DNA from: Polytrichum commune
Lineage: Eukaryota; Streptophyta; Polytrichopsida; Polytrichales; Polytrichaceae
Assembly (NCBI GenBank): GCA_950295325.1
Contig: OX485808.1
Span: 13,518,501-13,582,500, forward strand
DNA length: 64,000 nt
Direction: 5' to 3'
Numbering within the stretch: the stretch's first letter is position 1; each line of letters begins with the position of its first letter. This document shows, piece by piece, positions 1 through 64,000 of the stretch. The translations under genes and the position numbers were made by a program. The notes under the pieces were generated by a model, which worked only from the letters and a program-made list of their open reading frames with translations, was not told where the DNA came from and searched no databases.

Positions 1-25
1 CATGCAGTCTGCAGCGAGATAGAGT

Positions 26-668
26 GTACCATGGGAGACGAAGAAAGTGAAATGTCCATTTGTAGGTGTTTGTGTTCGAGGAAATCAGGTTTCAGCCTCT
101 TGAAATAAACTACTAGTAAGATTTGTCATCACTTGCGGCAGTTTCAAGTAACTTATAGATACATAGTAATCATGTCGGAAGGGAATGAAATCTCTTGAAA
201 ACACAAAGCTCTGATGTTGACATCTTTTCCATGTTGCCATGAACAATAAACTGGAACCTGCATCAGAGTGTGCAACAATTGAAGAGCCCCTCGACTGTGG
301 TTGAAGAGAGCATTCGTCATGAGATGCATTAGTCAGGAGATGCACAGGTGACTTGACCATTGCTGGCTCATTGTTGCAGAAGTTATATAGTACATGCCAA
401 AAGAGGACTCTTGACCACTTTCATCACAACCTACCTACCTGTAACCTAATCCAGTGACAAAGTTTTCTTTTGTGTTTTACAAGAGATTTTCTTCCTTTTG
501 GATCATGTTACTACTTATAAGCTACTAACAAAACTGTCACAAGTATGACAATTCTTCCTACTACCATTATATTTCATGGGGTTGAAACTTGATTTTCCCC
601 AAACACAATTCAAACACCTAAAAATGGACAATTCATCTATTCGCTTTCTTCGTCTCCCATCATGGTAC
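26..668. repeat. TIR/foldback element next to the PHT1 gene
   Basis: The ends are inverted copies of each other. Left end 26-75 (GTACCATGGGAGACGAAGAA, then GTCCATTT and TAGGTGTTTG) matches the reverse complement of 605-668 with small indels. The 643-bp unit starts GTACC and ends GGTAC. It finishes 15 bp from the stop codon of the phosphate transporter, so it may contribute that gene's 3' UTR or polyadenylation site. No transposase is visible inside and no clear target duplication was found. Superfamily unknown. Confidence 0.6.
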
Positions 669-683
669 AACTGCCGATGAAAC

Positions 684-2351
684 CTACGCCACAGGTTTGG
701 CGACTCCTAGCTGCACAGGTGCAGCCGGCTTCTCCGTAACGACGGTATCGTCAGCGTCGTTCTCCCCTGACAGATCTTCCAGCGACCTCTGATTCGTCTC
801 GGGGACGAAGATGGTCATGACGAAACCCGCGAAGCTGATGATCGACAGCGCCAAAAAGGATCGCTTCAACCCAATCCCAGTCGGGTAGCCTTTATCTTGT
901 TGCCCCGGATGTTGGCTCTCCGCAGCATACGAAAACCCAAACGCACCAACAATGGCACCGGCTTTCCCTGCGGCTGCCGAGATTCCATGGCAAGTCGACC
1001 TCAACCTCGCGGGGAAAAGCTCAGCGGGAACAATGAAAGTCGTAGCATTCGGTCCAAAGGTGGAGAAGAAGAAGGTAAACGCGTAGCAAACAATGAATGC
1101 AATATGGTGACCCCCACAGAAATTGTCAGGGTTAGAAGCACACGGCTGGCCACGCAGATTGTAGTAATCAAACGTAAGGATGAGCATAAAAAATGTCATC
1201 ATAAAAAATCCTCCCAGCTGGATGATCCACCTCCCAATGAGATCAACAAGCGCAACCGTAAACCAGTATCCCGGAACAGTCGAGCACAACGCAATCAAAG
1301 CTTGCGTTTTCGACACTTTGAACATCTCCTGCAACGCACTCATCGTCTTGCCGGGGGGTAACCATCCCACGGCGGTGAAGATGTCCTTCTGGAACAAGTT
1401 TTGGCTGTAAAACGCAATGTCAAGTAGGAACCATGTGGTTGTGGTTCCCAACAGCTGTAATCCATGACGCCTCGCGAATTTCTTTGAAAACAACCCATAC
1501 TCATCGCTAAACCCTTTGGTCTGGTTCACTGGAGCTTCAGAGACATTCGAGAAGTCGACGTGTAACACTCTCCCCATATCCAGCGCGGCTCTCTTGCTGT
1601 TCTTGGCAATCAAGGCAGTGTACCTCGCGGTCTCCGGCATCTTCATCCGCCAGTAGAACGTCGTGGCTGCCGGGACGGCGCCGAACATGAAGACAATTCG
1701 CCAGACGTAATCCGACTGCCGGGGAGTGGAGCCGGCGCGGTCGGCTGTGTAGGAGTGCGCCGGGTATGCCGCCTTGAAGGCAGCCGAGACGATAAGCGAG
1801 ACAGTTGCGCCAGCGAGAATTCCAAACCCTTGCATGGCAAAAACTGCGGCGATGAAGGCACCTCGTGTCCTCTTGTTCGCGTACTCGCTCATAATTGTTG
1901 CGGAGAGAGGATAGTCTCCTCCTACACCGAATCCGAGCCAGAACCGGAAGAAGCAGAGGGTGGTCATAACCCCTTTCGCTGAGCTTCCGAATGAGAGACC
2001 TGAGGCGATGGAGGTGACGATCATCAGTAGTAGTGTGTACCCGTACACCTTCTTGCGTCCTAGCCTGTCTCCCAGCCACCCGAAGAAGAGCTGGCCGCAG
2101 AGTGTACCGCAGAGCGCTACTCCGTTCACTGCTGCAGAGACGTTCGGGGGTAGAGATCCGGGTTTCGACGACGTTGGGTCGAAGTAGTAGATACGGCCGA
2201 GTAAGCGTGTCACGGTGGAGATGCAGAACAGGTCGTATGCGTCTGTGAAGAAACCCATACCGGCGATGATGATGGTGGTGAAATGGTACCATTGTGTCTT
2301 CGCCTTGTCGAGGGCTGTCAGCACCTCGTTGGAGCCCTGCCCGACCGCCAT
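684..2351 (-). CDS. PHT1: PHT1-family inorganic phosphate:H+ symporter
   Basis: Plasma-membrane uptake of inorganic phosphate coupled to protons, major facilitator superfamily. The 555-residue product is of usual PHT1 length (about 520-560) and is encoded without an intron, common in plant PHT1 genes. Visible: an N-terminal [12 protein letters not shown] segment before the first helix, [15 protein letters not shown] in helix 1, the MFS loop motif [14 protein letters not shown], the PHT1 signature [13 protein letters not shown] at residues 144-156, and [19 protein letters not shown] late in the second helix bundle. The tail is hydrophilic, with the conserved [16 protein letters not shown] stretch. 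The ATG at 2351 gives the conserved N-terminus. Upstream lie a degenerate tandem repeat and a P1BS-like site; a foldback element sits just past the stop. No frameshift or missing signature is seen, so it looks functional. Tissue and affinity class cannot be told from sequence. Confidence 0.96.
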
Positions 2352-2564
2352 CTTGTTGACACTCTAATTAACTGTGTCCCCCAAGTTCTGCAACAAATTA
2401 AACCATAAACAGACAATGAGCTTCTTCCCAAGAAAAGGCTGCTACTATAAATTCGAAGAGTTTGAGACCACCGCCGTGAAAGCCTGGAGAAAAAGAAGTG
2501 ATCCCTGCTCATCAGAATCTGGTCTTACTACATCTGCTCGTCTCGTTGGCAATCTTCTGTCTCC

Positions 2565-2626
<62 letters not shown>
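2565..2626. repeat. (CT)n microsatellite in PHT1 upstream region
   Basis: A nearly pure CT run interrupted by single G and C changes, about 215 bp upstream of the PHT1 start codon. On the gene's sense strand it is a GA tract, a common plant core-promoter or 5' UTR feature. Confidence 0.9.
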
Positions 2627-2627
<1 letters not shown>

Positions 2628-3072
2628 AAATCAATTAAACAAATAAACAAACAAGCTTCTTGCCAACCAGTGCTTGCTACTTAATTCGAAGAGTGTAAGA
2701 CCACCTCCAATAATTGAAGGAGCAGAAGGTGATCCTTGCTCATCACAATCTGGTGCTAGTACATCTGCTCACCTTGCTGAGAATCTACTCTCTCGAACAA
2801 ACAAGCAAGCTTCTTGCCAATCCGTGCTTGGAAATTGATTCGAAGAGTTTAAGACCATTGCCATTGTTTCCAGGAACAACGAGTGGTCGTTGCTCATCAT
2901 GCCAAATCTGGCCGCGTCACAAGTTCTGCTCATCTTGCTAAGTGTCTACTCTCGAAATCAAAAGAAAAAAGGAAAAAAAAAAAATTTAAAGAAAAAAAAA
3001 AAGAGCAAACGAGCTTCTTGCCTATCCGTGCTACTTAATTCGAAGAAGTTGAGACCACCGCCAAAGCCTGAA

Positions 3073-3080
3073 GAATATGC
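3073..3080. promoter_or_regulatory. P1BS-like site (GNATATNC) upstream of PHT1
   Basis: GAATATGC fits the PHR1-binding consensus GNATATNC, known to drive phosphate-starvation induction of plant PHT1 genes. It lies about 720 bp upstream of the start codon, in the last copy of the tandem repeat. A second match, GCATATCC, is at 4204-4211. An 8-mer with two free bases is frequent by chance, so the call rests on the neighbour. Confidence 0.4.
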
Positions 3081-3341
3081 GATCCTTGCTAACCACAATC
3101 TGGGGTCACTAGAATGGGCAAGAATTGGGGGATTGATGATCGGGTACTGCAGCCTATTTCGGAATGGTCGCTGGAACAACTGAGAATGGTTCGGTGAGTG
3201 AGTTCATCCAGTAGCAGTAAGTGCATAAAAGGAACGCTGTAGTTTCTATAGCTTCCGAGAATCAAGAAAGTTTGTATTAAAAAGGATCAGTTGGTGACGA
3301 CGGAGAAGCAGCCGGCGAGCATCATCTACATGTCAAACAAT

Positions 3342-3575
3342 CTACAATGCCTTAATATTGAAGGATGCAACCTGGGTGATGCGATCAATTACAAGCTCCA
3401 CTGAAGCTTCACTAGCGTACTCGAAGTAGTACACACCAACTCTACCATTTTTCTTCATAAAATTCATCAGCTCGAACGTCTTCAGTACTACATGGGCATC
3501 AGACTATAAAGTTTGGGTTTGAGAGGATCATCAAGGCAGAGAAGAGCAACACCAACCATGACTGCCTCCCTGCAG
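3342..3575 (-). pseudogene. Possible degenerate terminal exon, unidentified
   Basis: On the minus strand two short open stretches overlap in different frames. One reads EAVMVGVALLCLDDPLKPK and the other FMKKNGRVGVYYFEYASE, ending at a TAG at 3344-3342. Amino-acid composition looks protein-like and the change of frame suggests an indel in an old exon. I do not recognise the family. It could be chance. Confidence 0.25.
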
Positions 3576-3618
3576 TCAAATCACTCTCTTTTGCACACCG
3601 ATATAGACTTTATAGCTA

Positions 3619-3920
3619 ACCTCCCCCGCCCCAATTCCCATCACCAGGGTCCTATAACAACAAAACTCAACTACTAAAGCTTCATCGCACACAAATCATC
3701 TCAGATTTACAGTTCGCATGCAGAATTCGGTATGCTTTCCCCTTGAAGTCGCTGTAAATTATAGCCTGTGAGTACTTGCAAAATAGCGAAGCTTGACATG
3801 CGCCAGCCTGACATACTAAGCTCCCCGGCCTGCAATTCCCATCACCAACCTTGGTGCTACTGACAGAAAAACTGTAGAACTAAACTTTCATTGCGCACAT
3901 GAATTCACAAATTTCCCGTT
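3619..3920. repeat. Degenerate direct duplication of about 100 bp
   Basis: CAATTCCCATCACCA followed by about 80 bp ending near CGCACA recurs at about 3632-3725 and 3832-3920 with many substitutions. No coding potential is seen. The rest of 3180-4300 holds nothing else that I can support. Confidence 0.45.
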
Positions 3921-4300
3921 GAATTGCCACAAATATTAGACGAGTTACTGCATCATAATGGTAACCGACCCAGAACTGCAAATCTCACCTGAGCTGCTCC
4001 TCCGTTGTCCAAAACTTGACGGATTGACTAGCTAGACTAGTCCTTTAAGTCTGAGTTTGTTAGTTAGCCCCTCTCATGGGTCCCTTCCTCAGAAGCATGA
4101 GTGGCACGATTTCTGGTACTAAGTTCGATTGTTGTCCGTGAATCACACACAGCAACTTGAATTTAATATCTCGCAAGACTCTGGCATCTAGGCATCCGTA
4201 CTCGCATATCCGAGACTGGGAGGCTCCACCTCTCCGGTGACCTTGTAGCTCCACCTTCTGTTGAGTCATTCAGATGCACCCAGGTTGAGCTTCTAGGTGC

Positions 4301-4846
4301 TACACTGTTTTGTCTAATTAGTGTGGGTTACCATTTGGAGTTATAACATTTTACTTCACAAACAGAGAGTATCAATTTTTACCCAAACAACGCAAGTACA
4401 CTAAAAAGGATATTATTTAGTGTTTGATACACTAAATACGAATGCATACACTAAATGTCAATAACCCTATGAAAGTAAGTACCATTAGACGTAAACTCAA
4501 ATACTAAATATCAACTATGGTAATATTTGGAAGTTACATGTTTGAATTTAGTGTTAGTGAGGATATGAAAAAAAAGATGATAATGAAGGGAGGTGGTAGT
4601 AGGGAAGGTAGTGGCACATTTATGTCTAACACTAATTGATGAGGAATTGAAAGTGAGTGTTGAGTAGGGTAGGGTGGTAACAACATTAAGTGTAATCAAA
4701 CACTAAATATCCTTTTTTAGTGTATTAGTATGCACACCGAAGAATATGACATAACTTGGTTGGTAAAAAATGATAGTGTCGGTAAAAAAGTTATAGCAAC
4801 ACGTAACTTCATATGATAACCCACACTAATTGGACAAAATAGTGTA
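4301..4846. mobile_element. Non-autonomous TIR element with a nested MITE
   Basis: Left end TACACTGTTTTGTCTAATTA and GTGTGGGTTA is the inverted, slightly diverged copy of the right end TAACCCACACTAATTGGACA followed by AAATAGTGTA. There is no transposase. A 328-bp MITE sits inside. A further foldback with related TTAGTGTCACTTACTATT arms follows at about 4890-5095. From there to 5675 I see no gene. Confidence 0.6.
4397..4724. mobile_element. MITE family A (TACACTAAA ends), copy 1
   Basis: Terminal inverted repeats TACACTAAAAAGGATAT and ATATCCTTTTTTAGTGTA bound a 328-bp AT-rich unit with repeated ATTTAGTGTT motifs. Almost the whole unit is recovered in reverse orientation at 61,784-62,084, and a fragment lies at 23,730-23,910. 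This shows a dispersed family. Confidence 0.8.
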
Positions 4847-5675
4847 GCTAGTATGGCCGTCACCTTCAAAACACCTACAGCACTACCCTGGTTATGGTAT
4901 TTAGTGTCACTTACTATTTGGAGTTACTTTGTGCTATAACGTTTTACAATGGATCTCATCTTTTGTCAACAAAGGTCAAACTGGTTGTTTGGACACTATA
5001 TAACATTAACATCTTTACTTGGTAATAATTTACATTAATAATAAAACAATGTGTGACTCTCAATAGTAAGTGACATTGAATATCACAAATGATGTAGCAC
5101 TAGTAGTGTCAACTTCCCACTACACCATTTTTGGTACTTAGTGTCACGTACACTAGTATCTGCTAAAGGCCTAAACTAGACGTCTAGAGGTCTCAAAGTG
5201 TCACGTTTGCTAATTGCCAATATGATATTGTTTGTCAACAATGTCAAAATATGATCAATGTTCTAGATTCAATAGTCAATGTAATTGGGGGGGACCTACA
5301 TGACCAACAACGTTGCATGAGCTCAAAAATCCTCGTTTTGATAATGAATAATCTTCAGTCGTGAGCCCTGAAAACTACGAGGAAAGTGGCCCTGGCCTCA
5401 ATTTGGAATTGCTAACCAATACTAATCACATGTTTCATATCCTAGAAGATGTGGGCTAGTAAGAAAGAGCAACCATTTGGAACCCATCTACCATACATAG
5501 GAAACCTATTTAGTAGCTACCAAACCTCAAATGTAGGTTAGTGAACCCAATCGCATCGATTTGAACCTAATATGAACCCTCTCAACGTTGTCAAAACTGT
5601 CAACACAAACCAAAATTTGCCATGTGGCTATGTCATGCAGCTACATTGTTTGTACTTGTAAGCGATGGTACGTAA

Positions 5676-5832
5676 CATTATTCAGATCCATAACAGTGTT
5701 CTATGGGATTATTAGTATTCCACGTAATATTTTCAGATATTCCTCACATTCAGATTGAATGTGGGAAAAATCTGAGAATTTTACGTGGAATACTGACAGT
5801 CCCACAGAACATTGTTATGGATCTGAATAATG
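5676..5832. mobile_element. Foldback MITE family B, copy 1
   Basis: An almost complete inverted repeat: CATTATTCAGATCCATAACA, then AGTATTCCACGTAATATT and CCTCACATTCA, mirrored by TGAATGTGGG, TTACGTGGAATACT and TGTTATGGATCTGAATAATG. The loop is only a few bases, so it can form a long hairpin. A second copy is at 9,435-9,573. Confidence 0.8.
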
Positions 5833-6417
5833 GTATGTCAGCTATCCTTCATTGAACTGTATACTATATTGACATGTTAGTAACATTTTGTAACAACAAC
5901 TGTATTTATGTAAAAACCAAATGCCGCCATGGCCCACATTGTGTACTAAATAGTCATATTAGTGTGGGATGGAAAATTAGTGTGGAAATAATTAGTGTTG
6001 GCCATGTACTACTTTTCTAGTCAAGGTGGAATTAACATGGGTCCAAGACATTGGGACTTCCCCCAAGTCTTCATGAAGACTTCCGACCAACACATTGAAT
6101 ATTAGTTATAGGCAAAAGTAACACAAAATAAAACAATCACGATCATTAATTTTCCAGGAAAACAAGTATTTTGGCCCATGCTAATTTTCTACTAGACATT
6201 TTAGTGGGGGTTGAGAATTTGATGTGGCCCACATTACTTCTCACTATGAAAATTAGCGTAAGCTCTAAAAAATCACTGTGGCCCACAACAATAAGACTAT
6301 TTAGTGTAGTGTTGGCACTGTCGGGCATCATAGGAACTTGCCCCGATCAACAAGACTAGAGTCAATTCTATAACCATGTCATAGAGATTCACTCAACTAT
6401 TGCCAATTGACAATTGA

Positions 6418-6935
6418 GTTGTGTTCTAATGACCACCCATGTCAAGTGGGAAGTGTGTTTGACGACCACGTTTCCTACTACTAGAAAACATTAGTAGGAA
6501 ACGTGGTCGTAGGATGCACTTCCCATTTGACAAATACAGTCATAAGCACATGATCCGATCGACAACAGCCGAGTGAAATGTATGACACGACACGGTTATG
6601 TATTCAACCCTACTGTTGTCAATCGGGTCATGTTCCAATGACCACCCACGTCAAATGGGAAGTGCGTTCCACAACCATGTCTCCCACAGTGTTGGGCCCG
6701 TGTTAATTTGTTCTAACCAGTTATAACATACCAATGAATTCACAATTTCATCGTGAGCAGTCCTTAAAAACATGATCATAACACACACTTCCTATTTGAC
6801 ACGGGTGGTGATTAGAACACGACCTTTTTGACAAAAGTTCACTCCAAATTCCACTTGAACGTTGTTTGATCGGATTGTGTGCCAATCAATCATCCCCCAT
6901 GTCGCATGGGAAGTGCATTCGAAACCACATCGTCT
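6418..6935. repeat. Nested inverted repeats with GTCAA(G/A)TGGGAAGTG blocks
   Basis: A tight foldback at about 6440-6533 has arms GTCAAGTGGGAAGTG and GACCACGTTTCCTACTA, inverted after a short loop. The same TTCTAATGACCACCCA block recurs at about 6632 and, inverted, at about 6797-6825 and near 6895. This looks like several decayed MITE copies inserted into each other. No gene is seen. Confidence 0.55.
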
Positions 6936-9434
6936 CCTACAAGTGGCAGTACAACGGAGGACCAGCCTACAGCTTGCAGTAATGCATGAATCTGTTCCCA
7001 AATTTAGTCCACTTGAGAGCAAAAACTAAAGTTACCAAGAATCGGAATCCAGTCCTGGGGCTTTTTAAGCCTTTTGCCGTTGCGGAGGATTTGGAGACCA
7101 TTGGAGCAGGTGAGGAGGATCAAGCAAGCAATGAAAGAAACCCCCAAAGAGAATTAAAGGCAGGCAAGCAGGCAGGAAGGGAGGAAGGGAGGGAGGGAGG
7201 TGGGTTCCATGTGCTTTGATATTATTCCGAAGCAGCAACTACAGTCGGTAAGGATTCGGAATCTGTGCTGGTGGAGGTGAGACCTAGTAATCCTTCCACT
7301 CCTCCGTTACTGCAGTGAACTTGGCCCTTGATCTGAATGAAGAGAGGCAACTTGGATACTGAAGGCATAACATAAGCCGGTCCAACACACTTTGTGGCCC
7401 GACAATTCGTTAGTTTGTCAAAAGTCGGTTCATCCGACATAATAAAATATTTGACGAGAATATGATAACGTTTAGAGGATTATGAACACAATTCTGGGCT
7501 TGTATGAACCAATGTATCCAATCAATAGGTAGTAAGGTGTTCACACAATACATTCAGCTCCGTTGTGGGACTTGGCATATAATCCCTCCCTACTGGGTCC
7601 ACGATCCATATGGGATATGAGGAAAACACAGGACCTTTTGGGAGATGTGTAGAACAAATGTTACGACCTAACCTTCAGAATTGTTAGGTTACCATTTGCT
7701 TCGTTTGTTCAGAAGGTTATCGTTTCTGAACAAATGAAGCAAAAGAACGTAGAGTCACCCAACCTTTTGGTAGAAATGTGGCCAGAATTGAATAAGTTAC
7801 AATACCAAAATGAAAGCTTGAAGATAATTCGGGATATACTTGGGGGTTTGACCGGGCAAAAAGTGGATACCACGTGAGAACAACTATAGGGTGTTTTTTA
7901 TTCATTGGCAAGAAAAATTATAGAAACTTTGGATCTATCATAGCCTACTCAAAATACGAAACATGTGATTATATATATTTTAGCATAAGGGGAAAACCCC
8001 CACTTTAGGTTTGAGGTAGAAAGAAATTAGTATGACAAAAATAACAAAGGATTTTTTTAATTAAAATAGAATGAGTATATTCACATATAATACATGAAAA
8101 ATGGATGAAAATTGAGCAACTGGGTCATGATGTGTACACTCTTCTTTCACCAATATATAGCAACGTGGATATACGCCATGCCATATTAGAGTCTTAAGTT
8201 TGCCTTCGTATAGAACAAGTAAATCAAAATCTTGTAAGTAATTTAGCATCATTTAAAATATTCTAGGTTTTCTTTAATAATTACCTATAGGGTGAATATT
8301 TGGTGAAGTTTTTTCTTTTCTTTTCTTCCTACTTAAAGGGTTCCCTAAAATCCAAATGAGGAGGTAAATAGCCCTCATAAAAATACCCTTTGTACACAGT
8401 GACGTGGTTACATAACACAAGAGGGAGTGAACCCCCCCCCCCTTCCAAAGGGGATATATGACCCCATATGCATTTAGGGATTGAGGAAAAGGAGATATCA
8501 TGTACATATAGAAAGGTAGAAAGTCAACTATTCATACGGAAGACGTACAATTTCAGGTACTAATGAGTAGAACCTAGCCCCCCTAGTCTGTGAAAAAATA
8601 AATTGGACATGCTCGCTTTGTTGGTTGTGTCTACCATGGGAGATTGGGAAGTGGGGTCTCTAGAACATTGAAACAATTCAATGGTCAAATGTTGTATCTC
8701 TCAATGTGGGACCAGTATGTAGACAAATGCATGACATCCATATATAATATCTATACTCATATCAAAAGACCTACCCAACTGAAACCTGATTGGTATACAA
8801 ATTGTAATACTAGTCAAACATTGGTACTACCATGTGGGTATCACAAGATGGGAGAATCTTTGCATACCAGAGTTATTGTTTACGTCAATACCATGATCGT
8901 AATATCATAAAGAAAGTAGGGTAATCATATCTAGGCATAAAGGTCTTTCTTGATGGTATAAAGATTGGAATGATATCAATATCAAAGATCTTTTCAAATA
9001 TCCGTACCCTATTTGTAATAAAAAATTCATATAAAATCCCAACTCTACATACTTGGGTGGTATAAGAAAACACCAGTACCAGTCAAATGTTGGTATAAAC
9101 CCCAAGGAAACCATGTTAGGCACAAAGGTGGCCACTCCCCTTTGTAAAAGGCAAAGTTTGAATATCATAGAATATCATATGATGCATTTGAACATAAGAA
9201 CTTAATTAGAAGACTTGTGGTATGTCCATAAATTAAGTCACCAATGTAGTTTTTAAAGAATATTGAATACATAATCTGAAGGGAATGAAAATTTTTATAT
9301 CTTTTAAAAAAAAACATAAATCCGTAAGTGCTGAGAAAACTAGGCACTTGAAGTCATCAGAAATTATTATACTAAAAAACAGAACTAGGGTTTTATATTT
9401 TATAGGAGCCAAGTGCTTTTAGGAGAGGAGCACA
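6936..9434. other. Gene-poor AT-rich stretch
   Basis: Contains a purine-rich run at about 7150-7203 (GGCAGGAAGGGAGG-type) and a 72-codon minus-strand open frame at 7222-7440 that matches nothing I recognise. The remaining open frames are short and AT-driven. I find no gene I can support. Confidence 0.5.
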
Positions 9435-9573
9435 TATCCATAACAGTGTTGTGTGGGACTGACAATATTCCATGTAATATTCCTGGATATTCCCCACATT
9501 CAGACTGAATGTGGGGAATATTCAGGATTACCACATGGAATATTATCAGTCCCACAGAACACTGTTATGGATC
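9435..9573. mobile_element. Foldback MITE family B, copy 2
   Basis: ATCCATAACAGTGTTGTGTG at the left is mirrored by CAGAACACTGTTATGGAT at the right, with the same central CCCACATTCAGACTGAATGTGGGG hairpin tip as the copy at 5,676-5,832. The arms pair over nearly their full length. Confidence 0.8.
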
Positions 9574-12090
9574 TGATTAATGCTATGAAGGGTGCACATA
9601 TTACACCAAATTTCTTTCATTGTACCTAAGTAATTGGGGTAAATTCTCGAGGAGTGCACTTAATTTGGCGTGCACAAAACCATGTGGATGCACAATAGGG
9701 GTATTAACTGCCCAGGGGATGGACTCTTCATACCTTGTACGAACTAAAGTGAGTGTAAGAAGGAGTATTATTTTGAGGCATTAGGGTACATAATATACAT
9801 AAGGCAAAGGTATTATTTCTTTCTAGTGTGTACCATTAAAAAGGCTATTTAAGAATTTTGAAGTAAAGGTGTATATGCAAAGAGGGATCTTAAGGTTTAG
9901 AGGTAAATATCACAATATATATGTTAGTTTCATTCAATACACACTTTTATTGATAGTTGTCATATGGTAATAATCCGCGATGACTACCCTATTCATTCTT
10001 GTTAGGGTTTTGCATTTGGGTTCTAGATTTTTACTCATAGGGCTCTTGCATTGCTCATGGGCCCCATTGAGTTGTACTCTACAAATTAAGGCTAAGTTAG
10101 TGTGCTCTTGTCTTGGTTTGTTTGATGCAATCGTTGAGTTACATGTTATGGATGAAAAGATGTTCAGTGACTTTCTCATTGAAAAGCAAAAGTAGATCTT
10201 ATACGTAAGAAGGCCTATTTAATTCATGATTTATATTATGTGTAGTTAGTGGAGGCATTTATCACATTAAATTAAAAAAACTTAGTATAAACTTATGAGT
10301 CTATTTTCTAGCATGCCGTTAGTATGTATTCTTTTTTTTACTACAAACCTCTCGTATTTAGGGGGTTTAATTTCATAGTGAGCCACTCACGTCATTTTAG
10401 TTTTAAATGAAGAGTCCATCCCCAAGATTAATTTTGCCTAGGGGTTACAAAACATACATAAGGTACAAGTATTTTTTTTCATTTTAACTTTGAATATAAA
10501 CTAGGGATATGATTTATGTAATCCTAATTGCATTTCTACCTTCAGGCCCATAGTCAATTATGATGAAGTGGGTAATCTACAAGAGGTCCAAATGAATATT
10601 TTATCCAATATGTAAACCACATTCATCTATGAAATCTAGGGTTCATGACGGAAGGGGGAAAGATCACCCTTTGGAAACCCTAAAAGATTCTCATTGTGGA
10701 GTTTGTAGGTGGTGGTTCTTGTAATTGCTTCTCTACCTTTTGGGTTTAGGGTTCGGTTGGAATTTGCATTTTTTTTTTCCTATGAGGCATTTTGGATTTT
10801 TAGGAGATGGTTTTGGGTGGGATATTTTGTATGATATTATTGCCAACAACTTTTGTATGTAAAGATGTAGTTTTTTGGAGTATTGGTCGAGTATCGACAA
10901 CCAATTGACCTCTTGGACCGGCCTTCCAATATGGAAATTGAGTTATGTTGGTATCAAAATAAGAATGCATCAACAAGGACATCTAATTTGACAAAGCATT
11001 TGACGGTAGAGTTAACTACCATTATTGTAGAAAATATTAGAGTTAACTACCATTATTGCATTGGCCACAATGACTTCCTTTGTAGAAAATAATTTGTATA
11101 AATTACATCCAATGGATGAACAAGTGTTCAAAGATTCCATCAATGATAAATAAATACGTCTTGTTAAGAGTATTTTAGCCATATTTTTCACATGAATCTT
11201 TTTGGCGCATACATATGATTGCGGTCTATATGATTTAAATAATTTTTAATTGTGTATGTATTCAAGGGAAATCCTAGCTAGATAAATGTACATATATCAT
11301 TCTAGGAGGGAGAAATCTTGTATATTAGGAGTATTTCTTTCATGATCATGCACGCATGTGGTTCCTAGTTCTAACATCGAGTGCACCCCTTGATGATAAA
11401 TATGGGCAATATTTGTTTCGTATGATTTTGTTTGAAGTTACATTCTTTTCCATGTGTTTATGTTTAAGACAATCATAACATTACTCAACAGCAAGTATTT
11501 CATCCTAGGACTGGAAATTTTGGGAGCTTAATGGCCTTTCATGTTAGGCCACCCTCACAAAATAACAATCGTTAGTTTAATTATTGTTCACTATGTGAGG
11601 GCAAACCAACAGTTGGCCATAACTAAGCTTCTGCTACCAAATGTTTACTGCAATAATTTATTTATTTTTATTTATTTTTGGTCATGCATGCACATGGGGC
11701 CCCAACACCAGTTCGCCTAATCAACGCCAACATGCCTACCCCAAAACCCAACACATTATTTGTGGCCAGTGGAACCATACTAGGCCTACCCCTTCCCCTT
11801 TGAAAAGGGTGTAGAGAGGGTATTAAGCTCAGGGTTATGATATTTCCTTACATATGACTCCATAATAACATGTTCATAACAAACATGTTACCCAACGCCT
11901 ATGTCATTTAAGTGGGGTTTTAATGCTCGTCACCGGGCCTACCTTGAAAAAGGGAAAATTTTATGAACCTGGGGCCATAAAATTTGATGAGGGAGGGCCA
12001 GGGGAGCATGTGTATTTCTGTTTATAATCTCATAAAATTTTCCCACAATTTTCAGAAGAAAATAAACATCACATTCATAAGATTCTCATC
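9574..12090. other. Gene-poor AT-rich stretch
   Basis: No open frame longer than about 80 codons and no recognisable motif. Short poly-T and poly-A runs only. I see no gene here. Confidence 0.5.
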
Positions 12091-12890
12091 TATGTCCGGG
12101 GAGAACCGGCGGTTAGTTGCAGATGAACCGGTTGAGTTTGAGAAATAACCGGTTGAAGTGCAAGACTTCAGGAAATTTACCGGCCAATTTTGGAGGAATC
12201 TATACAAGAATATACCTAAATGAATAAAAGCAAAACCGGAAGATTATGTCAACATGTAAGCGGTTGGATTTAGAATCATTTGGATTTAAATGTTGTCTAG
12301 TAGGATAAGTGATCCTAGAGATGAGGATTACATCAAGTGGGCTTGACTTTGGCCACATGCACTTGACTTCAATCAAACTTTCTTCCCACAAAGATGGAGA
12401 AAGTCATAGAGACCTCAAGTGTGCAGTGATCGGGGAGATTTTTGGGCATACTAATCGGTTGAGATCCTAGTGTGTGTTTGCAAGTCCAACCGGTTACATG
12501 TTGACGTCCTCCAGTTTTTCCTTTATTAATTTGAGGTATATTCTTCCATAGATTCCTCTAAAATGATCAATAATTCTCCTAAAGTCTTGAACTTCAACCG
12601 GTTGTTATTTCTCAAACTCAACCGGTTCGTCTGTAACTAATTGCCGCTTCTCCCTGATCATTGCAAGTGTGCTCTAGCGCTTTAGGCACTAACATACGTG
12701 ATGCAGTGATCGGGGAGATGTTTGGGCATAATCGGTTGAGATCCTAATGTTTGCAAGTCCAACCCGGTTACATGTTGACATCCTCCGGTTTTCCTTCATT
12801 AAATTAGGGTATATTCTATAAATTCCTCTAAAATGATCGGTAATTTTCCTGCAATCTTGAACTTCAACCGGTTATTTCTCAAAGCATATG
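12091..12890. mobile_element. AACCGGTT foldback element and adjoining partial copy
   Basis: Left arm from about 12,091 (GAGAACCGGCGGTTAGTTGC, GATGAACCGGTTGAGTTTGA) is mirrored by the right arm ending at about 12,660 (CTCAAACTCAACCGGTTCGT, then TAATTGCCGCTTCTCC). A second right-arm fragment follows at 12,703-12,885, beginning GTGATCGGGGAGAT. A third fragment lies at 62,095-62,250. ACCGGTT is itself palindromic and recurs along the arms. Confidence 0.7.
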
Positions 12891-15245
12891 TTAAATTGTG
12901 GAGGCATTGCATGATGATCTTAGTGCAGACATGGCTTGTTCAACGTGTAGCGGACCATGATATTAATAAGTGAGTGGAGGTTCCAACTTGGCCACAAATT
13001 TATCAGTTTTACACTTCAATGAACTATATATAAGGCATTGGAAGCAAACTTGACATATAAATCATGGTCCCACTTTGATTCTCGCAATTATGAAGTGTTA
13101 GGCATAATCGTAGTACTTTATATCATGCAAAAAGTGGGGCATGACCAAGATGGGTAGCACAATGAATGCCCCTTTGTAAAATATGTTATGTTTCCACCAA
13201 AACCTTGATTTTTGGTGGACCCATAGTAGGTGATGAATCAATGTAGGTGCACTTACATTTCGGAAAAGTGGCAAATTACTGTTTGTGGAAATAATTTTTT
13301 GAAGGTATGAATGGAATTTTTACATGTGACTTGGAATTTAAAATTTCCATTGCTACCCAATTGAAGTAGTCTATTTGTATTAGATGAACCCATATGTATT
13401 GCAACTTTCCAAAATTCTAGGTTTCTAGGTAAGCCCACCTTGAGAGCAAGTGAAGTCAAGAAATCATAATCACTTTTGCTTCATAACATTAATACTAAGC
13501 ACGATGAACATGTTCTCATTTCTATTTTGGGATATTGTCTACATGAATCACTATAGATGAACATTGTCAAGAGGACAATAGCCTTCAATTCACTCCCCCT
13601 TCCAAGGAGAATAATGGCTTAGATTCCCCATTGCATCACTTCTATGAGACTCAAGCTGAGCACTGTAGATGTCAAGAATAATGAGAATAGGTTTTCAACA
13701 CAAACCACAGGATATTTGGGGTTGCACATTGCAAGCTCATCCTAATATTGAGTATTGCTATGTTTGTGGTCACATGAATCTATTGAATTATATTAAAATT
13801 CTCACAATTTGTGCATGACGTATGTCCATGGTGGGCCACACCTAGTGTCAAATGTTGTCCATCTATGCAATATCTGACATATGTTTTGGGAGTATTATTT
13901 CTTTGGCCTATATTTTGAGGACCCTTCAATTATGTACTACTAGGATTCAAGTCTTTGGATGGGGTGGTATCTTAATTATAATTATTTGGAGCACTCATAT
14001 CCACAACCGTATATTTATCTTAAGATTTTTTTTTTAAATGAAAGTAGGACTAGAAGTAATAAAGACATTTTTCAAGATTCCAATACAAATTCACTCCTAC
14101 AAATTCACCCAACAACTCCACCCTATCCTGCCACCACCACAACACCTTGGGACTTACCAAAAGATATTTTCAGGGTCCTTGCCTCAAAAACATCAATACC
14201 CACCACCCAGGATGTGCGTTGCATGACTTTTGAGTTCTTCGACTCCTCTCTTGCATGTCTTCTTGCTGCAATGTTTCACCCCAAAAAAAACAAGGGCCAA
14301 ATTAAATAAATGCTTGTAATGGGGCTCATACACCCCTCTAAGCTACCCCCCCTCCCAAAAAAAAATTAGGGTTAATGGAATGTCTTTCGTACTTCCCTAA
14401 AGGTTGAACAGATAAAATATGAAGTTTCAATAATATAAGTAATATTCTAAGAAAATCCTAATAACTCGTAGGGTAGGTTTTTTGACATAAGTATTAGGTG
14501 TAGAGACTACCCTTTGTTAATTTTAATTTTAATTTAATTTTTACTTTAAAAAATCCCACCATATGTTATATTCCATCCCCTTTTGAAAAAATTTGGAAAT
14601 GCACCCCCCTACATGTCTTCAATTCAAAATATGCATAACACTTAAAGGCTTGCAGGGGAGAGGCATGTTTTTAGGTTAATATGTAATAAAATAACATTTT
14701 CGATAATTTATTTGTGCACGTATAGCAAAAGAAAATTTGTGAGGCAACATCAAAGGATCACATCAGAATAGTTCAATAAAAACCAATGCAAAATGACTAC
14801 TTTTAGAACTAGAAATTCCTCATAATCACAAAACCCATTGTTTTGGTGAGCAACCCATTGCTCAATCGTATCATTGGTTAGACTTGGAGATGTTCTAGTC
14901 CAGTGAATCAAACTGTCAAAAAAATACCTCTAGAGAGATTACCACCTCATGACGTTTATAGGATTATATATAACTTATCGATAAAATTTATGATTAAATT
15001 TTTTTGGGGGTTGCATGAAAAATATTTGAACAAATTTTTTTAATTTGATGCCTTACAGAAAATCAAATTAAAAAAATAGTAATAAAAAGAGAAAACCAAC
15101 ATTGATTCTCAAACCACATGGATTAATAATTGTAGTGTAGTACTAAAATTGCAAGTTAATGCTACTGAAGAGGGAATTTCTTTTTGGATCCTCACAATCC
15201 TCTACAAGTTAAGGCACATATAAAGAACTGGACCTTTGTGGTGTC
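12891..15245. other. Gene-poor AT-rich stretch
   Basis: Only short AT-driven open frames, the longest 116 codons at 13,959-14,309, with no recognisable domain. No gene, RNA or element boundary that I can support. Confidence 0.5.
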
Positions 15246-15248
15246 TAA

Positions 15249-15601
15249 GGGCCGGTTCACACTATGCCCAAGTTGAGAGGAGAAGCGTCACTTTTCTGGA
15301 CCAAACTATGTCGAGAGGAGAAGCTATATTCAGATTTTGAATATTTTAATGAAAAAAAAGTTTGGCCTCTCGACAGAAGTTTGGGTCGAGCATTTTGCTC
15401 GACCCAAACTTTGCTCGAGAGGCCGAACTCTTGGCGCCATAACTTCCTAAAAGTGCTGCCACCTAGGCTCTTTTGGAGGCAACGTCCTTTGGACTTCGGC
15501 CTCTAGTGTGAAGGCCGAGAGGACGGACTTTGGACATTTCTGCATTTTCATTGGTCCAAACGCTTCTCCTCTCGAAGTTTGGCCATAGTGTGAACCGGCC
15601 C
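15249..15601. mobile_element. Tourist/PIF-Harbinger-type MITE with TAA target duplication
   Basis: Terminal inverted repeats GGGCCGGTTCACACTATGCC and TTTGGCCATAGTGTGAACC followed by GGCCC, flanked on both sides by TAA (15,246-15,248 and 15,602-15,604). GGGCC termini with a 3-bp TWA duplication are the hallmark of PIF/Harbinger MITEs. Length 353 bp. A decayed relative lies at 49,818-50,290 inside the large hAT element. Confidence 0.85.
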
Positions 15602-16466
15602 TAACATAGCTCTCTAGTAGCTTGGGCAGAAAATAATCAATTTTATAGGTGCCTAAATTTATGGGAAATTCATTTTGAAAAGAAATAACACCCAAAGAGT
15701 TTCTAAAATCACAATAATGCAAGTGACATTCATTGGAATCCAACAATGTAGCATCAAATAACTTTAATAGTGTCTTCACACGGCATCAATCTCACTCATG
15801 GTCTAAAAACAATACAAGCATGAATTTGCTCCACAAGTCATGCTGACACACTGTCATAAAAACGGGAATGAGACAAGCAAAGAGGAATGAATGTCTAACT
15901 TATTTTAAATTACTTCTTGAATTTTCCCAATTTTAGAATATTATATTATGGGATGCCTAACTTACTTCACACTTCAATTAAGTATTAGGCAGAAAGGTGC
16001 CAAAGTTGCTAGAGAGCTACGATATGTAAACTCAGGGCTTAACATATTTTTGAGCACATAGTCCAATCCTTTTCTACACACATGATATTTTTTTGGGTGT
16101 CCACTCTTAGATCCACAACTAGCCACATACATCTCAAACTTAGGTATCGAGATTATTGTTGTGTTGGATTTAGGCACCTTAACTTGTAACACTATATTCG
16201 TTATTTGGAGACTTTGGAAAGTCTCAAAATAAATTGGACCCATAGTTTCGGATGCGAATATTGTGAACGTAGGGAACATCGGGAACAATTACATCATAAT
16301 GTTTTAGAAATCCATATGCGATTGAACTATATATTACTAAATATAGTAAGTATGGGGATGAGAATCAAATGACACAATTACACGATTATTTGGTTTTTTT
16401 GGGATTGTGTTGAACAAAAGTAATGAATCCATAAATAGCCATCTAATTTTATATGTATTGACTCTT

Positions 16467-16686
16467 GGATGCGCATCCGAAACATAAAGCTCTTGGCCTA
16501 TTGTGGTTGAATTGAATGGCACATCCCAATTGCAACAATACTTAAAATAAATTGACAATGTTAATTAGAATTTACAAATTAACATAATATGCAATATTAA
16601 ATAGTTTGGATTCCACATCCGTAAATATAAACATATACTAGAAAACATTTGATAGCGCATGGGAAGGGTGATTCCACATCCGTAAA
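16467..16686. repeat. Partial palindrome and half-sites downstream of DUF7869-like gene
   Basis: GGATGCGCATCC (16,467-16,478) is the core of the CpG-rich palindrome with one paired change. ATTCCACATCCGTAAAT occurs twice, near 16,610 and 16,671, as single half-sites. These look like worn copies of the family found intact at 18,450 and from 19,979. Confidence 0.55.
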
Positions 16687-16823
16687 TCAATACAGTCATG
16701 CAATAATATTATACTAGTTGTAATCTATAAAATGTGTCTAATATAATATTCAACCCCAATGTCATATATTAATGACAAACAAATACACATTTCAACTAAC
16801 TTTGGTCCCGACGTACGTCAATA

Positions 16824-19800
16824 TCATTCCCCCTCTTCATCTTCATCTTCAACTTCATTTCCATTTTCAAGATCGTTTTCCGCAGCTGCGATACGTGCCA
16901 AGTTGTCTTTGGCAAAATCTATATGTTTTTGCGGGATGGTCATTGTCTCTGATTTCGAACCTTTGCGTGGTTTCCAAGCACAAAGTATGGTATCTGTGTT
17001 TATCCAAACCGGTTCGTATGATGAGTCCATTGTCCATTTGAAACCTTTTTTGGTGTCCCACCCTAAATATGTCCGGAGCACATTTTGATCTTTGGTGCTT
17101 GGACGGCAATATTCCACCTCAATTTGGCGAAAATTTGGACTAGTTGGAACAAAGTTTGGTGATGACAATGCTTTCACCAACCAAATTGGCTTGGGATGCT
17201 CCTCATCCCCAGCACGTACGAGCAGCAAATAACCTTCGTGGCAATCAACCCCAACACGAAACGACGGCTCCGGTCGATTGCGAGCAGGGCCAACATAATG
17301 ATCGTCCGCAGCGAACTCTTCACGAACGTCCCCATTGTTGAACAACATGGCCTCAGATTCCACGACTGTCACTCGACTTTGTGGCCAAAACCCTTGTGTC
17401 AAACATGAATGTGTATCAACATCGGGTGCTATCAATGCCGTGCGAATGCGATCCCAATACGCAATCAATGGTTCGTGGGTATCCCTAACACGTCTTGTGA
17501 TGTCTTCCTCGCACAATTCTTTCCAATATTCAATGAATCCGGATATACCTTTGATGATTTCTGGCCCATTTCTCATGGGGCTGGGTGTACAAGGCTTCGG
17601 CTCACCATCAGGTAGCACACATTTGCCATCTTCGTTTTTGCGCCAAATGAGTATCCCTTCCTCCGGACCCCAATTCGGGGAAGTGCACAAAACTTTGAAT
17701 TGCATGGCGGGCAGACCATCGTCACGCATATAAAATCGGAATTGTTGAGCCTTGGTGTGGCCCACTAGTCGGTCAGACCCCTTAAGAATGAATGGTTTTA
17801 TAAACCGTTTGAAATCGGGCACTTCTTCAATCAAATGTGGAATGACTGGCACATTGTCCAAATCCATATATGATTTCATGAGAAGAGGAATTGTCGGAAA
17901 ATCCTCCTCGTGCAACTTCATACTCCAACGTCCAAATGAAGCGTCGATGTCATCGTGCGTGTGGCCAACCATCAAAAAAGACACAAACACTTCTTTGAAA
18001 ATGCCCTTGGCTACCAGCAATGACCAGAAACAAAACACGTATCGACATTTGTTATCTTTGGCACAATTGTCAAGTTGCACGCGTAGAGTTCGAGGCAAAG
18101 GTTTAGCAAGAACGGGTTGTTCAGGCGGTTCTTGAAGTGAAGATAGACAAACTTCCTTCCCCTCTAGCACAGCCTCATAAATCGGAGTTGTTCCACATCC
18201 AACAAAAAGAGCACGCGAGGATGATGTTGGCGGACTCTCAAGATCTCGTAGAAGTTTTGCAAAAGACCCTACGGTATGATTGGCGTCGCCTGGATAGAAA
18301 TCCAAGCCATAATGTGCATACTTGACGTCCACATGGCCATGTGCAATCATACCTGAATTAAGACATACAAATGAGAAGTACATTCCAATATCATATATAT
18401 GAAGGAAATATGATATTGCCGCAAGTAAGGAACAACCATGCACAGACGAGTTACGGATGCGCATCCGTAACTCTTAAAAATGAGTATGTGGGCACGCCAA
18501 AAAAATGAAAACCAACGAACCTGTGACAGATATTGGCAGCTTGAAATATCCATGTGTGGCCTTTATTTTCCGCGCATAACAAGGGCAAGCGGTCTTCACA
18601 TGGTCCATTTTGTCATGAATGATTGTCAACACCTCGTTCGGCCTCATTATCGATAAGGCGCGATTCTTGTAGTAGTCTTGACGGTGTGCCTCCTGGTTGT
18701 TGACATGCTCAATGTATCTCTGTTGATGTCTGGTGTGCGACTCGGTCCCTATTGGATGTGCGTCTCGAAGGCCTTTATATTTTTCACAAGTAGAACACCT
18801 AGCAAACTTATCCCCGGGTCTCTTCGTAATGTATTCAGCGAACTGTTGATTCTTGATCACACTCAATTTTGACAACGAAATCGGCCCACATCCAACATTT
18901 TCACCAACTTCATTAACATCCACGAGTATGTTCTTCCATTTTGTCCCTGTGGGTAAAACCATCTGAACAACCTTTTCCCCTGACGGCAAAGTGCGTGTCT
19001 TGTGTGGCATCGCATCCGCTAATGGCATAATGATGGTTGACAGAGTTGCAGCCGCTTGGAGTGTTGCCTCCCTGGGCTTCTTTGTACCTGAGTTGCCATG
19101 GAACCGAGAACGCCTTCCTTGCAGCGAGTAGTTCCGGAACCTATAAAAATCTGCCTTTGAAACGGCATGAATAATGTACCATGCCCGGCAACAAACTTCT
19201 ATATTTTCCAAGGTCACAACCTTACAACCTCCGGCATCCAAGTGCATGTTGCGATGTACTTCAAGTTTCTTGGCAGACCGCATACGAAAGTCGGCAAGCC
19301 ACATCTCTTGCCTCAAAGATTTGATTTTGTCACGGGGAAATAGTTGGCAGCACTTCTTCGCACAACAATCCTTTGTGGCTACGGACCTAATAGATGTGTC
19401 TCCCAATGTATGATCTCGACGACGCTGCGTGGGTTCACGAGGCACACGAACGGAATCATATTTACGACGACCTTGTCTGGGACGCATTGTGGCGAACAAA
19501 GACTGTTGCAGTTGCTCAAATCGGCGGGATTGATCCCACAAGCTCACACCATTGTGATGAACACTTCGCAAAGGCCATCGACGGAGAGAGAACCTCCAAC
19601 CAGGAGGCACTTCCGATGGAAGTAAGGAGTTCAATATGCACACCCCAACATCGTCCTCCCCGAGGGGTTTTGCATCAATACAATCCGTTGGATTCGAGTT
19701 CCTACAAACACCGTTGGCCACGGGAACGGCACATGCATTGAGTAGTACAACATCAAGATCAACCCACTGCTCCCGCGAATAACCCTCACATGGTGGTATG

Positions 19801-19925
19801 ATTTCATCATCTGCATCGGCCACACCATTTGTAGCTTCATGTTCCACGACATCTTCAAACTCGCTAGCATAGCTTGACGGTTCCGAGGAGAAATCGGACG
19901 CACTATCACCGACGTCGGAATCCAT
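16824..19925 (-). CDS. DUF7869-like large protein, two exons
   Basis: The gene runs on the minus strand: exon 1 is 19,925-18,521, the intron is 18,520-18,353 (GT-AG), and exon 2 is 18,352-16,824. The join completes a codon and gives 977 aa. The start is the ATG at 19,925. The first ~60 residues are acidic and Ser-rich; the middle is basic (RRSRFHGNSG) with a CSTCEKYKG pair of cysteines near residue 375. The second half has HDKMDHVKTACPCYARK, WSLLVAKGIFKEVFVSFLMV and GHTHDDIDASFGRW near residue 600. That last motif is typical of DUF7869-like proteins, a poorly characterised multi-copy eukaryotic family that may descend from a transposon. The C-terminus is acidic. Function unknown. The frame is intact. 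The single intron carries one of the CpG-rich palindromes and ten more lie in or just beyond the flanks, as in the large gene at 24.6-58.9 kb. I recognise the motif, not the full domain, so the family name is tentative. Confidence 0.75.
18450..18471. repeat. CpG palindrome inside an intron
   Basis: TTACGGATGCGCATCCGTAA plus a matching G/C at the ends is perfectly self-complementary over 22 bp. It lies in the 168-bp intron of the DUF7869-like gene. Compared with the common form, both arms carry the paired change C to T and G to A. Confidence 0.9.
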
Positions 19926-19978
19926 GGCCACTACAAGAGAGCCAAATGAAGAATGAGATAAAATATAAGCAGTGTATG

Positions 19979-20716
19979 TTTACGGACGCCCGTCCGCAAA
20001 TCATTATCTGATAAGAGATGTCAGGGTTAGGCGCAAACGTCTTGGCAAATTAGACAATGTATGTTTACGGACGCCCATCCGTAAATATCCCTATGTCAAA
20101 TGACAATTGTGTCCAAAACAAATAGGGTTGCAAGGAACCAAGAAGTCCCAGCCCCATTTACATTTACACTAAATTTTACCTCCTGGCCTTACCAGTAATG
20201 TATTTGAATGTGTACCAACGGTTTGTCTGTTTACGGACGCGCGTCCGTAAACATACCTTTACCTCATTACTAAACAGATGCAAGAGGTTTGTATGTTTAT
20301 GGACGCGCGTCCGTAAACCTACCTATACCTCATTACTAGAACAGATGCAAGAGGTTTGTATGTTTACGGACGCGCGTCCGAAAACCTACCTTTACCTCAT
20401 TACTAGAACAGATGCAAAAGGTTCAAGATTTACAGACGCACGTCCGTAAATATTCATCAGAACAAATATGCATACTATCAAAACAGATAATAATTCACAG
20501 CCCAAATTGTAGATGACATACCACCATGTGACACCAAAAGGATGCATGTTTACGGACGCGCGTCCGTAAACCTACTTGTAAATGCTCAATGAGCCAATGA
20601 AAATAGATTGAGATACTCAATGATGCAACGAGCCACTGAGAGATTCAATAAGATATGAGATATTCAATAAGCAAATAAGTCAAGAGATGTAATGTTTACG
20701 GACGCGCGTCCGTAAA
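19979..20716. repeat. Cluster of eight CpG palindromes upstream of DUF7869-like gene
   Basis: Copies of the 22-bp palindrome (core TTACGGACGCGCGTCCGTAA) begin at 19,979, 20,064, 20,230, 20,296, 20,363, 20,429, 20,549 and 20,695; some carry one or two changes. Four of them (20,230-20,450) sit in a tandem repeat of about 66 bp containing ACCTCATTACTA and CAGATGCAA. All lie 54-790 bp upstream of the start codon, so they are promoter or 5' UTR proximal. Confidence 0.9.
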
Positions 20717-23700
20717 GTTCCGTAATTTGCGGCGTCATAATAGGACCCTTGCAGCGTGAACAATACCTGTCAGAAATAGAATCCATCGCATTCAGAGATC
20801 CAGATAGTGCAAATCGAATATGGGTTTTAGGGTATAGTAGGTTCATTGCAATAGGATCTATACCTGCGCGAAACAAGTATCCACCACACTACAAGGGTCT
20901 CAAGAGCGCAACCCACATCTGAGATGCAAAAAAAGTCCCTTGGTGGGGGGATTTCCCTTAAGTACTCATCATCTTCCCTTGGATCCTTTCTTCAGCATAG
21001 GATACTAGCCGCCAACTCTTTCCTAAAAACAAAAACCTAATATTCCAACATGGAGAATGCCAGCCTTGGAATGGAATGTGTATTCATGGCGGCCAACATG
21101 CATTTGACCATGACTCCACATAATGACAAAGCAAAAGGCATCTATATATTTATGGTGTACAACAAAGCAAGTTGGTTAATATTATATGAGCAATAAACAT
21201 TGTTGAGGGGGGGTTTATATTATTGGAGTACCCAATATTAAGAGTTCATTGTAGAATTTGTGGACAAAAAATTATAGAATCGTATAAAAAATCAACCACC
21301 ACAACAACATTTGTAGTCCATGGACTATAAAAATATATGTGCTTCGGAAATAATCTAGCAACTATTTAATTGTTTTGCATACAATCTTATGATATTAGAA
21401 TATCATGTTCTCTCCTCTCATCTTGCATTTAATATTGTAATACAATCGGCCACCACCTTACCATCCAACCCTTTTAATTTCCCCACCTACACATAATATT
21501 ATTAATACATACAGAAACTTTGATTTCCGTGAGGCCATGAAAGTAGAACATCTATGGACCTAGGTAGGGTTTAGGGTTTGGTGGGTTTAGGGTTTAGGGT
21601 TTGGTTGCAAGCATTCTTAGTTATTGAACAACACCAATTATTTTGCAAGATGGTGTAAGTGGTGAAAAAGTATATGACATTGAACAAATATTCATGAAAC
21701 TGTCAATGACAATTCTAATTGTCATGTACAAAATCTTCATTTGGTATCCTTTAATGAGAGCCATAAAACTTGGGTTGTATAACCCTAACTTTCATTTTTT
21801 TAAATCTTACTTTTTTTGGGTGAAATGTACCCCTTACATGCAAGTAAAAGATTTAGCCGGGACTTGTTATCCTTTGATGTGACCCCAAGTTTAAAATGAA
21901 ATGAAGGGATACAAATATGAAAACAATTAAGGCTTCGAAACATTGAAGATCATTATAATATTTATGTTCCAAACTGGCTTTAGCCATTTGCTCTTAATAT
22001 ATACTTTTGATGAAAGGTTTTGAAGATCATATATATTAATTGGTATTCTTTAATGGAGTACTTAACACATCAATCCATGTCACCATGGAAACAAAACTCT
22101 AGAATAAAAAACAGTTTGCTACTACTTGATGTAGGTGATATACAAGCTCGTGGAAGGATTCAATGAATCCCGATGGTTGTTTAATGTACAAGAGGGATGT
22201 AAATTCAATACATACCCTTGCGTGCACTTTTAATACAAGCTTACTAGACCTATGTTCAAAGGGATTGAATTAATTCGTAATGTTGTGCAAGATAATATCA
22301 TAGGCATATGACTTCAACCCTATTAGATGGTATGAAATAAGAGCTTATAACTCCAAACAAATACAAACATTTTCAAGAACTCTTGACACAAGATTCCAAA
22401 GAGTGTAGTTGGATTGACATCCCCCACTACCTCATTTTATCATTAAAACTCTCAAATGAGAGGCAAGCAATTTGGCCTCATGATTACAAGAAGTAGGGTA
22501 GTTGAATGCTCACCCTAGGTTCTAGACTTGCATTCATGCTAAACCCCTTAAACCCTAAACCCTCAATCCATAGTATTATATCGTTCTTCTCAAAATATGG
22601 TGAAATTTCTTCCAAGCCTCGCACTTCGAGGTTATGTTATTGATACCGGCTTAGGATGACCTCAAGTGACGGACGAGAGTTATGTCCTCCAAGAATTAAA
22701 GAGATTAACATGCAAATTCATCCAAACCGAACATGAATGTCATTATTGTTCACCCTCTTTAGTATGACAAGTGTGAGAAACACAAAAAGGTCATGTTATC
22801 TAGGTGTCGTCTTCTCATTCATATGACAAGTGGCGTAAAGTTGTCATATTATTGAGGGAATACGAAATTATCATAATAAAAATGAGCGCAAAGATATATA
22901 TACAACAAGTTTAATAGGCAATATAGATGATATGAAATAAGAGCTAATAACTCCAAACAAATATAAATATTTTCAAAAATTCTTGATAGAGGAGTCCAAA
23001 GAGTGGCATATGACGATGTTTGTATTTACAAAATGCTTAATCTTTTAATTTATTTTATTGATGAAATTTAATTGTGGACAATGATATACTATCATACAAT
23101 AAATAGTTGTAGCATATCATAATTCGTAATAATAAGCGATAGTTAGTGTACTAGTCATTTAAAGTCCACTTACCTTCATATTGCAACAACTCCACAAAAA
23201 AATGTTACACTTGAGTTACTCAACCTCATATTGTCCTATAGTTTCAATACCGAAAACTTCCCTAGGCTTATCATTGTGAACTTAATAAACATTAGGATTT
23301 GTATTGTAGAATGGGTTTGGTTAGGGTATTAATAAATGAAAGGTGACTAATATGACTCCAGGTCATGCATCTTCACCTTATGTTAGTTGGGCTTTGTCAT
23401 AAATATGATGCTACATTGAAGGACTAATATCAAACAATCTATCATGTGGAGTTATGAAGTAATATGGTGTGAGTTGGGTTAGCACCATAGTCGGTTGGCA
23501 GAACAACAATTCCCAAATAAACCTACGAATGAAAATGTGAAATATATAAATATTTATGTCGACATGGAAAAAATGAAATAAGGGTGATATTTAGGTTTCA
23601 GACCAAGAGCCTGCCACTATTTAATGAAAATAAGGGTTTCAAGAGATTATTTTAAACAAAGACTATATTCGAGTACAAGGTGTAGAACCCAATTGTCACT

Positions 23701-24560
23701 GGTGCTATGTTTTTACAATTTGTATCTTACATGCTATGTTACTACCATGTCCCTTCTCCTTTTGTCATTGTTAAATTTTAATCATATAATTAATGGTACA
23801 CATTATATGTCACTTCCACTTATTACCATTAATAGTTGAAATTTAGTGTTTGAGTTCACAGTTAAAAGTACCTTACTTTCATAGGGTTAGTGATATTTAG
23901 TGTAATTGGATGTTGCGACTGGATGATGGTGACATGTCAACTAATACTTATATGCATATGATATTGAGCAAAAAGTGTGTATAATGGTTGTTGAGTTGGT
24001 GGATGCCGTTTTGGGAATCAATAATGCAGAAGGCTTTGATTTTAATGTTAATTTGCATTTGGTTCATTTGGATGATGTTTTTTCATGTACAATATTAAAG
24101 CGTCAACGTTATGCATCATTGTTGTCTAATTTTTTATTAGACAACTTGTTTCACTTAGGTAGGCAACACTAGACTCAGATCACTGAACTCTTATTTCAAT
24201 AATTATTGAGAACGCTTGTATTTGTTTGAAGTTATACGTTATTATTTCATACAATATAATTCACGTATAACATCGCGCCACCATACAAACATAGTATATA
24301 AAATCATTCCCAAGCCTAAACTGAGAAGTGTTCCACCTCCCTATAATAATTGCTTACATCCGTTGTGTGTGTTTTGAAGCTCATATTTCTTTTGTTTTTT
24401 TATTCGCTCAATAGTACGACAATTTTACAGCGTTTGTCATATTAACGAGAAGACAACATGTCGATAATACGACATTTTTTGTGATTTCCAAACGTGTCTT
24501 ACTAAAGAGGGAGAGGTGTGCCACATACCTCTCCAATATGAACCTATAGGGTTCTGCCAC
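20717..24560. other. Gene desert with telomere-like repeat and MITE fragment
   Basis: No gene seen. At about 21,562-21,605 there are four imperfect TTTAGGG units, and at 22,540-22,562 a shorter CCCTAAA run. These are short interstitial telomere-type repeats. A fragment of MITE family A (ATTTAGTGTTTGAG and CATAGGGTTAGTGATATTTA) lies at about 23,730-23,910. Confidence 0.55.
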
Positions 24561-24569
24561 ATGGCGATG

Positions 24570-25640
24570 GGGTGCGGGGTGGATGGGACGTTGGGAGTCG
24601 GGGCGTTTGGGGGGCTCCTCTTGAGTACTTAAGGGTTTTAGGGTTTCATTCGCCCATTTTCACCCTCTCATTTCTCCGCCTCCCCTCTCTCGCTCTCCTT
24701 CCTCACATTCTTCTCACGCTCCTCTCTTGCTTCTCTAGGGTTTGTTGTTGTCACCCTAAACCCTCTCCTCCCCGCGTTCCTCTTGTTGTTGGCGATTCTC
24801 TCCGCGCTCCTCTCTTTTTGCTGTTGGCGTTCCTCTTGCTCTCCTCTTGCTCTCCTCTTGCTGTTGGCGCTCCTCTTGCTCTCCGCGCTCCTCTCCTCTC
24901 CGCGCTCCTCTTGCTGGTGGCGTTGCTCCTCTTGCTGTTGGCGCTCCTGGTCACCTCACAAGGTTGTTTGTTGTTTGTGTTTGTGTTTGTTCTTGTGCTT
25001 GCTGGTTTGCTTTGCTTTGCTTGTGCTTTACTTTGCTTTGCTTTGCTTTGCTGATTTGCTTTGCTTTGCTTTGCTTTTCTTTGCTTTGCATTGCTTGTGC
25101 TTGCTGGTTGTGCTTGGTTGTGCTTTGTTGTGCTGGCTTGGTTGCTTGTTTGATTGCTTGCCTCTTGCATAATGACATAGGTTGCTTGTTTGATTGTGTT
25201 TTAGTTAATTTCTTGCTTTTACTTGCTTGTTTAATTGTTTGATTGCCTGCTGCTTGTGTCATTGTTTGTACTTGCTTGTGCTTACTTGTGATTGTTTTTT
25301 AATCTTTTGTTTATGTGCTTGCTTGTGATTGCTTTTTCTCTCTTTTGCTTGTGTGCTTGCTTGCTTACAGTTGTTTGATTTGCTTGTGCTTGCTGCTTTG
25401 CTTTGCTTTGCTTGCTGGCGTGGTTGCTTGTTTACTTGCTGGCCTCTTGCATAAGTACATAGATTGCTTGTTTGATTGTGTTTTAGTTTATTTCTTGCTT
25501 TTTTACTTGCTGGTTTGATTGTTTGATTGCTGGATTGTTTGATTGCTTCGTTTTTTTTGTTCTTTGCTGGTTTGCTTGTATTTTGCATCATATGCATCAT
25601 GAAAGATTTCTAGAACACTGCAATTGCATTATGTAGATCA
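24570..25640 (+). promoter_or_regulatory. Putative promoter, pyrimidine-rich leader and TTGCT-rich leader intron
   Basis: A GC-rich block at 24,560-24,620 is followed by TTTTAGGGTTTC and a long pyrimidine-rich run (24,660-24,950) with TCTAGGGTTTG, resembling a plant 5' UTR with telo-box motifs. After ACCTCACAAG|GTTGTTTG the sequence becomes a low-complexity TTTGC/TTGCTTG run to about 25,600. I infer a leader exon and a long leader intron for the gene whose first supported coding exon starts at 26,523. Long open frames here are products of the repeats. Confidence 0.35.
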
Positions 25641-25742
25641 ATGCAATTGCATTCTGCAGATCCTTGGGAAATACAAAACCACCCTCCTGAAATTCCGGAA
25701 CCCTCTCAACAAGGACCAGATTAACCAATGTAGGGCTTGAAG

Positions 25743-26478
25743 TTTACGGACGCGCGTCCGTAAACTTTGACGCACCAGGTGGGTGAAGCATGCAACATAT
25801 ATCCAGAACTTACGGACGCGCATCCGTAAGTTCTGGATATATTTAAAAAACAATATTATTACTAATGGACAGTATATTTTCCTAGTTTACGGACGCGCGT
25901 CCGTAAACTATTGACATCCAAGTAAACCCCACTCCTAGTTTACGGACGCGCGTCCGTAAACTAGTGACATCCGAGGAAACCCCATTCCTAGTTTACGGAC
26001 GCGCGTCCGTAAACTAGTGACATCCGAGTAAACCCCATTCCTAGTTTACGGACGCGCGTCCGTAAACTAGTGACATCCGAGTAAACCCCATTCCTAGTTT
26101 ACGGACGCGCGTCCGTAAACTAGTGACATCCGAGTAAACCCCATTCCTAGTTTACGGACGCGCGTCCGTAAACTAGTGACATCCAAGTAAACACCATTCC
26201 TAGTTTCCGGACGCACGTCCGTAAATTAGTGCTAACCCCGTAAACCCAACTACTAGTTTACGGACGTGCGTTCGTAAACTAAAACTTTCTTATTAAATCT
26301 TATCTTTGTTCATAGTTGAGATTCTCATCCCCAACTACCCGTTGATAGTTTACGGACGCGCGTCCGTAAACTACATGTGAAATTTCGTATTGACATATGC
26401 AAAATCATTTCGGATAGTTCATTCTGACACTATAATTCAAAACAACATGTGGAAAGTTTACGGACGCGCGTCCGTAAA
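25743..26478. repeat. CpG palindrome array with exact 53-bp period
   Basis: Twelve copies of the palindrome begin at 25,743, about 25,809, 25,886, 25,939, 25,992, 26,045, 26,098, 26,151, 26,204, 26,257, 26,349 and 26,457. The eight from 25,886 to 26,257 are spaced exactly 53 bp apart, with spacer CTAGTGACATCCGAGTAAAC and CCCATTC nearly constant. The copy centred at 25,819/25,820 extends to a 46-bp palindrome (25,797-25,842) with one mismatched pair. The array ends 45 bp before the first coding exon of the large gene, so it is probably intronic. Confidence 0.92.
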
Positions 26479-26522
26479 CTTGACATTGATCATGATGCTA
26501 AGCATTGTTTTTGCATTTGCAG

Positions 26523-27812
26523 ATGTCCTCTACAAAAAGGCCTGCAATTGACCAGGCATTTGAGTTTCTTCCGCCTCCACTTCCACCCGCCATCAAAGAT
26601 ATAAGCCACAACGATCACTACAAGCCAGTCGAAGACACAGTAGACAACTGGACAGTTTACGTAGAGAAACTTGAGAATGACACATTCGTACTTAGATTTG
26701 GGTATCAAATGAATACCAAAGATATAGACGTAGATAAATGGGTTAGAGTTAAAAATTGGTCAGTAGAGTGTGCAGTGGCCCAAGGTGACTATGTCGTCAT
26801 AGATCTTGAAAAACAAGATGACAGAGTCACAATTCTTCTTCATGAGCACAGACATCCATTCCACAAGGCTGAATGCGAAAATGGCAGCCCGGATGCGGGT
26901 TGCTTCAATCTGGCAACTGAATTCCAAGACTATGCATGCAATGCACCTTGGACGGGTAAGCGGCTTGGAAGACTCCTCAACAATGTCACGAGAGTGAATG
27001 GGGCAGTCCTGGAGTCCAGAAAGGGGAAAAGGAAGAAGAAAGTCGTTTCTGAACGACAACCGCGTGTTCCACAGACAGTCCCGGAAGGATCAAGACCGTC
27101 TCAAAGTGGAGCATCGAGAGGGAGCAGACCATCCAGTAAACGCTCCCATTCACAGATGGAGTCATCTGGACTTACCGAAGGTCCAGATGTCAGCTCCACC
27201 CTTACTGTCGCACCACTTCTGAAGAAAGGAGAACGCCCGAACTCTGATCTATCAACAAAAATTCAACAAGAGTTCGACGAAAAAACGAAAGCCTGCTGGC
27301 CAATGGGCAGGTATTTCACATTTGACGTGGATGTTTATAAATGCCACCAGGGCACCGAGAGTATGAATACTCGGGTGCAAGAAGAGAGCGGGGTCTGGTG
27401 GCAGATGAACAACATCATGAACAACCCGAAAGCTGACCGGCAGACCATATGTGTGACCCCAAAGGATCCAATCGTGGAGGTCACAGCAGAACATTGGCCA
27501 ATTATTAAGCAAGGGGAATTCTACATCGTGGACGGCCAGCATAGCGTGGAAGCGGCAAAAGCTCTCCTCGCAGACGATAATTGGAAGAGCCCTCTGAAAC
27601 CCACAATCCGATATTGGAAGGCACTTCTCGTGCATTCAGAGGACTCCAATCAGCGAATCGCCATATCAGCCTTCCTCAACCAGACAAACAAAATCAAAGC
27701 GTTTGAGGCGTCATGGGCAGCCAACATCGTGGCTGGTAGGACCTTGTGGGAGGAGCACGGCTGTCCACCAAAAGAGAGGGACAACGCAGTCGTCAAGAAT
27801 CCCAAATGGCAG
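26523..27812 (+). CDS. Host gene exon A: ParB/DGQHR-like segment
   Basis: The exon begins at an ATG directly after TTTTGCATTTGCAG, an acceptor, so an upstream non-coding exon is likely. It ends at a donor (CAG|GTAATA). It encodes 430 residues. An N-terminal part (VEDTVDNWTVYVEKLEND) is followed by a basic Ser/Pro linker around residues 160-235 (RKGKRKKKVV, GASRGSRPSSKRSHS). Then comes YIVDGQHSVEAAKAL near residue 335. That motif resembles the ParB/sulfiredoxin-like fold and the DGQHR family, where it lines an active or nucleotide site. The following RYWKALLVHSEDSNQRIAIS and FLNQTNKI fit the same fold. Function in plants is unknown to me. The family call rests on one motif. Confidence 0.6.
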
Positions 27813-27966
27813 GTAATATTCCCAAATGAATTTACGGACGCGCGTCCGTAAATTCTCCGTCACTCTTTCTGTGCTCTAAGTTTACGGACACGCGTCCGTA
27901 AACTAGACTGTTCTCATTCCATTTGTTGATCTCATTTCAACAACTTATTTGTTTCTCTACTTGCAG
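27813..27966 (+). other. Host intron with two CpG palindromes
   Basis: A 154-bp GT-AG intron, phase 0. It holds one perfect palindrome at 27,831-27,852 and one with a single change at 27,881-27,902, 50 bp apart. Flanking bases extend the pairing (GAAT...ATTC in the first, AAG...CT in the second). Confidence 0.85.
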
Positions 27967-28096
27967 GCATTCAGCAGTGCGATTGTGACGAAGTTCTCAA
28001 GTATTGACATGAAGCAAAGCGGCATGAAGACAGTGCACGATCTGAAGGGCGAACTGAAGCTCATCACTTCGTCGGGTAGGACCTGGGCTATCTGGA
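27967..28096 (+). CDS. Host gene exon B, first part (left of the LTR element)
   Basis: Starts after TTGCAG and reads AFSSAIVTKFSSIDM through TSSGRTWAIW, in phase with exon A. It is cut after CTGGA by the LTR retrotransposon. The last four bases TGGA (28,093-28,096) recur at 38,033-38,036 on the far side and are the probable target duplication. Reading resumes in frame there. Confidence 0.75.
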
Positions 28097-28527
28097 TGTC
28101 ACGTGAGGTGACATCGGGGGCTAAGTCACGTCAACTTAGGAGTAAATGGACTCCATTAGGAGTCCATGTGTGTTGGGATGAGTAACGGACTCCATTGGGA
28201 GTCCTAGTTAGTTGTTCATCCACTCCATGGATGAACTCCACATTGGATTGGGGTTGTATGGAGAGGAAGGCCTCTTGACTTGCCATTGTTGTCAAGTCAA
28301 GTCTTGTGAGTGTGTTTTGAGAGAGAGAGAGCTTGTTGTTGCTTTCTCATGGCTATGGTGTAGTAGATTATGAGTAAAGCCTTTGCATTCTTTCTCCACC
28401 ACTTGCACTCTTGGATTCTCCCTTCGTGGAGTGAGAGATAGCTTGACTCTTGTGTGTGAATTTTAGAGTTTCTTAAGCTTTGTAAGGAGACATTTTAGTT
28501 TCTTAAGCTTGGAGAGAGAAACCCTCA
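28097..28527 (+). repeat. 5' LTR
   Basis: Starts TGTCACGTGAGGTGACA, a 6-bp inverted repeat around GTGAG that includes a CACGTG G-box, and ends AGAGAGAAACCCTCA. Internal motifs repeat, for example ACTCCATTAGGAGT and TTTCTTAAGCTT (twice). A GA run and short inverted repeats are present, but no clear TATA box. Confidence 0.95.
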
Positions 28528-29821
28528 TACTTGACAACAATTGTTCAAATTTTTCATTTTTGGTTGTATTTCTGAGCCAGAATGGCCCAGTAATGAGAGC
28601 AAATGAGTGATACAAGTGTTTGAAAGCTTAGTTTGTCATTTCTTGCAACCTTCAAGAAGATTTTGAGAGAAATCTTCCCATTTTTCTTTTGTTGTCTCTT
28701 TGTGTTTTCTTCAAGTGTTGATGGTTGAATCTTGAGATTCCATTTGGTCTCAAGATTCTCAAGTCACATCATTCTTGCTTGCAATTTGTAAAAGCAAAAG
28801 TTTAATTCTTTTAAAAATCTACAAACAAATACAAACCAAACTTCAAATCCGAATTTTTTTTTATATAATATTTTTTTTGAGCTCCGGAGCTCCACGGACA
28901 CTCTTGGAGCTCCTGGAGCTCCAATTCTGCAGCCGGGGCCGGAAAAATCCCGGGCGGCGGCAGCCGGGCCCCGCGGCGACGTGGCAGCGGGCCGGGGGCG
29001 GGCGGGCGACAGCCTGGCCGGATGGCGGGCGGCGCCAGCCTGGCCCCCCTCCCCTTTTCAAGGTACCCTTGCCCCCCCTTTGAGTTACTTAATTAATTAG
29101 TTTAGTTAAGATTAGTTAACTTAATTAGTTAATTAGGTTGGTTCATTAAGTTAGTTAATTAAATTAATTAGCTTAATTAATTAGGTTCTTAGTTTAAGTT
29201 AATTAAGTTAATACATTTAGGCTAATTAAGTTACTTAGCTTAAGTTCATTAAGTTAATTAATTAAGTTAAATTTTTTTAAATTTTTTTTAAAAAAAATAA
29301 ACCGGATTTTTTTTTTTTTTTTTTTTTTTTACTTTCACTTTCAAATTTGGCATTTCATTGTCACAAACTTTGAGGCTCAAATTTGGGGGCATACTAGCTC
29401 CGATTGAAGTGAAATTTGAGCCTATTTTGTGTGAAATTTGCCAAGGAATCCAATGGTGTAATTGGATTTTTGATTGGAAGTCAAAATCATTGCTGAAATT
29501 GTTAATTTCAACGCTGATTTTTGTTTTTGGGAGCAAATTAACTCCGATTGGAGTGAAATTTGAGCCTAATTTGTGTGAAATCTTCCTAGGAGTCCATTGG
29601 TGCACTTAGTTTGTTGATTGGAGTTCATAATCACCTTGGAAATGAGCCTTTTCAACGCTGATTTTTCATTTTAATTACCAATCTCAAACCTTTGCACAAT
29701 TTTGGAATTCTGGGGGCATAAACACTTGGCATTTGGCAAGGGATTGCCATTTAGATAGCCCGCAACAGGTGCAGGTTGCCGTTACCTTGTAGATATTTGC
29801 AGGTACTCAAGTGATTATTTT
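28528..29821 (+). other. Retrotransposon 5' leader with sharp base-composition blocks
   Basis: After 300 bp of ordinary sequence there is a block of overlapping SacI-type palindromes (28,878-28,921, GGAGCTCC units). A very GC-rich block follows (28,930-29,060), then a TTAATTAAG-type AT-only stretch (29,085-29,290) and a poly-T run (29,309-29,330). Next come two direct copies of about 145 bp starting near 29,385 and 29,533 (CTCCGATTG, GTGAAATTTGAGCCTA). Gag starts at 29,822. Confidence 0.7.
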
Positions 29822-32800
29822 ATGGTGCAAACTAGGAGCCGATATTATCGATCTCCATCACCAGATTATTTGGAAAACGTGCATACCACAAATCTTGAGC
29901 CAGAGGTAGATACCAACGAGGCTTTTGAGCCTATTTCGGCGTTGGACACTACTAATAGGCTTCGGATTTGGAGTGTCGGCACGTTCGACGACATGGAGGA
30001 CGATCGCCACAATTCAGTGCGTGATCGGTTTTCAGGTCGAGCTGGGGGCATTTCCTTGCCCAATTGGAAACTCCGGTTTCGTACCTGGATTAAGGAGAAA
30101 CGCCAAAGGTCTTCCAATTTCAATGATTGGTATGCCTTTGAACTTCTGCCTCAACATTTGGAGTATGAGGCACTCCAAACTTACGAACGATGGACAGAGG
30201 GTCATCAGCGACAACTTCGGGAGGTGGAGCAGTATTGGGAGGCCCGGGTTGAACTTATTTCAGCCCTTAAAGATGGGGCGATTGCCACCTTAGCTCCACC
30301 TACCTTAAAGGAGGAGGATCCACTGGAGGAGTCTGAGGACCAAGAACTGGCATTTGGGCCAATGGTGGCTGGCAGTAGCACGGCTACCCTTTCACGGATG
30401 GCACGTGCTACACAGGCAGCATTGACGGCTGTTGGTCCACCACCTCCATTTAATCCCCTTACAGAATTTGTCGCACATTTGGAAGTGGAGTATGGTGGGT
30501 TTCGGCGAGACCAGATGCAGCGCATCCAGGATTTCCGCCGAGAGAAGGATGATACTCCACGGACCATGTATACGCGACTCGCGCGATTTGCTGTGGAGTC
30601 GGGAGGTGTTTTTGCTGAGAGTCAGCTTGTTAAAATATTTTTGTCTAAGATTGACAAGCGGCTACTTGAGTTGGCATCACCTCGGATTATCCTCGACTAC
30701 GAGGGCCGAGCTACGCTCGCACAAGCGTTTGCCGTGGTTGAGAAATGTGATCGGGCTCTTTGCCAACATGATGCCACGGATATGGTATCTTGGATGACAG
30801 AGAGTCCGAAACCAAGAAGAATTGTCACAGCTACTAGCAGTTTAGCTGAGACTCAACCCGTCAAGGAGCAAAAGATTTTGCATTGTTGGGGTTGTGGAGA
30901 AGCTGGTCATTCGAAGAATGATCCCAATTGTCCTAAGAAGAAGAAAACTCAGCCTTTGGGAAAATTCAAACAAAAGATGGAACCAGTAAGGGCAGGGGAC
31001 AATTCTAAGAAGAGACAATTGAAATGTAGCCATTGTGGTGGCACTAATCACGATGTGGATCATTGTTTCCTACTTCATCCTGAGATGCGGCCTGCCAGTT
31101 ATGTCACTGGAAAGTCTCTAAGGGAGCAGAGTCTTGAGGCTAAGGTGGCAGAGCTTGAGCAAAAGCTCAAATCTTCTGCATCTTTTGCTCAAATTTCTGA
31201 GCCGCATGTGGGTGGTGGCACCTCGGGTTCGGACATGTATATGTTTGGAGCAGCTGGAGAGGTGGTGGCGGCGGCTTCTACTCGCTCACAAACATTGGCA
31301 GATGCGGTGGCTTCCACGAGTGGTGGTAGCAACGAGGTGCTACATCCTCGCCATGCCGGACCAGCTGATCAAATTGGTCAAGCACGTTTACCTCTTTCAT
31401 TTGGATTGGTAGACACCACTGTTGTTGGGGCTAAAAACCCTGTACCTTTGAGAGATGGGGATTCCATCTCGAAGGATGTTACGCAGGCATTGGCATATAA
31501 AATTCTCCATATGCCAATTTTCTCGGGTTCGGAGTTTATGGCTTCGGATTTCAAGCCTGCTGCAGTTTTTCATTTAGCTGGGAGAATGTTAGAAGGTAAG
31601 GCGGATTTGCCATCCCTTCAAGTATCCCAAGCTGTGGTTGACGTACCTGTGGCTGAGGAGGTGGAGGACTTAGCCAATTTGCGAGCGAGTCTTGCGGATG
31701 CGGCGATCATTGCTTTTGGTAAGCAAACTGATATTCCTCCAGCATCAATTTCAGCAGTGGATACGTCATTTTCGAATTATGCGTCAGGAGCGGCATATCT
31801 TGCAGACATTTCTGCAAGGCCTGCTCGCGAACGGCATAATTTGCAACCTGGAGTTGTACGGCTGATGAACGACAAATCTTTGTTTCTCGTTTCACGCACG
31901 GATATGCCCACTATCCGTGCTACACCACTGAAAGTTATGATGGATTCCGGTGCTCAACCGGTTATGATTGGCAAAGGACTCGCTGACAGTCTTGGATTGA
32001 CGCCAGCAAGCTTGGATCCTTGTCCATTCACTATTGTGACTTCAGTAGGGGGCACTGAACGTGCAACATGTTACACCAAGGCACCTCTACGTTTGATTTT
32101 TCATGTGGGGGCAGGGCCTACTTACACTCATTTGTCAATGAAGTGTGTTGTTACTAATGCTACCAACTATGATATACTTGTTGGTCAGCAAGCTCTTTAC
32201 CCACTTGGCTTTGGTTTGGATAATTGGACGGAAGAGGCATGGATTAGACCAGGATGGTCCACTGGAGATGGCAGGAAGGTATTTATTCCCGTCACATTTG
32301 CAGCCACTGCTATGACTATGGTTGCGGAGGCAATGTTTGGTTGCAGCGGTTTAGTTGCAGATTTGCCTTGTACTCCAGTTTTATTGGAGGAAACAATGGA
32401 CTACACTTGTAATGCGGCAGAACAACAATTTTTACCATCTTTTCAAAGTCCTGCTCGACATTTCAAGGATCCAACTCCACCATGGCGAACTCCTAAGGAG
32501 TTATCCGACCATTGTCGACACATTGTAGCGGATTTGGAGCTTGGAGAGGCACCCCCAACTTCATCCTCATTTTCTTTTGCTCAACCCATTCGTTGGCAAC
32601 CATCACCTGAAGGTATTGTCCTTGTGGAGATCTTTGGAGGCATTGGCACAGGTTTGGCGGCAGTGTTGGAAGCTGGAATTACAGTTCGGCAATATATTCA
32701 TGTGGACAATGGGTATGCAGCCAACAGAGCCGTCCGACATCACATCCAACAATTGTTGTTGAGATACCCCGCACAATTGTCAGCCTCTGCCATTCATGGA

Positions 32801-33919
32801 TGTTGTGGTCAACTTCCTCAAGATGTCACTATGATTAGTGATGAGGATTTGAGAAGGTTGGGCCACGTGGATTTGATTATTGTAGGATGGCCTTGTCAAG
32901 GCCATTCGCGGGCAGGAACTGGCCAAGGATTGGATGATCCTAGGTCTAGTTTGTTTGCGGATTTGATGCGATTGACGCAATGGTGGTTTACCCACCAATC
33001 AACTCCGCCAGGGTACATTTTCGAAAATGTACCATTATTGGGTGATACCCGGCACAAAGTGGTGAAGGATAGTGAGTACATTAACCAAAATCTGGGTACT
33101 CCAACATTTCTGGATGCTGCATCTTTGGGATCCTTTGCTCATCGGCCTCGTTGGTTTTGGACCAACTTGGTATCACCTCGGGTGCTTTCAGTGGCGATTG
33201 CCCTCATTCCCCGCCTTATGGATCGCAAGGTGGATGACATTTTAGATGATCATCGTGTTTCCTTGGCAGTTACCAAGGATGACACCTTGCCATTTGCATT
33301 AATTAACAAGGTGGGAATTCCGAGAGGTGCACTACCTACTTTTGTGACATATTCACAGTCTTTTGCATTTCGATCTCGTGGACCTGGCATGGTTTGGGAT
33401 TCAAAATCCCAAACTTATGAGGAGCCTACGGCAGATGAGCGGAAACGCGCCATGGGTTTTCTTACAGGTACCACAGCTGCTCACGGGCTTCAGGAAGGTC
33501 AGAGACGTTTCCTATTGGGGCAAACTATGGATCTTAATAGCATTGTGTGGATAATTGGAATTTGTCTTGCTGCTCAACAACGTATGGATGACCAATTGCT
33601 TACTCTGAGGGCAGAGAACAATGGTCAGGGGGCAATGGAGCCGCAATCCAAGGATCACATTGAGGTCAATGATACCGAGGGATTATTTCCTTTGAAACTT
33701 CATGTTGCGGAAGAGCTTCGAGCCCAACGTGTTTTTTCAGCTTTGGCCCAAGAGTTTGGGAAGTTGGAGGCCCATAAAATGTTTCCACTTCTATTTCTTG
33801 GTGATACTTCATATGTGGGTAGCTATTTAGCTACACAAACTGATTGTAGTGGAGAGGATACGCATTTGGATTCAAGTGCAGATGATGGGGGCAAAGGTGT
33901 TGCCCTCTCCACGGACTAG
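29822..33919 (+). CDS. Gag-protease-DNA cytosine methyltransferase polyprotein
   Basis: 1,365 residues. Gag region about 40-320. Two zinc knuckles bind nucleic acid: CWGCGEAGHSKNDPNC (from 355, CX2CX4HX6C) and CSHCGGTNHDVDHC (402-415, CX2CX4HX4C). Retropepsin has its DSGA active site at 708-711 and NYDILVGQQAL downstream. From about 930 to 1240 is a complete C5 methyltransferase. Motif I is EIFGGIGTG, motif IV GWPCQGHS with catalytic Cys1025, motif VI FENV (Glu1068), motif VIII RPRWFW (1108-1113) and a C-terminal LGQTMDLNS motif X. The short spacing and PCQGHS look DNMT3/prokaryote-like rather than plant MET1/CMT. Inferred role: methylating the element's own or nearby DNA, which was shown experimentally for related retrotransposon enzymes. 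The frame ends in UAG followed by CAA UCA and stays open into the next block. The ATG at 29,822 is the first in-frame start after the leader. Confidence 0.95.
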   Translation: MVQTRSRYYRSPSPDYLENVHTTNLEPEVDTNEAFEPISALDTTNRLRIWSVGTFDDMEDDRHNSVRDRFSGRAGGISLPNWKLRFRTWIKEKRQRSSNFNDWYAFELLPQHLEYEALQTYERWTEGHQRQLREVEQYWEARVELISALKDGAIATLAPPTLKEEDPLEESEDQELAFGPMVAGSSTATLSRMARATQAALTAVGPPPPFNPLTEFVAHLEVEYGGFRRDQMQRIQDFRREKDDTPRTMYTRLARFAVESGGVFAESQLVKIFLSKIDKRLLELASPRIILDYEGRATLAQAFAVVEKCDRALCQHDATDMVSWMTESPKPRRIVTATSSLAETQPVKEQKILHCWGCGEAGHSKNDPNCPKKKKTQPLGKFKQKMEPVRAGDNSKKRQLKCSHCGGTNHDVDHCFLLHPEMRPASYVTGKSLREQSLEAKVAELEQKLKSSASFAQISEPHVGGGTSGSDMYMFGAAGEVVAAASTRSQTLADAVASTSGGSNEVLHPRHAGPADQIGQARLPLSFGLVDTTVVGAKNPVPLRDGDSISKDVTQALAYKILHMPIFSGSEFMASDFKPAAVFHLAGRMLEGKADLPSLQVSQAVVDVPVAEEVEDLANLRASLADAAIIAFGKQTDIPPASISAVDTSFSNYASGAAYLADISARPARERHNLQPGVVRLMNDKSLFLVSRTDMPTIRATPLKVMMDSGAQPVMIGKGLADSLGLTPASLDPCPFTIVTSVGGTERATCYTKAPLRLIFHVGAGPTYTHLSMKCVVTNATNYDILVGQQALYPLGFGLDNWTEEAWIRPGWSTGDGRKVFIPVTFAATAMTMVAEAMFGCSGLVADLPCTPVLLEETMDYTCNAAEQQFLPSFQSPARHFKDPTPPWRTPKELSDHCRHIVADLELGEAPPTSSSFSFAQPIRWQPSPEGIVLVEIFGGIGTGLAAVLEAGITVRQYIHVDNGYAANRAVRHHIQQLLLRYPAQLSASAIHGCCGQLPQDVTMISDEDLRRLGHVDLIIVGWPCQGHSRAGTGQGLDDPRSSLFADLMRLTQWWFTHQSTPPGYIFENVPLLGDTRHKVVKDSEYINQNLGTPTFLDAASLGSFAHRPRWFWTNLVSPRVLSVAIALIPRLMDRKVDDILDDHRVSLAVTKDDTLPFALINKVGIPRGALPTFVTYSQSFAFRSRGPGMVWDSKSQTYEEPTADERKRAMGFLTGTTAAHGLQEGQRRFLLGQTMDLNSIVWIIGICLAAQQRMDDQLLTLRAENNGQGAMEPQSKDHIEVNDTEGLFPLKLHVAEELRAQRVFSALAQEFGKLEAHKMFPLLFLGDTSYVGSYLATQTDCSGEDTHLDSSADDGGKGVALSTD

Positions 33920-33925
33920 CAATCA
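33917..33925 (+). promoter_or_regulatory. UAG stop in CARYYA readthrough context
   Basis: TAG is followed directly by CAA TCA, which fits the CARYYA hexamer that promotes stop-codon readthrough in plant viruses. The next block of pol is in the same frame without any gap. Expected effect: mostly Gag-Pro-methyltransferase with a minority full polyprotein. The alternative is a CAG to TAG mutation in a once continuous frame. Confidence 0.6.
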
Positions 33926-36900
33926 CAGGCTGTGCTGGCACCAATTGGCAATCCTTCTATGAAGAAGGAAACCACGGAGTTTGACGATTGGCCAATTGAA
34001 GTGGGGCCAAAGCTTACTGGTGCCGAAGCACGAAAGGTACGGGCATTTATTCGCTCTTACCGTAATTGTTTTGCCTTTAGTCTTCATGATCTTGAAGGAT
34101 ATAAAGGTAAACCTGTTCGTATTCAACTCGAGGACAACCACCCTATTTTCAGACGGCCGTACAGACTTAGTACCTCTGAAAGGTTGGGTGTTCAAACTCG
34201 ATGTCAAGAGTTATTGGCAGCGGAATTGATTGAACTCTCCAATGGAGAGTATGCTTGTGCCACGGTTATGCCGTCAAAGAAGGATATCTTTGGCAACTGG
34301 ACGGAAAAACGGATGTGTGGTGATTATCGTCCAGTCAACCGCAAGACCAAGTCGGATCGATATCCAATGCCGATGCCGGAGGAGTTGTTTGATGCACTGG
34401 GATTTTCTAGAATCTTCAGCACTCTGGATTTGAGGTCTGGTTATCATCAATTACCTTTGTTGTTGGGTGATCGGGTGAAGACCGCATTTTGGGGAATTGA
34501 TAAAGATGGCAAGGATCAACTTTATCATTGGAAATTTCTGCCATTTGGTCTCAAGAATGCACCAGCTGAATTCCAGCGGGTGATGGACCAATTATTGGCT
34601 GGTTTGCCGTTTGCTAGATGTTACATTGATGATGTTATCATCTTTAGTAATAGTCCACAGGATCATGTGAGACATTTGCAAGCGGTATTTGAACGACTTC
34701 AACGGTGGGGACTCCGTTTACATCATGGTAAATGTAAGTTTTTCCATGATCAATTGCCCTATTTGGGCCACATGATTGTTCCTGGCGGTCTTGGTGTGCA
34801 ACAGGCGAAGGTGGACGCTTTGCACAAAATTCCCGCACCTAGTGATGTACCACGGCTTCGTGCATTTCTAGGATTGGCAAATTATTATAGGAGGTTTGTC
34901 AAAAACTTTAGTTTGATTGCCAAACCTCTTACCATTCTCACGGGGAAAGACCAACCATGGATTTGGAGTCGGGAACAACAACAGGCATTTGATACATTGA
35001 AGCAGAGGCTCGGTTCTGCGCCAGTGCTTCGACGCCCGGATGTGTCTAGAGCTTTTCAATTGCACACGGATTGGAGTGCAGTGGGATTGGGAGCGGTATT
35101 GACACAGAAAGATGAAGAGGGGAAGGAATATGTGGTGGCTTATGCATCTAGAAGTAATAATAGTGCTGAATCTAATTATTCTTCTTATGAAGGCGAGGCC
35201 TTGGCGGCCGTTTGGGCCATTGCACATTTTCGACCTTATTTGTATAGGCAGAAGTTTACTTTGGTGACTGATCATCAGCCTTTAAAATGGCTTATGGAAT
35301 CAGATAAGCTCACCGGAAAACTTGCTAGGTGGGCATTGTTACTTCAGGAATATGATTTTGAAGTTGTTCACCGAGCAGGAATTGCCAACTTGGATGCAGA
35401 CGGATTGTCTCGCAATCCAAGTCCTTCAGATGAGGATTTGACTGGAGCCAGGTGGCATGGAGATTGTGATCGTGAGGCAGTGCCGGGTTGGCATGCTGCC
35501 ACATATCTCACAATGATGTCGGGATTGGCTGCTGAAATCCTTGTGGAAGAGCAAGATGAGGAGGTTGATAAATCTCTCGTTGTTAGTGATGTGTGGGAAG
35601 ACCAGGCGGTCTTGCACAAACTTCAACAAGGGATATTTCCTCTTGGACTATCTTCTATGGAGCGAGATAGAGTTAGTCACCGGATAACAAGGTTTCGTTG
35701 GGCAAACGGCTTGTTATTTCGTGTGTGGCCGAACGGAACGAGGCGCATCGTTCCAAGGCCAGATCAAAGAGCTTCTTTGGTACGGCAAGTGCACGAGGAG
35801 CTTGGACATTTTGGAGTGCGAAGGACACACTCTATGTTGCGCAACCAATATTGGTGGACTGGTATGTACCAACAGGTTGCCACTTATGTTTCTCGGTGTG
35901 AAGTATGTGACCGGGTTAGGTCAAGTTTTAATACTTTATCACTTCAACTTCAACCTTTACCTATTATGGGCTTGGGATATCGTTGGTCTTTGGATTTTGC
36001 CGGACCACTTACTATCACTCCACGTGGCTCCAAGTATGTGCTTGTGATGGTGGAGCATTTTAGTAAGTGGATTGAACTCGTGGCTCTTCCCCAAAATTCC
36101 TCAGAATTGGCGGCTATGGCATTTCTTGATCGAGTTTTGGCACGGTTTGGAGCACCTGCAGAGGTGTTGACGGATCAAGGGAGAGAATTTCTTGGATCTT
36201 TCGAAACTTTGTGTACCAAGGCTTTGATTGATCATCGGACAACTTCCAGAGATCACCCTGAGGCAGATGGCTTAGCTGAACGAGTTGTTCAGACGGTTAA
36301 GCGCGGTTTGCGGAAGTATGGATTGCTTCATGGCAACCATCGCGATTGGGACTTGATGTTACCATGGATAGCAATGGGTTACCGTTTCAGCAGGCAAGCA
36401 TCTTTAGCATCCTATAGTCCTTACCAACTCTTGTATGGACGGGAACCAATTTTACCTAGCTCGGTGCGAGAGAAATTGGCTCCCGTGGTCAACTTGGATG
36501 ATCCAGATGTTTGGGCTCAATGTCTTCATGACCGAGCATCGTTCTTCCAAAAGGCCATGCCTATGGCTATGGAGAACTTAAATATTGCTCAACATCGTGA
36601 TACATTACGGTATGCCCGGATCCGCAGTGGAGCTTATCGACCTCAGGTTCGTAGATTTTCCAAGGGGGATTATGTTTACTTGCAACGGGAGGCGCCTACG
36701 ACATTGGATGTCAAGGCTGGGCGCACGATTTTGCGGGTAAAAGATGTCTTGCCAAGTGGTATATTATTGCTTGAAGGCAAGGATGGACGGGAATGTCGTG
36801 AGCATTCAAAGAATTGTGCTCCATGTCACCTTCCCATCGACGGCTCTGTGCATCCCGAGTTGGCGGTTGTACCACAGGGTTTGCCTTGTTATGTTTGTGG

Positions 36901-37063
36901 AGAGAAGACAGGAGCTGCAACAATGTTATTGTGCGACCAATGTCAACGTGGATGGCACATGGCATGTTTGACACCTCCCCTTTTGACTCTTCCTTCTGGC
37001 AATTGGGTTTGTCCTCGTTGTCGGAAAGCCTCTCATTCCGTGGCCGTTAATGGTCATGATTGA
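33920..37063 (+). CDS. Pol: reverse transcriptase, RNase H, integrase, PHD finger
   Basis: Open from the codon after the UAG; the first convenient non-ATG start is at 33,932 and the first ATG at 33,959, so readthrough is the likely way in. Counting from 33,932: reverse transcriptase about 75-260 with TLDLRSGYHQ, FGLKNAPAEFQR and the catalytic YIDD at 231-234. RNase H about 360-480 has HTDWSAVGLGAVL, EGEALAAVWA, TDHQPLKW and ANLDADGLSR. The integrase zinc domain is HEELGHFGVRRTH ... CEVC. The DDE core has WSLDFAGPL, LTDQGREF and a glutamate in EADGLAERVV. A C4HC3 PHD finger (CYVCGEK ... CDQCQRGWHMAC ... CPRC) lies at about 986-1035 where chromoviruses carry a chromodomain. PHD fingers read histone tails, so it may direct insertion; that is inference. 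No frameshift is seen. Confidence 0.95.
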   Translation, partial: QSQAVLAPIGNPSMKKETTEFDDWPIEVGPKLTGAEARKVRAFIRSYRNCFAFSLHDLEGYKGKPVRIQLEDNHPIFRRPYRLSTSERLGVQTRCQELLAAELIELSNGEYACATVMPSKKDIFGNWTEKRMCGDYRPVNRKTKSDRYPMPMPEELFDALGFSRIFSTLDLRSGYHQLPLLLGDRVKTAFWGIDKDGKDQLYHWKFLPFGLKNAPAEFQRVMDQLLAGLPFARCYIDDVIIFSNSPQDHVRHLQAVFERLQRWGLRLHHGKCKFFHDQLPYLGHMIVPGGLGVQQAKVDALHKIPAPSDVPRLRAFLGLANYYRRFVKNFSLIAKPLTILTGKDQPWIWSREQQQAFDTLKQRLGSAPVLRRPDVSRAFQLHTDWSAVGLGAVLTQKDEEGKEYVVAYASRSNNSAESNYSSYEGEALAAVWAIAHFRPYLYRQKFTLVTDHQPLKWLMESDKLTGKLARWALLLQEYDFEVVHRAGIANLDADGLSRNPSPSDEDLTGARWHGDCDREAVPGWHAATYLTMMSGLAAEILVEEQDEEVDKSLVVSDVWEDQAVLHKLQQGIFPLGLSSMERDRVSHRITRFRWANGLLFRVWPNGTRRIVPRPDQRASLVRQVHEELGHFGVRRTHSMLRNQYWWTGMYQQVATYVSRCEVCDRVRSSFNTLSLQLQPLPIMGLGYRWSLDFAGPLTITPRGSKYVLVMVEHFSKWIELVALPQNSSELAAMAFLDRVLARFGAPAEVLTDQGREFLGSFETLCTKALIDHRTTSRDHPEADGLAERVVQTVKRGLRKYGLLHGNHRDWDLMLPWIAMGYRFSRQASLASYSPYQLLYGREPILPSSVREKLAPVVNLDDPDVWAQCLHDRASFFQKAMPMAMENLNIAQHRDTLRYARIRSGAYRPQVRRFSKGDYVYLQREAPTTLDVKAGRTILRVKDVLPSGILLLEGKDGRECREHSKNCAPCHLPIDGSVHPELAVVPQGLPCYVCGEKTGAATMLLCDQCQRGWHMACLTPPLLTLPSGNWVCPRCRKASHSVAVNGHD

Positions 37064-37388
37064 GGACTTTGTGGATGTTTACCACATGTTTTAGTGGTGA
37101 AGTTGTTATTTAGTTGGTTGGAAATTTTATGGGATTGAAAACCACATTGAAAGAGTTATCCAAGAATTCAACATTAATTGTTGAAGGCGATTAAGGATGG
37201 GGCTCACATTGCACCCAGCCTACAATTCTTGGATTACTTTGTCAATCACGAGTTTAATTCCTTCGATTACTACTACCTAATTAAATATGTATAGATGTAG
37301 CAACAACTTCATCATGTTCAACAACTCTATCGATGAGTGTGTTTGTTCCTAGCCGATTGGAGGGGCTCCTTATCTGCTAGTGGGGGCA

Positions 37389-38032
37389 CTTGAAGAGGTG
37401 GTTGTTAGCATTTTAGTTTGTTATTTTATTTTGCTATTGATGTTGACAACGACACTCGATCTGTTGTGTTTAACGATCTTAGTTTACACGACAGCTGTCA
37501 CGTGAGGTGACATCGGGGGCTAAGTCACGTCAACTTAGGAGTAAATGGACTCCATTAGGAGTCCATGTGTGTTGGGATGAGTAACGGACTCCATTGGGAG
37601 TCCTAGTTAGTTGTTCATCCACTCCATGGATGAACTCCACATTGGATTGGGGTTGTATGGAGAGGAAGGCCTCTTGACTTGCCATTGTTGTCAAGTCAAG
37701 TCTTGTGAGTGTGTTTTGAGAGAGAGAGAGCTTGTTGTTGCTTTCTCATGGCTATGGTGTAGTAGATTATGAGTAAAGCCTTTGCATTCTTTCTCCACCA
37801 CTTGCACTCTTGGATTCTCCCTTCGTGGAGTGAGAGATAGCTTGACTCTTGTGTGTGAATTTTAGAGTTTCTTAAGCTTTGTAAGGAGACATTTTAGTTT
37901 CTTAAGCTTGGAGAGAGAAACCCTCATCTTGAAGAGGTGGTTGTTAGCATTTTAGTTTGTTATTTTATTTTGCTATTGATGTTGACAACGACACTCGATC
38001 TGTTGTGTTTAACGATCTTAGTTTACACGACA
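37389..38032 (+). repeat. 105-bp direct repeat on both sides of the 3' LTR
   Basis: 37,389-37,493 (CTTGAAGAGGTGGTTGTTAG ... TTTACACGACA) recurs without visible change at 37,928-38,032. The order is segment, GC, LTR, T, segment, host. The sequence after the 5' LTR is TACTTGACAAC and the repeat starts CTTGAAGAG, so CTTGA is a 5-bp microhomology at the odd junction. A template switch that deleted nearly all internal sequence of a second, tandem copy would give this structure. Confidence 0.85.
37496..37926 (+). repeat. 3' LTR
   Basis: 431 bp, the same length as the 5' LTR and the same sequence as far as I can follow by eye. It is preceded by ...ACGACAGC, with no polypurine tract next to it, and followed by T and the 105-bp repeat. 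Confidence 0.95.
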
Positions 38033-38671
38033 TGGATGCGCGTCTTCCATGCACACAGCAACGGAGAACTCATCAACCTTGAGACGGAGAAGAAGTACAA
38101 AGAGGACTTGAAGATTAAGGTGCCTCCAATCCTCAGAGAGTTCTTCCATCCCCTCCAAGGGTTGCTCGATGCCGAGCTTTACAAGGCAGCAGAACACCTT
38201 CTTAAGGAGACTCCGAGAAGGACAGCGCCGTATCCAAAAATCTTCCTCAAACGACCAAGGTTTATGAAGCCTTCAACGTACCATTTTAAGGAATGGTGCG
38301 AATACAGGAAGAAGAAGACGTTGGCTATGAGGGAGATAGGCAAATTGGTACCCGCCTACAACCTTACAGATGCAGATGGTGACATTGTGTGGGACAACTG
38401 GAGGGGATTGAAAATAGCATACCACATCAATGGCGTCTCAATGAAGGCATTGATGAGAGCAGCATCTCCGTTCTTGGCCCAGCGCTCAAGGAAGAACGAG
38501 AAGAAAGGTTCTATCGACGAAAGGGAGACAACTTTGTATAAACACTTCCTCGATAGAAAGAAGAATGCCAAATTCGAGGGTGTCGCAAGGTTTTGCGCCG
38601 TGACATCACAATTGAAGTTCGGCAAGTGGGACACCCATGCTTCGCGGGCCACTGTGAGAGATGACCCCCGG
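38033..38671 (+). CDS. Host gene exon B, middle part (between the two elements)
   Basis: Continues the host frame from TGG ATG CGC and encodes about 213 residues: RVFHAHSNGELINLE, VPPILREFFHPLQGLLDAEL, FLKRPRFMKPSTYHFKEWCE, RSRKNEKKGSIDERETTLYK and WDTHASRATVRDDPR. It is rich in Lys and Glu. I do not recognise a family. The last eight bases, ACCCCCGG (38,664-38,671), are the target duplication of the hAT element and recur at 54,623-54,630. Confidence 0.75.
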
Positions 38672-38760
38672 CAGGGTTGTCTATTGTGTCGTGACGGAGG
38701 GTAATCCCGACATAATGTCGTGCCGTCACGACACGTATCCGTCACGACATTATGCCGGAT
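38672..38760 (+). repeat. hAT left TIR and subterminal repeats
   Basis: The terminal inverted repeat runs about 26 bp with mismatches. Inside it TGTCGTGACGG occurs at 38,687-38,697, and its reverse complement at 38,723-38,733 and 38,739-38,749. Short subterminal repeats of this kind are where hAT transposases bind. Confidence 0.85.
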
Positions 38761-38900
38761 GCTGTCTTTATCCTGACGGACTTGAATTTTACCGATTTTT
38801 TTGTGTAATTACATTAACTCATTTTTGACACGTAGGATTTACAATGTCCACGTGTGATGACATGTCAGCAAAGTAAAGGTAAAGTGGGGAAAAATTTACT

Positions 38901-39432
38901 AGAGCCCGTCCGCCCCCCCGTCCGCCTCCGTTCCCAACCCCCGTTCGCCCCCGTTCCCCCCCGTCCGCTCCCGTTCACAATCCCCGTTCGCCACCGTTCC
39001 CCCCCGTCCGCTCCCGTTCCCAACCCCGTCCACTCCCCCCTCTCCCGTCCGCCCCCCCCCCCCCCCGTCCGCTCCCCCGTCCGCCCCCCCCCCCCCCTCC
39101 CCCGTCCGCTCCACCCCCCTCCGTCCGCCCCCCCCCCCCCCCGTCCGTCCGCTCCCCCGTCCGCCCCCCCCCCCCTCCCCCGTCCGCTCCACCCCCCTCC
39201 GTCCGCCCCACCCCCGTCCGCTCCCCCCCCCCCTCCGTCCGCTTCCCCGTCCGCCCCCCCGTCCGCTCCCCCCCGTCCGTCCGCTCCCCCGTCCGCCCCC
39301 CCGTCCGCTCCCCCCCTCTGTCCGCTTCCCCGTCCGCTCCCCCCCGTCCGTCCGCTCCCTCGTCCGGGCCCCCCCCCCCCCCCCCTCCGTCCGCTCCCCG
39401 TCCGGTCCCCCCCCCCTTCCGTCCGCTCCCCA
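38901..39432. repeat. GTCCG minisatellite 1, upstream of the transposase
   Basis: About 530 bp of C-rich repeats built on CCGTCCGCTCCCC and CCCGTCCGCCCCC with variable C runs. It ends 15 bp before a TATA box. Open frames through it (Pro/Arg-rich or Gly-rich) are repeat artefacts. Confidence 0.9.
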
Positions 39433-39447
39433 GTCCGATTCGAATAC

Positions 39448-39454
39448 TATAAAT
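39448..39454 (+). promoter_or_regulatory. TATA box of the hAT transposase gene
   Basis: TATAAAT lies directly after the C-rich array and 231 bp before the start codon. A polypyrimidine stretch ending TTTTTATTTGCAG at 39,670 suggests a small intron in the 5' leader. Confidence 0.6.
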
Positions 39455-39684
39455 TGAGGGTTCAAGGTGCCATTTTTGCCTCCACTGACATAGTGTGTCT
39501 CAAGTCTTTTGATTCTCCTTTGAGGAGTGAGGATTGAATGCGTGAGACCCGAATGCAGAGGATACTTTGTCCAATCTAGTGACTGTGAATTAGGGTTGCC
39601 CTTGTGGCACTCTTGAACAGGACCTAGTATGCAATCAAAGTTACTTGCTCTAACTTGTTTTTATTTGCAGGTTTTGTTGAAGTC

Positions 39685-42600
39685 ATGCCACGCCGAAATG
39701 ATGCATGGGATCATTGGTACGAGGATAAGGGGATGGTTCCCGGTAAATCACAAAGGCAGGTTAAATGTAGGTTTTGCCCGTTCGTCATATCTTACTGAGG
39801 AAATAGAATGTTGGCCCACCTTGGTTATAGACCTCCTGTAGGGGGTGCTTGTGATGTTTCCACATGTAGGATGGTACCCCCGCATATTAGGGTCTTGTTT
39901 GAACATTGCGGAGGCATTGTGCCCTTACATGTAGGCATTGTAAATGAGGACTCTCCGGTGCCAGATATTGTACCTCTGGAGCCTATTATAGCGGACTCCG
40001 TAATTAGTGAAACAGAGCCTTTGCTTATGTCCCAATCCACTCAACATTTTGATGTTGTGATATATGGCACACCTCCTCGTGAACTACGTCAACTCAACAT
40101 AACGGAGGGGTTCAATGTGTCAACAAAACAACTCCTTGATAGAGCATGGGCAACGGCTTTTTATGAAGCTAACATTCCTTTCAACATTGTGAGACATCCT
40201 GCATTTGTTCATGCTGTGCGTGAAACTGCCCGTCATCGAATGCCAGCCTACACACCACCATCGTACAATGCCATCCGTACGAAGTTGTTAACTGATAAAA
40301 AGGTTGACCTAGATAGGCAAGTGAAGGAGAAGATGGGGAATTCCGTTGAAAAATACGGTGTTACAATATGTTGTGATGGATGGGACAACGTGCAAAACCG
40401 ACCTCTCCTAAACGTTCTCCAATGCGGCACAAAGGGAGATGTTTTCTTGCGTACCATTGATACCACGGGAAATCACAAGGATCATGTATACGTTGCTGCT
40501 CAAATTCAACCATTTGTGGAAAAGGTTGGTCGACATAATGTGGTCCAGATTTGCACCGACAATGCCCCAGTTATGGCCTCCGCTGCTCGCGACTTGATTC
40601 AAGCAAATCCCGATCTATATTTTCAAGGATGTGCTGCGCATTGCCTAGATCTCCTCTTAGAAGATTGGGGGAAGGAGGAATGGGTGAAAAAGTTGGTAAA
40701 AAAGGCGCGCCATATTTGTGTTTTTATCAAAAACCATCATGCTTCTCAAGCTATATTCCGGAGGTTGTCACCAAATCTCTCACTCCGCCTACCTGTAGAG
40801 ACCCGTTTTGCAACGAACTTCATCATGATAGATCGTCTTCTTCAAGTACGCAATGCTTTGGAAAGAATGGTGGTTGATGAGGATTGGCCTACTCTAATGC
40901 GTGATATGAGGAGGAGATCTCGCACCTCTTACATGAAGGGCTCTGCTGTGCGAAGCTTTATACGTTCTGATGGATTCTGGAACACGTGCGAAAATTTCTT
41001 GTATATGGTGATCCCGGTTGTTAAAGCTCTTCGTGTATTTGATGGCAAGGCGCCTGCAATGGGAATGGCTTGGAGGGTCATGCATGATTTACAAACCCAT
41101 ATTCGTGGATTTAGTAAACCTCCATTTCGCTTAAGCCCTGAGCTTGCTGCAAATGCTATGCTAACGTTTCAAAATAGATGGAGGTTGATGTTGAATGATC
41201 TACATTGGGCTGGAGCGATGTTAAATCCGCTTCTACGTGGTTGGGCCCCACTCCATGAGGATGAGAATTCGAGGACAATCCTAAATCGAGTTCTTCGCAG
41301 GCTTGCTCAAGATGAGGACACTTATGTCCAAATCCTCCACCAGTACCAAGATTTCCTTGAAAATCGAGGGCCTTTTGCTGATTCTACTGACCCGAGCGTG
41401 CATGCCGCACCTCTCCATGAATGGTGGGATGCAATGGGAGGTGGAGCTAAAGCCCTCCAAACAATAGCAAGACGTATCCTTGCACAAGTATGTTCCGCAT
41501 CCGCATGTGAACGCAATTGGAGCATGTACTCATATGTTCACAACAAGAGTCGCAATCGCTTGAAGCATAGTCGTGCCGAGGACCTCGTCTACATATATAC
41601 CAATAGTAGGCTCATTCGACATCGGAGGGGCCCAAGACCTGCGCAATGGTACGAATTGAATGAGGTCCATTCTGACGATGACCTTGACGAAGAAGATGAC
41701 AACGAAGATGACGTGGATCCAAATGATAGTGCCGGAAATGATGCTGACAACAATGTTGATGACATCGACTTTGATTTGGATGACCTCGATTCCGAGAATC
41801 ATGATTCAGAAGATGAGGATGGCAATGGTAGTGATGGAAACCTTGGGGTGTTTGATTTTGATGAACCGGATGTCCCCCAACATAACGACGGAATGCATGA
41901 CGATCATGAGGGGTCTATTGGAGGACCGCCTTTTGAAACTCTCCACATTGGACAAGGGTTTCGCCCTGCCCATAATGTTGCTATGGGGGCAAGTGAGAAT
42001 GTAGGAATTGAAGTAGATTCCTTGCAACCTCGGAGCGATTCTCTTTCTTTTGGTGAAGGTGACAATGTACTACCCGCAAATGAGCCAACGCACGTTCAAC
42101 AGGATCCATTTCCAGCCCGAGTACATTCTGAATCCATGGACGCCTCCCTCATATCCAACCATCGTATAGAAGATCAAACGCCCAATGTTCCTGAAATACC
42201 TACAACTCGATTCCGTGCTCTTCAAAGAACTGCATCAACCTCTACGGTGCAAGTGCATGCACAAGGTCAACGTCGTCCTCTCACTCGAAGTATTGCCAAT
42301 ACTTCTAGATTGGGTGTTTCACGTGCAACTGCGGTGGGTGCTACTTTGGTTGCTATACACAATGTTTCAAGAAATGTTACTACAGAGGCGCCACGTCGTC
42401 ATTCTGTTCGTCGACATGTTGTTGAGAACATACCAATTGCAATTCCATCCGCATCAGTTTCACTTCCACACAGTCAATCCAATGGAACATGTGGCCTTGG
42501 AGTTGGAGGCGGAAGTACAACGGGGGATGCTTTTATAGATGGAAGTAGAGATGAAGTGCACTCAAGTCGTGGTACGGATGGAGGGCGTCAGAGAACTACG

Positions 42601-42882
42601 AGAGGTGTCAAACGTACTAGGAAGAGGTATCAGGGAAGATCGCTTCCGTTTACTGCTGAAGACTACAATGAAGATGAGGGTAGACCACATCTAGATGAAA
42701 ATGGCATACAGGATGCAGAGGGCTCCCGGCCGACCAAGAAGATAATTTTCTCACAACGTGACCGAGAGTTGCATCTTCGGAGCGCGACTCCCCAAACGGA
42801 TGATGATTGCAGCACAGACGAGTCTGAAGAGGACCCAAGATGTGTTGAAGCAAATGATCCCACAGTACGGATTCGAACGTAA
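39685..42882 (+). CDS. hAT transposase (BED finger, DUF659, hAT dimerisation)
   Basis: Cuts and pastes the element; acts in the nucleus. From the ATG at 39,685 a BED-type zinc finger begins (DAWDHWYEDKG, VKCRFCPFVISY). Codon 38 is TGA (39,796-39,798), after which the finger continues in frame as GNRMLAHLGYRPPVGGACDVSTC. The DUF659/RNase-H-like core has CCDGWDN (Asp, codon 231), QICTDNAPVMASAAR (Asp, codon 292) and CAAHCLDLLLED. The C-terminal hAT dimerisation region has EWWDAMGGG and SASACERNWSMYSYVHNKSRNRL with the catalytic Glu at codon 609. After codon about 650 comes a long acidic, low-complexity tail of some 400 residues, unusual for the family. If translation starts after the TGA, at 39,808, most of the zinc finger is lost. 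Either the copy is recently inactivated (CGA to TGA would do it) or the stop is read through. Confidence 0.88.
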
Positions 42883-43608
42883 TGGTTTTGCACAAATGTG
42901 GTATTTCGGTGCTCCCACGTACTTCCATAATTTATTACTTACGTCAAAATTGATACAAGTTACAACCTTAGGGCCTTCGGTAAGACATTTAGACCACAAA
43001 GCGAACGTTACCTTCGAAGTTGTAACATTTTATTATAGTAATAAAATTATTTATTGCATGTTTTTTAAAATTTTGAAAATACAATATGGTTGTCAACTTA
43101 GCATTGCAATTAATCTCCAATAACATGTTATGCCTTTATTAATTACTATTTTGTATAATTCTTACTGTGAATGGAGTTTTATGTTTATTTATTGAGCTTC
43201 TTAAAGAATATGCTTTTATAAATATTGCAATCCCCTATTGCTCGATTGTACATGCTTCGTTGGTGACATCCTCTTTTTGAGGACCTTTCTATCCGTTTTA
43301 TATAATTATATCTTTATGTGGTATTCAATATTGACTATGTAGTCAATAGTACTTTTGGTTAGACTATCATATGAATTACTAATATTCAAATAAGTTTTTA
43401 AATGTTTCAAATAACATTAAAACATGTGGCATCCATATGTTATCTTTTACACGATCTTAGAAATGACAACTTGTCGGTAAATCCTCTTTATATTACATAT
43501 ACTTTGAACATGAAATATGTTCATTGTGTCCAAAGTCTTCATCCGTTCCTATACAACTTCCTAAACATGGTATAAAAATGCCTAATCCGAATCTGAATCG
43601 AGGTCTAT
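42883..43608. other. AT-rich spacer after transposase
   Basis: No gene seen. It is the 3' flank shared by two genes that converge here, the transposase on plus and the RING gene on minus, and probably holds both polyadenylation sites. Confidence 0.5.
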
Positions 43609-43977
43609 TCAAGCTGAAGTAGATCCTCGTCGTGCTCGTGATGATTCCCCCGCTTCCATGCTTCGCGTTGTTCCACGGGTGAGGTATGGACGACTACCAG
43701 GAGACAATGGAACGGCATTACGTGGTCTAGGCCCACCATTTAGCCATCTCAATACCATATCATCCGCAACTCTATGCAAGAGTGCATCAATTGCAGCCAA
43801 CTGCAGCCTGTTCTTGTGGTACCCCACTTCTAACTGCAATTCATATCTCGGATCCCGTTCCGTAGGCATGTCATCTGCATCTTCTTCCAAATCATGCTCC
43901 GATACTGATTCGAGACCTGCTGCATTGTACCAAGGAGGATGAATGCCTCTCTTTAATTGTCTGCTGGTTGAATCCTA

Positions 43978-44619
43978 ATGCCATTCAAGAGTTTGGTACA
44001 AAAATCTTTTCAAGCCATGATCGGGGGGCTTGTTGGGATACAACTCGTCTGCAACATACAAAATTTGACGTGCATTCCGTGTCCAGTCGCCATCTCTGTT
44101 CTCGTGCCATAGCTCAACTTTGGCACAATTGTATAACCAACTCCACTCAACATTCTCTCCATCAAACTCTTGAAGATCGAAGGGAAAGTCCCATGGCTTT
44201 AATACCCAGTCGTTAGGCATGTAATCCCGAAGGCCAAATTGGAGGTACAAACGAGGATGGAAGGGTGATCTGCAATGAGGACATTGGCGTTTCTTGATCA
44301 TATTCCCTATTAGACATTGTGGATGGAATTGGGCCCCACATGATCCAACTTGATAGCATCCCTCTGGGCCAAATGGACATTGGCAAATCGCACATGCGGT
44401 TCCGTCGAAGACCATTGTATGTGGATTTGGCCATAACAACTCACCCCTCATGCGGAATGGATATTCATGCACTTGGGTCACATTCCAATGGTGATCTGGG
44501 TCGGTCACTTGACGCCAATCGATGCTCCCGCTTGGTAATGTCCACTCATTATCCCTATCCCACCTACTAGGGTACATCTGTTCATCTTCTGGCCATGACG
44601 TGAGCATCATATTCCACAT
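43978..44619 (-). CDS. RING-finger block of the cargo gene
   Basis: 214 residues from the ATG at 44,619. The RING residues are C-x2-C at CAIC, two further Cys (GCYQVGSC), the FHPQC His/Cys pair and CPHC. It is flanked by Trp-rich sequence (WRQVTDPDHHWNVTQVHEYP, ENVEWSWLYNCAKVELWHE). It could be translated alone, but in-frame continuity on both sides suggests it is the middle of a longer protein. Confidence 0.6.
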
Positions 44620-44637
44620 TCTCTGATTGCGGTTCCA

Positions 44638-45531
44638 TTATTTCTGGATGCTCTCAAACTCAGCTTCAAATTGATGAGCCTTGGCCATAGCAAGCAATGT
44701 GCTTGTCCTCATATTTTTGCGCTCCACAATCGCATCCAACAGAAATTTCTTCAACCTTGCATTCTGCTCCTCCAGTCCGCCAATTTTGGCTTCGTGATTA
44801 ACAACCACTTCATTGACCACTTGAAGTTGTTGTTGCATGTCCACCACCTCCTTTTGCAAAGCCTCCATCTTTCCTCGCATTACTTCATTCCTCATACATA
44901 CCTCCAGAGCTTGTGATTTTGCAATCTTGGCCTCCTGTAAAGCTGCGTCCCTCTCTGCTTCCAAAGACTGAAGGTTAATTGGTGTACTACTTGAACTGCT
45001 AGCCTCCCCCATCGTAAGTGTTGCAACTCGATTTTCCAACTCGAAAATCATCGTTTTATACTCACGAATTTCCAACGCATGTTGCTTACGCAATTCCTCC
45101 ATTCTGCTCTCCGTCGGGTCCACTCCATGTTCACCAAGGTTTACCTCGTCTAGGACCTCGTTAACCACGTCGTTGATCAGGTTGTTGACCTCGACATTTG
45201 CCTCCATGCCCTCATCCATATGCTCAAACGCCTCCTCGATGGCCATCTGCACGTCATTGGCTGGTCGTTTACGATTACGTGGTTTTTTTGGTTCCCGACC
45301 CTCTGGAATTGGGGCCCCAGGCTCGTCCACTAGTCGAGGATTCCTCCTGAACCACTCCGAAACGGGAGTGTATGAAATATCTGGAACTGTGCATTTAGTG
45401 AATGCAATTCCGATACCCCCAAATTTTTGACCATGCAGGGTAGCCAAACTTGACCAATCCACCCTAACTCGCAACACGTGCTCCGCATACATCATACACG
45501 CCACCGACTTTGGAATTGCACTCTTGGCCAT
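44638..45531 (-). CDS. Coiled-coil block of the cargo gene
   Basis: 297 residues from ATG 45,531. A globular start (LATLHGQKFGGIGIAFTKC) is followed by a basic linker. Long heptad-rich stretches (EELRKQHALEIREYKTMIFE, EALQKEVVDMQQQLQVVNEV) predict a parallel coiled coil and so oligomerisation. No enzyme motif. It overlaps the N-terminal block by 40 bp in another frame. Confidence 0.55.
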   Translation of the reverse strand: MAKSAIPKSVACMMYAEHVLRVRVDWSSLATLHGQKFGGIGIAFTKCTVPDISYTPVSEWFRRNPRLVDEPGAPIPEGREPKKPRNRKRPANDVQMAIEEAFEHMDEGMEANVEVNNLINDVVNEVLDEVNLGEHGVDPTESRMEELRKQHALEIREYKTMIFELENRVATLTMGEASSSSSTPINLQSLEAERDAALQEAKIAKSQALEVCMRNEVMRGKMEALQKEVVDMQQQLQVVNEVVVNHEAKIGGLEEQNARLKKFLLDAIVERKNMRTSTLLAMAKAHQFEAEFESIQK

Positions 45532-46352
45532 CTATCCAAATTGGAGATACTTCTAAGTATCGTTAGGAATCTCCATTTTGCCTCCACGTCATCAAGCTGC
45601 ATATAACTCGCACTGATGGCCTTGCAGTGTCGCTCGTGACAAGGTCTTGGCCACAACCGATCAAAGTGAGGGAAACCCACGTACTGCATTGCAGTCTTCA
45701 CTGACCACGGTTGTGGTACATTCTCCCAACCTGCCCTGGCTTTTTGAGTGTTGTCATCATAAACATCCCACTCCAACCCAGCGGCCTTGCGTACATGTGA
45801 TCTGTGACAACCTGATCCCCCACTTGCCATGTCTCCAGATCCTCCACTTGCACTTGCCATGTCTCTAGATCCTCCACTTGCCATGTCTGGAAATCCTTCA
45901 CTTGCCGGATCCACCCAAATTGTAGTTTCTAATTCTAATCTAGAACTCTAATTTTTAAATTACTAATTGCACTTCATAATAGTGCTACAAAACATCCAAG
46001 CATACACTTCAAAATAGTGTTGCTGTGGAATTAGTTCAAAAATGTCGTTAAAAATTAAACTACAAAAATTCAGCATACCCTTCGAGCACCCCGCTACCAG
46101 CGCTCACGCAGAGGCCAGTTGACTGGGCGCGTCACAAGGAATATGCCAAAAAAGCAATATGCCACGTCACAAGGGAACGGGTCCACGTGGATCACACCCA
46201 CAAACAGGTCAGTAAAAAAAGTATAAAAGGATCCCAAAAAAGGGATCCTTAACTCCTCCGAGCACCCCGCTAAACCCCGCACTCTGTAGTAGAGGAGGGT
46301 CGTCCGGGCGCCCACAAGGAGTGGAGTGGGGTATGTAAGTGGTCCCCTCCAC

Positions 46353-46359
46353 TTATATA
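46353..46359 (-). promoter_or_regulatory. TATA box of the RING cargo gene
   Basis: On the minus strand GTATATAAGTGG, about 440 bp upstream of the ATG at 45,914 and directly next to the start of minisatellite 2 at 46,366. Confidence 0.55.
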
Positions 46360-46365
46360 CCCCTC

Positions 46366-47165
46366 CATCCGCTCCCCGTTCCCACCCTGTTCGCACCCGT
46401 TCCCCTCCCAGTCCGCGCCCGTTCCCCTCCCAGTCCGCACCCGTTCCCTACCAGTCCGCGCCCGCGTTCCCCCCAGTCCGCACCTGTTCCCTCCCGTCTG
46501 CGCCCGTTCCCCCCCAGTCCGCACCCGTTCCCCCCCAGTCCGCACCCGTTCCCCCCCAGTCCGCACCCGTTCCCCCCCAGTCCGCACCCGTTCCCCCCCA
46601 GTCCGCACCCGTTCCCCTACGTCCGCCCCCCGCGTTCCCCCCAGTCCGCACCCGTTCCCAAACGTCCGCGCCCGCGTTCCCCCCAGTCCGCACCCGTTCC
46701 CTCCCGTCCGCGCCCGTTCCCCCCCAGTCCGCACCCGTTCCCCTACGTCCGCCCCCCGCGTTCCCCCCAGTCCGCACCCGTTCCCTCCCGTCCGCGCCCG
46801 TTCCCCCCCAGTCCGCACCCGTTCCCCTACATCCGCCCCCCGCGTTCCCCCCAGTCCGCACCCGTTCCCCTACGTCCGCCCCCCGCGTTCCCCTACGTCC
46901 GCACCCGTTCCCCCCAGTCCGCACCCGTTCCCCCCAGTCCGCACCCGTTCCCCCCAGTCCGCACCCGTTCCCAAACGTCCGCCCCCTCGTTCCCTACGTC
47001 CGCTCCCACGTTCCCCCCGTCCGCTCCAACCCGCCCCCCCCGTCCGCTCCATGTTCCCTTACGTCCGCTCCAACGTTCCTATAAGTCCGCCCCATGTTCC
47101 CCTACGTCCGCTTTAGAGTTCCCCTGCGTCCGCTCTAGCGTTCCCATACGTCCGCTCCCGAGTTC
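46366..47165. repeat. GTCCG minisatellite 2
   Basis: About 800 bp of units such as CAGTCCGCACCCGTTCCCCC (about 21 bp, five nearly identical in a row at 46,517-46,620) alternating with CCTACGTCCGCCCCCCGCGT. Units decay toward 47,165. Sense strand of the adjacent gene is the G-rich one. Confidence 0.9.
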
Positions 47166-47621
47166 CTTTGAATCTGCACTTTTTAACTTTTTTTGGAAGT
47201 TTGGACATAGTCTCGGTTTTTTGGCTCTCAAAAATTCATATGAAGTCCAAAAAATGATTTCTTGGTATCCATGGATAGGTAATGAAGTCCTCTACATGAA
47301 TATGCAATAATATTTCTACTGCACATTCCCGCATCCCTCCATCCGCACCCCATCTAACTTAGGCCCTTTGCAAATAATATATGTGACACTAAATATCATT
47401 ACCGGTGTACTTATCCACACAAAACTAATGAAGGATCCCTCAAGCAACAAAGTAACCAATGTAGTATGATAACCAACAAATTATCACCCCTATGGAGACA
47501 ACGATGTACAAGTAATGACTTTATTATTGCGACGACGGTACAAATGCCCTTTATAAATCACATACATGAACAAACCATGCACGATTTAATATTCCACTTC
47601 ATTCCGTCAACTTGACTTCCG

Positions 47622-48182
47622 TCATGGCAACCTCGTAGATGCTTGTGGCTTCCGTCGAGGGTCCATTTTTTGGAGAGGATTCGGTCGAAGTAAATCAACA
47701 TAGCTAATCGTTCGGTCTTTCATCCGTTCCTTCAATGGTAGCCGATGAGGCGATAATCCTCTCCTCTTCTTACGAAAAGGCAAAGTCCTTGAAGATTCTT
47801 CCGCTACCTTGACATCTTCAATGTCGATTGAAGTCTCCTCCACATCCACATCCCCGGGCTTCTCCAAAATATCCGCACACAAATCAATCAGATCATTTAG
47901 ATCTCCACCCACGCATTGTGTGTTGTCATTCTCCACCGCATCGATCTCAAAGTTGTCCGCATATCGTCGTTGGTCCTCCTCCGCCCTCATCCTCCAAGCT
48001 TGTGTAGATTGTGAGAAGGGAGTCATGACATACTTATCACGAAATCGATCCCTAGCACATCTCTCATCTCTCTCACGCTCGGTTGATGGATTGAATGGAA
48101 TATCGGGTTCACCTAAATTTTCTATCTCCTCATCACATCCTAGACCCTCAAACATGTCTCTCTTCTCTCCCATCCTATCCAT
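47622..48182 (-). CDS. Small acidic/basic protein, unrecognised (hAT cargo)
   Basis: 186 residues, one exon, ATG at 48,182. The N-terminal half is charged (STERERDERCARDRFRDKY, FSQSTQAWRMRAEEDQRRY), then an acidic stretch (DLNDLIDLCADILEKPGDVD, VEETSIDIEDVKVAEESS) and a basic C-terminus (PFRKKRRGLSPHRLPLKERM), possibly a nuclear-localisation signal. No known domain. A TATA-like CTTATATA (48,224-48,231, minus strand) is about 45 bp upstream. It may be an element-encoded accessory protein. The intact frame in a region of biased composition supports it moderately. Confidence 0.55.
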   Translation of the reverse strand: MDRMGEKRDMFEGLGCDEEIENLGEPDIPFNPSTERERDERCARDRFRDKYVMTPFSQSTQAWRMRAEEDQRRYADNFEIDAVENDNTQCVGGDLNDLIDLCADILEKPGDVDVEETSIDIEDVKVAEESSRTLPFRKKRRGLSPHRLPLKERMKDRTISYVDLLRPNPLQKMDPRRKPQASTRLP

Positions 48183-48435
48183 GATACTCTACCCTCGTTA
48201 TATGTATGAGTCTAAATGCTCTACTTATATATTGAGCTCAAAGGACTTTATGAAATATACATATTTGATGTAATCCAAGATGTAGAGGATCCAATTCTCG
48301 TTGGTAGGATAAAGACAACACAATAGGAATAAAAAGAAAGTTGGTGAAGTCAAATAGTTAGTTGCACTTTTTGAAAAAGTCCCCCGACACCCGCATTGGA
48401 AACCTCTTTGAAGCTTCTATATTTGATGGGTTGTC

Positions 48436-48727
48436 CTTTCATTCAACAATTCACATATTTGAGCTTCAACCTTAGTGGTTCGTATAGTTTCACAATCCAC
48501 ACGCATTCGAATGTCATATAAATTCAACAAAGTACATATTTGTGCTTCAATCTTTGTGGTCCATATGGTTTCACAACGTATATTAGGCATCCGAATGCCA
48601 TCTTCATTCAACAATTCACATATTTGAGCTTCAACCTTAGTGGTTCGTATGGTTTCACAACCCACACGCATCTCCTTGCCCTTTCATTCGACAATTCACA
48701 TATTTGTGCTTCAACCTTTGTGGTTCA
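48436..48727. repeat. Four tandem units of about 82 bp
   Basis: Units start near 48,438, 48,522, 48,605 and 48,686 with the shared blocks CATTCAACAATTCACATATT, GAGCTTCAACCTTAGTGGTT and GGTTTCACAACCCACACGCA. The last unit is cut short where a telomere-type run begins. Confidence 0.85.
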
Positions 48728-48765
48728 TAAACCCTAAACCCTAAACCCCTAAACCCTAAACCCTA
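48728..48765. repeat. Interstitial telomere-type repeat
   Basis: Five CCCTAAA units, one with an extra C, directly abutting the end of the 82-bp repeat inside the hAT element. Confidence 0.85.
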
Positions 48766-49817
48766 TGTCATTCCAAATTGCTACCACATATGTGCCGTTG
48801 TTTTGTTCTCTCACTCATGTAGAAGTGTTTCCATACATGGTTTGAGGGTTTAGGTTCCCAGCTTTCCAACGAACCCACCCACTTTTTTTTACGATGCCTA
48901 CAACGAAAGTTAAACGTTCGCAAATCGCGAGGACTACTTCAAGTTGGCACAATCTCTACTTAGACATATAACTTATGGTATACATTGGGGTTTTTAGAAG
49001 GGGTCATGAACGCACGTGATTCTCAAACATAATGTAGAGTGCATCCCCCGAGTTCCTATAGGCTTCATAAAGATATCTTACCAACACCTTACACAAATTA
49101 GAACATTCTAGAAAAGCAAATTAATATGGTCCACATTGATATTAAACTAGGGATTTGGTGTGGGCTTAAATTTAATGTGGCCCACATTAGTGATCATTTG
49201 GGGGGGGTGCACTATACTAAATCCGTATGAGTATATGTGAGTGCACAAAAGAGGTATTGATTTGAACTTTGTTGTATTATGTATTATTCTTCACAAAATT
49301 ATAAGTTGTAGTTATGTAAATATATAGAATAATTTTAAAAAATATACAACATCTCTACTAACTTGTATGGTAGTGTCATTAGATTTTATAGAATAAGGTT
49401 TATTTTATTTTAGTATTGGCTTAAACTGGTACATAAAAAGAACCAACCACAAGTGAACATACGATCTTACATATCATTTGATGGTAGACTTCAAAACAAT
49501 AATTGCATTAGCTTTTATGACATGTATTACAAATCAGAGTATGGGAGGATTGAATGGAAACAGATGCTTAGGGACTTGGAAAAAGCCCCGGACGTGGCCT
49601 ACCATGACATTCTTAACAAATTTGATTTGATTTGGGGGGTCAAAGGTCTTATTGTGACCCGTAGCAACTTAGTCCCTACTTGGAAGGATAGGCCTCAAAT
49701 GAGCATTATTTCTAGATTTAAACTTAGGCTGCGCTGTTTCGGCTGGGTTGGTTGTATTTTCAATTTGAATTTTCAATTTGTGCCAAAAAAAGAATAAGAC
49801 ATGTATTGCAAATATAA
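48766..49817. other. AT-rich spacer in the hAT element
   Basis: A plus-strand open frame of 114 codons (49,453-49,797) has no recognisable motif and I do not call it a gene. Nothing else is seen. Confidence 0.45.
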
Positions 49818-50290
49818 GGGCCGGTTCACAATATGGCCAAACTTTAAGAGGTTCAACATTTGGACCAATGAAAATGCTGAAATGCCCAAAGTCCGTCCTC
49901 TCGGCCTTCACACTAGAGGCCGAAGTTCAAAGGACGTGGCCTCCAAAAGAGCCTAGGTGGCAACACTTTTAGGAAGTTATGGCGCCAAGAGTTCGGCCTC
50001 TCGAGCAAAGATTGGGTATAGCAAAATGCTCAACCCAAACTTCCGTCGAGAGGCCGAACATTTTTTTCATTAAAATAATCAATCATTGACAAGATCTTGG
50101 CCGTTAGATTGGAGGGGTTATTTTGAGCAAGGAATAAAGTGGCATGCTCCTTTGAGTTTGGACTTTGGGATTGGCCTTTGGAGGCTTCACACTTTGGCCA
50201 TCCAAGCCGAGAGGCCGTGGGAGTTCATGGCCAAAGGTTTGGACTTTGCGCTTGGCCTTTGGAGGCTTCACACTATGCCCAACTAAGGCT
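49818..50290. mobile_element. Decayed Tourist-type MITE inside the hAT element
   Basis: GGGCCGGTTCACAATATGGC preceded by TAA (49,815-49,817), then inverted relatives of the 15,249-15,601 copy (GGCCTTCACACTAGAGGCCG, CAACCCAAACTTCCGTCGAG). The right end has only CTTCACACTATGCCCAA at about 50,269, so that terminus is broken or rearranged. Confidence 0.65.
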
Positions 50291-51107
50291 ACCCTTACTA
50301 TATTTTCTTGGCTATTTTCAGTTCATTTCTTTGAACTATCAACAAAGTTGGGCCACTTAATCGCACGGCCTCTTCACTTGGACGGCCAAGAATATGTCCA
50401 AACTTCCAAAAAAAAATGATTGTGAATTATATAAATATAAATATAAGCAATTGTGAAGATTCCTTGTGAGAGAATACCATTCATAAAATTGCACACCCAA
50501 TCAAAACTTTATTCAATATCAAGTTTACAAATCACGAGTGAATATGAATCAATGTAACTGGATGTGTAGTTTTTATCATCCATATTATGGTTGTATTTCA
50601 TCCGTTAAGGTTTATAGAGTCAGATTTACAAAGAAGGGAGTACCATTTTGTTAACTGTTAACACGTTTAACATTTATAGTGTGCAATATGTGGGGAGTAG
50701 AAGAAAGATAACATTTAGAGATGTTTTGGATCACGTGTACAACCGATATAACTATAGTTTACTACATTTTGTGGCATACCAAAATTAGAATAAATATAGG
50801 TAACTGCATTTTTTCAAGACATATCACAAACAACTATAGTTAACTTGAACTTAGCACATGGATGTGATAACAACGATGTGAAAGAAGGATGTGGCCTCAC
50901 GAGAGGCGAGAACCTTGGTTAGCCTCCCATAGACTTCTTCTCGATTATGGAGCAAAGGCCTCATGGAGTAGTATGAACATTGCACTAAGATCCATAAACC
51001 TCATACAATATACAAGTTTTGTATGAAAAAATGATGGCTTTATTTACATCTCCAACGGTTACAAAATTGGTATGATTCAAAATTGTTGCAAAAAAAACAA
51101 AAAAAAT
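50291..51107. other. AT-rich spacer in the hAT element
   Basis: No open frame or repeat that I can support; likely the 3' flank of the kinase-like gene. Confidence 0.45.
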
Positions 51108-53024
51108 CTATTTTGCAGTGTCACGGAAGCACATTGTCGGGTTAACCATGTTGTATGGAGGGGACTTCAAAATGTTCACTACGTGTGTGATGGTTGACCT
51201 TTCCGCTGGATTGGTCTTCGTCAATGAATCCAATGCTAACTCAAACCGCATATTCAAGCCATTTGGATCACTGTTTAGCTGAAACAAGGGGGAAGTCGCA
51301 TCCCTGGCATAAATCTTCTTTGCCAAAGCACCCACTGAGAAGGACTCCGATAGACACGTGTGCCTATGTTTCCGAGCCATCCTCACCGGAGAGGTGGATG
51401 TTCCACGCTGCCCTCGTACATGGAATAATTCTGGACCAGCACAGTTGTATTTTGCTTTGTGCTTGTTCATCTCATCCACTGAATCTTTTCCATAGTTGGA
51501 GGGTGCGTCTTCACCTCCCCAGAATGCCATGCCCCAATCACACACACCAATGTAAACCGTGTTCTCACGGTCTTGTGGGAAATGCAACATGACATTGTTG
51601 GGATTAAGGTCATTGTGCAACACGTCATGCTTGTGCACTACATCCACAATGCACATTAGAGCCCATGCCAAATAAGCTCGATGCCTTCGATATACAACCA
51701 ACCGTTTCCGTGCTTCAAAGTCTGCCCCAGGCATGTGAAGGATTGTGCGCTCGTGGGTTTCCGGAACGCTGAAGTCATAGATCCTCATGTTTTTCAAGGA
51801 GCCTCCATTCCACCACATCGAATAGGATTCGTATGTTTTCATATTGAGGTATTGTAGCTTGATTACCCCAGGATGATCTACTGGACACGCCAATGCTTCA
51901 ACTGAACGTTCCTTTCGATTCTCCAAACTATTCGTGGCCTTCATGGTCTTCCCAGCCCACTCTATCCAGCTAGGGATGAATGATGCTCCATGAATTGCGA
52001 CTCTCCGCACCACTCCGAAGGTCCCTTGGAAGATTTCCTTATCCAAGGCTTTGATCTCCGCATTCCTAGGCAACCATATGACACCCTGCCGGCCCTGAGT
52101 GGCAATGTTGTCTGCCATCTGCCTGTCAATAAAAATGGGAAGGTTGCGGGCGGATGTTCCTTTTGCTGCTATTACGCCTCTTTTCCAATTCTCTAGCTTC
52201 ATGTACAGCTCGGACTTCCTGCCACTACTACTTCCCTCGCTAGGATGCACAGCATCATATGCCATTGTTGGATTGTAGATTGCTTCCACGGCTTGTTGTT
52301 CAATCCAGGTGCCCCAATCGCTCATGCCCCTAGCATCTTCAAACTCTGCTCCAGCCGTGGCTTCCGTGAGAATAAGAATCAAATCGTTCCTCACCAAATC
52401 CAACCCCTTTGTACCATCATTGAGGTATTTTTTTTCCAAATAAACCATGCTGTTATTTCTAAACCACTCCAACAGCACGACCCTACAATGGTTTCGAGCC
52501 TCATCGATCCGCGGGTCGCGTTTGCCTCTATTTTTCCTTTTCCTCGATTGCGAACCTGAAACCCCGGACCCCTCCTCCGTCCCTTCCGAAATTGCTGGGC
52601 GTTTTTGTCCCCGTCTTTCACCATGCTCCGAACCCTGAGGTACATCACATGCAGGGCTCTCCGGTCTTGATGTCCGCCGTGTCGGAGATCGTGGTGGCAC
52701 GGACTCTCCATGAGTGGCTGCATTTATATCGGTGGAACTGCCTGAGCTTGGTCCCCTTCCTGTTCTCCCTCTATGTCCACTGTTTCCCCGACTCCCACGT
52801 GTTCCACGGCTTCCACGTGTTTGGTTGCCTCCTGAATGGCCAACTGCAAAGAGCTCTTCGTCAAACCGAAAAGGATCTGGACGTGGGGGACGTGCTGCAG
52901 TGCTTCCACTTCCGGCCTCGCTTCCCGTACCCTCTCCAGTATGCGCAAGTGGAGTGCTTTGGAGCCAAGCACGGTGCAGCCTCGTATCCTCGTCTTGGTA
53001 AGGAGCAATGTCCTCCCCCTCCAT
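51108..53024 (-). CDS. Protein-kinase-like cargo protein
   Basis: 638 residues from the ATG at 53,024, chosen because upstream codons (TFTHSFLHSLTHAVFF) come from a small GTGAGTGAATGTA repeat in the leader. Residues 1-190 are Gly/Ser/Arg-rich and disordered with basic patches (RKRKNRGKRDPR). A helical region follows (RVVLLEWFRNNSMVYLEKKY). The kinase domain spans about 325-620. The glycine loop is IFQGTFGVVRRV (near 334), a candidate ATP-binding Lys is in AGKTMKATNS, the catalytic loop is HNDLNPNNVML (Asp472) and the metal site DWG (Asp496). HND and DWG replace the usual HRD and DFG, but the key Asp and Asn are present, so activity is possible. The frame is intact. A TATA box lies at 53,250-53,257. 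Substrates unknown. The nearest relatives are probably other divergent kinase-like proteins of plant mobile DNA. Confidence 0.75.
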   Translation of the reverse strand: MEGEDIAPYQDEDTRLHRAWLQSTPLAHTGEGTGSEAGSGSTAARPPRPDPFRFDEELFAVGHSGGNQTRGSRGTRGSRGNSGHRGRTGRGPSSGSSTDINAATHGESVPPRSPTRRTSRPESPACDVPQGSEHGERRGQKRPAISEGTEEGSGVSGSQSRKRKNRGKRDPRIDEARNHCRVVLLEWFRNNSMVYLEKKYLNDGTKGLDLVRNDLILILTEATAGAEFEDARGMSDWGTWIEQQAVEAIYNPTMAYDAVHPSEGSSSGRKSELYMKLENWKRGVIAAKGTSARNLPIFIDRQMADNIATQGRQGVIWLPRNAEIKALDKEIFQGTFGVVRRVAIHGASFIPSWIEWAGKTMKATNSLENRKERSVEALACPVDHPGVIKLQYLNMKTYESYSMWWNGGSLKNMRIYDFSVPETHERTILHMPGADFEARKRLVVYRRHRAYLAWALMCIVDVVHKHDVLHNDLNPNNVMLHFPQDRENTVYIGVCDWGMAFWGGEDAPSNYGKDSVDEMNKHKAKYNCAGPELFHVRGQRGTSTSPVRMARKHRHTCLSESFSVGALAKKIYARDATSPLFQLNSDPNGLNMRFELALDSLTKTNPAERSTITHVVNILKSPPYNMVNPTMCFRDTAK

Positions 53025-53249
53025 CGTGAAAAAAACCGCGTGAGTGAGTGAATGTAAAAAGGAGTGAGTGAATGTAGAAATGAGTGCGTGAATCTGGAAA
53101 AAAAATTGCGAGGGTTCCCCCACAATTTGCCCTGCCCTCCCAAACCCCCTGAGACCCGCGCGGTGCCGCTGTCCTTGGGACGGCAACAAGGTCTCGGGTC
53201 CCTTTGTGGTGGGAGGAGAGGAAAGTGAGGGGAACTAAAACCCCACGGC

Positions 53250-53257
53250 TTTATATA
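53250..53257 (-). promoter_or_regulatory. TATA box of the kinase-like gene
   Basis: Minus-strand TATATAAA, 226 bp upstream of the ATG and about 50 bp from the start of minisatellite 3. Confidence 0.65.
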
Positions 53258-53307
53258 GGCAAAGGGGAGCACAATCATTATGGGATCCCGGTCGGATTTG
53301 ACATGGG

Positions 53308-54348
53308 GCACGAAAAGGACGTATGGGGAACGTGGGAACGCGGGGGCGGACGGAGGGAACGAGGGGGCGGACGTAGGGGAACACGGGCGGACGGAAGGGA
53401 ACGGAGCACGGACGGGAGGGAACATACGGGAACATGGGGCGGACGGGAGTGGAACGTAGCGCGGACAGGAGGGAACATGGGGCGGACGGGAGGGAACATG
53501 GGGCGGACGGGAGGGAACGTGGGCGGACGGGAGGGAACGTGGGCGGACGGGAGGGGAACGTGGGCGGACGGGAGGGGAACGTAGCGCGGACGGGAGGGAA
53601 CATGGGGCGGACGGGAGGGAACGTGGGGCGGACGGGAGGGAACGTGGGCGGACGGGAAGGGAACGGGCGCGGACGGGAGGGAACGCGGTAGGGAACGGGT
53701 GCGGACGTTAGGAAACGTGTGGGAACGTGAACGCACGGCGGGGGAACGTGGGGCGGACGTGAGGGAACTTGGGGCGGACGGAGCCCTCCGCGTTCCCCCC
53801 GTCCGCCCCCGCGTTCCCTCGTCCGCTCCAGCGTTCTCCCCCCCGTTCCCAACCCCCTTCCGCCCCACCCCTGTCCGCTCCACCCCCCTCCCCCGTCCGC
53901 TCCACCCCCTCCCCCGCCCGTCCGCTCCACCCCCTCCCCCGTCCGCTCCACCCCCCTCCCCCGTCCGCTCCACCCCCCTCCGTCGTCCGCTCCACCCCCG
54001 TCCGCTCCACCCCCTCCCCCGTCCGCTCCACCCCCCTCCGTCCGCCCCACCCCCATCCGCTCCACCCCCTCCGTCCGCCCCACCCCCGTCCGCTCCACCC
54101 CCCTCCGTCCGCCCCACCCCCGTCCGCTCCACCCCCCTCCCCCGTCCGCCCCACCCCCGTCCACTCCACCCCCCTCCGTCCGCCCCACCCCCGTCCGCTC
54201 CACCCCCCTCCCCCGTCCGCTCCACCCCCCGTCCGTCCGCACCACCCCCCTCCCCCGTCCGCACCACCCCCCTCCGCCGTCTGCACCACCCCCCTCCGCC
54301 GTCCGCACCACCCCCCTCTCCCGTCCGCCCCACCGTCCGCCCCACACC
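53308..54348. repeat. GTCCG minisatellite 3, head-to-head arrays
   Basis: From 53,308 to about 53,775 the plus strand is G-rich (GGGCGGACGGGAGGGAACGT units, about 20-24 bp). From about 53,785 to 54,348 it is C-rich (CCCCGTCCGCTCCACCCC units, about 16-22 bp). The two halves meet near 53,780 (GGGCGGACGGAGCCCTCCGC), so they are inverted relative to each other and could pair. Confidence 0.9.
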
Positions 54349-54382
54349 TTCCTTAGTCATATTTTTCTACTTTGATTTTAAC

Positions 54383-54482
54383 AGAACCCTAAACACAATG
54401 GCAAAATGGTTTACTTGGCAAGGGAAATATGCACATCCATGTCGGCGTTTTCTGCCACATAGGACGCCACCTTGGCAAGAAG
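54383..54482 (+). other. Exon-like segment at the hAT right end, facing outward
   Basis: TTTGATTTTAACAG precedes it (acceptor-like) and GTAAGT follows it at 54,483 (strong donor). It contains an ATG at 54,398 and codes MAKWFTWQGKYAHPCRRF onward. No partner exon lies in the remaining 140 bp of the element, so it would splice into host exons downstream. It could be a captured gene fragment. Confidence 0.4.
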
Positions 54483-54532
54483 GTAAGTATTTTACCCACC
54501 CTAGTCCATTCCCCCTATGTTGACCCTACGTG

Positions 54533-54622
54533 GACCCTATTGTGTCGTGACGGAGGGGTCCGTCACGACACGACCTGACATGACGGCACGACACCGTCAT
54601 GACGTCGCGATAGACAACCCTG
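54533..54622 (-). repeat. hAT right TIR and subterminal repeats
   Basis: TGTCGTGACGG at 54,543-54,553 and CCGTCACGACA at 54,560-54,570 match the left end. The terminus is GATAGACAACCCTG. The inner part is itself rich in small inverted repeats (TGACGGCACGACACCGTCAT). Confidence 0.85.
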
Positions 54623-55185
54623 ACCCCCGGGGTTGTCCTTTTGCTATCTTTGATTTCCGTGCATTTCCAAATTCTTGGAAACAACCTCCTCCGGGGACCC
54701 CTTTCTACGACAGCTTCCTGAAAGCTTTCAAGAGCTTTCGGTCCCCTGCACTTCTGGAGCCAAACGTGTGGTTGTGGATTGTGGACCAAGAGAGATCCGC
54801 AGCGGTCGTCGACCTATACAACTCGACGATGGATCTCGAATACAATATCTTCCACAGCACATACGTCCCCGCGAAGACGGAAGGCATCGCCGTCATCGAA
54901 GAAGCAAGGGGGGTAAAGCAGGTCGGCGCTATATGTCTCTATTTCTTGACACGGAAGTTTTCGCCAAGTGGGCGTTTGCCTATAAAGGCGAAGAGCGTGT
55001 TCAAGAAAATTTACCAGTTGCCGCCTCCACACCCCAAGGAGCTAATGGACGAGGCGATGTTCGCAATCTGCCCGGGAACCGAGCTCCGAATGGACTTTTA
55101 CATAGGGGTATTGAAGGCTGTGACTGTGATGAGTGAGACAGTGTACAACGTCTTCGGGGGGACCAAATTTGTTTATGTGGCATTG
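54623..55185 (+). CDS. Host gene exon B, last part (right of the hAT element)
   Basis: After the duplicated ACCCCCGG the host frame resumes with GCPFAIFDFRAFPNSWKQ and runs 185 codons to a strong donor (TTG|GTAAGT). Other segments: WLWIVDQERSAAVVDLYNST, GVKQVGAICLYFLTRKFSPS, AMFAICPGTELRMDFYIGVL. It looks like a compact globular domain that I do not recognise. No stop or indel. Confidence 0.75.
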
Positions 55186-55433
55186 GTAAGTACTTAAAAA
55201 AACTTTCATGCCTCCACCTGATGCAACTTTACGGCCGCGCGACCGTAAAGTGTAACCACCTAGTTCATTTCAACTTTACGGCCGCGCGGCCGTAAAGTTA
55301 TCAAACCTAACCCAGTGTGCATTTTACGGACGCACGTCCGTAAAATGCACACTGCATCATGTTTGTATGTCCATCTTCCCCGTCAATTCAATCTTGATAC
55401 CAACAATCCACTAACTTTTTTTATTTGGTGCAG
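55186..55433 (+). other. Host intron with three CpG palindromes
   Basis: A 248-bp GT-AG intron, phase 0. Palindromes lie at 55,228-55,249, 55,275-55,296 and 55,323-55,344. The first two use TTACGGCCGCGCGGCCGTAA-type cores, with A to C and T to G changed together on the two arms. The third extends to a 42-bp palindrome (55,313-55,354) with one mismatched pair at the centre. Confidence 0.88.
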
Positions 55434-56822
55434 ATGCTTGGGTTGCAGGTTAACTCGTTTGTGGGGGCTGGCGACATGGATGAGTGCAAAGATCACAGGA
55501 AGCTTGCAGAGAAAATGGATCTCAATGACTTCTTGGATATCATTACCCCACATCCTGTTGTTCCTCTTGCCTCTAGAGAGGAGCCTTCTCATGCAGGCGG
55601 GTGGGGCAGCGATGGAGACGATGATCCAATGTCTCCAAGGGGACAGCCCTCCAGGCAGGAAGACTTGCCCGGTCTTGCTCGTCATCCAGTGGATCGCGTG
55701 GCGTATCTCCTGGGTGAAGACGACATGGATGCAGAGGAGGCGCAGCCCTACGTCACTCCAATTCGGGTGCCTCATAATACGCCTAGTCTATCACCCTTTG
55801 GGACTCCCACTTCTCGAGTTGGGCTTCCTTCCACTGCGGGCCCATCTCGTGCTGCAAGGCTTATGGCGGAGAGGGATGCGGACCTTGCTGCAGAAACCGG
55901 ATGCACGGCGTCCTCTGGTGGGGGAGAGCCCAGTGAGCAGGCGGCGCTCCCGCCCATGGAAGGTAGAGATATGCTAGAGTTGATATCGAGGCCCGATATC
56001 GACTCCTACCGTGCAAGCCGGCGGCAGAGAAACAAGACGCCTTACAACGAATACCCCGAAGGCGCCGTCTTGGAACTCTCAGATGAAGACGAGGATGAGG
56101 TGAGGCTGTACGCTTCCATCTCCGCCTTGCCTTCTGAGCCAGGCAAGGTGAAGAGAGAGCCCATGTCCGTCTCCGAGCTGGATGAGAAGATGGAGAAAAG
56201 GATGAAGGAAGAGCTTGACATGCGGCTCCGGGAGGCCAACGAAGAGCACGCCAGGAAGATGGCCGCCATCCAAGCTGAGATGGAGCAAGCTAGGTTGGAG
56301 TCTGCTCGGAGGCATGCCGACCTCATGGCTCAAAATCAACAATTGTTGGCTCAAAGCCAACAATTCATGAGCATGATGGCAAGCTTGCAGGCAAGACCCC
56401 AGGTGGTGTATGCAGCTCCCGAGCCCGCCATGTCCGTGCCCCCCGTTCTGGTGCGCCCTCCTTCTAGCAGCCACACGGTGTACATACCGGAGCACACCTA
56501 TACGGCCCCCGCGTTGGTTGTCCCGCCCCCTCCCCAGGTTGCTGCCGCTCCAGAGCCCTCCCCTCCCGCCATAGGAGACGATGAAGATGTCAACATCGGC
56601 GACGCCCCCCTCGCCGATGAAGATGTACATATGCGGGGGGGCCAAGACTCCTCGCATGAGGATCAACCTTTCGTCGGCACGCAAGCGTCGCAAGCAGGTG
56701 GAGCCGATTTGTTGGTGGTGGAAGACACGCAGGGCGAATTTACGGACGCGCGTCCGGAACCTGGCCCCGCAACTGGGCCTGGTGAGGGAGGCACTGCCGG
56801 CGAGGAACTCACCGCTGAAGAG
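55434..56822 (+). CDS. Host gene exon C: Pro-rich region with coiled coil
   Basis: 463 codons after TTTGGTGCAG, in phase. It encodes an acidic start (DLNDFLDIITPH), a Pro/Ser linker, a charged segment (LELSDEDEDEV), a coiled coil (ELDEKMEKRMKEELDMRLRE ... HADLMAQNQQLLAQSQQFMS), a Pro/Val-rich region and an acidic end. At 56,739-56,760 a CpG palindrome is read as codons FTDARP; its right arm carries GGAAC where the usual form would put an in-frame TAA. It ends at GAAGAG|GTAATC. Suggests a scaffold or disordered linker protein. Confidence 0.7.
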
Positions 56823-57167
56823 GTAATCAACCTTTGAGCATGCCTCCCTCTTTACGGACGCGCGTCCGTAAGTTCCCAGTCAGCCAACTTTCGTGGCGTG
56901 TGCATATTTTCGAGTTCGAATCTCGACTTCACCCGCGGCGGCGGATCCAATTTTGCTAGTGTAGACTCAATTAATCTTAGGAGAGACCTTTAGTGACAAT
57001 GTAAATTATTCGCGAAATGTATATCACCAAACACATTAATACAATTTTTTGAACTGGATAGTTCTTCGGATACTTGTTGCCTCGCATTTCTTTGTTGCGT
57101 TTTTGCTTGCTTGTCATTTGGTTTTCCTGGGTAGTGCCATTCACCTAGGTAGTGTGTGCCATCACAG
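56823..57167 (+). other. Intron or intergenic gap with a CpG palindrome
   Basis: GT at 56,823 and AG at 57,166-57,167 give a phase-0 intron of 345 bp. A palindrome with one changed base lies at 56,851-56,872. GAGTTCGAATCTCGACTTC near 56,910 resembles a tRNA T-arm, but no complete tRNA can be folded. If the upstream and downstream parts are separate genes this is the gap between them. Confidence 0.5.
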
Positions 57168-57929
57168 GGTCCGTCGGAGATATGTCGCAACCCCGCCGAA
57201 AGACCAAGCCAGCCCATGAGGAAAAACTTCATAATATTTGACCTCAATGGCGTGCTTTGTCAATCCACACATATCTCCAATAGTGCGTCCAAGGGTCCCT
57301 ACCGTACTCCACAAGACATGGATTACGGCGGGCGCTTCGATACACTAATTAACAAGAAGGTTGTGCGCGTCCGGCCCGGCTTGAGGTGCTTCCTTCGTGA
57401 GGTCCTCGGCTTGGCCCATGTCATCATCTGGAGCTCCATGCTGATGGACAACACGAAGGCCGTCGTCAGTTTCCTTTTCCGAGAACTCGCAATGCCGTGC
57501 TTGCTTCTCGGTCAAGAACACTGCGATGACCTTTATGACCGTAGCGGCAAGATTGTACCCAAGGTCGGAGGAGGCCCCGGACCTCAATTCCTTAAGGTGC
57601 TGAGGAAGAACCTCTGGGTGGGCGTCCCGATGTTGGAGGGGGTCCCCCAAGGTTATTGGCCCACTCCGGAGAACACGCTCCTCATTGACGACAGCCCGGC
57701 GAAGAGCGTTCTCAACCCCCCGGGCAACTGCATTTTCCCGAACCCTTGGGAGGGCGATAGAAACGACAACTTCCTAGAGTTAGAATTAGGACCCTACATT
57801 AGAAGGCTTGCCCATCACTCCGGAAGTGTCCCGGATTTTGTCCTCTCAAATCGTATTGGCAATAGACCTCTAGGCCCAAGAGATACAGAATTTAGGAGGT
57901 TGTACGGCTTTGCTGAACTCAATAAATTG
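57168..57929 (+). CDS. Host gene exon D: FCP1/NIF-type HAD phosphatase domain
   Basis: 254 codons, ending at TTG|GTATGA. The HAD fold of the NIF/FCP1/SCP group is clear: motif I IIFDLNGVLC, RPGLRCFLREVLG, motif II IIWSSM, and motif IV NTLLIDDSPAK with the two Asp. In active enzymes motif I is DxDGT/V; here the second Asp, the acid/base, is Asn (DLNGV). DLNG is also seen in plant NIF-like proteins, so the activity may be altered or lost. Expected role if active: dephosphorylating Ser/Thr proteins such as the RNA polymerase II tail. If this is a separate gene the start would be the ATG of MRKNFIIFDL. Confidence 0.8.
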
Positions 57930-58028
57930 GTATGAGAACTTTGATATTTTTTGGCTCCGTACTTGGACTCTCCATGTTTATATCTAACATTTCTCTCCTT
58001 ATTTTGTAAATGTATTTTTGTGCCTTAG

Positions 58029-58427
58029 TTGCCTCACCAAGCATCCCAAAGTCTCAGACATGGCATGTCTACATCTCAACCGGGCCCCAGCTCCCCTTCC
58101 ATTGGTGTGACCGACGTTTCAATGCCTTCACTATTTCAATTTTCGGCCTTCGATGCCGCCTCTGCCGTGGATTACTCCAAAGACTCGGGGTTCGAAGACG
58201 GAGTTGTCGATAGCCCTCCTCCAAAGGTTGCAAAGCTCAATTACGCTCTACCCCCATCCCCATCTCCCCTCCGCAATGAGAAGCACGTTCGAAACCCGCG
58301 GTCGACCAGGCGTCTTTGCATGGATGAACCCCACATTGATGTCCCGGCCTTTACGAACGTCCCGGTTGTGCTTGTGTCTACTCCCCTCGATGTCCCTGAA
58401 GATCAAACCGCCGCCCCGAAGGCCAAG
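58029..58427 (+). CDS. Host gene exon E: Ser/Pro-rich tail
   Basis: 133 codons after TTTGTGCCTTAG, in phase with exon D. Ser/Pro-rich (STSQPGPSSPSIGVTD, VVDSPPPKVAKLNYALPPSP), followed by NPRSTRRLCMDEPHID. The donor AAG|GTGCCC is weak; without splicing the frame stops at 58,466. Probably disordered. Confidence 0.55.
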
Positions 58428-58573
58428 GTGCCCCACTATTGGCATTCTCAAATTTTTCATTCATGATGTCCGCGTATTAATTTAGTGCATTTCAAATTCT
58501 TGGGTTTTTCGGACTTACATCCGTAACTTATACTAACCCACGTCGTTATATATATTTTTGGTCATTGTTTCAG

Positions 58574-58900
58574 ACCCCAATATACATGGATGTGGGACGT
58601 GCATCCTCCACTCCGTCATTGGATAGGCGAACACTGAAGACTGCGACTTGCGAGTCTGATCGTTGTTTGGCCCTACGAAAGAGTGCAAGACATTCGGTTT
58701 CCCAAACGCGTTCGTATTCCACTTATTCGGTAGGGGGTCGGCCAATATGGGAAAATGGCATATATTCGAGGGCTGGGAATGGGAATACACAAGGTTACAG
58801 TCGCGGAGCCGAGATATTTAGAGCCATGGACGCCATGAAAGCAAAAGAAAAAGAAACGGCCGCAAAGGCTAATAATAGTATTTCAAAAACAAAAGAGTGA
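58574..58900 (+). CDS. Host gene exon F: C-terminus
   Basis: 109 codons including the TGA, after ATTGTTTCAG, in phase. Ser/Arg-rich (STPSLDRRTLKTATCESD, RKSARHSVSQTRSYSTYS) and ending in a Lys/Ala/Glu helix (MDAMKAKEKETAAKA). The intron before it holds a worn palindrome remnant (TCGGACTTACATCCGTAA). Confidence 0.55.
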   Translation, partial: TPIYMDVGRASSTPSLDRRTLKTATCESDRCLALRKSARHSVSQTRSYSTYSVGGRPIWENGIYSRAGNGNTQGYSRGAEIFRAMDAMKAKEKETAAKANNSISKTKE

Positions 58901-59159
58901 CGCCTATTCATGGTCCAAATGTATAGGCTATATTAAAATACATATAGATGTGGATTTGTGTTTCTAGGGCTTTGGCCTAATAGTGGATATTCCACTTGCA
59001 TTTTGTATTTTGACCCTCTTCAATGAATATGATATCGATTTCCTATATGCAAATGTTGTAATTGTCCCATTTCCCTATTTTTATATGTGTAATTACATGC
59101 ATTTGAGTTTCATATTTGTTTCCATATTGGGAACATAGCATATTTGTAGTGTTTTCATT

Positions 59160-60364
59160 CCTATAAATGTGAAAGCCACGTCCTTAAATAGTCTCAAAAT
59201 TAACAAAAAGTCTCCAAATAACGAATATAGTGTTTTGTGTGGTTTGGCCTCCAATTTGGATGAGTATAATAAGAAGGTTGGAGAATGTTCTCACCAAAGA
59301 CAAGACTACAATAGGTTCCTCCTAGACCACAATGGTCAAGAGAGTTTGACGACATTGGCCATTACAATGCTTTTGGTCAATTCTTGGTAGAAAATTTGTG
59401 CACCTCCAACTCTGTGGTTCCTAATGGGGTAATTAAGTGATTTCAAAGTTTTACTTGCTTCTATGGTACAGGTGGGGCTAGAGTAGTAGATTATCTCATA
59501 CATGATCTCAACTCCCTTCGCAATTCTATCTCTGATTTTCTTATAGGTGATAAACAACTTGATTCATATCAATGCCCTCTCTTCTTCAAAACATGTCATA
59601 GTGTAGGATTGGGGCTTCTAGCTTTGTCTAGTCAAGGCAAAGTTCTCCGTCCCAATCCTAAGAAGGCAAACCAATATGTTCTAAATGTTAATAATTTTTA
59701 GGTACGGTGGAAGAAACTCCTTGGGGAATTATAGGACCATAATGCTTGGCACAATCCTTGGCAAGCTCTATGGCTTCACTTTAGAAACAACAATTAGTCA
59801 ATGGGTAGGAGCAAAAAGGGGCTAGAGCAAGAGGCCAAGCATGTTTTAGGTAAGGTAGATCCACTATGGACCACATCCTTACATTACATACTTTAATTGA
59901 ACAAGAAATATTTGCAGGTTGATGTCTCTATTCTTATTTTGTTGACTTCAAACTAGATTTTGATATAGTTATGACAAGCTTGGGAACACCTTTAACAATG
60001 AGGCGTACGACTTCATTTACAACAAGCTGCAAAAGCCATGTATACCACAATTCATGCAAAGTATGAATCAATGGTGACACACATGGCAAAGTAATTTTTG
60101 GCATCAATGTTAAACAAGGATGTCCCGTTTGCCCCACGTTATTTGGCATGTACATTGATGAACTTGAAATATATTTGGATGAGATATCTCTATGTTTATT
60201 TGATAGGGTGGTCGTCATTCTTCTCTTATGCTAACGATGTTATTATGCTCTCTAAATCAAGAGCACGCCTACAAAAACTTCTAAACAAACGACATGAGTT
60301 TTGCACTTCTTCTAACCTTGAAGTCAATTTATCTAAAACTGAAATCATGATCTTGAAATCATGA
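59160..60364 (+). pseudogene. Decayed LINE (non-LTR retrotransposon)
   Basis: Plus-strand fragments in changing frames: ARVVDYLIHDLNSLRNSIS near 59,470 (endonuclease-like end), KQGCPVCPTLFGMYIDELE near 60,110 and YANDVIMLSKSRARLQKLLN followed by NLEVNLSKTEIMILKS up to 60,364. These are hallmarks of LINE reverse transcriptase; the catalytic YADD is YAND. Many stops and frameshifts lie between. A piece near 59,258 (GATGAGTATAATAAGAAGGT) recurs inverted near 60,440. Confidence 0.75.
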
Positions 60365-61783
60365 AATACGAGACCGACACTAGTTAAATCAATGAAACAT
60401 CATAATAATGGATCTGAAATCCTGGAAACATTCCCCAACTTGCTTATTATACTCATCCATTGTGTTACAGATAAGCCAAAGAGGAGCATTCACCTGAATG
60501 ACTATAAATAAATAAATATATATATATATATCCCATCCATTATTCGCTCCTTTTGATTCCAACGACAAGATATCTGTGTTCTTCAAACTTGGATATCTTA
60601 GACGTCACTAAACCACATGCATGATGTCGGATGATTGCGGTGAAGGCCAAACCACACACTAGTGAAGTACCCGGGTATGAACATCAACGTCAATAATGGT
60701 ATTGAAACACCTACCCGTGGGTATCAAATTCATAATACTAGTTAAAATGTGATATTAGGTGGGTATGTCAAGGTGAGAAAGTCTTTGTATGTCCGAGTTA
60801 TTATTTGGGTCAATACATTCTAAAGTATACTAAAACCAAGGTGATTTTGCCTAGGTGTGAAGATTGTTACATGGTATTTAAAACAATTTTTTTGTCAAAT
60901 ATCCAGTAGTATCCAAAAATATGAAAATTTTGTTTTAGATACCCGAATGGTATTAGAAAAAACATGATACTGGACCAACATTGGTTTTAACCCTTCATTG
61001 TTCAAGTGAAAGTTTGCTTGTAACCTTGAATATCATATCTAAGATATTTTCATTTATTTTAAGGCATGATTGGTGCCACCAATGTGCTTAGTGAGGAATC
61101 TTTCTTTGCAAGAGGTCACCTCTCATGCCACCTTAGTTGATAATTAAGAGTAACATAGGGGTTGCTTACATCATGGACCACAAAGTCATCCCATGTCAAG
61201 TGGCCTTCACCCATGGTCATACTTTCATGGTCAAAATTCTTAAAATGCAATTTTTAAGCCTCTGATCCTTCACTAGGTGTACACCAAATGTGGACCAAGA
61301 AGAGTGACCATGCAAAAAAAGAGTGGATGTGCTGATTTTTTTCAATATATGCCCATCAAAAGCAGTTTTGATCCTAAACAAATTCAGACAAGGATTTCGC
61401 CCAACATGTCGTAGGGACAAATTTATACTAAACCTAGCTAGGAGCCTTGAATTCAAAGATTTTGGCAAATGACTACCTATTGGATGGAGTGTGGCCCTAT
61501 TGTGACCACCTCCAACTCCATAAACATTTGTATGATTGTCATTTCCATGCTTTCTTGGTTTTAATACAATCCCAAAACATGTCCTCAATGATTTCAAACG
61601 TGTTGGGAAAGTTAAAAACACGCATTGCATGAAAACTATGTTGGGTAAGATGTTGTATGATTGACTGTGTGCTGCTGCTTTATGCTAAAACATCCAAATG
61701 AAAGGCACCTCCTGTCCAAGCAGTTAGAATCCCAAACCTTTGATCAAAGAACAGGGAGAACTGGCTGCTTGTTACAGATGAAC
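60365..61783. other. AT-rich stretch, no gene supported
   Basis: The minus-strand open frame of 137 codons at 61,217-61,630 has no recognisable motif. The segment 60,640-60,880 loosely resembles 8,760-9,060, suggesting another worn dispersed repeat. Confidence 0.4.
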
Positions 61784-62084
61784 TACACAAAATATGATAT
61801 TTAGTGTTTGATTAGATTTAGTGTTTTACCACCCTACTCTGCTCAACACTAATTTTCAATTCTTTGATAATTAGTGTTAGACATAAATGCGCCGCCGCCG
61901 CCTTCCCTGTTGCCACCTCTTTCCTACTAAACACTAAATTCGTGCATGTAACTTTCACATATTATCATAGATGATATTTAGTGTTTGAGTTTACATTTAA
62001 TGTTACTTACTTTCATAGGGTTAGTGATATTTAGTGTAGTGTTCGTATTTAGTGTATCTAACACTAAATATCATATTTTGTGTA
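61784..62084. mobile_element. MITE family A, copy 2 (reverse orientation)
   Basis: TACACAAAATATGATAT and ATATCATATTTTGTGTA termini. Its reverse complement follows the 4,397-4,724 copy block by block (CCTATGAAAGTAAGTA, TAACACTAATT). It carries a GCC trinucleotide insertion (GCCGCCGCCGCC) near 61,890. Confidence 0.8.
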
Positions 62085-62094
62085 GTTGAATTTC

Positions 62095-62250
62095 AATAAT
62101 TCACGAAAATTATCAATCGTTTTAGAGGAATCTATGGAATATACTTCAATATAATAAAGAATAACCAAAAGTGGTCAACATGTAACCGGTTGGACTTGGA
62201 AACATTAGGATCTTGGTTGATTATGCCCAAATGTCTTCTTGGACACTAAA
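62095..62250. mobile_element. Fragment of the AACCGGTT foldback element
   Basis: CGTTTTAGAGGAATCTATGG, TCAACATGTAACCGGTTGGA and GATTATGCCCAAATGTCT match the arms of the 12,091-12,890 element in reverse orientation. Confidence 0.6.
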
Positions 62251-62795
62251 GTGATCCTTAAAACGAACCGGATGCCGGGTCATACACATGGTTTTACCCT
62301 GGGTTTAGGCTCCCGATCTGAATTTGACAACACGATACCCATGTGTTAGGCCTCTAAACATGAACATGATGTCCAACTCTAGGTAGCCTGAGTTTAGGAT
62401 CATTTGAGCATTTCGACATGTCTCCAGGGTTTTGATGGGGACCTAACCCCCCTTCTCCTCTCGAAAGGCATCTCTTTGACGTAGAGATAAATACATCTTA
62501 ATTCCGATCTTGAAACCTAGATGAAAATCTTTGTGATCCAAGGGCCAATCTTGGTGTGGAGTTAGAAGTACTCACAATAGGGTCACATACCTTAACACAT
62601 ATCACCACACTTAATTTGTGTGTGAATGTCAACCTCACTACAAGTACAAGTATAACAATATTAAACATGTGATTCAGTGTGGCCCATACTCTTCGTCATC
62701 AACCCATATTAATTGTCTTGTAATCACTAGATGCCAACTATAAAAAAAAGTCACATGGCACTTAATGTTACATGACAAGTCACAAACACCATTCT

Positions 62796-63058
62796 CACTA
62801 GAAGAAAACATGTCCATTACAACCATCCATTACGACTCGCCTTCGACTTGGCCATTGCGACTGATGGCGAGAAAAGGCATAAAATCAAACATTTTGGTAG
62901 TCAACTAAAGGTCAAGTTTTGGTTGTGAATTTTGAAAAATCGACAACCAAAACCCTCTGGTTGACATCCAAAATGATTTGTTTATGCATTGTCTCGCCAC
63001 GAGTCGCAATGACCAAAGTTGCAACGGACAGTTGTAACAGACAAGTGTCCTTCTAGTG
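62796..63058. mobile_element. CACTA-type foldback MITE
   Basis: Begins CACTAGAAGAAAACATGTC and ends GACAAGTGTCCTTCTAGTG. The arms pair nearly throughout (TGCGACT, GGCGAGA, AAATCAAACATTTTGG), with the tip near 62,930. CACTA termini point to the En/Spm group. Flanking TCT and CCT may be a worn 3-bp duplication. Confidence 0.75.
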
Positions 63059-64000
63059 CCTAATGAACACGGCACACCAAGTTGAGCACCACACTAAACC
63101 ATCATGTTTAGCAGCATACCACTATACTGTAAGCTGGCATCACTACAAGTGCGAGGGGGACTGCAAACCAGGAGGCCACTTTCATCATGCACGAACTATG
63201 TGGGGTTGGAACCGACAATTATGACAAGCTTCACTGAAAACAAGCCTTGTTTGGAGAAAGGATCCCTACAAAGTTCAAAACCTGGCTCTCAAGTCACTAT
63301 AATTATATCGTATGTCGGAAGCTTATGCGGCGTGGTCGTGAATGCTCCTAGCCAGTTAGTGTCTTGGATGAATTCCCTGCCTGTTACCGTGTGCCCGGGC
63401 CTCTTCTTAAGTTGAAAAGGCCAAAAGCGTTGAGGAGTTGCTCACTTCCGAGATTGAGGATCTGGTGGGATATCCATGGCGGCCACGTCCCCGATTTGGG
63501 CAAACTAACTCATACACTCGTTCCTTCTTGTTGGATGCCTAAACCCTGGCCTCCAAGTAACCACTGTACGGGCTGGTTCGCCCCAGCCCCACCTCCCCTG
63601 GGTGGACTGAACAATATAAGCACCGCCTTGCAACTTGGGGGTAAAAAATAATGCACCAAGGTGGATTGGAAAGCTTATACCATCAACACAAAATCATGTG
63701 CTTCAACTTCCACGATTATGTCCAAGGGTGATGGTTTCTTCAAGGTTGCTTTCTCGGAGTACACTAAGTATTGCATTTTATGTCGTTGTGGTAACTTTTT
63801 CTAATGACATTTTGTATAAATGAGCTTACGAATATTGTCATTCCAACTGTTTGTTTAGCTCATCCATTTTTGGTATGTTTTGTGTCTTAACATTTTTGTG
63901 ATGGAGTGTTGTCATGAATGATTGGAATTAAGGTGAATAATCACTTAGTAAGTGGGTGCAAGCATGGTGAAGTGGACAACTCTTGTTCCTTGCGTAGGTT
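63059..64000. other. Right edge, no gene supported
   Basis: Slightly higher GC at 63,350-63,650 with short open frames up to about 100 codons, none recognisable. A gene beyond the window edge cannot be excluded. Confidence 0.4.

Follow-up and report, generated by a model that had tools for sequence, protein, structure and literature searches.

The window, a stretch of 64,000 nucleotides from contig OX485808.1 of the Polytrichum commune genome, contains an element that its sequence assigns to the Ty3/gypsy retrotransposons, in a DNMT3-carrying, PHD-tailed lineage. The order of its repeats is best explained, in our judgment with good though incomplete probability, by a life cycle in which the cDNA ends would be joined into a circle and integrase would then open that circle at a palindrome internal to the LTR.

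On the forward strand, repeat A1 (28097..28528, 432 nt) starts with TGTCACGTG, as in other copies, and is followed by the internal region, repeat B1 (37389..37493, 105 nt), repeat A2 (37496..37927, 432 nt) and repeat B2 (37928..38032, 105 nt), which ends in ACACGACA. A1 is identical to A2 and B1 to B2, and the element is flanked by the target site duplication TGGA (28093..28096 and 38033..38036). The preliminary description had seen matching LTRs; the repeats are split, A1 ... B1-GC-A2-B2, instead of being simple LTRs. The B1/A2 joint holds the palindrome GACA-GC-TGTC (GACAGCTGTC, 37490..37499), a putative integrase cleavage site, and the A2/B2 joint may be read as a circle joint.

A polypurine-tract-like sequence (GTGGGGGCA, 37380..37388, + strand), compared across copies and counted in the genome, adjoins B1, and a candidate primer-binding site (ACTTGACAACAAT, 28529..28541, + strand) directly adjoins A1, where it complements 13 nt of a putative self-primer within A (ATTGTTGTCAAGT, 28285..28297, + strand). 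Complementarity of 13-16 nt anchored at the A end was recovered in 11/11 copies, against at most 10 nt in a sliding null, and both of its sides differ between two subfamilies yet stay paired. A tRNA-type primer site was rejected, as none beginning TGG was seen by eye at the A end, where the self-complement lies instead. We infer that the element is self-primed, its primer site being complementary to its own RNA. The putative primer occupies A189-201 (A124-138 in the second subfamily) and, unlike that of Tf1, need not coincide with the 5' end of the RNA. Since the purine tract adjoins B and the primer site adjoins A, reverse transcription should make an LTR of the form B-GC-A. The integrated ends, however, lie at the GACA-GC-TGTC palindrome inside B-GC-A and not at the purine-tract and primer-site ends that delimit a standard LTR.

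The arrangement recurs across the 408-Mb genome. With up to two mismatches allowed, at least 121 B-GC-A joints of the element's subfamily and at least 134 sites of the polypurine-tract-like sequence abutting B were counted, with none in either control. Copies read A-internal-B-GC-A-B, with TGTC as first and GACA as last letters, although in part of them the ends were sought by this very motif and are alike there partly by construction. Of 31 copies sampled without regard to repeat structure, 25 were A-internal-B-A-B, five A-internal-B and one a foldback; L100, L101 and L104, picked for their unusual look, stand outside this count. Exact 4-bp target duplications flank 27 of the 31 copies with both ends located. 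The duplication has one mismatch each in L063 and L064, and L067, where GC follows GACA, has none. This tally leaves out L051 and L101, in each of which one end could not be placed, L100, whose 5' end was not retrieved, and L102, L103 and L105, whose stretches hold no 3' repeat. All six A-internal-B copies whose two ends could be placed, including one that is not among the 31, likewise have exact duplications. Two apparently canonical 5' B-A ends raised by a distance test (C3:7794023 and C5:38308727) were rejected as 3' foldback ends, in which B-A is followed by inverted A. Spacings of paired copies were 8.6-10.1 kb in 51 of 59 cases. Inside 35 of the 59 pairs no PF00145 match was found among the matches listed; as scoring covered 123 of 353 candidates and the spacings are so regular, we think that this probably reflects limited scoring. 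One locus, C2:4703606, is perhaps a host DNMT gene.

The two subfamilies, unlike in A ends and B starts, have the same repeat arrangement, and the joint TTTACACGACA-GC-TGTCACG is identical in both. B itself begins with TGTC in the second subfamily, so A cannot be recognized from the end motif alone. None of 98 true A/internal joints among the matches listed had a listed B-GC-A site in front of it, the listing of such sites covering 100 of the 121. Indels occur at the A2/B2 joint in 3/25 copies and at the B1/A2 joint in 0/25: c9 has one extra nucleotide, and L058 and L069 are cut back at the A2/B2 joint across the microhomology CTTG, each retaining an intact A1 end of its own and an exact target duplication. 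Note that clear end-joining deletions are found in two copies only and an added base in one.

ORF1 (29822..33919, + strand) is open throughout and encodes 1365 amino acids. A Gag zinc knuckle was spotted by eye (Pfam E 5.3), and the family profile also matches nucleocapsids; the aspartic protease-like domain (residues 698-791, 31913..32194) has weak Pfam matches below cut-off (E 8.5e-4 and 2.9e-3). Downstream, residues 926-1262 (32597..33607) match PF00145 above its cut-off (E 3.3e-11). The top PDB match of a profile from a 21-sequence family alignment was DNMT3A (5e-17), with weaker matches to HaeIII (1.4e-7), 4onj ('DNA methyltransferase', which we take to be tobacco DRM; 1.5e-6) and DRM2 (0.0027). 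A Foldseek search with an AlphaFold2 model (mean pLDDT 77) returned DNMT3 structures for all of the best 50 of 183 matches (E <= 0.001). Sequence and predicted fold agree and point to a DNMT3-type enzyme. The complete cytosine methyltransferase in frame after the protease that the preliminary description reported in a retrotransposon is thus borne out, and its catalytic motifs hold on comparison: the window and 9/9 copies examined all have I, IV (PCQ), VI (ENV) and VIII, and motif X, as a pattern written for this analysis, was recovered in 6/9, with c6, c8 and c10 deviating from that pattern.

RT, RNase H, integrase and PHD finger are encoded by a separate ORF2 (33920..37063, + strand), in the frame of ORF1 and behind a single UAG codon. 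Pfam identifies the integrase core (rve, residues 683-776, 35978..36259, E 1.9e-13) and the PHD finger (residues 986-1030, 36887..37021, E 2.3e-10), with no tyrosine recombinase in either ORF. Chromoviruses are defined by a chromodomain at the integrase C terminus; Pfam gave no chromodomain match, the PHD finger being present instead at the C terminus of Pol, and by that definition the element is not a chromovirus. A PHD finger, present in 120/120 of the matches listed, is a general feature of the clade, although the words of that search came from the PHD end. The end of ORF1, UAG-CAA-UCA (33917..33925, + strand), reads as a readthrough context of tobamovirus type; UAG-CAR-YYA, the type I consensus (PMC3542737), fits 10/10 copies read there. 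The methyltransferase is therefore probably made at Gag level. The writer and PHD reader envisaged earlier in one polyprotein do coexist in the element, but in separate ORFs that would be united only by UAG readthrough.

We propose that the RNA would be translated as Gag-protease-methyltransferase, with occasional readthrough of UAG-CAR-YYA adding RT-integrase-PHD. Pairing of 13-16 nt inside A with the site directly after A would prime reverse transcription, and the plus strand would begin at the purine tract before B, yielding linear B-GC-A-internal-B-GC-A. Its ends would be joined into a 2-LTR circle, and one-LTR circles may form too. Integrase would cut GACA^GC-TGTC within one LTR, so that the two 3'-processed CA ends arise together, and would insert the opened circle at target cuts staggered by 4 bp. 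The product would be A-internal-B-GC-A-B from a 2-LTR circle and A-internal-B from a one-LTR circle or from a linear molecule in which both LTRs were cut. Copies of the latter kind are also explicable by recombination between B1 and B2 after insertion. In the least supported step, the methyltransferase, which being made at Gag level would probably be inside the particle, would methylate the freshly made cDNA or the circle ahead of integration. That a 2-LTR or one-LTR circle, so marked and opened inside the LTR, would be the normal integration substrate is a further claim on which the scales seem to us level.

The enzyme could instead be passive cargo, or act on host chromatin rather than on its own cDNA; this is compatible with the circle route, and we regard it as a real but lesser possibility. 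According to excerpts of PMC5890265, the Klebsormidium methylome resembles that of land plants and the Klebsormidium enzyme showed no activity in yeast, a result that is inconclusive as human DNMT3B failed too. The CG methylation attributed earlier to such enzymes was seen in yeast only for the Symbiodinium DIRS enzymes and is inconclusive for Klebsormidium. Passive cargo is hard to reconcile with a domain kept with intact motifs and a dN/dS of 0.13 between subfamilies, where dS is saturated (c9 was partial and c2 left out of this set). Against c6, within the young subfamily, dN/dS is 1.09 over 18 changes, with no purifying signal, and between subfamilies the integrase is far better conserved than the methyltransferase (dN 0.065 vs 0.287). 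Also against passive cargo, methyltransferase distances track integrase distances among relatives (Mantel r 0.65, 0/999), and 0/14 fused relatives whose length covers the upstream region lack the domain, counted by integrase position as the RT position left only two usable proteins. None of this evidence tells cDNA from host chromatin as the target.

Nor is the capture a one-off, because methyltransferase-bearing relatives come from many contigs and from Marchantia, Klebsormidium and chlorophytes. With the homologues recovered here, DNMT3-bearing Gypsy elements reach to Marchantia and chlorophytes. A tree of 24 methyltransferase rows parts streptophyte and chlorophyte sides loosely, with 7 of 21 inner branches open; its DNMT3A row is very long and no rooting is claimed. 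A further protein search gave no host DNMT3 gene by name, its weak matches being mostly unnamed and one filed as phage. The viral sequence collection yielded no loci, three pattern matches not being confirmed.

As to the repeats, the whole A-internal-B-A-B unit might be copied from RNA, with split repeats templating end restoration as in DIRS elements and no end-joined circle. The available text of PMC8969392 gives this order as usual for split-repeat DIRS elements, and passages of PMC5890265 note DIRS-like repeats in the Klebsormidium element. We nevertheless consider the scheme unlikely given the DDE integrase, the missing tyrosine recombinase in Pfam, the 4-bp duplications, the microhomology indels exactly at A2|B2, and a purine tract and primer site placed as in an ordinary LTR starting at B. 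Quite improbable is an ordinary A-B LTR (TG...CA) inherited from a founder whose 5' LTR had been rearranged and which had an additional B: A2-B2 alone does resemble a standard LTR beside a target duplication, but two subfamilies that differ in A ends and B starts both have the arrangement, DIRS-like repeats are likewise described for Klebsormidium elements (PMC5890265, in part), and A|internal and purine tract|B are left unexplained.

Retroviral 2-LTR circles are usually considered dead ends, as excerpts of PMC5314604 state, and the title of PMC4372172 argues that unintegrated HIV-1 DNA is able to start integration. The circle route, if true, would provide a natural element with a DDE integrase whose 2-LTR circles do lead on to integration, would revive an old question of retrovirology, and would explain DIRS-like repeats in a Gypsy element without tyrosine recombinase. 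Its testable genomic signature is the combination of target duplications with end-joining scars at a defined joint. With a DNA methyltransferase expressed at Gag level, the idea that new cDNA is methylated would likewise become concrete and testable.

Split-repeat DIRS elements, among them Ngaro and PAT, carry a tyrosine recombinase. Their order, A1-internal-B1-A2-B2, is that of the window element, whereas they are described in parts of PMC8969392 as lacking target duplications, against 27/31 exact 4-bp duplications here; on both the recombinase and the duplications the window element falls outside the DIRS order. Methyltransferase capture by a Gypsy element is itself already known: Gypsy elements that bear a DNMT3 and have DIRS-like repeats were reported from Klebsormidium in 2018 (PMC5890265, in the sections available), the charophyte precedent for which de Mendoza et al. 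had rightly been cited, and the headline of the preliminary description is therefore of a known kind. The K. nitens protein P0020 (KFL_009030040), whose methyltransferase is 42% identical to that of the window, presumably belongs to KnitGypsy-Dnmt3. Both elements join a DNMT3-class methyltransferase to Gypsy, and the window element has the catalytic motifs, RT-RNaseH-IN and DIRS-like repeat order of that type; excerpts of PMC5890265 call the repeats of KnitGypsy-Dnmt3 'the same as that of a DIRS retrotransposon', an order like that seen here. The enzyme is placed in the Pol ORF of KnitGypsy-Dnmt3, whereas in the window a readthrough-type stop follows the Gag-protease ORF that encodes it, and possible readthrough is its only link to Pol (in some relatives, such as P0018, the two are fused). 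Target duplications, primer site, palindrome and circle scars go unmentioned for KnitGypsy-Dnmt3 in those excerpts, and PHD has no occurrence in the main text of PMC5890265. SymbioDIRS-Dnmt3 of Symbiodinium, a DIRS retrotransposon, likewise carries a DNMT3-like enzyme, but has a tyrosine recombinase in place of a DDE integrase and is presented in the same excerpts as an independent capture. In the fission yeast Tf1, a self-primed Ty3/gypsy element, the primer site complements its own RNA, as it does here at sequence level; Tf1 primes with the first 11 nt of that RNA (PMC7175516, in part), whereas the complement in the window sits inside A. Finally, in sections of PMC1180852 and PMC1905944, the integrases of prototype foamy virus and HIV-1 cut palindromic LTR-LTR joints of circular forms to give processed ends, as proposed here; in those viruses the LTR-LTR joint itself forms the palindrome, whereas here the palindrome would lie inside the LTR, the true joint remaining in the integrated copy.

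The repeats of the retrotransposon are identical in pairs, A1 with A2 (432 nt) and B1 with B2 (105 nt), and stand in the order A1-internal-B1-GC-A2-B2, so that the simple matching LTRs of the preliminary description give way to split repeats. ORF1 of the window is 97.1 to 99.6% identical in DNA to that of eight further copies examined from its subfamily. A second subfamily, represented by copy c8, has the same repeat order and an ORF2 77% identical in DNA; its repeats align only in part with those of the window, A at 74% across 191 columns and B at 72% across 40, and the joint TTTACACGACA-GC-TGTCACG is common to both subfamilies.

We compared 31 copies (the window, ten further copies and twenty 3' ends), which were chosen by their methyltransferase ORF and not by their repeats. 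The layout was A-internal-B-A-B in 25, A-internal-B in five and a foldback in one (L053). Across the 407.8-Mb assembly (64 contigs), searches for the window subfamily with up to 2 mismatches recovered 121 B-GC-A joints and 152 A-internal joints, and controls gave 0. There were also 134 sites at which a purine tract adjoins B; among the 100 listed, a listed B-GC-A joint follows in 77 and does not in 23, the latter an upper figure for A-internal-B because just 100 of the 121 B-GC-A sites are listed, and for 14 of these 23 an A-internal joint is listed upstream, at a distance of 8 to 15 kb. Spacing was 8.6 to 10.1 kb in 51 of 59 paired copies, and thus no group of comparable copies lacking the methyltransferase was found among these pairs; one pair is spaced 7290 bp and has no listed PF00145 match. 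The genome holds at least 123 PF00145 matches (123 of 353 candidates scored), and the lack of a listed match in 35 of the 59 pairs probably reflects this limit on scoring. Tandem partial duplications occur in the 3' part of A in L053, L069, L100 and c4, and in both A repeats where both were read (c4, L069).

Exact 4-bp target duplications flank 27 of the 31 copies with both ends located (the window; c1-c10; L052, L054-L062, L065, L066, L068-L070 and L104), where chance alone would match roughly one copy in 256. The others are L063 and L064 (one mismatch each), L067 (none) and L053 (GGCA versus GACA), which has the same half-sites, inverted. Element ends are TGTC...GACA. In one set of copies they were taken from BLAST borders; in another (L052, L054, L056, L058, L059, L061, L062, L065, L066, L068, L069) they were sought by motif, and for that set the likeness is partly by construction. 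All six A-internal-B copies with both ends located (c1, c2, c10, L057, L068, L104) carry exact duplications.

In the window (C6:13518501-13582500), the element (28097-38032) lies within an unrelated reading frame, which the insertion interrupts and which stays open across 33 codons when the flanks alone are joined with a single TGGA. An apparently intact hAT transposase adjoins it (39808-42882, plus strand; 1024-aa ORF with DUF659 and a hAT dimerisation domain). Long C/G-rich arrays with overlapping low-complexity ORFs on both strands occupy 38.9-39.5 kb (units CCGTCCGCTCCC-like), 46.3-47.3 kb and 53.3-54.4 kb, and a tandem array of period 53 bp spans 25826-26334 in 7 registers with 72-98% similarity to reference. 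Two neighbouring long ORFs at 16824-19979 (minus strand), one with DUF7869, are perhaps another mobile element. The gene at 684-2363 (minus strand) encodes a phosphate transporter matching 'Inorganic phosphate transporter 1-11' in PDB (E 5.9e-183) far better than the other PDB phosphate transporters (2.5e-69). As this is a plant PHT1 name, the host is probably a streptophyte.

The expected borders of reverse transcription would place the LTR elsewhere. In both subfamilies B1 is directly preceded by a purine tract (GTGGGGGCA, GGGGGGGCA or similar) at all B1 starts read but that of L057. The nucleotides directly after A1 are complementary to a stretch inside A. In the window and seven copies this complement is 13 nt long and lies at A189-201; c9 has 16 nt, and in c8 and c10 a different 15 nt pair with A124-138. 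When the anchor was slid along the leader, the longest complement was 10 nt for the window (1180 positions) and 9 nt for c8 (1480 positions). Changes on both sides preserve the pairing between subfamilies. By these borders the LTR would be B-GC-A, 539 nt, and the linear cDNA should therefore be B-A-internal-B-A. No integrated copy of that form was found at 98 listed A-internal joints (152 in the genome, 100 listed), with 21 of 121 B-GC-A sites unlisted, so that a few could escape notice. Two A-internal joints with B-GC-A in front were rejected as canonical 5' ends, both being 3' foldback ends.

Judged by its sequence, A-internal-B-A-B is an exact match to what a 2-LTR circle would give if cut at B|A within one of its LTRs, and A2|B2 would then be the end-to-end cDNA joint. 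The A2|B2 joint carries three indels in the 25 A-internal-B-A-B copies, and the B1/A2 joint of the same copies none. Copy c9 has a single added base at A2|B2; A2 is shortened at a CTTG microhomology with B, by about 17-21 nt in L058 and 83-87 nt in L069. Both copies keep a full-length A1 and an exact 4-bp duplication, so this loss most likely dates between formation of the cDNA ends and integration. Integrase would cut the palindrome GACA^GC-TGTC after CA on both strands and so leave two processed CA ends, each with a GC overhang. At 24 of 25 B1/A2 joints the dinucleotide is GC (GT in L063); in copies with exact duplications no GC was seen separating GACA from the target duplication, and in L067, which has no duplication, GC follows GACA. 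The foldbacks L053 (C3:7.79 Mb) and L100 (C5:38.31 Mb) end in B-A followed by inverted A: at the primer site A2 passes directly into the inverted repeat, which continues to the first base of A. L053 also starts with inverted B. They resemble snap-back or autointegration products, and would fit, short of proof, snap-back priming followed by integrase acting on the same half-site.

ORF1 (29822-33919, plus strand; 1365 aa) encodes Gag, an aspartic protease (weak match) and a C5 methyltransferase; a zinc-knuckle motif in Gag was seen by eye (Pfam E 5.3). The methyltransferase family profile matched DNMT3A best in PDB (5e-17), ahead of HaeIII (1.4e-7), 4onj 'DNA methyltransferase' (1.5e-6; presumably tobacco DRM) and DRM2 (0.0027). 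For residues 836-1287, a structure prediction (mean pLDDT 77; at least 90 at 166 of 452 residues) had DNMT3 structures as all 50 of its listed PDB matches. With motifs I, IV, VI and VIII unbroken in nine of nine further copies, the complete cytosine methyltransferase first described is borne out. ORF2 (33920-37063, plus strand) encodes RT, RNase H, DDE integrase and a PHD finger in the same frame, parted from ORF1 by one UAG alone. Its context agrees in 10 of 10 copies with UAG-CAR-YYA, given as the type I readthrough consensus in PMC3542737: the window and seven members of its subfamily have UAG-CAA-UCA, and two copies of the second have UAG-CAA-UUA. Translation up to the stop would thus yield the methyltransferase along with Gag, and Pol, including the PHD finger, would require readthrough; the single polyprotein once proposed to carry both the enzyme and the PHD finger would form only when UAG is read through.

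Between subfamilies the methyltransferase is constrained (dN/dS 0.13, with dS saturated; gag 0.10), but less so than the integrase (dN 0.287 versus 0.065). Within the young subfamily (window versus c6) dN/dS is 1.09 on 18 changes with no purifying signal, as expected for drift of insertions after arrival, and this does not count as support. Since the enzyme seems produced together with Gag and long retained, its likeliest role, tentatively put, would be to methylate either newly made cDNA or the circle.

A protein search with the methyltransferase returned 20 relatives, with proteins of Marchantia polymorpha and Klebsormidium nitens among them. The integrase-PHD end returned 168, and all 120 among the matches listed have a PHD profile match, and Volvox, Haematococcus, Tetrabaena and Marchantia proteins are represented. 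Chlamydomonas REM1 and TOC1 may be relatives. The methyltransferase was detected by profile in Tetrabaena P0044, Volvox P0045 and Haematococcus P0140. Binned by integrase start, it is present in 14 of 14 listed relatives starting at residue 1050 or later, long enough to show the region upstream of RT, in 7 of 11 at 700-1050, and in 22 of 95 with an earlier integrase (two-ORF layouts or fragments). Methyltransferase and integrase distances are correlated (Mantel r 0.65, 0/999 permutations; 35 sequences with both domains). From this co-occurrence and correlation, the enzyme therefore looks like an old component of the lineage, with a range beyond the published charophyte case. One protein (P0142), filed as a methyltransferase of the bacterium Candidatus Obscuribacterales, is 72% identical to the retrotransposon enzyme over 84% of the query, and is probably eukaryotic contamination of a metagenome bin.

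According to de Mendoza et al. (PMC5890265), the methyltransferase was acquired by the lineage of K. nitens; our data suggest an origin older than that lineage, or spread among green lineages. A tree of 24 methyltransferase sequences, in which the streptophyte and chlorophyte sides separated only loosely, favoured neither reading. A 2025 paper (PMC12344493), which cites de Mendoza et al., reports that streptophytes and dinoflagellates have DNMT3 members in 'LTR Copia and DIRS' elements. Gypsy elements with DNMT3 and DIRS-like repeats are already published (PMC5890265); in the mostly open-access literature searched, no paper was found that links split repeats of Gypsy elements with target duplications, with a palindrome inside the LTR or with integration from circles. 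The integrases of foamy virus (PMC1180852) and HIV-1 (PMC1905944) cut the LTR-LTR palindrome, and it has been argued that unintegrated HIV-1 DNA is able to begin integration (PMC4372172). The layout after A1 is that of self-primed elements; whereas in Tf1 the 5'-terminal 11 nt of the RNA serve as primer (PMC7175516), here the complement sits within A, at A189-201 or A124-138.
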